Assembly: GCA_003697085.1 (NCBI GenBank) | Contig: RFFU01000086.1 | Span: 1 to 36,722 of the forward strand | Length of the DNA: 36,722 bases | Source of the DNA: Candidatus Hydrogenedentota bacterium | Lineage (GTDB): Bacteria; UBA8481; J006 | Direction of reading: 5' to 3' | In this document: positions 1 through 36,722 of the stretch, piece by piece | Layout: each line of letters starts with the position of its first letter | Numbering within the stretch: position 1 is the first letter of the stretch | Notes under the pieces: model-generated | Databases searched by the model: none | The model's input: the letters and a program-made list of their open reading frames with translations, nothing else | What the model was told of the DNA's origin: nothing | Position numbers and translations under genes: made by a program

Positions 1-218
1 ATCTCCATCCCCTCTCACGGCCATTCCCCCACGATCTCCCCCTCTGCTTCGGCCCTCCTCCCGAAAAAATACTCCCTTCGAGTCCTCTTCCTCCCGCAAG
101 CCGGCACCGCTTTCACTCGTTTTCGATCCTCTCCGAAATCCCCCGACAGCAATCTCGCCTTTCAACCGTCGAACCCTCTTCCGGATTCTTTAATGAAACC
201 ATCGCCGCGCCGTATGCT

Positions 219-1280
219 TCAGGCTTCCAGTTCGGCATAACGTCTCCTGGCCCGGCGAAAGAAAGCCTTTCGAAACTCGCGCCCTTCGTTCGCTCGAATA
301 TGGAACCGACAGTGAAGGCGATAGGCCCTCCGGAAAATTCGAGCGTTCGGAACGGACTCCAGATCCTTCTCCAGTTCCGGATAATCCCGCGAATAAATGT
401 CCTTGTTCTCCCGCAATCTCTTCTTTTCGGCTTTTGTCAGGCCCCAGCGCCGGGCTTCGGTTGGAACGGCCAAACACCGCTCGTCTCTCCGAGGATCGGA
501 AAAATGCCCGCGAACGGGGAGCCCCATCCACGAGGGTCGTATCAAATTATCGTCCCAAGAAAGGGACAGTCTTTCCCCCATGGCCTGTAGGACGTTCCCG
601 GGAGTCTGGACCAGGTCTTCCAACCGTAGCACGTTGTATCTCTCCCCGGTCGTATCGGTATCTCGCAGAAACGCCAGGGCCTTAAAAAACGCCTCGATCT
701 CATCCAACGAATACGCCGCCAAACCCCGGGGAAATTCCGGAGGCGCCAAACAATCATAGCTGCGGGCACGATACTGCAGTTTCGAAAGGAAACAATCGAT
801 CGGATTCCGAAGAATGAAGAGAAATCTCGCTTCGGGAAAGGCAATAGTATACTCGAGAATTCTCAACGGATCGTTGCACTTGCATACGAAATACTTTTTT
901 TTCTCTCCTCGTGCAAGAGAGGCCATAGATCTGAAAAAAGAAAAGGCGGAAAACTCCTTTTCCTCGACCCGCTCAAGTCCCTTTCTAAGGTGCAACACCC
1001 AATCCGGTTCTGAAACTCGTCCTTCAACTCTTCTTTCCACGAGGGGCCCCCGAAAGATCATTTTGAAACGTTCTTCCGCAAGAAAACGGGAGATGATCTC
1101 GGCTGCAGGTAAGAAGCGTTTAAGATCGGTGGACACGTATTTGCCGTAAAGCGAAAGGTATTGCCATTCATACGGCCAAACGACAAGGCGAGGGTGCCCG
1201 TCGAGAAGATCCCGCAGGAGTGTCGTTCCGGAGCGCCCCGGCCCCGCGACAAAGAGTATGCCGTCCTTGTCTTTCATCAT
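219..1280 (-). CDS. PAPS-dependent sulfotransferase family protein
   Basis: The 353-residue protein opens with a P-loop-like 5'-phosphosulfate binding motif, GPGRSGTTLL, at residues 13-22. A candidate 3'-phosphate binding segment, FLFILRNPIDCFLSKL, lies at about 153-168 with Arg158 and Ser166. This is the sulfotransferase fold, which moves sulfate from PAPS to a hydroxyl or amine of an acceptor. The acceptor is unknown; the neighbouring glycan genes make a surface sugar or lipid plausible. It has no signal peptide, so it should act in the cytoplasm. Two adjacent ATG codons (1278-1280 and 1275-1277) follow a weak GAGAG about 10 nt upstream. It reads away from the radical SAM operon at 1904, so the 623-bp gap is a divergent control region. 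It is the only gene of its apparent transcription unit inside the window. Confidence 0.88.
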   Translation of the reverse strand: MMKDKDGILFVAGPGRSGTTLLRDLLDGHPRLVVWPYEWQYLSLYGKYVSTDLKRFLPAAEIISRFLAEERFKMIFRGPLVERRVEGRVSEPDWVLHLRKGLERVEEKEFSAFSFFRSMASLARGEKKKYFVCKCNDPLRILEYTIAFPEARFLFILRNPIDCFLSKLQYRARSYDCLAPPEFPRGLAAYSLDEIEAFFKALAFLRDTDTTGERYNVLRLEDLVQTPGNVLQAMGERLSLSWDDNLIRPSWMGLPVRGHFSDPRRDERCLAVPTEARRWGLTKAEKKRLRENKDIYSRDYPELEKDLESVPNARIFRRAYRLHCRFHIRANEGREFRKAFFRRARRRYAELEA

Positions 1281-1396
1281 GGTGGTTTCACTCTCGTCAA
1301 TCCTAAATCAGATTTCACCAATCCGCCACACATAGGGCCGGTTTGCGGACGCACGGCAAATTTTGGGCAAGGTCAAATTTAGCCAAACAGGTATTC

Positions 1397-1441
1397 CTGG
1401 GAGCGCAGGCCTGCCTGTCGGCAGGCAGGCATCTTGCCTGC
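1397..1441. repeat. Dispersed GCAGGC palindromic repeat, copy 1
   Basis: CTGGGAGCGCAGGC is followed by a perfect 9-bp inverted repeat, GCCTGCCTG/CAGGCAGGC, around a TCGG loop (1409-1430). GCAGGC-ATCTT-GCCTGC then extends to 1441. With its left flank AAACAGGTATTCCTGG it matches a copy near 18785-18824 over about 28 nt. Related units lie at 12453-12501 and 12778-12907. Confidence 0.75.
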
Positions 1442-1635
1442 AAAAACGGGCTCGGAGAAGGTTACCTTTCGGCCGTCCCGACCATATGCAGGGTTCCGCC
1501 CAGGAGTGGACTGATACGATTCGGCAAAAGGTGCCCATTTTTCGCCAGGCACCCCCGGCTTGCGGCCGGCGGCTGCGGCCTTGCCTCCGAGGATTCTCGC
1601 GGAGTCGGACTGTTGCAGATCGGTAAAATTTGATT

Positions 1636-1651
1636 TGGCACAATTAATGCA
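1636..1651 (+). promoter_or_regulatory. Sigma-54-type -24/-12 promoter candidate
   Basis: The sequence TGGCACAATTAATGCA has TGGCAC at 1636-1641 and TGCA at 1648-1651. The invariant GG (1637-1638) and GC (1649-1650) are 10 nt apart, as in the RpoN consensus TGGCACGNNNNTTGCW; only two non-core positions differ. Transcription would start near 1662 and read into the radical SAM operon at 1904. The surrounding AT-rich DNA fits a promoter. No upstream activator site could be identified by eye. Confidence 0.45.
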
Positions 1652-1831
1652 TTTTCAAAACCATTCCGCCCTGGATCACGCTCGTTCGCCGTTTCATGTC
1701 ATTTTCAACTCCTGTTTCAAGAGAAAACTTGCCCGATCCCGATTTGAAAAATTGCCGATAATTAAACGAGAGAAGAATGGGACCGCAGAAAGAGGATTCG
1801 GTTCAACCTTTTCTTGGGATAAAGTCGTGCC

Positions 1832-1837
1832 TATAAT
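1832..1837 (+). promoter_or_regulatory. Isolated perfect -10 hexamer TATAAT
   Basis: A perfect TATAAT lies about 70 nt before the GTG of the radical SAM gene, with TG two bases upstream (one base off an extended -10). No good -35 box sits 16-18 nt upstream; the nearest TTGGGA is only 12 nt away. It may be a sigma-70 promoter needing an activator, or chance. Confidence 0.3.
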
Positions 1838-1874
1838 AGATGTGCGTCAGGAAGACAAGGAGGTAACGACGCCG

Positions 1875-1907
1875 ATGACCAATATTCCGGATGGAAAGAG
1901 CCGGTGA
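1875..1907 (+). CDS. Ten-residue leader ORF coupled to the radical SAM gene
   Basis: A near-ideal Shine-Dalgarno, AAGGAGGT (1857-1864), sits 10 nt before ATG 1875. It opens a ten-codon ORF encoding MTNIPDGKSR that stops at TGA 1905-1907. That stop overlaps the GTG start of the next gene (1904-1906) as GTGA, the same junction style used by several real genes in this window. The peptide has no run of one amino acid, so classic attenuation is not suggested. Ribosome delivery by translational coupling to the weak GTG start is more likely. It could also be a chance ORF whose Shine-Dalgarno actually serves something else. Confidence 0.45.
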   Translation: MTNIPDGKSR

Positions 1908-2965
1908 AGATCAGCCACGACATCAAGCGCCAAACTCCCTTTTCAAAAACGATCAAAAGGTGGTTTTCGCAGAGAAGTCCGTCCCGTTTCGCCGTCAACC
2001 GATTTCAGTGGCATTGGTACCCCCGCTTTTTCATTTCGCGCAACTACCCGCTCCACCTCGATATCGAAATATCCAGCCTCTGCCAACTCCATTGCCCGAT
2101 GTGTTTTCGGGAGCACCGGGTCATTCCAAACCAGAACAACATGAAATGGGAGACCTTCCGGAAGATCATCGATGAGGCTGAGGGGCGAGTTTATTCGTTG
2201 AAATTCACGGGACGTGGCGAACCTTTGATCAACCCTCGTTTTCCGAAATTCATGGCCTACCTGAAAGGAAAGCGCTTTGGAGAGATCGGAATGATTACGA
2301 ACGGTCAATTAATGACCGAAGAGGTGATGGACGCCATTCTTGAGAACGATCTCGATTTCGTTTCATTTTCAATCGACGGTCTGAAGGAGGAGTACGAGCG
2401 GATTCGCGCTCCGATTCGCTACGAGGAGATTCACGAGATCGTATCGCGCCTTCACGAACTCCGCACTCGGCGCCGGAAGAAACGCCCCTTGATTCGGATC
2501 CAATCTGTGGATCGCTACGTCGGAGACGGAAAAGAATTTCTTCAAATATGGGGTCCCATTTCGGACGACATTCTCTTTCTTTTCTTCAAGGATTATTCCC
2601 CCACGGCTCATAACGTCCAAATGAAGGGCTACGCCTGCCCGTACATCTTTCAAAGAATGATCGTCCATTGGGATGGGACGGTACCGATGTGCGTCAACGA
2701 TGAATACGAGACGGCGGTTCGCGGCAACATTCTCGAAAACTCTCTATCTGAAATCTGGACCGGCGCCTCTTTTCAAGAAGCACGGCAACGGCACATCGCG
2801 GGGCAAAGAGACGAGGCGTACCCCTGTTGCGCCAAATGTGCCGTAAACCGAGTCGGCCACGGACGAGAGACGCTGGCGGCGCGGACGGTTCTTTCCGCGT
2901 ACCGCCTTCTCGGCCGTTTTCTTCGGCCGCGTGTCGTCTCCGCACTCGAGGGGAATCGGAGATGA
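1904..2965 (+). CDS. Radical SAM/SPASM domain protein
   Basis: The radical SAM motif C60-x3-C64-x2-C67 (within CQLHCPMC) binds the 4Fe-4S cluster that cleaves S-adenosylmethionine. A GRGEP segment follows as the GGE-type motif. The C-terminal third is SPASM-like, with cysteines in the segments YACPYIF, PMCVND and PCCAKC that would hold auxiliary clusters. The 353-residue length is ordinary for single-domain radical SAM/SPASM enzymes found in surface-polysaccharide clusters; the substrate is unknown, probably a sugar nucleotide or its precursor. The start is GTG 1904, after GGAAAGAG. The reading frame has no earlier convincing start, and the leader ORF stop overlaps this GTG. Its end overlaps the next gene as ATGA, so the three plus-strand genes form one operon. 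Confidence 0.9.
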   Translation: MKISHDIKRQTPFSKTIKRWFSQRSPSRFAVNRFQWHWYPRFFISRNYPLHLDIEISSLCQLHCPMCFREHRVIPNQNNMKWETFRKIIDEAEGRVYSLKFTGRGEPLINPRFPKFMAYLKGKRFGEIGMITNGQLMTEEVMDAILENDLDFVSFSIDGLKEEYERIRAPIRYEEIHEIVSRLHELRTRRRKKRPLIRIQSVDRYVGDGKEFLQIWGPISDDILFLFFKDYSPTAHNVQMKGYACPYIFQRMIVHWDGTVPMCVNDEYETAVRGNILENSLSEIWTGASFQEARQRHIAGQRDEAYPCCAKCAVNRVGHGRETLAARTVLSAYRLLGRFLRPRVVSALEGNRR

Positions 2966-3771
2966 AGCGCCCCGCCCCGAAGGAGATTTTGGCCTTCATT
3001 CTTGCCCGCGGAGGTTCGACCGGTGTTCCAAGAAAGAACATCCGCCGGGTCGGGGGAAAGCCGTTGATCGTTCGCACGATTGAAGTCGCTCGAGCCTCCC
3101 GTTTCATCAATCGAACGATCGTGGCAACCGACGACCGGGAGATCGCCGCGGTTTCCCGTTCCGCCGGGGCGGATGTGCCGTTCGAGCGGCCGGAGGAACT
3201 CTCGCGAACCTTGAGCCGCGCTTACGATGTGTACCGATTTTTCCTCGAGAAACTCCGAGAAAGGGAGAACTACCGGCCCGATATTTTCGTGATGCTCTTT
3301 GCAACAAGTTATGCAAAGAGAGTGGAAGAAGTGGATGCAGCCATCGAAAAACTGATCACGACGAACGCCGACTGGGTTTTCACGGTCTGTGAGTGTGAAC
3401 ACCATCCCTACCGCGTCTTCGAACCGGTTCCGGGAACGCCGGACCAAATCCGCCCCTATTGCGCCGGTGTTCCCTCCTATGACCTCTGGGGAAATCGGCA
3501 GGAATTGCCTCCCGCGTATCGCATCAACGGAAACGCCTTCGTGACCTGGACGGAAAACATCGAGAATTTCACGACCTATAATATCGACCGCGTCCGATAC
3601 GCCGATACCGACATCCGCTACGTCCTTTGCCCCCAGGAAACATCGATGGATATCGACACGCAGATTGACTTCTCGATCGCGGATTTCCTTCTTTCCTCCC
3701 GTGATTTCTTCGTGGGAACGCACGCGCCGTCCACTGTAAAAAACGGGGCAAGGAAAGGAAGAGAAGAATGA
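2962..3771 (+). CDS. CMP-sugar (acylneuraminate-type) cytidylyltransferase
   Basis: The protein has 269 residues from ATG 2962, preceded by GGGGAATCGGAG and overlapping the previous stop as ATGA. The N-terminal motif LARGGSTGVPRKNI (residues 14-27) is the nucleotide-binding signature of the NeuA/KdsB/PseF/LegF group (usually ARGGSKGIPRKN). VATDDREIAAV follows as the second conserved block, and PQETSMDIDTQIDF near the C terminus is typical of the family end. It should activate a nonulosonic or related sugar with CTP, releasing pyrophosphate, in the cytoplasm. The NeuB-type synthase in the opposing operon would supply a suitable substrate. The exact sugar (sialic, legionaminic, pseudaminic or other) cannot be read from the sequence. 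Confidence 0.85.
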   Translation: MKRPAPKEILAFILARGGSTGVPRKNIRRVGGKPLIVRTIEVARASRFINRTIVATDDREIAAVSRSAGADVPFERPEELSRTLSRAYDVYRFFLEKLRERENYRPDIFVMLFATSYAKRVEEVDAAIEKLITTNADWVFTVCECEHHPYRVFEPVPGTPDQIRPYCAGVPSYDLWGNRQELPPAYRINGNAFVTWTENIENFTTYNIDRVRYADTDIRYVLCPQETSMDIDTQIDFSIADFLLSSRDFFVGTHAPSTVKNGARKGREE

Positions 3772-4394
3772 ACATTCTGGCCATCGGCGCCCACTACGAC
3801 GACCTCGAGCTCGGTTGTGGGGGAACTCTGGCGAAATACGTTCTCAACGGTCACAACGTCACCGGCGTCGTTGTTACTCATTCGAAATACTCCGACTATA
3901 ACGGTGAACTGATTCGGGCACGCGAGACCGCCCGCCGGGAAGGCACGGAGGCGGCTCACATCGTCGGATATGATCTCCTTTGCCTGGAATGGGAAACGAA
4001 AAAAGTCGCGTTCGGTCACGAGTTGATCGAAACGCTCAACCGGATCATCGATGAACGAGAAATCGACGTCATCTTCACCCATTGGGATTTCGACGTTCAC
4101 CAGGATCATCAAGCCATCGGAAAAGCCACTCTCAGTGCGGGAAGGAAAATCAATCGTCTTTTGATGTATCGAAGCAATCTCTATATGAATTCCATCCACT
4201 TCAATGAAAACTACTTCGTGGATATCACGGAGACGATCGAAATAAAGATGCGGGCGATCGAAGCGCACAGGAACGAGGTGAAAAAATTCGGACCGCACTG
4301 GGTGCAATTCTGGAGGAACGAAGCGGCCAACAACGGCCAGAAAGTCGGCGTCCGCTACGCGGAAGTCTTTCAGTTGGTCAAATACCTCGCGTAG
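3768..4394 (+). CDS. PIG-L/LmbE family deacetylase
   Basis: The 208-residue protein has the family signature AHYDDLELGCGG at residues 8-19, with Tyr in place of the usual Pro of AHPDD. The second metal-site block THWDFDVHQDHQ lies at 104-115; His9, Asp12 and His114 are the likely zinc ligands. Family members remove an acetyl group from an N-acetylated sugar or sugar lipid. Here it is the third gene of the radical SAM and cytidylyltransferase operon, overlapping its neighbour as ATGA with a strong AGGAAAGGAAGAGAAG upstream. That makes de-N-acetylation of the same sugar or its nucleotide precursor likely. Transcription converges on the minus-strand operon ending at 4529. The 134-bp gap between them shows no obvious terminator. 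Confidence 0.88.
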   Translation: MNILAIGAHYDDLELGCGGTLAKYVLNGHNVTGVVVTHSKYSDYNGELIRARETARREGTEAAHIVGYDLLCLEWETKKVAFGHELIETLNRIIDEREIDVIFTHWDFDVHQDHQAIGKATLSAGRKINRLLMYRSNLYMNSIHFNENYFVDITETIEIKMRAIEAHRNEVKKFGPHWVQFWRNEAANNGQKVGVRYAEVFQLVKYLA

Positions 4395-4528
4395 AAGCCA
4401 CGCCTCCCCGAGATTATCTCTTCGATTCCCACCTCGCCGCCGGGGCTTCGCGGCCGAGTCGATTCAACCGGTCCCTCACGCACCATCGAAAAAGGGGGGG
4501 GCCGCCGGAGGATATCGGGAACGGAAAA

Positions 4529-6196
4529 TCACTCGAATGAATAGAACCACTCCCGACATTCTCGGCAAAGCGGAATCTCATCCCACCGTCCCTCGTCGTG
4601 AAGCGCGAGAAACCGCCGGCATCGTTCCGAACGCCACAGGGTAACAATCCCTTCGCCGGCCGTTCCCAACGGCTCGTTTCCGTCAACGTCCTCGCGGCAA
4701 AACACGACCTCGCCCCCGGCCAGAACGTACAATCCCGAATCGATCTGCCGACATCGAAATCTTTTCAAGGGAGTGACATCCATTCCGCCGTTCCGAACAA
4801 CCTTGCCACAAAACAGGTTGTCATGGCGCAACATCGTGAAATCCACGATCGCCTCGCTTTCATAAAGTCTTCGCGTTACTTCATCCGCCGAGGCCGCCCG
4901 GCCCTCCTCGTCCCGAATCCGGTCACGGATCTTCTGGCGAAGATCAAATCGCTTGAAAAAAGCCTCAAAATCCCCCGCCGTCTCCGGCATTTCCGTAATC
5001 TGAAGAACGACATACGGTGGAAAGGGAGGCGGCAGCGGATTTTGAAGTTTTGTGACCATTTCCGCCTTCTTCCGCATCAGAATCTCGACGTTCCTCACCA
5101 TAAGAGGAAATCGTTCACCGTTCCCATTGACCCGCTCGTAAGTCTCCTTCGTCACGGCATCCATTCGCACGAATACGGCATCCACACCGGCATCGAAAAG
5201 ACCTTCCACCACGGCTTCATTCAAGAGTGTTCCGTTGGTATAGAGGTCGGTTCGGATTCCTCGTTCCGTCGCGGCTCTGATCCAATCGATCGTGTTTTCA
5301 TTCAAAAGTGGTTCCCCGAAATCCCAAAAATCCATTGAAAAGAAAGCCGTCGCCGGCGGCGGATACTCCTCGAGGACGGCCGCAAAGGTCTCCGGAGTCA
5401 TATCGACCTCACCTCGATTCGTCAGTACCGCCGGGCGTCGCAGGCGCGGCAGGTTGTCCCGTGTCGTCACTTCGATCCCGATATGCCGCGGATACGGCCG
5501 CAACAACTCCGGAAACCGCCGTGCCGTGGAGAAAAGTTCCTCGACTGTCAAAAGTCCGTTTCCGGGAAGTTCCTTCAAAAACGCGGTATATTCGCTCCGG
5601 AAACCGAAACCGACCGGCAAGGGATTCTCCCCGAACCGGTCCTCCCGCTCGATCACTTCCTGCTCCGCTTCCTCCGGATATCTCCCGGTTGCAAGATACC
5701 GTTCCGTCGCCTTCCTCGTCATCCCCATTCCGAACTCCCAGCGGAACCCGTTCCAACGCGTCATCAGGCACGCGGGATTGCGGAGCCGCGCCAAACGCAG
5801 GATATCATCCCGCCCAAGACAAACCGACGACGTTCGCAGGCGCACGACGATCTTCTCCTCACCCGTCTTCTCCAGGACGTATTCCCACATCTTCCGGACG
5901 GCTTTTTTCCGATCGTGAAGACTTTCGCCAACGTCGAAGCAACGTGCTTCCAAGGCCATTTCGCCGAGGCGCCGGAACTCCGCCTCGAACCCTTCCCTCT
6001 CTTCGGAGGAAAAGGCGGCTGACCGGGAAAGCATCCCGACCAGCAGAATCCGATCGAACCCGACCGCGCGAAGACCCTGCAACAAGCGCTCTCCCAACCG
6101 TACCTCGGGGTCCAGATCCGGACTCCTCAGAAACCGGCCCTGGAATCCCACGAGGGTACCGACCACAACCACAATCATTGGGTTCTCTTCACTCAT
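4529..6196 (-). CDS. Nucleotidyltransferase-like and degenerate radical SAM/SPASM fusion
   Basis: The 555-residue protein has two parts. Residues 1-220 resemble an SpsF-type nucleotidyltransferase, though the catalytic signature is weak (VVVVGTLVGFQGRF instead of QARMGSTRLPGK). Residues 236-555 follow a radical SAM/SPASM plan: IGIEVTTR, then the cluster site, then WDFGEP (291-296), LYTNGTLLN and a SPASM tail with cysteines at 463, 482, 500, 526, 544 and 547. The cluster site itself reads DNLPRLRR, so Asp247, Arg251 and Arg254 replace the three cysteines. SAM cleavage is therefore unlikely, while the auxiliary-cluster cysteines survive. It is the last gene of the minus-strand nonulosonate operon. 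ATG 6196 follows GAGGGAG closely; ATG 6178 (residue 7) with GAAGAG upstream is an equally good start. From memory only, a family called spiro-SPASM has a similar layout. Confidence 0.8.
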   Translation of the reverse strand: MSEENPMIVVVVGTLVGFQGRFLRSPDLDPEVRLGERLLQGLRAVGFDRILLVGMLSRSAAFSSEEREGFEAEFRRLGEMALEARCFDVGESLHDRKKAVRKMWEYVLEKTGEEKIVVRLRTSSVCLGRDDILRLARLRNPACLMTRWNGFRWEFGMGMTRKATERYLATGRYPEEAEQEVIEREDRFGENPLPVGFGFRSEYTAFLKELPGNGLLTVEELFSTARRFPELLRPYPRHIGIEVTTRDNLPRLRRPAVLTNRGEVDMTPETFAAVLEEYPPPATAFFSMDFWDFGEPLLNENTIDWIRAATERGIRTDLYTNGTLLNEAVVEGLFDAGVDAVFVRMDAVTKETYERVNGNGERFPLMVRNVEILMRKKAEMVTKLQNPLPPPFPPYVVLQITEMPETAGDFEAFFKRFDLRQKIRDRIRDEEGRAASADEVTRRLYESEAIVDFTMLRHDNLFCGKVVRNGGMDVTPLKRFRCRQIDSGLYVLAGGEVVFCREDVDGNEPLGTAGEGIVTLWRSERCRRFLALHDEGRWDEIPLCRECREWFYSFE

Positions 6197-6358
6197 ACTC
6201 CCTCACCAACTTACCTTCGCCACACTTTACCCCGAAAGAGCCACCGTTTCGAAGCCAAAACTTCGCCTTCTCCCCTTGGCTCCCTTGGAAGGCCTCCTCT
6301 CCGGAGGGAAAAGCACCGATATTCCCCATAATTCTCCAACGCCCCTCCCCCGACGCCA

Positions 6359-7327
6359 TCAATCGCATCGCACGTCTTTCCCATCGCCCCTACGCTCCGC
6401 CAAGGCATAGCCGTAGCGAGCCATCTTTTCCGCGTACTCTTCCCCAAGTATTCCAGCGAGGCGGCCGTTCGAAGAAATGAATCTTTTTCTCAATTCTTTT
6501 CTCAATCCCGCCGGCAGCCGCCAGGGAATCCGAAGGGGACGATCCAAACCTCCGCGAGCAATTTCGTCCCGAATCACCCTCAACCAGCCCGACTTATCGG
6601 ACCGCCCGGAATCTCCCGGCGAAAAAAAACTGTTCAACCGGCGTGCGGCCAAGAGAGAGAAAGTTCCCAACCGAGGGTTCACCCGTCGGCTCCCCATGGC
6701 TGCCGGTTCCGGCACCCCGTCCCACCCCGCGAATCGCCATATCGAACCCAAAAAGGCCGTCACGTCATGGCACAAATCCTCGTATAAGACGACGAAGACG
6801 CGGGAAGGCCCGAAGAGTTCCCTGTAAAGCCCAACGAGCCGATCATATTTGAGCCGGCGAAAAAGCGCCCCTTGGAACGGCCCGGAAGCCGAAAGAAATT
6901 CCTTCACGGAGAGACTTCCTCCCATTTTCACATACTGACTGTAGATCGACTCTACCATCGTGCTTTGCTCGCGGATCGTAATCAGAATCTTTGCGGCGGG
7001 GAACGCCCTCCTCACGCGTTCGGCCGTTCTCCTCCAAAAGCGACCGGTCACCATCTCTCCCGATAACCGCTCCCACGATAGGACGGGGATGTACCCCGAG
7101 GGAATTCCCGCGGTATCAAGCAGACGGTTTTCGAAATCTTCGAGGTTGCCTGCGTCTTCCGCCTCCATGAAATGCCACAGCAATCTTCCACAAGCCGGAC
7201 CGAGCGTAAGCCGGACGCGCGGATGTCCATAACGACAGTCTTGTAGAGAAGAGGTCCCCGTTTTCTGATACCCAATGTGAAGCAACCTGATGCGCCCCGA
7301 CTTCGTCTCGAACCTTTTCGTCGTCAC
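6359..7327 (-). CDS. Sulfotransferase family protein
   Basis: The protein has 322 residues from GTG 7327. HIGYQKTGTSSLQ near residue 20 is the PAPS 5'-phosphosulfate loop. AKILITIREQSTMVESIYSQ in the middle matches the 3'-phosphate binding region, including Arg and Ser. It should sulfate a cytoplasmic glycan or lipid intermediate, like the gene at 219-1280, from which it differs strongly. I chose GTG 7327 because it overlaps the upstream stop as GTGA, the junction style of this operon. A TTG at 7354 in the same frame, with GGAAG upstream, would add nine residues. The segment after the PAPS loop is somewhat short, but the frame is continuous and no frameshift is needed. A 162-bp gap separates it from the last operon gene. 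Confidence 0.85.
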   Translation of the reverse strand: MTTKRFETKSGRIRLLHIGYQKTGTSSLQDCRYGHPRVRLTLGPACGRLLWHFMEAEDAGNLEDFENRLLDTAGIPSGYIPVLSWERLSGEMVTGRFWRRTAERVRRAFPAAKILITIREQSTMVESIYSQYVKMGGSLSVKEFLSASGPFQGALFRRLKYDRLVGLYRELFGPSRVFVVLYEDLCHDVTAFLGSIWRFAGWDGVPEPAAMGSRRVNPRLGTFSLLAARRLNSFFSPGDSGRSDKSGWLRVIRDEIARGGLDRPLRIPWRLPAGLRKELRKRFISSNGRLAGILGEEYAEKMARYGYALAERRGDGKDVRCD

Positions 7328-7983
7328 CGGGGAAGTGTTATTCCTCTTCGACAAACAAATGCTTCCACACGCTCCAGATCCTCCGGAGTATCGATCGTGA
7401 GACTCGGGGCGGATTCCAACGGAGTTTCCGCACCCAGGACGAGCACGCGAAACGCGTCCTTGTTGCGAAGGACGTACTCATTTACGTGCTCTCTATCCGA
7501 GGCGGAAAGGGTTTTTCGGTCCAAGTCTTCGAGGAGTTCCGCGGTAAACACCTCGGATCCGACACCCTCGGGCAAGCGACTCCCGGCTTCGGCCTTGCAC
7601 GAAGAATAATCGGCCCTTGCTTCCCGATGCGCCGCCAGAAGCGTCCGACACCAACCGACGTCGAAGAGAGGGTTGTCAGCGGTCAAGCGGACAACCGTGT
7701 CAACGTCGAAATGCCGCACTGCCGAGGCATAACGGCCCAAAACGTCTTCCTCGCTCCCGCTGAAACACGGCACGGCGTACTTCCGACACCAATCGCGGAT
7801 CGGATCGTTGGCTTGAATCTCTCCGGTTAAAACCGCAACGACCGCTTCGGAAGCAACACGTCTCGCGCGCCGAACACTCCATTCCAAGAGGGGATGCCCC
7901 CGCAGTGTGTTGAGGACCTTTCCAGGAAAACGCGCAGAGCTCATTCGAGCTTGAATAAAGAGGCCGGTTCGAAACGCCGTCAT
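7324..7983 (-). CDS. spsF: SpsF-type cytidylyltransferase
   Basis: The 219-residue protein carries the clear family motif FIQARMSSARFPGKVL at residues 9-24, followed by VRLTADNPLFD in the middle, where the metal-binding Asp lies, and LTIDTPEDLERVEAF near the C terminus. SpsF-like proteins are small CMP-sugar-type nucleotidyltransferases that occur with NeuB/SpsE and SpsG. All three occur in this operon. It probably activates or modifies the sugar acid made by the NeuB homologue. Together with the gene at 2962 and the N-terminal domain at 4529-6196, the island holds three nucleotidyltransferase-like domains, so at least two activated sugars are possible. ATG 7983 overlaps the previous stop as ATGA; GGAAGGA lies immediately upstream. 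Confidence 0.88.
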   Translation of the reverse strand: MTAFRTGLFIQARMSSARFPGKVLNTLRGHPLLEWSVRRARRVASEAVVAVLTGEIQANDPIRDWCRKYAVPCFSGSEEDVLGRYASAVRHFDVDTVVRLTADNPLFDVGWCRTLLAAHREARADYSSCKAEAGSRLPEGVGSEVFTAELLEDLDRKTLSASDREHVNEYVLRNKDAFRVLVLGAETPLESAPSLTIDTPEDLERVEAFVCRRGITLPR

Positions 7984-9020
7984 TTTCCTTCCGTGATACC
8001 GGCAGCTCCGCCGGTAATCTCCTTTCTCTCCGTCTCCTCCCGACCCTTCCGGCTCGCTTCTTGAAGACGCAGGAGTTCCTCCGGATCCGCCAAGGCCGGA
8101 TGATCACAACCGTCACAGAGCGGGATTCCTTGAAGATTCCCCGCGAGGTGCCTTCGCCGCCATTCGCGGATGACGGCGTTGTTCCATATCCGGACGAGCG
8201 GGTCCTTTCTTATATCCCCGTAAACAAGTTCCGCATCGAAATCTATGCAACAGGCCGTAACGGTTCCATCGTAATTCACGACGATTCTGTCCCAGAGAAG
8301 ACGGCAAGGCCGAATGGCCGCCTTTTTTTGGAAAAAAGAGGATTTCTCCTCCTCGATTCGTCCGCCAAGATTTCCCAGAAAACTGAAGAGGATCTCGTCA
8401 CACATCGGCTCGAAGAGATCTCGAAAATCCGCGAGGTGTGCTTCATTCCTCCGCATCACGACGGCGGCGCAGATGATCCTCATTTTCGAACCCGTGCGGT
8501 CACGCACCGTACGAAGCAATCGAACGTTCTCGATAAGTTTCTCGAAACTACCGTTGACACGTATGGCCTCATATTCCTCGCGGGTGGCTCCGTCTATGCT
8601 GAACTTGAAACTGGCCAATCCCGACAGGCAAAGCGCCTCCGCAAGGGGAGGATTCAGGAGAAGTCCGTTCGAAGTCAGATAGCAGGACAGCCCTGCGTTT
8701 CGAACCGTTCGGATCGCATCAAGCAATCCTTTGTGAAGAAGAGACTCCCCGGTTGTAAAAAGCGCCACATCCTCGATCCCCATCTCGGCCGCTTGAGAAA
8801 CGGTCTTCTCAATAATCTCCGGAGCCATCATCCCTTTTCGACGGACCATTGCCGGATTACGGCACATCACACACTTCAAATTGCAGGCATTCGTCAACTC
8901 CAACATCAAGAGTTTCGGCGGTACCGCCTCGATCAAGAGCGATTCATCCAAAGCCCTCCATCGGAACGATAATCTCTCCGCAATCCTCGTCTCTTCCCGC
9001 TCCCTCCTTCCTTCCTTCAT
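7980..9020 (-). CDS. Radical SAM/SPASM domain protein
   Basis: The 346-residue protein has the cluster motif C46-x3-C50-x2-C53 in ELTNACNLKCVMC. TTGESLLH follows as the GGE region, and YLTSNGLLL and FKFSIDGATREEYE are typical core strands. The SPASM-like C terminus has CRLLWD, TACCIDFD and PLCDGCDHP cysteines. Unlike the downstream fusion at 4529-6196, all cluster ligands are intact. It probably performs a radical modification of a sugar intermediate in the nonulosonate pathway; the chemistry is unknown. A strong GAGGGAGGAAGAGAGGG precedes ATG 9020, and both ends overlap their neighbours by 4 nt. One possibility is that this active enzyme and the degenerate one form a pair. Confidence 0.9.
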   Translation of the reverse strand: MKEGRREREETRIAERLSFRWRALDESLLIEAVPPKLLMLELTNACNLKCVMCRNPAMVRRKGMMAPEIIEKTVSQAAEMGIEDVALFTTGESLLHKGLLDAIRTVRNAGLSCYLTSNGLLLNPPLAEALCLSGLASFKFSIDGATREEYEAIRVNGSFEKLIENVRLLRTVRDRTGSKMRIICAAVVMRRNEAHLADFRDLFEPMCDEILFSFLGNLGGRIEEEKSSFFQKKAAIRPCRLLWDRIVVNYDGTVTACCIDFDAELVYGDIRKDPLVRIWNNAVIREWRRRHLAGNLQGIPLCDGCDHPALADPEELLRLQEASRKGREETERKEITGGAAGITEGK

Positions 9021-9946
9021 CCCTCTCTTCCTCCCTCATCCCTCATCTCGGTCCGTTTCCGTCCCAACATGTTGACGTAGTTTCCGGGGAGAGCCGGTGA
9101 AGCCAGGTCGTACGTTCCGGGGCGGTTCAACCTCCCGGCGGCCGCGAGAAGACGATAACGTGCATAAACAAAGGGAAGGCTGATCCAGTCCCCGACGGAA
9201 TCGTACCCTGTTCCAAAATAGGGAAGGCTTGCATCGACGCATTCGAAACCGAACTTCTCAAGATACCGTCGAAGAATCGAGGCGGAAAAGAGAAAATTAT
9301 GCCCTTGCTCGTAGGAACGGACGTGCGCCTTGAAAAGACGACCGCCGAGACCGGAAAGATTATTCGTCATCAAGAGAGCCACAACCCCGCCCGGCTTCAG
9401 GAAGAGATTTGCCTTTCGCAGACAACGCGAAGGGGAATAGGCGTGATGAAGCGAAGCACGAAACACGATCACATCGAAAAAGCATTGGGGAAAATCGATT
9501 GTTTCGAATTCTCCCACTACGGCCTCGATCCCTCTCGTTCTCGCCTCCGCAACTGCGAACTCCGAAACATCCGTTCCGTATTTTTCCCACTCCTCGCCGA
9601 AGGTTTCCAGAAAGGTCCCCACTCCGCATCCCACGTCCAGAATCCTCCCCGGTCCGGCATAGCGACGAATCGTTTCTCGTTCCCGGCGATAGACGCGCTT
9701 TCGAGCCGCTTTCAGCCGCGGAATCATCCGCGACGGTTGCTCGAAATACTGCTTCGAATAGAGCACACGCCCCTTCTCCCGCGCAGATGCGATTCGTGGA
9801 TTGGTAAAGACAAGCCCGCATTTCCGGCAGCGCGAGAGGCGATTCGAGCGCGCATGGTCCCACTCTTCCAAATCCTCGCTCCCACAAAAATCGCACGGAA
9901 CTTCCTCAAACCTCGTTCCGGGTTCCACGGGCTTTGTTTCGAACAT
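9017..9946 (-). CDS. Class I SAM methyltransferase with N-terminal zinc ribbon
   Basis: The 309-residue protein starts with a four-cysteine zinc ribbon (C18, C21, C40, C43; CDFCGS and CRKCGLVF). A Rossmann methyltransferase follows, with ILDVGCGVGTF at 102-112. Downstream blocks FDVIVFRASLHHAYSP and FLKPGGVVALLMTNN match motifs of the Methyltransf_11/23 group. This architecture is common in sugar-modifying C- or O-methyltransferases of nucleotide-sugar and surface-glycan clusters. It likely methylates the sugar made by this operon, or its nucleotide form, in the cytoplasm. ATG 9946 has GAGGAG five nt upstream. A 183-bp gap without a gene separates it from the SpsG-like gene, so an internal promoter is possible. 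Confidence 0.88.
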   Translation of the reverse strand: MFETKPVEPGTRFEEVPCDFCGSEDLEEWDHARSNRLSRCRKCGLVFTNPRIASAREKGRVLYSKQYFEQPSRMIPRLKAARKRVYRRERETIRRYAGPGRILDVGCGVGTFLETFGEEWEKYGTDVSEFAVAEARTRGIEAVVGEFETIDFPQCFFDVIVFRASLHHAYSPSRCLRKANLFLKPGGVVALLMTNNLSGLGGRLFKAHVRSYEQGHNFLFSASILRRYLEKFGFECVDASLPYFGTGYDSVGDWISLPFVYARYRLLAAAGRLNRPGTYDLASPALPGNYVNMLGRKRTEMRDEGGREG

Positions 9947-10129
9947 CCCATCTCCTCTTTCTCAAATTCTCTTCCGTCTCCCCAACAGACGCTGGACTCG
10001 TTCCTCTTCCCCCTTTCGGAGTCAATCCGAGACGTGCGAGAAGTCTCCGGCGTACCCCGTTCCTCCTCTCGAACGATGTTCGTTTCGGAAACGTTCCTCT
10101 CGCCTATCGGCTCGAAACGTTCCCCCCTC

Positions 10130-11176
10130 TTAATATATCGGCCGATTTCCCTCTCTTTCTTCCAAGACTTCCAGCAAACGCAACGTACCGAGACCATCGA
10201 CGCATTTTCGAGCCCTTTTCGCCATTCGGAGCCGCTCTTCTTTGGATTCCAGAAGACGCAACACTTCGCTTCGAATACGACACAGAGGCGTTTTTCGCCC
10301 GGACCCCAGGCAGAGCGCGAAGCCGAGGTTTTCACAAGCACGACCTTGAATCCGCTCGTGTCCGTCTTCCCAGAGCACAAGCGAAGGGATTCCCAGTGCC
10401 GCGGCCTCAAACAGAGAATTTCCGCCGGCACAGATCAAAAACGCAGCGCCCCTGAGAACATCCGCGACATTCGAAACGGCCCGCAAAGGCACAAACCGCC
10501 GCCGCCGGCCGGCCTCCGATAAAACCTTCCGCAGTTCTTCGTTGTGCCGGAATCCCGGTCCGAGAATCAAAACGATTTCTCCCTCAATCGGCAGATTCTT
10601 CAACGCCCGCGCGATACGGACCGTCGCGCCCGTGCGATCCACTCCTCCCATCATCACAACGACTTTGACGGCGCGGCCGCTAGACCCGGATATCTTTCGG
10701 AATTCCGAACGCAACAACGCATAACGAAGCCCGAAGAGGGTCCGCGGGGGAACCCTTCCGAAAGAGTAACGATGCCACGCTCTTACCGGGCTCGAATTGA
10801 CAAGAACATCCGCCTCGATCCGCAGACCTCCGAGTTGATCAATTACGACAACCCGAAAGCCCGCCCTTCCCAACAGTCTCTGATTCGAGAGTTTAACGGC
10901 GCGGTGGTTCAAGACAAAAGGATTTCCATAAGCGGCTTTCCGTATTTCACGACGGCGTAAAATCTCGCGAACGCCGCCGCGAATCTCAACATAAGGAAAA
11001 CCGGTCTTCGCCAGCACCTCCTTCGCGGGCTCGTACGGTGCAAGGAGGAAGGTGCAATGGTACCCCTCCCCGGCCGCCGCTTGTGCGACCGCCAAGGTTT
11101 CATAGAGATGACCCAGGCCGATCGAGCGCTTGACCTCGGGCCAGAGAAAGAGACATCTCCGCTTCCGCGTCTTCAC
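10130..11176 (-). CDS. SpsG/PseG-like glycosyl hydrolase or transferase
   Basis: The protein has 348 residues from GTG 11176, which has GAGGGA eight nt upstream. The frame is open back to 11377, but that part overlaps the NeuB gene and looks like a shadow. IGLGHLYETLAVAQA (His23) corresponds to the GxGH catalytic region of PseG. VVVMMGGVDRTGATV and CAGGNSLFEAAALGIPSLVL are the GT-B C-terminal nucleotide-binding blocks. PseG removes UDP from a bacillosamine-type precursor before the NeuB-type condensation. SpsG pairs with SpsE and SpsF in spore-coat sugar synthesis. The position directly after NeuB, with a 34-bp gap, fits either role. Whether it is hydrolase or transferase cannot be decided by eye. 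Confidence 0.8.
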   Translation of the reverse strand: MKTRKRRCLFLWPEVKRSIGLGHLYETLAVAQAAAGEGYHCTFLLAPYEPAKEVLAKTGFPYVEIRGGVREILRRREIRKAAYGNPFVLNHRAVKLSNQRLLGRAGFRVVVIDQLGGLRIEADVLVNSSPVRAWHRYSFGRVPPRTLFGLRYALLRSEFRKISGSSGRAVKVVVMMGGVDRTGATVRIARALKNLPIEGEIVLILGPGFRHNEELRKVLSEAGRRRRFVPLRAVSNVADVLRGAAFLICAGGNSLFEAAALGIPSLVLWEDGHERIQGRACENLGFALCLGSGRKTPLCRIRSEVLRLLESKEERLRMAKRARKCVDGLGTLRLLEVLEEREGNRPIY

Positions 11177-11210
11177 TCCAATGATCCCTCGGTGGCGGAA
11201 AGGCGCCGCC

Positions 11211-12239
11211 TCACACGTCCTCCCAGCAAATCGGCTCCTCCGCCTCGATTCTCCGGCGCGCGGAACGTCCGAGAACCTGATCAATATATTTCGGTGGAAT
11301 TCCCGTTCCCGGACGCTTGATCGCGACATTGTCCTCCGAAAGGATCTCCCCCGCCTCGATCGTTCTCGTCGAAACAAGACTCTTCCGGTTGTTAATTCGC
11401 GTCGTCTTTTCCCCCAATGCTGGACGTTTCACTCCGTCCCCGAGCGCCGCCTCGATAAGCCGGATGTTCCGAACCATTTCTTTCATCTCGGTCGGATCGA
11501 GACTGAGCATATGGTCCGGTCCATCCGCGTTTTTATCGTAAGTAAAGTGCTTTTCGATGATGTGCGCGCCGGCCGCCACGGCGGCCTCGGAAGCAATCGT
11601 TCCCAACGTGTGATCCGAAAATCCCACCGGAATCCCGAACTCTTCCTGCATCCGGCGAATACACATGAGATTCACATCTTCTATCGCGCAAGGATAATTC
11701 GTGACGCAGTGGAGAAGGGCCAATTCCGAATTGACCGCAAGGATCGTGGAAACGCTCTCCCGTACCTCCTCCAATGTACACATTCCGGTCGAAAGGAGGA
11801 CCGGTTTTCCCCGCGCCGCCACCTCCCTGAGAAACGGCAGATTGACCGCATCGTCCGAACCAATCTTATATGCGGCGCAACCTAATCTTTCCAACAACTC
11901 AACATCATCCCGATGACTCGGCGTCGAAAAGATGAATATCCCGCGTTCCCGACAGTATTCCCAGATCGCCTGGTGGACCTCGAAACTCAATTCATATTTC
12001 TTGAAGAGATCGAATTGCGAAGCCTTTCCCACATTCGGCATATCGTACATCGCCTTTCGGCTCGCAATCGTCTCCGCCCGGTAGGTTTGAAGTTTGACAG
12101 CATCACATCCGCAATCGATCGCCAAATCCACGAGACGGCAACCTGTTTCAACATCCAAGAAATTCCCCCCGATTTCCGCGATCACCCACGCGGGACATCC
12201 CACGCCGACCTCGCGTTCCCCAAACTTGACCGTCTTCAC
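11211..12239 (-). CDS. neuB: NeuB-family sialic/nonulosonic acid synthase
   Basis: The 342-residue protein is a complete NeuB. The TIM barrel starts WVIAEIGGNFLDVETG and includes DAVKLQTY. The metal-binding histidines are His210 in GFSDHTLG and His231 in IEKHFTYD. A C-terminal SAF (antifreeze-like) domain follows, with VAIKRPGTGIPP that reaches into the partner active site of the dimer. The enzyme condenses phosphoenolpyruvate with a six-carbon N-acyl sugar to give a nine-carbon 2-keto acid such as neuraminic, legionaminic or pseudaminic acid. It is the first gene of the minus-strand operon. GTG 12239 is preceded by GAGAGGAGAGGTGAG with about 7 nt spacing. The acceptor sugar cannot be assigned, because no epimerase or aminotransferase gene lies nearby. 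Confidence 0.93.
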   Translation of the reverse strand: MKTVKFGEREVGVGCPAWVIAEIGGNFLDVETGCRLVDLAIDCGCDAVKLQTYRAETIASRKAMYDMPNVGKASQFDLFKKYELSFEVHQAIWEYCRERGIFIFSTPSHRDDVELLERLGCAAYKIGSDDAVNLPFLREVAARGKPVLLSTGMCTLEEVRESVSTILAVNSELALLHCVTNYPCAIEDVNLMCIRRMQEEFGIPVGFSDHTLGTIASEAAVAAGAHIIEKHFTYDKNADGPDHMLSLDPTEMKEMVRNIRLIEAALGDGVKRPALGEKTTRINNRKSLVSTRTIEAGEILSEDNVAIKRPGTGIPPKYIDQVLGRSARRRIEAEEPICWEDV

Positions 12240-12452
12240 TGCCTGCTCACCTCTCCTCTCGGTTGTTCTTTCGTCTTCTTTCTCTCGACCGGAAGGTAGA
12301 TCTTACCATCGGCCCTATCTTAACACTGGAACGACGCAAATCGCATATCAAAAAACGACGGCTCCGCGGGCGGACACTTCCCGCCCGTAACAACTCGTGT
12401 ATTCCGCGTGCTCCGTGTGTTTTCTGGTTCCTCCTCTTCCACATGCCCCTTC

Positions 12453-12501
12453 GCAGACAAGAGTGTCTGCGCTCCACTCCAGGAAGGCCTGCGTTCCCAG
12501 G
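12453..12501. repeat. GCAGGC palindromic repeats, two units
   Basis: GCAGACA-AGAG-TGTCTGC (12453-12470) is followed by GCTCCACTCCAGG, and then GGCCTGCGTTCCCAGG (12486-12501). The stem differs from the copy at 1397, but both arms have changed together. The tail GCTCC/GTTCC plus CCAGG is shared with the other copies. Confidence 0.65.
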
Positions 12502-12548
12502 AAGATCTTCCCATTCCCTTTTTCGTTTCCCTTCCCCATTCCCTTTTT

Positions 12549-12579
12549 CTTGCCCCTGCCGTTGCCCTTGCCCTTCCCT
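12549..12579. repeat. Low-complexity TTGCCC array, copy 1 (G-rich on minus strand)
   Basis: A 27-nt stretch (12549-12575) built of TTGCCC/CTGCCG steps recurs identically at 12948-12974. A related array lies at 36613-36650 in the opposite orientation. On the minus strand it reads as GGGCAA repeats that could form G-quadruplex-like structure. Confidence 0.6.
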
Positions 12580-12581
12580 CG

Positions 12582-12756
12582 GGATACCTCGTGAAGGGGA
12601 TTCCTCGCGAAGCCTGTCCCGAGCGAACGCGAGGGGCTCGGAATGGCAGAAGGCGCGATACCACGTGGAGGGAATTCCTCAATCTCCCTACGGCGATTTT
12701 CGGAATGACAGAAAACGGTATCATTCCGAGGAGGCCAAAGGTCGACGAGGAATCCC
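12582..12756. repeat. ATTCCGAG/GAGGAATC palindromic element
   Basis: The element contains CCGAGC/GCTCGG (12619-12641) and a perfect 9-bp pair, TCGGAATGA (12700-12708) and TCATTCCGA (12721-12729). Outer arms GGAATTCCTC (12671-12680) and GAGGAATCC (12747-12755) also pair imperfectly. This nested layout resembles widely dispersed non-coding palindromes in other bacterial genomes; it encodes nothing visible. Confidence 0.6.
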
Positions 12757-12777
12757 CCACGAGCACCAATCGGCCGC

Positions 12778-12907
12778 GCAGGTTGGAGGACCTGCGCTCC
12801 ACGCCATGCCTATATCCCACTCGCATTCCTGCAAGCAAGATGCCTGCGCTCCCAGGGATGGCGCTCCTTGCGGGTCTTCCCGCAGGCATGATGCCTACGC
12901 TCCCAGG
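12778..12907. repeat. GCAGGC palindromic repeats, three units
   Basis: The three units are GCAGGT-TGGAGG-ACCTGC then GCTCCA (12778-12801), CTGCAAGCAAGATGCCTGC then GCTCCCAGGG (12829-12857), and GCAGGCATGATGCCT then ACGCTCCCAGGG (12882-12907). The arms vary in a compensatory way while the tail CGCTCCCAGGG is constant. Confidence 0.7.
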
Positions 12908-12941
12908 GATTGCTTCTTCCCCTTTTCCCTTTTGCCTTTTT

Positions 12942-13042
12942 CCTGCCCTTGCCCCTGCCGTTGCCCTTGCCCTTTTTCCGTGTCCTCTGTGTCTTCCCTG
13001 GTTCCTTTCCCTTCCGTGTCTTTCCGTGTGTTCCGTGGTTCG
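12942..13042. repeat. TTGCCC array copy 2 followed by CACGGA-type repeat
   Basis: The G/C-skewed array (12942-12974) matches copy 1 over 27 nt. It runs directly into TCCGTGT-based degenerate repeats (12976-13042). On the minus strand these read CCACGGAACACACGGAAAG. A related shorter stretch lies at 12393-12433 and diverged ones at 18505-18540 and 18681-18711. Confidence 0.6.
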
Positions 13043-13080
13043 TTCTGTCCGCGAAGCGTTAAATCCGTTTTAATACCCCC

Positions 13081-13788
13081 ATGAACGGCTTCAAAAAGAT
13101 CATCTCCATCCAACAACCGGAAGCCTTTCCCTGGCTCGGATTCTTCGACAAGATTCGCCAGGTGGATGAGGTGGTGCTTCTCGATTCAGTTCAGTTCAAG
13201 AAACGTTATTTCGAGAACCGCAATCGCGTCCGAACGGCCAATGGCTGGACCTGGATCACCGTTCCAGTGATCACTAAAGGCCGTTACCACCAAAAGATCC
13301 GTGATGTCGAAATCGACAATACGCGCCCTTGGCGTAAGAAGATTCTTGGAACGCTCGAAAAGAACTACAGGCGGGGTCCGGGGTGGAAAAGATTCAGCGA
13401 AAAGATCACCGAAATCATTGTCAAAAACCACCAGCGGCTCGTGGATCTCAATCTCGAAGTGATCACCTTCCTGCTGAAAGCCCTTTCCTTGGAACGCCCC
13501 ACAATCCGCTCATCTGATCTCGATCTCTCCAGTTCCGGAAGCCGGTTGATTCTCGACATATGCAAGGCCCGTAAAGCCACCACCTACCTCTCCGGTGCTT
13601 TCGGGCGCAATTATCTCGATCTCTCTTCTTTTTCCAAAGCCGGTATTGAAGTACGATTCCAGGAGTTTCGGCATCCGATATACCGGCAGATCCATAAACC
13701 CTTTCTTCCCGGAATGTCCGCCCTTGACCTCATTTTCTCCGATCCCGAACACATCCCCAATCTCTGGAAGACGACGGAGCAAGGTTAA
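13081..13788 (+). CDS. WbqC-like family protein
   Basis: The 235-residue protein starts IISIQQPEAFPWLGFFDKI, the family hallmark. It continues with VVLLDSVQFKKRYFENRNRV and WITVPVITKGRYHQKIRDV, both typical of WbqC proteins. Family members are found in O-antigen and surface-sugar clusters; a role in aminotransfer or acylation has been proposed but is not established. It probably takes part in the same surface-glycan pathway. The ATG at 13081 has no visible Shine-Dalgarno: the upstream bases are AATACCCCC. TTTAAT lies only 6 nt before the start, and the repeat-filled gap supplies no clear -35, so expression may be weak or leaderless. It converges with the next gene across only 20 bp. Confidence 0.85.
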   Translation: MNGFKKIISIQQPEAFPWLGFFDKIRQVDEVVLLDSVQFKKRYFENRNRVRTANGWTWITVPVITKGRYHQKIRDVEIDNTRPWRKKILGTLEKNYRRGPGWKRFSEKITEIIVKNHQRLVDLNLEVITFLLKALSLERPTIRSSDLDLSSSGSRLILDICKARKATTYLSGAFGRNYLDLSSFSKAGIEVRFQEFRHPIYRQIHKPFLPGMSALDLIFSDPEHIPNLWKTTEQG

Positions 13789-13808
13789 TATCCGATCCGA
13801 AGATCCAT

Positions 13809-14444
13809 TCAGCGGCGCAAGGCCACGGCTATAATCACAAGAAGAACCGCCACGATGCCGATAAAGATCGAGAACACACGCTCGGAATGTTTCGCCCAAA
13901 ACGTCCCCGGCCCATCGCTTGGCATCAGCCAAACGCGCGACGTTCGATGGGCTATCCGGTAGGAGTTGAGGATGTCCCACAGAATCAGGAAACCGAAGGC
14001 CGTGGCCGCGCCGGCCGCCAACGCAGTGTCGTTGAAGGTCAGTGCCACAAGCGCCAGACTGAGGGAGGCTCCGGCGATCGCTCCGATAATCGCAGGGCTC
14101 TCAAAGATACGGTCCCGCACAGCCACCCTCCGTGCGAGGATGTTTCGGATCCTGTCGAAAACTCGAACCGCCTCCGGACTGTTTCCTCCCAAATACACTC
14201 GAGCGACTTTTCGGTCGATATCGACATAAAGATACGGGTTTCGGCTGAAGATCGCGAGGTTCGTGAGATAACGTTTGTCCGAGAAATTCTTCAATTCAGC
14301 CGGAGAATCCAACGCGTACTCGTCGGTGCGCATCTCAACCTTGTCGGAAATTTCCCCCAGTAGCGAGACGATTTTCTCGACATCGTCGAGAAAAAGCATG
14401 ACTTCTCCGAAGATCGCGCTGGTTGGTTTCTCCAGTCTTCTCAC
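13809..14444 (-). CDS. Unknown membrane protein with C-terminal transmembrane segments
   Basis: I do not recognise this 211-residue protein. Residues 16-105 look like a soluble alpha/beta domain (MLFLDDVEKIVSLLGEISDK, then a YVDIDRKVARVYLGG strand pair). Two adjacent hydrophobic helices follow at about 115-158 (AIIGAIAGASLSLALVAL and ALAAGAATAFGFLILWDI), and a third ends the chain (VFSIFIGIVAVLLVIIAVAL). Most of the mass should sit in the cytoplasm, anchored by the tail. GTG 14444 has GCGAGG six nt upstream; ATG 14399 with GGAGAAG is an alternative start that would drop 15 residues. A promoter-like pair lies upstream at 14518-14546. No functional link to the redox genes behind it can be shown. 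Confidence 0.7.
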   Translation of the reverse strand: MRRLEKPTSAIFGEVMLFLDDVEKIVSLLGEISDKVEMRTDEYALDSPAELKNFSDKRYLTNLAIFSRNPYLYVDIDRKVARVYLGGNSPEAVRVFDRIRNILARRVAVRDRIFESPAIIGAIAGASLSLALVALTFNDTALAAGAATAFGFLILWDILNSYRIAHRTSRVWLMPSDGPGTFWAKHSERVFSIFIGIVAVLLVIIAVALRR

Positions 14445-14517
14445 GCGTCGCCTCGCTCTTCGATCGGCTGATTCCTCTTCCGGACCTCACCCGCTTTTTA
14501 CCGGTCTTCTTCTCTTC

Positions 14518-14546
14518 ATTAAATCCGGCAAGCGCCCCAAAATCAA
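14518..14546 (-). promoter_or_regulatory. Sigma-70-type promoter for the membrane-protein gene
   Basis: On the minus strand TTGATT (14546-14541) and TTTAAT (14523-14518) are separated by 17 nt. They match the -35 consensus at four of six and the -10 at five of six positions. Transcription would start near 14511, 67 nt before GTG 14444. Confidence 0.4.
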
Positions 14547-14611
14547 CACCCGAAAAAGGTGTCATTCTTCCAATTTGTCAATTTCGCGTCGGCTCTCTTC
14601 TCCTCTTCGAG

Positions 14612-15919
14612 CTACCGGCGCGTCCCGACCGGTCCCGTCTCGAGATTAAGGACACCGCGCGGACAGACCGTCGAACAGATCCCGCACCCCACGCAACTGG
14701 CTCGCACCACGTTCTGCCCCCGCTGGGCGTACCATTTCACGTCGATCCCCATCTCGCAATAGGTCGAACAGTTTCCACACGAGATGCATTGGTCTCCGTT
14801 GACCGTGATCCGGAAGCGACTGAAGTATTTCTGTAGGATCCCCAGGATCGCCGCCTGCGGGCATCCGAAACGGCACCACACCCGCGTTCCCATCAAGGGA
14901 TAGAACCCCACGCCGACCACCCCGGACCACACCGCCCCCACGAGGAACCCGTAGGTCCGCGCGAAATAGTAGGAAGCCCTCCCCAGAAACGCCCCTCGCG
15001 ACCAGGAATCGATCCAGAGAAGCGCCGTCGTCACGACAATAAAGACCAGTACCGAATGGATCGACCACCGTTCGAACTTCCACGCCTTCAAACGTTTGTC
15101 CGAGAGTTGCCTCCACGGATCTCCCACGGTGTTCGCCAGACCTCCACAACCGCAAACCCAGGAACAGTACCAGCGCTTTCCAAAGAAGTACGTCAAAACG
15201 GGAACAAGAATGAACGATGCGAAAAGCCCGTAAACGACAAATGCGACTCCGATCCCTCCCGGGTAATTCCAAAGGTGATCCACCTCGGTCGGAAAGAGGT
15301 ACTGGTATTTCAAGGGCCAGAAGTAACTGAAGTAGTATTCGGGTTGGTTGAAGAGTCTCAAAAGAGCCGGCAAAGTGAAAGCGAAGACGCTCTGAAAGAA
15401 GATTATGCTCGCCGTTCGAACGATCTGGTAGCGGGAATGACGGTACTTGATAATCGCCCGAATACCCATCACCGACACGCCGAACGTATACAGGGTTCCA
15501 TAAAGGAACCATCGGTCGGCATCGGTACCGCGGAGGAACCGGCTCAACGGATCCACCATCCGAACGAGGTTCTCCAAAGGCGCCGGGAACCAGTACAGAA
15601 CGATATAGAACGCGGTCAACACGACTCCCAGGACCCAGCCGATGATTCCCCGCGATGTCGCGGGATGTTTCATCATCCCCGTGTTTTGCGAGGCCGGGGT
15701 TCGGGAGCCGTTCCGAGCGACCGCGACCCAAAGCCCGCCCGCCCCGGTCAACCCGAATACCGTCAAGAGGGCGGCTTTCGGATTCGAGGAGCCCCAACCG
15801 AAAGCCGCGACGATCAAGGCCGCCACACCGCAGGCCAACACCGCCCAACCGATCTTCTCGAATCCTGAGAGGTCCGGATGCGGCCGGGCGAGGCTGAGGC
15901 TTTCGTGGACCGCGCTCAC
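14612..15919 (-). CDS. Membrane polyferredoxin of the NapH/CcoG type
   Basis: The 435-residue protein has about seven hydrophobic segments and two NapH-style cysteine motifs, WCSWVCGCGG and WCRFGCPQ. Near the C terminus are two complete 4Fe-4S sites, CISCGNCSTYC and CVGCGICSTVCPRG. Related proteins pass electrons between membrane quinone or flavoprotein donors and periplasmic or cytoplasmic acceptors. Its GTG start overlaps the stop of the FAD-dependent oxidoreductase gene as GTGA, with GGGAG upstream, so the two are translated together. A donor-acceptor pair is the natural reading: the flavoenzyme takes electrons from NAD(P)H and hands them to the clusters, or the reverse. The final acceptor is not encoded in the window. 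Confidence 0.85.
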   Translation of the reverse strand: MSAVHESLSLARPHPDLSGFEKIGWAVLACGVAALIVAAFGWGSSNPKAALLTVFGLTGAGGLWVAVARNGSRTPASQNTGMMKHPATSRGIIGWVLGVVLTAFYIVLYWFPAPLENLVRMVDPLSRFLRGTDADRWFLYGTLYTFGVSVMGIRAIIKYRHSRYQIVRTASIIFFQSVFAFTLPALLRLFNQPEYYFSYFWPLKYQYLFPTEVDHLWNYPGGIGVAFVVYGLFASFILVPVLTYFFGKRWYCSWVCGCGGLANTVGDPWRQLSDKRLKAWKFERWSIHSVLVFIVVTTALLWIDSWSRGAFLGRASYYFARTYGFLVGAVWSGVVGVGFYPLMGTRVWCRFGCPQAAILGILQKYFSRFRITVNGDQCISCGNCSTYCEMGIDVKWYAQRGQNVVRASCVGCGICSTVCPRGVLNLETGPVGTRR

Positions 15920-17268
15920 CGTCCGACTCCCGTCAAGACGGAAAAGGCATTGAGAAACGAGCGTCTCCGCCGCAGGCGAACGGGAGCCTCCGGATGCTTT
16001 TCGTTATACAGTCGGACGACCTCCTCCTCGTACTGCGGAAAGAACTCCGGATCGAAGTTCGCCGCGCCGAGGTTTTCGAGCACCGTCCCGATTGAGGCTC
16101 CTTCGCGGATCCAGTGGTGGCAGACTTCCTGGCGATACCGAATCCCCATCAGGTTGAAGCCGTGGACCCGCCCTGTTTCCTTATCGAATTCGATCCGAAT
16201 CGAGCGTTCCCCGCCGGGCGCTTCCCAGTAGAGGCTTTCGCGTTCCTCGGGAAGCGCGGGACGGATCTCGCCGTAAACTTGATACTCGATATCGAAAAAG
16301 CGGGCCGAATTGAACCAGATCCCAGGATCGTATTCCCGGCGCCCCCCCAGGATATTCTCCGCCACGACCGGCCCCATCAACTTCCCGGTGTACCAGAGCG
16401 GTTCGACGGGACGCCGGCCCGGTCGCGGATTGCGAACCTGGGCACAATCGCCGCAGGCATAGACATCGGGAATGCTCGTCCGAAGGAACTCATCGACGAG
16501 AATGCCGCGTTCCGTTTCGAGATCGGTGTCCTTGACCAGGTCTATGTTCGGATGAACCCCGACCGTGATGCCGACGAAGTCGCAAGGAATCTCCTCCCCA
16601 CGGCTCGTCACGACGGATCCGACCCGGCCTTCCGCGCCCGGAAGGATCTCCTTCAACTCCGTCTCGAGGCGAAGATCGACGCCGTGCTTCCGAAGGTGCC
16701 GGCTGACCATCGCCGATTCCTCGGCGGGCAGGAAATGGCGCGAAAACCCCGACTCGCGGACAAGATAGGTGACGGAGATACCGCGCGAAAGCAACATCTC
16801 CGCCATCTCGACACCGATCAAGCCGCCCCCGAGGACCACGGCACGGCGGATTCCTTCCGTGTTCCTTTCCATCCTCTCGAGATCCTGATAGCTGTAGAGC
16901 CCCTGGACTCCTTCGAGGTCCTGGCCCGGCCAGCCGAAGAAATTCGATTGCGAACCCAGCGCCAGGACGAGCCGATCCCAGGAAAGTTCTTCCCTCCCGG
17001 ACGAAAACAGCACCGTCCGCTTTTGAAAATCGATCTTCGCGACCCAATCCCGGAGGAGACGGATGCGGTTCTTTTCCCAGAAGTAATCCTCGTAAGGCTT
17101 CGTCTGCTCGAACGTCATCTGCCCCATATAGATGTACATCAGGGCCGTGCGCGAGAAGAAGTAATCGGTTTCCCCCGAGATCATCACGATCTCGCAATCG
17201 CTTCGTTTTCGAAGATGGCGCGCCGTCGTAACGCCGGCGACCCCGTTACCGATAATAACGACTCTCAT
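15916..17268 (-). CDS. NAD(P)/FAD-dependent oxidoreductase
   Basis: The 450-residue flavoprotein opens with the FAD-binding motif VVIIGNGVAGVTTARHL. The NAD-binding loop AVVLGGGLIGVEMAEMLL lies near 150-167, and the second FAD motif VYACGDCAQV near 290. It has no CxxC redox disulfide, so it fits the rubredoxin/ferredoxin reductase or nitrite reductase-like group rather than the disulfide reductases. About 140 extra residues follow the core, including a GERSIRIEFDKETGRVHGF strand pair. It is the first gene of a two-gene operon with the polyferredoxin. ATG 17268 has GAGTGAGGAA upstream. It probably carries electrons between NAD(P)H and the membrane iron-sulfur protein. Confidence 0.88.
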   Translation of the reverse strand: MRVVIIGNGVAGVTTARHLRKRSDCEIVMISGETDYFFSRTALMYIYMGQMTFEQTKPYEDYFWEKNRIRLLRDWVAKIDFQKRTVLFSSGREELSWDRLVLALGSQSNFFGWPGQDLEGVQGLYSYQDLERMERNTEGIRRAVVLGGGLIGVEMAEMLLSRGISVTYLVRESGFSRHFLPAEESAMVSRHLRKHGVDLRLETELKEILPGAEGRVGSVVTSRGEEIPCDFVGITVGVHPNIDLVKDTDLETERGILVDEFLRTSIPDVYACGDCAQVRNPRPGRRPVEPLWYTGKLMGPVVAENILGGRREYDPGIWFNSARFFDIEYQVYGEIRPALPEERESLYWEAPGGERSIRIEFDKETGRVHGFNLMGIRYRQEVCHHWIREGASIGTVLENLGAANFDPEFFPQYEEEVVRLYNEKHPEAPVRLRRRRSFLNAFSVLTGVGR

Positions 17269-17427
17269 TTCCTCACTCTCTTTTTTACCGTGCTTGTCAG
17301 AACGCTTTTTGTCGTCGACCTTACCACTTTGTTCCCCCTTTTCTCGAACAAGGAATGATTCCCATTCGCGGGGAAATCACCCCGCCCGGAAGCCTTTCGC
17401 TCTTCTGTCGCGCCCTATGACATTTCC

Positions 17428-18333
17428 TTACAGATTCCCGGCGGAAAGTCCAATGCAAAAGCGCCAGCGCACGGGGCCTTCCGGTGACAAGGGATCTTCC
17501 CACTCTTGCCAGGAAAAGTCCGGTCGAGAGCGCCGAAACTCCTCGCACCATTTCACGTTGTCCACCTCCCGGAAACGTTCTTGGAAGAAAACGAGAAACG
17601 CGTCGAACCTTCCCACCCGAGAAAGGAACTCCGTTCGAAACTCCAATGGCGTATCGGTGATGGCACCGACGCTGACGAAAAGCGAAGGACCTTGTTTCAA
17701 CCGGACCAAGCGTTCCAACTCTTCCCGGTCACCGGCCCCCACGATAACACCTTGCGTGCCTACCGACACCTCCGCCGATTCTTTCCAGGAATACCCGAGG
17801 CACTTGAGAAAAAAGCGCTGGAGAAGAAGAAACTCGGGCAGGTCGTAAAGGAGATACCGTCCGGTAAAGCCAAGTTGAAAGGCCAAACGGCAAAAGCTTC
17901 CGTATCCCCCCCCGATCTCGAAGACCGTCTCGAATTCCTCAATGCGACGGCCGGTTCTCTCCGTAAAACGCGAGAGGACATAGGCCTGGTGGATCAGATT
18001 GGGACTGCTCCGCGAATACCAATGGCAGTGCTTTGGGTTTCCAACGTCCGATTCCTCGATCCCTTTTCTCCAGTACGTCTCCCAATCAGGCATCTTCATC
18101 AATGCTTCCAACTCGGAAAAGCCCGGTTGATAGATCATTATCTCATAAAGAAACGGCCACTGGAGGAAGTTCTCAGGATTTTCTTCTAGGATCAAACGGC
18201 GCAATTCCAATCTCCGTTGTTGCCATTGTCGTTCCGACTCTGAAGCGCCATTTTGTTCGGAGGGGGGAAGACCGCGCACGGCATCGCGGAATTCCTCGAC
18301 AAGTTTCTGTCTAGACTTTCCTCTCCTACTCAC
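17428..18333 (-). CDS. Putative sugar O-methyltransferase (NanM-like)
   Basis: The 301-residue protein contains FEIGGGYGSFCRLAFQLG (about 138-155) as the SAM-binding glycine-rich loop, followed by YLLYDLPEFLLLQRFFL. These are the hallmarks of the putative sugar O-methyltransferase family found in surface-glycan clusters. A charged helical N terminus precedes it. It would add a methyl group to a sugar hydroxyl, possibly the terminal or capping residue of the glycan. GTG 18333 has GGGAAG about 8 nt upstream. It reads in the same direction as the redox pair, with a 159-bp gap, and its own promoter must lie in the repeat-rich region to the right. Confidence 0.83.
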   Translation of the reverse strand: MSRRGKSRQKLVEEFRDAVRGLPPSEQNGASESERQWQQRRLELRRLILEENPENFLQWPFLYEIMIYQPGFSELEALMKMPDWETYWRKGIEESDVGNPKHCHWYSRSSPNLIHQAYVLSRFTERTGRRIEEFETVFEIGGGYGSFCRLAFQLGFTGRYLLYDLPEFLLLQRFFLKCLGYSWKESAEVSVGTQGVIVGAGDREELERLVRLKQGPSLFVSVGAITDTPLEFRTEFLSRVGRFDAFLVFFQERFREVDNVKWCEEFRRSRPDFSWQEWEDPLSPEGPVRWRFCIGLSAGNL

Positions 18334-18504
18334 CGATTTTCTTCCCTTTCAGAAATTTTCCCGATTCCCGGTAGTCCTTGAATTTTTCGAGCACCAAATC
18401 CAAACGTATCTCTCAACCTCCTGGAATCTCCGCCTCTAGAGAATATCCTCAATTCCATAACGACGCCAGAATTGCGGTTCGACCTGAATCCCCGAAGAAG
18501 ATTT

Positions 18505-18711
18505 CACCACGAGAGCACACGAGAGATCACAAGAGAAGAAACAAGATAGAGAATAAGGAGGATTCGAAATCGGAACGGGATTTGATCATGAAAACGTGCA
18601 AACGGAAAGCGAGCCCCTGTTTTCACCTGTTGGGTAAAAAGTCTCCTTTGCGAAAAAACCGCCTACACTCTTCCCCCCCATCTCTCGTGTTCTCTGTGTT
18701 CTCTTGTGGTG
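18505..18711. repeat. Inverted pair of CACGAGAG-type repeats
   Basis: CACCACGAGAGCACACGAGA (18505-18524) and, on the minus strand, CACCACAAGAGAACACAGAG (start at 18711) are inverted relatives. They lie about 140 bp apart. They resemble the CACGGA family at 12976-13042 in rhythm but not in exact sequence. The stretch between them has no convincing gene. Confidence 0.55.
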
Positions 18712-18784
18712 GGAAGAACCTTCGGGGAATGAGTTTCGGCGTTTGGCGGGGAGGCAGAGAAGATTGTACGCAGGGCTACATTTC

Positions 18785-18855
18785 GGCAAACAGGTCTTCC
18801 TGGAAACGCAGGTATTTTGCCTGCACTTGTGCCGTCTGAAAGCCGGCGCTCCCAG
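18785..18855. repeat. GCAGGC palindromic repeats, two units
   Basis: GGCAAACAGGTCTTCCTGG with GCAGG-TATTTTG-CCTGC (18785-18824) matches the copy at 1382-1441, including its left flank. The second unit, GCCGTCTGAAAGCCGGCGCTCCCAG (18831-18855 region), keeps the GCTCCCAG tail but has a decayed stem. Confidence 0.65.
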
Positions 18856-19033
18856 AAGCCCTTGCCCACCGAAACTTCCTCCGCCCAGAATTTTTTGGCC
18901 ATAATCTGACACGCTCTCCTCGCGGGGAGACCACAGCGAACGCGAATAATGGAAATTGTTTTTCTTATGAAAATCGTGTATTCTTTGAGACAATGTTGGT
19001 CATCAGAAAGATTATTTCAGCGCCGGTTGCTGA

Positions 19034-19076
19034 CGTTATGGTAAACGCCAAGAACTCTTTTCGGGATACCATAGCG
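19034..19076 (+). promoter_or_regulatory. 5' leader hairpin before the large radical SAM gene
   Basis: CGTTATGGTA (19034-19043) pairs with TACCATAGCG (19067-19076) in a 10-bp stem with one G-T pair and a 23-nt loop. It ends 8 nt before the Shine-Dalgarno GAGGAG (19085-19090) of the gene at 19100. It could be a protein-binding operator or an RNA control hairpin. Confidence 0.4.
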
Positions 19077-19099
19077 TTACGAATGAGGAGAATACCCCC

Positions 19100-21190
19100 T
19101 TGCGCCCGTTGAGAGTATTTCTCGCGGATCTCACTTATACAACGCTTTCTCTGGCGACGGAGGCTTTCCCCTTAAATATCGGTTTTCTTGCGGCTTGGGG
19201 CCGAAAACGGTTCGGCACCGAGGTATCGTTCACTCTCTTCAAGTACATCGATGATCTGGAAGAGGCGTTGCACCACGGGCCGCCGGATATCCTCGGTATG
19301 AGCAATTATCCTTGGAACTGCAACCTGGGAATGGAATTCTTCAAGTATCTCGATTCCGCCGCTCCGCAAACGCTAAGGATAATGGGTGGGCCGAACATCC
19401 CGGCTTCACCACAAGAACAGCAGGTCTTTCTCGAACAGCATCCTTTGATCGATTTCTACGTTTATCTCGAGGGGGAAGAGGGGTTCGGTCAACTCCTCGA
19501 AGTGATTCTCTCCAAGGGACTCTCACGTTCCGCGCTGAAGGATTCTCCGATTGACGGAGTGCTCTTTCGTCGAGAGAACACGTTTTGCGCCGGGCGAGTT
19601 CTTCAGCGGATGCGGAATCTCAACGAAATACCTTCTCCGTATCTCGAAGGTTTTATGGACAAATTTTTCGACGATAAATTAAGTCCTTTTCTCCAAACGA
19701 ACCGCGGATGTCCTTTTACCTGCACCTTTTGCCACGAAGGAAAGCATGAATACACCCGCGTGAATTATTTCGAACTGGACCGCGTCCTTGCAGAACTCGA
19801 TTACATTGTTCAGCACGTTCATCCGAGCGTCTTAAATCTCATGTTCGCTGATTCGAATTTTGGAATGTACGAGCGGGATTACGAGATTTGCCGGCACATT
19901 GCCGAACTCCAACGGCGTTACGACTGGCCGAAAACAATCTTTGCCTCCACCGGGAAAAATCGAAAGGACCGCATCGCCCGAAACCTCGAACTCCTCCGCG
20001 GCACCATGAAGGTTTGGCTCTCCGTTCAATCAATGGATGACGAAGTTCTGCGGAATATAAAGAGGGAAAACATCAGCCTCGACGCCATGATCGAACTCCA
20101 GGATTCGCTCTCGAAAAAGGGCCTTACGACTCATTCGGAACTCATTCTCGGACTCCCGGGCGACTCGGTGGAACGGCACATTCGATCCATAGCAAAACTC
20201 GTTGAGGCGGAAGTCGATACGATCACGACCTATACTTTGATGCTCCTTAATGGAACGGAACTGAATACGCCGCAAGAACGCGAAAAACACGGCATTCGGT
20301 CTCATTTTCGAATTCTCCCCAGGGACTTCGCCTTGTTGCGGCACGGCGCCGTTGCCGTCGAGGTAGAGGAGGTCGTCACTTCGACCAATACTCTCTCTTT
20401 CGAGGACTACTGCCTTCTTCGAAAGTTTCATTTCATTATCAACGTCGTCTATAACGGGAAACCGTTTGCCCCCCTCTTCCGCTTCCTGAAGGAACAGCGG
20501 ATTTCTCTCTTCCTGTTCCTTAAATCCTTACTCGACGATCTCTCTTCCGCACCGCTCCCGGTTCGCGAAATCGCCCACTCCTTCGAAGAGGCGACCCGGG
20601 AGGAACTATGGCCCTCCTATGAAGATCTGATCTCCTTCGCCACGAAACGAGAAAATTACCGACTTCTTCTCGAAGAAAAGGTCGGAACAAACTTGATCCA
20701 GACTCATTTGGCGAAAAGCCTCCGTCACATGGATGCTTGGTGTTCCTATGTCTTCTCGCAAGCCGGACTCCTCCTCAAGCAAAACACCGCCGCCGAGAAT
20801 GCCGGTCATTCCTTGCGAGATATCGAAGCCTTTTGCCGATGCCGGGTTTACCGCCCTCTCGATGAAAGCGCTTTCGACTTCACCCCCGTCGTCAGACTGA
20901 ACCACGACATCCCCCGCTGGATGAGTTCTCCAAAACAAGTTCCCTTGGAACATTTCTTCTCCCGTACCCCCCGCAAATTTTCCTTCCCCTTGGAAGAGTC
21001 GAAGAAAGATATTTTTCGAAAATTCCTTCGCCGCTTTGGAACAACGTCCACCGGAATCGGAAGGATCCTTACGAAGGTCGATATCACGAAAATCTGGAGA
21101 GAGGCGTGCTCCCGATCGAACGGTAGGGAAGTCCCCTTCAGAAAAGGCGTTTTTGAATATCAGACCTCGCTGTTGAAACAAGCATCGTGA
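19100..21190 (+). CDS. Large radical SAM protein with B12-binding-like N terminus
   Basis: The 696-residue protein has three parts. Residues 1-140 look like a cobalamin-binding fold (VFLADLTYTT, PPDILGMSNYPWN, LRIMGGPNIPASP), but the DxHxxG cobalamin ligand is absent. The radical SAM core follows, with C204-x3-C208-x2-C211 (CPFTCTFC) and strands such as ELILGLPGDSVE. About 300 further residues with no recognisable motif complete the chain. This is the plan of class B-like radical SAM enzymes; the substrate is unknown, and the next two genes suggest a surface sugar or lipid. The start is TTG 19100, nine nt after GAGGAG; no ATG lies nearby in frame. The two genes behind it follow closely and probably belong to its operon. 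Confidence 0.85.
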   Translation: MRPLRVFLADLTYTTLSLATEAFPLNIGFLAAWGRKRFGTEVSFTLFKYIDDLEEALHHGPPDILGMSNYPWNCNLGMEFFKYLDSAAPQTLRIMGGPNIPASPQEQQVFLEQHPLIDFYVYLEGEEGFGQLLEVILSKGLSRSALKDSPIDGVLFRRENTFCAGRVLQRMRNLNEIPSPYLEGFMDKFFDDKLSPFLQTNRGCPFTCTFCHEGKHEYTRVNYFELDRVLAELDYIVQHVHPSVLNLMFADSNFGMYERDYEICRHIAELQRRYDWPKTIFASTGKNRKDRIARNLELLRGTMKVWLSVQSMDDEVLRNIKRENISLDAMIELQDSLSKKGLTTHSELILGLPGDSVERHIRSIAKLVEAEVDTITTYTLMLLNGTELNTPQEREKHGIRSHFRILPRDFALLRHGAVAVEVEEVVTSTNTLSFEDYCLLRKFHFIINVVYNGKPFAPLFRFLKEQRISLFLFLKSLLDDLSSAPLPVREIAHSFEEATREELWPSYEDLISFATKRENYRLLLEEKVGTNLIQTHLAKSLRHMDAWCSYVFSQAGLLLKQNTAAENAGHSLRDIEAFCRCRVYRPLDESAFDFTPVVRLNHDIPRWMSSPKQVPLEHFFSRTPRKFSFPLEESKKDIFRKFLRRFGTTSTGIGRILTKVDITKIWREACSRSNGREVPFRKGVFEYQTSLLKQAS

Positions 21191-21236
21191 CCGACTCGGT
21201 TCCCACCGACACCGCTTTCTGAACGGGGGCGTTTCC

Positions 21237-21746
21237 ATGACAACGCTGGAATCACAATCCCTCTCCTTTCTTGCCCTTGTCTCATCGAAAAACGGTGCTT
21301 TGCGCGCCGGTCGAGTCCTCGAGGCTTCAGCGGCACAGGGATTGTTTCTCGGAACAACATCGGTCCCCCCTTTTTTCACCGATGAATGGTCTTCTCTCCC
21401 GTATTCCGGAAGTTGGGAAAAACTCGGCTTTTCCGCGTCGCGTTATCTTCGGTTCTGCCTGACCCACTTCGACCAAATCGACTCCTATGTCGCCGATTAT
21501 TGTCGCAAACATTTTCTCACTGATGAGGAGCCGGCCGTTCTACTGACGCCTCATTTTCGCTTCAGCCTCGTTCACGCCGTCGGAACAGAAGCCCTCACTC
21601 CGCTTCTGCTCGCCGAAGAACTTCTCAATCGCCTGGAACCGGAGCGTGTTTTGCTGGAAACAACCGACCCTCCGCTCTGTCGTTTCGTTCGGAGAATCGG
21701 CCAGCGCCGCGGTATCCCGGTGGAGACAATGGAAGAAGATTTATGA
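21237..21746 (+). CDS. Unknown protein in radical SAM/GT-B operon
   Basis: I do not recognise this 169-residue protein. It has no signal peptide or membrane helix. The chain looks like a small alpha/beta domain: a mixed N-terminal part, a segment AVLLTPHFRFSLVHAVGTEA that may be a substrate site, then a helical ALTPLLLAEELLNRLEPERV. It begins at ATG 21237, 46 bp after the radical SAM stop, with a GGGGG run about 9 nt upstream. It overlaps the following gene as ATGA. Being locked between the two, it is probably an accessory protein of the radical SAM enzyme or of the GT-B protein. Confidence 0.7.
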   Translation: MTTLESQSLSFLALVSSKNGALRAGRVLEASAAQGLFLGTTSVPPFFTDEWSSLPYSGSWEKLGFSASRYLRFCLTHFDQIDSYVADYCRKHFLTDEEPAVLLTPHFRFSLVHAVGTEALTPLLLAEELLNRLEPERVLLETTDPPLCRFVRRIGQRRGIPVETMEEDL

Positions 21747-23107
21747 AACGCGTCTTCGCCTTTCTCGGTTTCCCCGATCGCATCACGTTGAGACGTCTCC
21801 TCCTTCTTGAACCCCACCTCAGAGAAAGGAATCTCGAAATGCTGGTTTGTAACGAGCAAAACCTTCTCGAATCGGCCGCAGGACAAGAGGCGAAGTTTCT
21901 CGGAATCAATCTTTCTCTCCGATTCGTTCCTTACGAACGACCCGCGCCGGGAACGTATCCGCCGGGACTTCCCGCAAGTCCGACGGCCGAACGACTGCGC
22001 CGCGTCCACAGACACGATTCCCGATCTCGAAAGACACCTCCTTCCGAACAATTACACGATCTTTTCACCTCGGCCGGTATTCCTCCCGCCGAACTGATCC
22101 AACCCTTCGTGAACCACTGCCGATCGGTTTTTTTGAGGCATTACAAAACGGCTTCCTTACTCCTCGATCAGCTCCAACCGGACCTTCTGCTCTTTGATAA
22201 CGAACTCTGTTCCTCGACTCGCGCCATGATCCTGGCTGCTCGAGACAGAAGAATCCGGATCGTGGCTCTTCAGCACGGCGACGGCTACGGCGAATTCTAC
22301 CGGCGTATTCCCGTACTGGCGGACGACGTTATCGCCTATGGAGAGTATAACCGGTCCATTCTCGACGCGATGGGGGTCCCTCGGGAACGAATTCATGTCA
22401 CAGGCGCGCCGGAATCGGACTTCGCGGCGCGGCTCGATAGAGAAACCGTTCGAGCCCGCGTGCGGAAACGTCTTTCCATTCCGGAAGACACACGCGTTCT
22501 CCTTCTGGCGCTTCGTCCGTTTCGTCTCCCGACCCATTCTCAGATGAACATCCGCCTCCTTTCCCAATGCCGAGAGGTTCTCCGAAGCGCGACAACGAAA
22601 GTGCGCGTGCTGACGAAATTTCATCCGGCGGATTATCCGATCTCTTCCAACGAACTCCTTCGGAGACACGCAGAGGTCCTCGAGGCGTTTACGCCGGTCC
22701 CCCACGAGGAATCTCTTCTCGAATTGCTCGCGGCCTCCGACCTTTTCGTCACCTTCAAGTCGACCTCGGTCGTCGAATCCGTGCTTCTCAACGTTCCGCT
22801 CTTTCTCGTTCTTTCCTCAGATGACGATCTCTGGCCGCCATGGGAAACCTTTGCTCTTTTTCCCCATGGAAGCCCCGAAGATCTCGCCTCCTTTCTTTTG
22901 AATCAATTTCTTTCGAAACATTTTCCAGACTGCGTGAACAATCCTTCCGACAAGCGGCAGGCTTTCCTACGGCATTTCCGCCACGCATTTGATGGCCTTG
23001 CCTGCCAGCGTATTGCCGGCGTTTTATCGAAGTTGGCGGCCTCGGGACCGACCCGGCCCGCAATCGAAAATGACGTTGAAATCTCCACGTGGTCACGGAA
23101 GGAATGA
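21743..23107 (+). CDS. GT-B fold surface-carbohydrate biosynthesis protein
   Basis: The 454-residue protein resembles capsule and surface-carbohydrate GT-B proteins related to UDP-GlcNAc 2-epimerase and CDP-glycerol transferases. Visible blocks are DLLLFDNELCSSTR, IVALQHGDGYGEF, VIAYGEYNRSIL followed by RIHVTGAPESD, then VLTKFHPADYP and LAASDLFVTFKSTSVVESVL near the donor site. It lacks a signal peptide and should act on the inner face of the membrane, transferring a sugar or sugar-like group. The ATG overlaps the stop of the unknown gene. GGAAGAAG lies before it. Downstream, 143 bp of AT-rich DNA separates it from the convergent ceramidase-like gene. Confidence 0.78.
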   Translation: MKRVFAFLGFPDRITLRRLLLLEPHLRERNLEMLVCNEQNLLESAAGQEAKFLGINLSLRFVPYERPAPGTYPPGLPASPTAERLRRVHRHDSRSRKTPPSEQLHDLFTSAGIPPAELIQPFVNHCRSVFLRHYKTASLLLDQLQPDLLLFDNELCSSTRAMILAARDRRIRIVALQHGDGYGEFYRRIPVLADDVIAYGEYNRSILDAMGVPRERIHVTGAPESDFAARLDRETVRARVRKRLSIPEDTRVLLLALRPFRLPTHSQMNIRLLSQCREVLRSATTKVRVLTKFHPADYPISSNELLRRHAEVLEAFTPVPHEESLLELLAASDLFVTFKSTSVVESVLLNVPLFLVLSSDDDLWPPWETFALFPHGSPEDLASFLLNQFLSKHFPDCVNNPSDKRQAFLRHFRHAFDGLACQRIAGVLSKLAASGPTRPAIENDVEISTWSRKE

Positions 23108-23250
23108 AAAGACGTCGTTTTTCCGCTCCCGCGCGCGACGGACGGCTTTTTTCGTGGATTTCCTCCCTGTTGGAAAAGAAGAATTTTTGTTTTTTCTTTC
23201 TCCTTTCCTCTTCCTCGTTTCCCCGCGAACTCTAAGTTCTCATCGGTTTT

Positions 23251-24519
23251 TCAACTGTGACTTGCGCAGGTTTGTTGGATAAATGGAACGATCGCTTCTT
23301 CCACGTTCTTTCGAAACCGGGCGTTCACCCCAAAGACCTCGAAAAACTCCCCGGCCTCGTATCCCCCGTTCTCCAGATCCGTATTCCGAGGAAGGTAGCC
23401 GAAAACGTCGTCGATACACCCGGCGGGCAGCAGAAAACGATCGCCGCCGGATTCCTTCCGGAAGGTTTCCAACAACAGTTCGGAATACGATGCCACCGGT
23501 TCGGCTCCGATCCCGAAGATGGTCACGGGTCCGCAATCGATTCGTCGAACGCGAAGCGCGGCGTCCGCATCCGGTCCCGTCAGGAAGTCGCGCAACGGCA
23601 TACTCTCCGTTCTCAGCGCGAAAGCATCGCCCGCGGATCGGCGCCCGCCATCCCGGCCGTGCCGTTCCAATTCCCGGAATCCTCGTTCCAGAGCCGTTCC
23701 CAACCTCTCGAACCAACCCCGTCGTCCTTCCGGCGTAAACGGCGCGAAGGCCATACCATCCGCGGAGACCGCATTCGGCCGAACATCGCCCGAGAATCCC
23801 TGAAGGAAGAGGACGGGTATCCCGAATCCCGCAGACTTTCGCAGACGTTTCCTCCCCCATCCCGGATAATCCGCCGTAACCGCCCGGCGGTTCGTCGCTG
23901 TGACGGGATGGCACGCGGCACTCCAGAGCAAAGCAACCGGACGCCCGTCCGGGCCATAGAATCCGACGAACGGAATCCGGCGGTCGACGACGCCCTCCGG
24001 ATTCGGCGCAAGCAGACACCGTTTGCGCCCGTTTCGGGGGGAACTCACCACTTTCCTTCGATTGATTCCCAAATCCGCCTCCGTTTCCGAGTAACGCGGG
24101 ACAACGGAAACGCGTTCACAACGATCGATGTCGCTCAAGAGTTTCGCAACCGCCTCCACCGCAAACGAAAAGTATTCCTCCGAAAAGACGCCGATACCAG
24201 GCTTACGAGGGTCGAGCGCCGGCGCGCCGTGAGTATGGCTGGCCGCGAGGAGAATCTCGTCCGGCTCCAAGAGAATTCGCGGTGAGAGACGGGCGCGCAG
24301 AGATTCCAGGAACTCTCGCGAGGGATAGAGCGTATCGAGGCTGACCAGAAAAATACGCGCCGCATCGGATTCGACCAGAACAGCGTTGGCTTCAAGCGGG
24401 TCCAGGATAATTTCGTACGGTTCGGGCCGGTCGTTGTAACCGAAAAGCGGACACGGTTTGGGAGGCGTTATTTCCGTCCATCCCCCGACAGCGGTGATTC
24501 CTCGATGAGTCGATTTCAT
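23251..24519 (-). CDS. Neutral ceramidase-like hydrolase domain protein
   Basis: The 422-residue protein matches the N-terminal domain of neutral/alkaline non-lysosomal ceramidases. It has GYNDRPEPYEIILDPLEANAVL-type early strands, the metal block AASHTHGAP (about 92-100), SAACHPVTAT with a second His, and LFLQGFSGDVRPN. In true ceramidases the equivalent of GDVRPN is GDVSPN, whose Ser is the nucleophile. Here Arg replaces it, so a classic ceramidase is unlikely. No signal peptide is visible, so it should be cytoplasmic. It overlaps the GT4 gene as ATGA and is the last gene of a three-gene glycosyltransferase operon. A role in trimming or recycling a glycolipid intermediate is a guess from context. 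Confidence 0.8.
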   Translation of the reverse strand: MKSTHRGITAVGGWTEITPPKPCPLFGYNDRPEPYEIILDPLEANAVLVESDAARIFLVSLDTLYPSREFLESLRARLSPRILLEPDEILLAASHTHGAPALDPRKPGIGVFSEEYFSFAVEAVAKLLSDIDRCERVSVVPRYSETEADLGINRRKVVSSPRNGRKRCLLAPNPEGVVDRRIPFVGFYGPDGRPVALLWSAACHPVTATNRRAVTADYPGWGRKRLRKSAGFGIPVLFLQGFSGDVRPNAVSADGMAFAPFTPEGRRGWFERLGTALERGFRELERHGRDGGRRSAGDAFALRTESMPLRDFLTGPDADAALRVRRIDCGPVTIFGIGAEPVASYSELLLETFRKESGGDRFLLPAGCIDDVFGYLPRNTDLENGGYEAGEFFEVFGVNARFRKNVEEAIVPFIQQTCASHS

Positions 24520-25618
24520 AGCCGACCTGTCATCTCCATCACCGGCGGCTCGGAGGAGGAAATTCGACGAAACAGGCTTCGATACCGCTCCCAGGTCTTT
24601 TCAAAGGAAAAGTTTCGTGCGCGCTCGACGGCGGCGGCGCTCATACGTTCGTAACAAGCCGAGTCGAAAAGCGCATCGAGACGCGCCGCCCATTCTTCCG
24701 GTTTTCCCGGCTCGACGAGAAAACCCTCGACTCCATCCTCGACCATCTCCGGAATCCCGCCCACTCGTGTCGCCACGACGGGACATCCGAAGGCCATCGC
24801 CTCCTGAAGCGAAAGGGGATACACCTCGGCATCGCTTCCCAGAAACGCCACGTCCATCTCCTCATAGATTTCCGGCATCTTTTCACGAGGAACCGAGTCA
24901 CGAAACTGGAAGCGGTTGGGGGCAAGTTTCTCTCGACAGGCCCGGCGGAATTCCTCCTTGAGCGGACCATCTCCTCGGAACAGAACACGCCAGCCATCCG
25001 GTCGGTGCCGTTCAAGATGAATCAACGCCTGCAGAATGGCCTTGTGATTCTTGACCGGAAGGAACTGCGCCACCACCCCGATCACAAGCGGATTTCGAAA
25101 GGAACGGCCCTTTGATCGAATCGGAAGATCGATCCCGGGCGGAATCACGGCGGTGGCGGGAGCCGCCCCCGAAATCTCCCTTCGCAAAACGTCCGCATCG
25201 AAAACAAGTCCATCCGTCATCGACTGGGTGCCTTCCAGTGTCACGGCCAGGTCCTCGCGCCTCGTCACCGCGTGAATCGTCCGGATGAGCCGAACCGTAT
25301 CTCCCGCGGCCGCGCGGGCGAAAGCCGACAGCCAATGTGTTGCATCGGTATTGGCCTGTAGGATTTCAATTCCTTCCGCGGTGATCATCTCCAGAAGAGC
25401 CTTAAGATCGTTCCCGAGAGGGGCATGATCGCTCCACTCCTTGATGTGACATTTCCGCGCCATCGAACGGTAATCGGTCAAGAAGGTCTCCCCGCGCAGT
25501 TCACCGGCCGTACGCAAGAAAACAAAGTGCTCGTCCGACTCATTCTGGAACCGCAGGCAATTCCGCACGAAGACCTCGATCCCGCCGCAACCGGCGTCGT
25601 CGAGGAGATGAAGGATCT

Positions 25619-25622
<4 letters not shown>
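24516..25622 (-). CDS. Glycosyltransferase family 4 protein
   Basis: The protein has 368 residues from GTG 25622, which overlaps the upstream stop as GTGA and has GGGAAG before it. The frame is open much farther upstream but overlaps the GT2 fusion gene there, so that part is discounted. VKILHLLDDAGCGGIEVFV is the typical GT4 N terminus for acceptor binding. LVIGVVAQFLPVKNHKAIL opens the donor domain, and EVYPLSLQEAMAFGCPVVAT contains the E-x7-E nucleotide-sugar motif. It should transfer a sugar with retention of configuration onto a lipid-linked or protein-linked glycan at the inner membrane. It lies between the GT2/Maf-like fusion and the ceramidase-like gene. Confidence 0.9.
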
Positions 25623-29103
<3,481 letters not shown>

Positions 29104-29118
29104 CGATCGTTTCCCAGC

Positions 29119-31290
29119 GTGAATTCCTCTGAATCGAATTCCGTCGTCACCTTTCTTGTCCCCGTTCACAACCGACCACGCCTCCTCCGCCAAGCACTCG
29201 ATTCCCTTCTGGCTCAGACCGATCCTCGTTGGACGGCACTGATCATCGATGACGCCTCGACGGATGAAACCCCCGAGGTCGCCCGTTCCTACACGGAACG
29301 CGACGTTCGGTTTCGGGTGCTTCGCTTGGAAGAGAAGGCCCCCAATATCGCAGCGGTTCAGAACGCTGCGCGCGGACACGTAACAACTCCCTTCATCGCG
29401 ATACAGGACTCCGACGATCTTTCTCTCCCCCAAAGGCTTGAACGCCAGTTGGCCTTTCTCGAGGCCCGCCCCGACGTCGCCGCTTGCGGAACATGGACGA
29501 TCGATATCACGATCGATGGAACCCCCCGCGGCGGCCTCGAACCCCCCGTGGATCCCGAGGAAATCGGTTATCTGGCACGTTGCGAGGATCCCGTTGCAAA
29601 TCCTACGGCGTTTCTTCGACGCCAAGCCCTCGAAGAAATCGGTTGGTTTGATGACTCCTATGCTCTCTCGTTCGACGCAAAACTCTGGAGCGATCTTCTC
29701 CGATACGGATTTTCGATCGCCAATATTCCGGAACGGTTGGTGAAGCGGCGCGTCCATCCTGCGATGAACTCGATCCTCAATGACATCAAGCCCTTTTGGG
29801 CACGCAAGGCCTACGCGTCGCTCTTTTCCGAACCGCTCACGGGGTTCGCCGCGCGGCGGCGCGAAGAACTCCTTGCCTTCTTCCGAGAGCGTTTTTCACC
29901 ACGTTGCGCCGTTTTCGGAACAGGACGGGCCGCGCGGTATTTTTTCTCTCTAATGAAGTCTCTCGGTGTCGAGATCACTTCCTTCGTGGAACGCGTTCCC
30001 CGTAACCGCTCTTTCCTCGAAACGCCGGTTCTTTCCCTCGAGGAATTTCTTTCGGGCCCTCCCCTCCCTCTCGCCGTCGCCGCCAAACCCGTCTGGTATG
30101 AAATCTGTTCCAGCGTTCCCAAGGAATTCCGCCCGTTTCCTATTCATCGGCTTCTGATTCACGTTCGTCGTTTCGAGAAGGAGCTCGGACTTCGCGATTC
30201 CGACGACGACCTCTTCCGAAAATGGGAGGCACTCCGTGAACTGTGGAACTCCTTTGGAAATGCCCCCCCCATGCTTCAGGAAGCGGATATCTTCGGAGCG
30301 GGACCGACGGGAGAGTTCGTTCTGGAACTCTGTCGTCGAAACGGCGTCACGGTTCATTTTTTCTACGATTCATGCCGCGCAGGACAGGAATTTTATGGCA
30401 TCCCTATCCGGCATCCGCAGGAGATGGAGAAGGACTGCGACAGCAACCGGCCTGTAATTCTGGCTTCCTCCCGCTGTCCCGACGAACGAGTGGAACTGGA
30501 AAATATCGTTCAGAGCGCCGGGCGGGTTCCTGTTCCGTATCAGGAATTCTTTCAGATCATCCGTCCTCTCGTGCCGGCCGCGTTGCGTCTCCTTTCCCCG
30601 AGAGAGGCGGCCTGGATCGGCCGTCACCGTCCCGGAATCGTTTGGGACGAATACGGAACCTATTGGTATGACCACGCCCGGTTTCCGCCCGAGGGCCCGG
30701 AACGAGCGGAATTTCTCCGCCGGGTGAAAGAGTTCGAGAAGTTGATCGCGAAAACGATCGCACGGGAGAAACCGACATCCGTACTGGAAGTCGGTTGCGG
30801 CATGGGCCGCCATCTGCGGAACTTGCGGAAGCATGGGGTGCCATTAACCTTCGGTTGTGATATCTCGCACCGGATGCTGAACCGATCCGGCGAGCGACTC
30901 GTGGCGGAGGCCGCGGCGGCCCGTTTGCCGTTTCGCACCGATGCCGCCGACGTCGTTTTCACCGCGGGGGGAGTCCTCCAATACCTTCCTCCCGATCAGC
31001 GTACAGGGGCGCTTCGCGAACTGATGCGCGTCGCACGCCGCGCGGTCTTCCTGTGGGAAACGAGCCCGCGGGAGGAGTCGCCGCTGGTCACGGCGGCCCA
31101 TCCGGCCGATTGGGAAGAAGAATGTCGTAAAGTGACTCCTGCCGTCCAACGGCTCACCGTCCCGGAAGACCTCAATCCTTCACCGACGGCTCCCGAAAGG
31201 CACTTTTTCCTCCGGATGAGAGCAACCTCAAAACGGAAAGAAAGCAAGGGGGAGTCCGATCAATTAACGTTTTCCCCCTCCAAGGAATAA
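29119..31290 (+). CDS. GT2 / double Rossmann / methyltransferase fusion
   Basis: The 723-residue protein combines four units. Residues 9-215 are a GT2 domain (TFLVPVHNRPRLLRQALDSL, LIIDDASTDETPEV, metal motif QDSDD at 96-100). Residues 262-345 and 388-470 are two short Rossmann-like repeats, starting CAVFGTGRAARYFF and ADIFGAGPTGEFVLE. Residues 540-705 form a class I methyltransferase, with VLEVGCGMGRHLRNL at 555-569. It could transfer a sugar and methylate it, or cap a chain. GTG 29119 lies 15 bp after sqdB with no clear Shine-Dalgarno, so coupling with sqdB is likely. The last 31 bp overlap, tail to tail, the adenylate cyclase gene. The role of the duplicated Rossmann units is unknown. Confidence 0.83.
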   Translation: MNSSESNSVVTFLVPVHNRPRLLRQALDSLLAQTDPRWTALIIDDASTDETPEVARSYTERDVRFRVLRLEEKAPNIAAVQNAARGHVTTPFIAIQDSDDLSLPQRLERQLAFLEARPDVAACGTWTIDITIDGTPRGGLEPPVDPEEIGYLARCEDPVANPTAFLRRQALEEIGWFDDSYALSFDAKLWSDLLRYGFSIANIPERLVKRRVHPAMNSILNDIKPFWARKAYASLFSEPLTGFAARRREELLAFFRERFSPRCAVFGTGRAARYFFSLMKSLGVEITSFVERVPRNRSFLETPVLSLEEFLSGPPLPLAVAAKPVWYEICSSVPKEFRPFPIHRLLIHVRRFEKELGLRDSDDDLFRKWEALRELWNSFGNAPPMLQEADIFGAGPTGEFVLELCRRNGVTVHFFYDSCRAGQEFYGIPIRHPQEMEKDCDSNRPVILASSRCPDERVELENIVQSAGRVPVPYQEFFQIIRPLVPAALRLLSPREAAWIGRHRPGIVWDEYGTYWYDHARFPPEGPERAEFLRRVKEFEKLIAKTIAREKPTSVLEVGCGMGRHLRNLRKHGVPLTFGCDISHRMLNRSGERLVAEAAAARLPFRTDAADVVFTAGGVLQYLPPDQRTGALRELMRVARRAVFLWETSPREESPLVTAAHPADWEEECRKVTPAVQRLTVPEDLNPSPTAPERHFFLRMRATSKRKESKGESDQLTFSPSKE

Positions 31291-33032
31291 ACGGGAACCG
31301 CTTTTTCCTTTCCACGAATCTCAACGTTTCCCTTGAAGCATAAGGAAAATCGTTCTCCGATACGAACGCGGGTGTTTTCAGAAATAAGGATTTCTGTTCC
31401 GAATTTCTTGTTGAGGTTCTCCAAGCGGGAAGCCAAATTCACCTCGTCTCCCACGATCGTGAATTCCATTCGTTCCGCGGACCCCACGCTGCCGGCGACA
31501 ACAAACCCCGAATTGATTCCGATGCGGATGGCGAATTCCGGTTTTCGCTCGCGGCGCCGCCGCGCGTTCATTTCCTTCACCGCTTCTTTCATTTCCAGAG
31601 CCGCACGGCACGCCCGTTCCGCATGATCCGAAGACCACGTCGGCACTCCCCAAACGGCCATGATTCCGTCCCCGATGTACTTATCCAACGTCCCCTTGTT
31701 TCGGAAAATGATTCCAACCATCTCTTCAAAGTACTCATTCAACAGCGAGACGACCTCTTCGGGAGCCAATCTTTCGGACAGGGAGGTAAACCCCTTTATA
31801 TCGGAAAAGAGAATGGTCGTCTCGACGTTCTCACCTTTCTGTATCTTATCCGAATGCCCTTCTTCAATGATACGGTCGGCCACTTCGGGCGAGACGTATT
31901 TTCGGAAGGTCGAACGGATCCTTTCTCGCTCTTGAAGCCCTTCCGCCAGGTGGTTCAAATTATCAACCAGATCTTTCATCTCTCCGTGGTAAGGATTCGC
32001 CAATTGAAGATCGAAGTTTCCTTGAGCAAGTACGTTCATCGCGGTTATGACTTCCTCGACCGGCCGAGACACCCTCCGTGAGATCCGCATCAAAAGGAGG
32101 GACAGTGTTATCGTCAAAACCGTCCCCAGCATAATTAATTGCGCAATGCTCTTTTGAACGGGAGCCAGCGCGTCATATCTATCCTGGAGAATAAAACATC
32201 GCCAACCGTGCCCGGGATAACTGCTGTACCCGTTGCTGATTCTCATATTCGCGAGGTAAACGCTCGAACCCACCGAAACCCGGAACAGCCCCCCCGCTTT
32301 TTCCACCCGAGCCAGGGCTTTCGCCAGGGTGGACATCCGATCAATCGGCATCTTGAAACCGTCCTCGGCGATGATCTCCCCACGAGCGTTGGTTAAAATC
32401 ACCCGGTACCGGGAAGAACGCGTCCCTTTTCCGAAATTCATCTCCCGGATCAGACGTTCGAACTTCGTCCAATCCAGAATCGCCACCAGCGCCCCCACGG
32501 TGTGCATCTCCTCATCAACCATCCGTCTAATCGGGGCTCGCAACACCAAGCCCTTCCGTCCCACCGTTTCGAAGTTCCCGACGTCGCTCATATAAACCTG
32601 TGAGCCGGCCAGCAGTGTGCCGCGCCAAAACTCCTCGGGCGCCTCTTTTCCCAGCATCGCGACATCCTGCGAAGCAACGATACGGTTGTCCAGATTGATG
32701 ACGTACAATCCAGCATAAACCGAATAACTTTCCAGGGCCTCGGTGAGAAACGCGCTGATCCGCCCATCGACATCGTCGATACGGACATCCTCCATAACCG
32801 GGAGTTTTACCCATGTTTTAACATTCTGATATCTTTCGAAGAGACTCCGGTCCAAAACCTCGAGTATCTGCTTCGCCGCCGCCGCCGACCCGTTCTCTAT
32901 ATCTTGTTCCAATCCCCTTTCATTGAACCAGGTGGCGGCGCCCCCCACGACGAGGAATATGAGCACCGCCGACCCACCAGCCAAAAGCGTGACCTGTTCG
33001 CCAAAACGTAATCCGCGAAAAATCCGATTCAT
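31260..33032 (-). CDS. Membrane class III adenylate cyclase with Cache-type sensor
   Basis: The 590-residue protein has a membrane helix at about 14-36, a periplasmic region of some 260 residues with a Cache-like sensor (YAGLYVINLDNRIVASQDV), and a second helix near 305-325. A HAMP domain (RRVSRPVEEVITAMNVLAQG) precedes the cyclase domain. There TTILFSDIKGFTSLSERL and DKYIGDGIMAVWG give the two metal-binding Asp and the adenine-selecting Lys. FTIVGDEVNLASRLE has Thr where class IIIa enzymes have Asp, which points to class IIIb. It should turn ATP into cAMP in response to a periplasmic signal. ATG 33032 lacks a good Shine-Dalgarno. It follows the PstS-like gene by 63 bp, in the same direction as the porin, forming a three-gene unit. 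Confidence 0.9.
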   Translation of the reverse strand: MNRIFRGLRFGEQVTLLAGGSAVLIFLVVGGAATWFNERGLEQDIENGSAAAAKQILEVLDRSLFERYQNVKTWVKLPVMEDVRIDDVDGRISAFLTEALESYSVYAGLYVINLDNRIVASQDVAMLGKEAPEEFWRGTLLAGSQVYMSDVGNFETVGRKGLVLRAPIRRMVDEEMHTVGALVAILDWTKFERLIREMNFGKGTRSSRYRVILTNARGEIIAEDGFKMPIDRMSTLAKALARVEKAGGLFRVSVGSSVYLANMRISNGYSSYPGHGWRCFILQDRYDALAPVQKSIAQLIMLGTVLTITLSLLLMRISRRVSRPVEEVITAMNVLAQGNFDLQLANPYHGEMKDLVDNLNHLAEGLQERERIRSTFRKYVSPEVADRIIEEGHSDKIQKGENVETTILFSDIKGFTSLSERLAPEEVVSLLNEYFEEMVGIIFRNKGTLDKYIGDGIMAVWGVPTWSSDHAERACRAALEMKEAVKEMNARRRRERKPEFAIRIGINSGFVVAGSVGSAERMEFTIVGDEVNLASRLENLNKKFGTEILISENTRVRIGERFSLCFKGNVEIRGKEKAVPVYSLEGENVN

Positions 33033-33095
33033 TAACGTACCATCGCTGCAGCCGGGGCCCTCTCATACTTCGACGGGAAGGCGATCCGAACGCAG

Positions 33096-33668
33096 TTACC
33101 GCGATGTGCGTTCTTCACGACTTTCGGGGAACACCGCCACGACTCGCACCTTCTTCCCGGACACCAACGCACGAGGCACGATACCGATCCCGCCTTTTTC
33201 CACGGCAACGAAAGCCAGAACGGCCCGGTCTGTACGGAGCGTTTTCGGAACCGAGGCGTTTCCGCGGATTCTTTCCTCGAGCCAATACTCCTTGACGCGT
33301 TCGGGCGACATCTCAAGTATCATACGATTAAGGTAGGCACGGGACTTGGACCCAAAGGAAGTTTGGAAAACCCGCACACGCCCGTCCCCCTCCCACTTTC
33401 TCTTTCGCCCCAGGAAGATTCTTTTCAACGTTCGCAGATCAAGACGTTTCACCGGATTTTCCGCATTGACGATAACAGCCCAAGCCGCGGTGTCGTTCTT
33501 GACAACCGCCCCGCCTCCCGCAAAGGCAGGTGGCGGCGTCGCCCATACCCAATAAGCCACCAAAATCGTAACGAGAAAACCACTCTGAATCCAAACGGAC
33601 TCTTGTGTAGAAGGGGCTTGCACCGCCTCCTTCAGGAGGCGGTTTCGAGACCGCGACGAGGCGCTCAT
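33096..33668 (-). CDS. Periplasmic PstS-like (phosphate-binding family) protein
   Basis: The protein has 190 residues from ATG 33668. A hydrophobic segment, SGFLVTILVAYWVWATPPPAF, ends with AFA before GGG and looks like a signal peptide with an unusually long, Ser/Arg-rich N-region. The mature part, AVIVNAENPVKRLDLRTLKR followed by IFLGRKRKWEGDGRVRVF, and FVAVEKGGIGIV near the end match the short single-lobe PstS-like proteins rather than full-length PstS (about 330 residues). It may scavenge or sense phosphate or another anion. The start could also be GTG 33686, directly after the porin stop TAG. Its place between a porin and a Cache-type cyclase suggests that it passes ligand to the sensor. 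Confidence 0.8.
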   Translation of the reverse strand: MSASSRSRNRLLKEAVQAPSTQESVWIQSGFLVTILVAYWVWATPPPAFAGGGAVVKNDTAAWAVIVNAENPVKRLDLRTLKRIFLGRKRKWEGDGRVRVFQTSFGSKSRAYLNRMILEMSPERVKEYWLEERIRGNASVPKTLRTDRAVLAFVAVEKGGIGIVPRALVSGKKVRVVAVFPESREERTSR

Positions 33669-33686
33669 GACGAATCCGCGCAACAC

Positions 33687-34865
33687 CTAGAAGATCAAGG
33701 TAAACGAAGCCGCCCCAATATGATAATCGGGCAGCCCCGTTCGATCCACAATCACATAATCCGCCTTCAACCGGATTCCATCCGATATCTTGATCCTCCC
33801 TCCGAAGGTGTACCGCCATTGGTTCCGGTCCGCGGTGAAGAACGAGGCCGGAAGATAGTCACCGATATGATCCGCGCGTTGAACGAGTTGATACCGGCCC
33901 GGACGATCGAGGTTCTCCAAAGCCTGAACGTACCCGGAAATGCTCCGTCCCCCCGCATCCAAGTCCAAAAGATCCTCCGCCGAGAGTTCCAGCCGTTGCG
34001 GAATACGGACCGTTCCGTACAGAATCCCCAAGTGATTATCGAAGGGGACGGATCCGCCCGAAGCCGCCACGCGATCGTGATACCAACCGGCGCCGAGGAG
34101 TAGATACCGCGTGGTCAACGAAAGACGCCCTCCCACCGCCTTCCCCTCATTCAGGTCCTGCTGAAACGGGTTCGTTCCCTCGCCGTTCGAAACAAACCCG
34201 GCGTAACGAACTTCCCCGAATTCGGGAAAGACAGCACCATAGAGCTGAACACCGGCCTGGGTGTGCGGAAGAATCTTGCTGGAGTACACCAAGGGGGAGA
34301 AGACCGTCGCCTGAAGCGGCGGCCAAAAGTTCTGATGCCAGATACCCATCGGCATCAGGAACTTTCCGACCCGAACGTTCAGAGCATCCGAATGAACCCA
34401 ATCGACATAGGCCTGCTCCAACTTCAATTCCCCCGTCGAAGTTCCTCCCGCGACGATCTCCGTCCCATGCTCGAACTCAAATTCCGAAAAGAAATTGAAG
34501 TCCCGCGTGACCTGTGAACGCGCGATCAGCGCCACATCTTCCATATCGAAGGTCGAGGCCACTCCAGGCTCCGAGGAGTTGCGGTACCCGAAGGTGAAGT
34601 ACCCGGACCATTTGATCTTCCGGAAAGGGTTTTCCGGCAAATCCCCATCGTCGTCTCGGCTTGCTTCGGCTTCCCGATCTGCTTCCAAACGGGCTAAATC
34701 CTCCTCCAGCCGTGCGACCCTCCCTTCGAGTTCCTCGCGCGACAAACTCTTGGATTCGGAAGAAGGCGCTTCCGCCGCCCGAAGTGCCGGGGGGACAAGA
34801 CAGACCGTAAGAAAAATAAATAGAAGAATCTCGACACAAAAAGTTCTCTTCTTGACACTGTCCAT
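33687..34865 (-). CDS. Outer-membrane porin, phosphate-selective-porin-like
   Basis: The protein has 392 residues from ATG 34865. A signal peptide (KKRTFCVEILLFIFLTVCLV, cleavage near RAA-EA) is followed by a short coiled coil, REELEGRVARLEEDLARLEA, as in trimeric OprO/OprP-like porins. Alternating beta strands run to the end, and the chain closes with FTLIF, the terminal Phe signal for BAM-dependent insertion. Transported solutes are unknown; the PstS-like gene behind it suggests an anion. The reading frame extends to 34907 (a TTG), but ATG 34865 gives the better signal peptide. No Shine-Dalgarno precedes this ATG, and a TATAAT lies only 6 nt upstream on the minus strand, so the message might be leaderless. 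Confidence 0.82.
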   Translation of the reverse strand: MDSVKKRTFCVEILLFIFLTVCLVPPALRAAEAPSSESKSLSREELEGRVARLEEDLARLEADREAEASRDDDGDLPENPFRKIKWSGYFTFGYRNSSEPGVASTFDMEDVALIARSQVTRDFNFFSEFEFEHGTEIVAGGTSTGELKLEQAYVDWVHSDALNVRVGKFLMPMGIWHQNFWPPLQATVFSPLVYSSKILPHTQAGVQLYGAVFPEFGEVRYAGFVSNGEGTNPFQQDLNEGKAVGGRLSLTTRYLLLGAGWYHDRVAASGGSVPFDNHLGILYGTVRIPQRLELSAEDLLDLDAGGRSISGYVQALENLDRPGRYQLVQRADHIGDYLPASFFTADRNQWRYTFGGRIKISDGIRLKADYVIVDRTGLPDYHIGAASFTLIF

Positions 34866-34879
34866 AGTACGATTATACG
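34852..34879 (+). promoter_or_regulatory. Sigma-70-type promoter for the GGDEF gene, overlapping the porin start
   Basis: TTGACA (34852-34857, perfect) and TATACG (34874-34879, four of six) are 16 nt apart on the plus strand. Transcription would start near 34886, 58 nt before the GTG of the diguanylate cyclase. The -35 lies inside the porin coding region, and the porin start codon (34863-34865) falls in the spacer. Transcription of the two divergent genes could therefore interfere. Confidence 0.5.
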
Positions 34880-34943
34880 ACGTGAACGCCTTGCGTGAAA
34901 ACCACAAGTTACACCGTGTTCCTAAAGGAGGAGAGGTTCTTCA

Positions 34944-36104
34944 GTGATAAACAAAACCAAAGACCGTGACCGATTTTTTTCAATCTACGGATTATCGAGA
35001 ACTTCTCCTCTTTTTCTCTCCTTCATCATCGCTTCCGGGATTTTGGCGGGCGAATACGCGATTATGATCTTTCTGTCCCACCATTTTTCCCAACGTTCCA
35101 ACACCTATGTCGCTCTGGTTGACTCCTTGATTCTTTCGGGATTCGTAGTCCCGCTCCTCTATTATCTGTATTACCGCCCCACCCGCCGGCTCGTCTCCTC
35201 GCTCCACCAGGCTCTCCAACAATCCCAGTTGGCCAGGGACATCGTCGCCAACACGGCCGAGGGCATAATGATCACGGATACCGTCCCCCATATCATCTAC
35301 GTCAATGATAGTTTCTGCACCATCACGGGATACCCGCGGGAAGAAGTTATCGGGAAAAATCCCCGAATTTTGAAATCCGGCGTCCACGATACCGCCTTCT
35401 ATCGCGATCTTTGGACTGAACTAACGGAACGCGGTGAATGGAGGGGCGAGATCTGGAACCGGAAGAAGAACGGGGAAATCTATCTGGAATCGCTTTCCAT
35501 ATCCGCTATCAAGAAGCCAACGGGCGAAATCACCCATTATGCGGCCATCCTTTCCCAGTCTTTCCGCGACCGTATGACGGGTCTCGCCAACCGCCACTTG
35601 CTCCTCGAAAAACTCCAAACCGCTCTCTCCCTATCTGCACGAACCAAAAGAAGAGTTGGAATCCTCTTTATCGATCTCGACGGGTTCAAAGCCGTGAACG
35701 ACACCTACGGCCACGACGTGGGCGACCGCTTGCTCCAATCCGTCGGAATTTCTCTCAAGGAATCGGTGCGTTCCAGCGATGTTCCCGCCCGTTTCGGCGG
35801 CGATGAGTTCGTCATTCTCTTGCACGAAATCGATTCACCGAACTCCGCACGAAAAGTCGGCGAACAGTGCCTGAAAAAAATCCAAGACATCAGTTCTACT
35901 CGAAACGAGTGGTGCTCGGTAACCGCCAGCATTGGAGTTTATGTCACGACAGGGCGCGAAGACCCCGATGCCATTCTCGCTCTGAACAAGGCCGACAAAA
36001 CAATGTACGAAGCGAAGAAAAAAGGAAAGAATTGCGTCGTTCTGCGAACGGCAATTCTCGATACGGCCGATCAACAGGCTAAATCCACGAAATTCGAAGA
36101 ATAA
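34944..36104 (+). CDS. Membrane PAS-GGDEF diguanylate cyclase
   Basis: The 386-residue protein has two membrane helices at about 22-44 and 54-76. A PAS domain (NTAEGIMITDTVPHIIYVND and the C-terminal strand) covers about 95-205, and a GGDEF domain about 210-370. The active site RFGGDEFVILL is intact. RSSD lies five residues before GGDEF, so the product-inhibition I-site RxxD is present. Other blocks are DRMTGLANR, FIDLDGFKAVNDTYGHDVGD and ADKTMYEAKKKGKN. It should make cyclic di-GMP from two GTP, tuned by the PAS and membrane parts. GTG 34944 follows AAAGGAGGAG and GAGAGG, a strong site. It is divergent from the porin operon, and its 3' end faces the two minus-strand RNA units. Confidence 0.93.
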   Translation: MINKTKDRDRFFSIYGLSRTSPLFLSFIIASGILAGEYAIMIFLSHHFSQRSNTYVALVDSLILSGFVVPLLYYLYYRPTRRLVSSLHQALQQSQLARDIVANTAEGIMITDTVPHIIYVNDSFCTITGYPREEVIGKNPRILKSGVHDTAFYRDLWTELTERGEWRGEIWNRKKNGEIYLESLSISAIKKPTGEITHYAAILSQSFRDRMTGLANRHLLLEKLQTALSLSARTKRRVGILFIDLDGFKAVNDTYGHDVGDRLLQSVGISLKESVRSSDVPARFGGDEFVILLHEIDSPNSARKVGEQCLKKIQDISSTRNEWCSVTASIGVYVTTGREDPDAILALNKADKTMYEAKKKGKNCVVLRTAILDTADQQAKSTKFEE

Positions 36105-36160
36105 CTTCATCCCCGAATACGGAAGCGGACTGCCCTTTACCAAAAAAAAACTTTACCCCC

Positions 36161-36191
36161 AAAAAAAAAAGCGGGAATGGCGAGTTCCCGC
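36161..36191 (-). terminator. Intrinsic terminator A
   Basis: On the minus strand GCGGGAA, loop CTCGCCA and TTCCCGC form a perfect 7-bp stem (36191-36171), followed directly by ten T (36170-36161). It ends RNA A; the plus strand has no U-tract here, so it does not end the GGDEF gene. Confidence 0.8.
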
Positions 36192-36254
36192 ATTTCGTCG
36201 TTGGATAATACCTCTTCCGAGGAAACCCTCGGAGGTGAGAAAATTTCAGGCACT
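36161..36254 (-). ncRNA. Candidate small RNA A (sigma-28-driven)
   Basis: If transcription starts about 6-7 nt after the sigma-28 -10 box, this RNA of about 90 nt begins near 36254. Its 5' hairpin is ACCT-CCGAGG-GTTT-CCTCGG-AAG-AGGT (three-base bulge). The block GGTATTATCCAA follows, then the terminator stem GCGGGAA/TTCCCGC with ten T. There is no start codon with a Shine-Dalgarno and no ORF of note. It is a clear relative of unit B, 220 bp to the right. The target is unknown. Confidence 0.55.
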
Positions 36255-36259
36255 ATCCT

Positions 36260-36286
36260 TCTTCGGCAACGGGGGGAGGAACTTGA
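36260..36286 (-). promoter_or_regulatory. Sigma-28-type promoter A
   Basis: TCAAGTTC (36286-36279), 11 nt, then GCCGAAGA (36267-36260). The FliA consensus is TAAAGTTT-N11-GCCGATAA; it matches six of eight at each box with exact spacing. It shares its layout with promoter B. Confidence 0.5.
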
Positions 36287-36383
36287 GGGAAATTTGTGTA
36301 GAAAAACCTACACTTCTCAAAAAAAACGGTCTCTTGTGGAAAACGTCTCCGCTCCGCTCCCACTACCGCCGCTTCCGAGCCGG

Positions 36384-36417
36384 AAAATATAAAAGGCGGG
36401 AGTGGCGAGCTCCCGCC
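36384..36417 (-). terminator. Intrinsic terminator B
   Basis: On the minus strand GGCGGGAG, loop CTCGCCA and CTCCCGCC form a perfect 8-bp stem (36417-36395), followed by TTTTATATTTT. Compared with terminator A, one stem pair has changed from A-T to G-C in both arms at once, with an identical loop. Confidence 0.75.
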
Positions 36418-36472
36418 TCGCGTATTGAATAATACCTTTCCCGACTTCTCGGAGGGCGAGAAGTTCCGGTAA
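36384..36472 (-). ncRNA. Candidate small RNA B (sigma-28-driven)
   Basis: This RNA of about 88 nt starts near 36472. The 5' hairpin is CCG-GA-ACTTCTCG-CCCTC-CGAGAAGT-CGG, an 8-bp core plus an outer 3-bp stem. GGTATTATTCAA follows, then the terminator stem GGCGGGAG/CTCCCGCC with the same CTCGCCA loop as unit A. GCGAG just before the terminator could pair with CTCGC in the loop, giving an alternative fold. No ORF is visible. The paralogous unit A lies downstream. Confidence 0.6.
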
Positions 36473-36477
36473 TATTC

Positions 36478-36504
36478 TTATCGGCAGAGATCCAGATAAC
36501 TTGA
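36478..36504 (-). promoter_or_regulatory. Sigma-28-type promoter B
   Basis: TCAAGTTA (36504-36497), 11 nt, then GCCGATAA (36485-36478). The -10 matches the FliA consensus at all eight positions, the -35 at six of eight (TAAAGTTT), and the spacing is exact. It is the best sigma-28 site in the window. Confidence 0.65.
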
Positions 36505-36612
36505 GTGGAGAAATACCTCATGACATCCCTGCCAACCCCAAAGAGACGGACCTCCTCGGATCGAGCCGGGGTGCGATTTTATTTTGTCGATAGTAACCAG
36601 GCCAGCGTAACA

Positions 36613-36650
36613 GGGAGGGCAAGGGCAGGGGCAAGGGCAAGCACAACGGC
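36613..36650 (+). repeat. GGGCAA array with G-quadruplex pattern
   Basis: GGG-A-GGG-CAA-GGG-CA-GGGG-CAA-GGG (36613-36637) satisfies the G3N1-7 quadruplex pattern. The array is related, in inverse orientation, to the TTGCCC arrays at 12549-12579 and 12942-12974. Confidence 0.6.
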
Positions 36651-36722
36651 AAAAAGGAGAAGGATCAAGCACGGGGGCGAAGGCAGGAGTAGGGGCGGAA
36701 AAAGACGCTACCGCGCTTGTTC

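Follow-up and report, generated by a model that had tools for sequence, protein, structure and literature searches.

Two terminator hairpins with a constant loop end predicted FliA-driven antisense RNAs to a flagellin leader

The window analysed here is a stretch of 36,722 nucleotides from a Hydrogenedentota genome (G000), and its minus strand carries two terminator hairpins with different stems and identical loops. In plus-strand reading, stem A (36171..36191) is GCGGGAA-TGGCGAG-TTCCCGC and stem B (36395..36417) is GGCGGGAG-TGGCGAG-CTCCCGCC, with a run of ten T (36161..36170) behind terminator A and a T-run (TTTTA; 36391..36394) behind terminator B. Because the T-runs and the promoters described below lie on the minus strand, this is the functional strand, and the loop in the RNA therefore reads CUCGCCA. 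The initial annotation had reported the two stems and their shared loop, and both were located: the pattern CGGGARTGGCGAGYTCCCG, with up to three mismatches, has two sites in the window, which are stems A and B, against an expectation of 0.07, and no shuffle of the window contained two matches. Its claim of an A-T pair in one stem matched by a G-C pair in the other, on both arms, is true of the innermost pair (A-T in stem A, G-C in stem B); with two sequences and one compensated pair, A and B by themselves constitute weak evidence for covariation. Of the 166 hairpins resembling terminators that were counted over 443 kb of G000, two have the TGGCGAG loop, namely stems A and B; the CUCGCCA loop is thus not typical of terminators in this genome. 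A third copy (C; G001, L010) has the terminator stem GAGGCAGAAG/CTTCTGCCTC and the same loop as A and B. Over copies A, B and C, three terminator stem pairs are altered on both arms and none of the seven loop positions is altered. The check on further copies proposed with the initial annotation thus turned out in its favour within the three copies in reach, as C keeps the loop and shows paired changes in the stem.

A larger point, absent from the initial annotation, is that the hairpins end what are predicted to be promoter-driven antisense RNAs. Stems A and B terminate a tandem pair of predicted minus-strand RNAs of about 85-95 nt each. From predicted start to T-run, sRNA A spans 36161..36253 (minus strand; model R1 match 36161-36260, 84 bits) and sRNA B 36391..36471 (minus strand; model R1 match 36386-36479, 112 bits), the start of B being set 7 nt past the -10 box and possibly lying a few nucleotides earlier. 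Upstream of sRNA A is a sigma28-type promoter, TCAAGTTC-N11-GCCGAAGA (36260..36286, minus strand), and upstream of sRNA B a sigma28 (FliA)-type promoter, TCAAGTTA-N11-GCCGATAA (36478..36504, minus strand); the sigma28 (FliA) consensus is TAAAGTTT-N11-GCCGATAA. All three copies are preceded by TCAAGTTN-N11-GCCGAWRA. The strict sigma28 pattern has three matches in the entire 3.2-Mb genome, two of which are the promoters of A and B, and the sRNA B promoter is the top-scoring sigma28-type site in 443 kb of G000. FliA itself is found above the curated cut-off in both genomes of the phylum (G000 and G001), which encode nine and seven flagellin-domain genes, several flagellin genes being preceded by the same sigma28-type box as the sRNAs. 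The FliA-type promoters thus stand in a FliA-bearing, flagellated genome, and from these sites transcription of the sRNAs is very probably carried out by FliA (sigma28).

Copies A and B are about 70% alike and both fold better than shuffled sequences (z -4.45 for A and -3.6 for B). They share a fold plan in which a long-range stem, P1 (GNAUANURCC with GGUAUUAUYC), encloses a C-rich hairpin and is followed by the terminator. Transcription starting about 7 nt past the box, the usual spacing, would exclude part of the lower half of P1 from the transcript; one lower P1 pair shows a double change too, and the predicted start is uncertain by a few bases. No convincing open reading frame was found in the approximately 90 nt of the sRNA. 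Hfq is above the cut-off in both genomes, and the 3' end carries ten U in A and fewer in B and C, the T-runs of terminators B and C being short or displaced. Adjoining the sRNA pair is a convergent PAS-GGDEF diguanylate cyclase gene (34944..36104, plus strand), close to which lies a gene for a protein with HAMP and adenylate/guanylate cyclase domains (31260-33032, minus strand), placing two genes for nucleotide-messenger enzymes near the sRNAs. The same contig also holds a sugar-nucleotide gene island (2965-12239 and 25622-27760), with a NeuB-type synthase bearing a SAF domain (11214-12239), cytidylyltransferases of the CMP-sugar type (2965-3768 and 7327-7983), a PIG-L deacetylase and glycosyltransferases; this island could make nonulosonic acid for flagellin glycosylation.

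The phylum is represented by two of the genomes searched, and both carry the RNA, as copies A and B in G000 and copy C in G001. The folded RNA of about 90 nt is thereby kept, together with its terminator, in two families belonging to a single order, at loci that are not syntenic. When the three sequences are aligned, standard pairs fill 94% of the pair cells and double-sided changes are seen at five pairs (three of these within the terminator), against 0-1 in slid controls; over three sequences these changes provide support, not statistical proof, for the predicted fold. A covariance model run against 386 genomes gave credible matches in the two phylum genomes only. A match in G275 (E 0.007) was discarded as a lone resemblance to the terminator with an unrelated body, three of the four matches from a pattern scan of GTDB contigs failed the model (the fourth is copy C), none of 17 pattern matches in viral contigs fitted it, and the plasmids searched contained no match to the RNA. 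A match in G006 was likewise rejected, its similarity lying in the promoter only and the RNA being absent; at this site, in another phylum (C3:61179-61205, minus strand; L011), promoter and spacer are near-identical to those of sRNA B (TCAAGTTATCTGGTCATCTGCCGATCC) and are not followed by the RNA. Rfam returned no match in the window at the gathering threshold, and the generic hairpin matches obtained at a loose threshold (ylbH, L20 leader) were rejected. Low-complexity repeats of the GGGCAAGGGCAGG / CCTGCCCTTGCC type occur at the contig end and between genes (window 36615-36722 and 12510-12974; L082 1-60). These repeats may explain why the contig ends here, and further sRNA copies could therefore lie beyond.

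When the leaders of the flagellin genes were compared, the antisense strand of the sRNAs was found to resemble the leader of one of them, fliC1. In both genomes fliC1 follows flaG (identified by Pfam) as the second gene of an operon, and flaG-fliC1 has its own sigma28-type box; the fliC1 orthologs are 78% identical. The pattern ATAATAYC..GGAGG..YGA, which joins the leader core to the ribosome-binding site, has five sites in the two whole genomes, three on the antisense strands of the sRNA copies and two in the fliC1 leaders, and its reversed control has none. As this pattern was composed after the sequences had been seen, independent tests were made. An anti-leader segment in sRNA A (36199..36218, minus strand) can pair with CGTTGGATAATACCTTTTTC of the fliC1 leader along 20 bp without a break, and its counterpart in sRNA B (36424..36442, minus strand) with GTTGGATAATACCTTTTTC along 19 bp. 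A second segment complements the ribosome-binding site: UCUCACCUCCG in sRNA A (36230..36240, minus strand), and UCUCGCCCUCC in hairpin 1 of sRNA B (36451..36461, minus strand), which is matched by GGAGGGUGAGA in fliC1. Stable uninterrupted helices with fliC1 reach lengths of 20 bp (A), 19 bp (B) and 21 bp (C), each ranking first. Unconstrained duplex energies with fliC1 are -93.8 for A and -92.5 for B, the best among 292 background gene starts drawn from 443 kb of G000, the next being -79.6, and dinucleotide-shuffled sRNAs never reach these values (z -6.5 for A and -5.9 for B). Copy C with its own fliC1 gives -63.5 against -57.8 for the next gene, a small margin (z -3.8; first of 125 when C's own flank is left out).

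Comparison of the two species shows how the contact helix has changed with its pairing maintained. At position -2 a U-A pair has become A-U, at position -4 the C-G pair of sRNA A is U-A in C and unpaired for B, and the remaining differences pass via G-U. Ranks, shuffles and the covarying helix together indicate conserved complementarity to the translation start of an mRNA encoded elsewhere, on another contig, by RNAs that have predicted promoters and intrinsic terminators of their own. Cofolding, a calculation without kinetics or proteins, predicts intermolecular pairing of the Shine-Dalgarno sequence (SD) in each of the three complexes (ddG -33.7, -29.0 and -23.0). In B and C the anti-SD segment is held in a stable 7-bp hairpin, and the second contact may therefore be slow. 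The leader of a further flagellin gene (L061, on C52 of G000) has a ribosome-binding site, CGGAGGTGAGA, that is an exact 11-nt complement of part of hairpin 1 in sRNA A. This makes the C52 flagellin a possible second target of sRNA A, though with an unremarkable total energy (-66.1).

The initial annotation suggested that the loop might be a binding site in its own right, and a candidate partner, able to form 4 bp with it, is the UGGCY loop of a hairpin located in the leader of fliC1. This hairpin lies just past the flaG stop codon in both fliC1 leaders (L062 and L070) and has an identical shape in the two species, with 7+5 bp, one bulged G and a 5-nt loop that is nearly all unpaired in the ensemble, and four pairs of its stem are changed on both sides between them. 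Conserved in this way, it stands as an RNA element of its own. The GCCA of the CUCGCCA terminator loop is complementary to UGGCY over the 4 bp, and the loop-loop site falls in colinear antiparallel order with the other two contacts between sRNA and leader. Since such a 4-bp match arises by chance in 3% of random and 12% of shuffled loops (p about 0.03-0.12), the kissing contact is put forward as a hypothesis. The match of the bare terminator loop to any leader position is not significant, being equalled by 10-14% of shuffled loops. CUCG at the start of the terminator loop fits the YUNR U-turn rule. Complementarity to UGGCY is a plausible but unproven reason for the constancy of the terminator loop.

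We consider it probable that A and B are FliA-driven twin trans-encoded antisense sRNAs that repress the translation of fliC1 and form an incoherent feed-forward brake. The predicted promoters and terminators, the fold, the complementarity with its covariation, and the genome-wide specificity are read directly from the sequence. In the order of steps that we infer, the CUCGCCA terminator loop may touch the UGGCY loop of the leader hairpin, after which the 3' arm of P1 would form the 19-21-bp duplex with the fliC1 leader and the opened 5' hairpin would pair with the ribosome-binding site, in A up to the start codon. Ribosomes would thereby be kept off, and the sRNA-leader duplex would be open to RNase III. 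As for the circuit, FliA would drive target and antisense alike, and their joint expression from such promoters would set up an incoherent feed-forward loop by which flagellin is limited or timed.

The same sRNAs and the same target might instead serve activation or protection, either by opening the SD hairpin or by keeping CsrA off ANGGA, with a rise in flagellin translation as the outcome. The fliC1 SD lies in a small hairpin with an ANGGA loop (CACC-ANGGA-GGGUG) that fits the GGA-in-loop rule of CsrA, and both fliW and csrA are found in the same gene cluster as fliC1, csrA adjoining fliW there (L082, on C2 of G000, 3655-4391). In E. coli, moreover, MotR and UhpU raise flagellin (PMC10578931). 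Against activation, the sRNA occupies the SD in each of the three predicted complexes, and GGAGG is already mostly in a loop in the free mRNA, and we regard this reading as unlikely. Leaders of fliC1 and of other flagellins have ANGGA loops at the SD (CACC-AAGGA-GGGUG and CACC-ACGGA-GGGUG), a feature that suggests CsrA control of flagellin in the phylum. The fliC1 leader may accordingly be a CsrA-FliW target as well, and sRNA and CsrA might compete at its SD under the repression that we favour.

A further reading takes the sRNAs as the pseudogene-like remnant of an inverted flagellin-leader copy, with the complementarity an unused accident of descent. The antisense strand does resemble the fliC1 leader over about 50 nt, including a ribosome-binding site and a start-codon-like stretch, and an inverted leader copy may well be the origin of the sRNA. 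Decay is not what is seen: in two orthologous lineages the promoter is retained at fixed spacing, as is the terminator, and changes in the contact helix compensate one another, all of which makes an idle remnant improbable. A more tentative extension of the repressor reading would have the sRNA gene born by inverted duplication of the leader and co-evolved with it at three colinear contacts (between the terminator loop and the loop of the leader hairpin, between the P1 arm and the leader, and between hairpin 1 and the ribosome-binding site), yielding a twinned, trans-acting counterpart of the plasmid-type kissing antisense RNAs that acts as a FliA-timed brake on a single flagellin at the CsrA-FliW control point. 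That A and B are two ordinary intrinsic terminators, alike through recent local duplication and without further function, would fit two good hairpins with T-runs in tandem copies about 70% alike; it is very improbable, as each copy has its own promoter and folded body, no minus-strand gene lies upstream whose transcript they could end, another family has a third copy, and body and leader are complementary. A CsrA sponge of the CsrB/RsmZ type would suit the presence of csrA and the flagellar context, and merits still less credence, because GGA occurs in no hairpin loop of A, B or C, whose C-rich loops are complementary to sites of that kind. A cis-regulatory leader or riboswitch is scarcely credible: the folded RNA is followed by a terminator and copy C does lie about 230 nt upstream of a same-strand ABC-permease gene, but A and B are not leaders of genes, because the convergent GGDEF gene lies behind A and A's promoter behind B, and no Rfam family reaches threshold.

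The repressor reading would add an undescribed RNA family from an uncultured, little-known lineage, with a specific, testable target and circuit proposed from sequence alone, and it draws on covariation of regulator and target over two species, which is seldom available for sRNAs of uncultured bacteria. It suggests that the braking of flagellin by sigma28-dependent sRNAs, as in E. coli and Campylobacter, was reinvented in a distant lineage with a design that covers the ribosome-binding site. In E. coli the sigma28-dependent sRNAs are UhpU, MotR, FliX and FlgO, of which FliX lowers fliC mRNA and protein (PMC10578931). MotR, FliX and UhpU share with A and B a FliA-type promoter and pairing with flagellin mRNA, predicted in the case of A and B. 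The E. coli sRNAs, however, are derived from untranslated regions (motA, fliC, flgL, uhpT), and three of them (MotR, UhpU and FliX) base-pair within the coding part of fliC, whereas A and B are stand-alone twins with their own promoters and would pair over about 20 bp with the leader and with the ribosome-binding site. As stand-alone genes beside a GGDEF gene, A and B do not belong to the MotR/FliX/UhpU/FlgO group, and no sequence relation to the E. coli sigma28 sRNAs was found in Rfam.

In C. jejuni, the FliA-dependent CJnc170 (FlmR), an RNA of 47 nt, restrains filament length and motility and is believed to target class II genes, flgE among them, and CJnc230 (FlmE) acts on flgM (PMC11187230). 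CJnc170 resembles A and B as a FliA-dependent sRNA that brakes the filament, a role predicted for the latter; pairing of CJnc170 or CJnc230 with a flagellin leader, as predicted for A and B, is not described in the passages considered. Antisense RNAs of the plasmid type, with their kissing loops and U-turn loops of YUNR sequence, such as CopA, RNAIII of pIP501 and RNAII of pMV158 (PMC4485353), are likewise structured, with long, near full-length complementarity and loops that could start the contact. They are encoded opposite their target, in contrast to A and B, which lie on another contig and have imperfect complementarity, and a YUNR motif in a 7-nt loop like that of A and B is common by chance. 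CsrA-FliW controls flagellin translation at B. subtilis hag and C. jejuni flaA (PMC4894983) through the SD region of the leader, the control point predicted for A and B as well, and G000 likewise encodes csrA and fliW; CsrA-FliW is a protein regulator, whereas A and B are predicted RNA regulators that possibly compete for the same site. A and B appear to resemble the sigma28 sRNAs FliX and MotR in the role they play and to differ from them in sequence and architecture. Sigma28-driven sRNAs that touch flagellin mRNA are known, and what is new in the present prediction is an unrelated RNA family with a twin, stand-alone design directed at the leader and ribosome-binding site.
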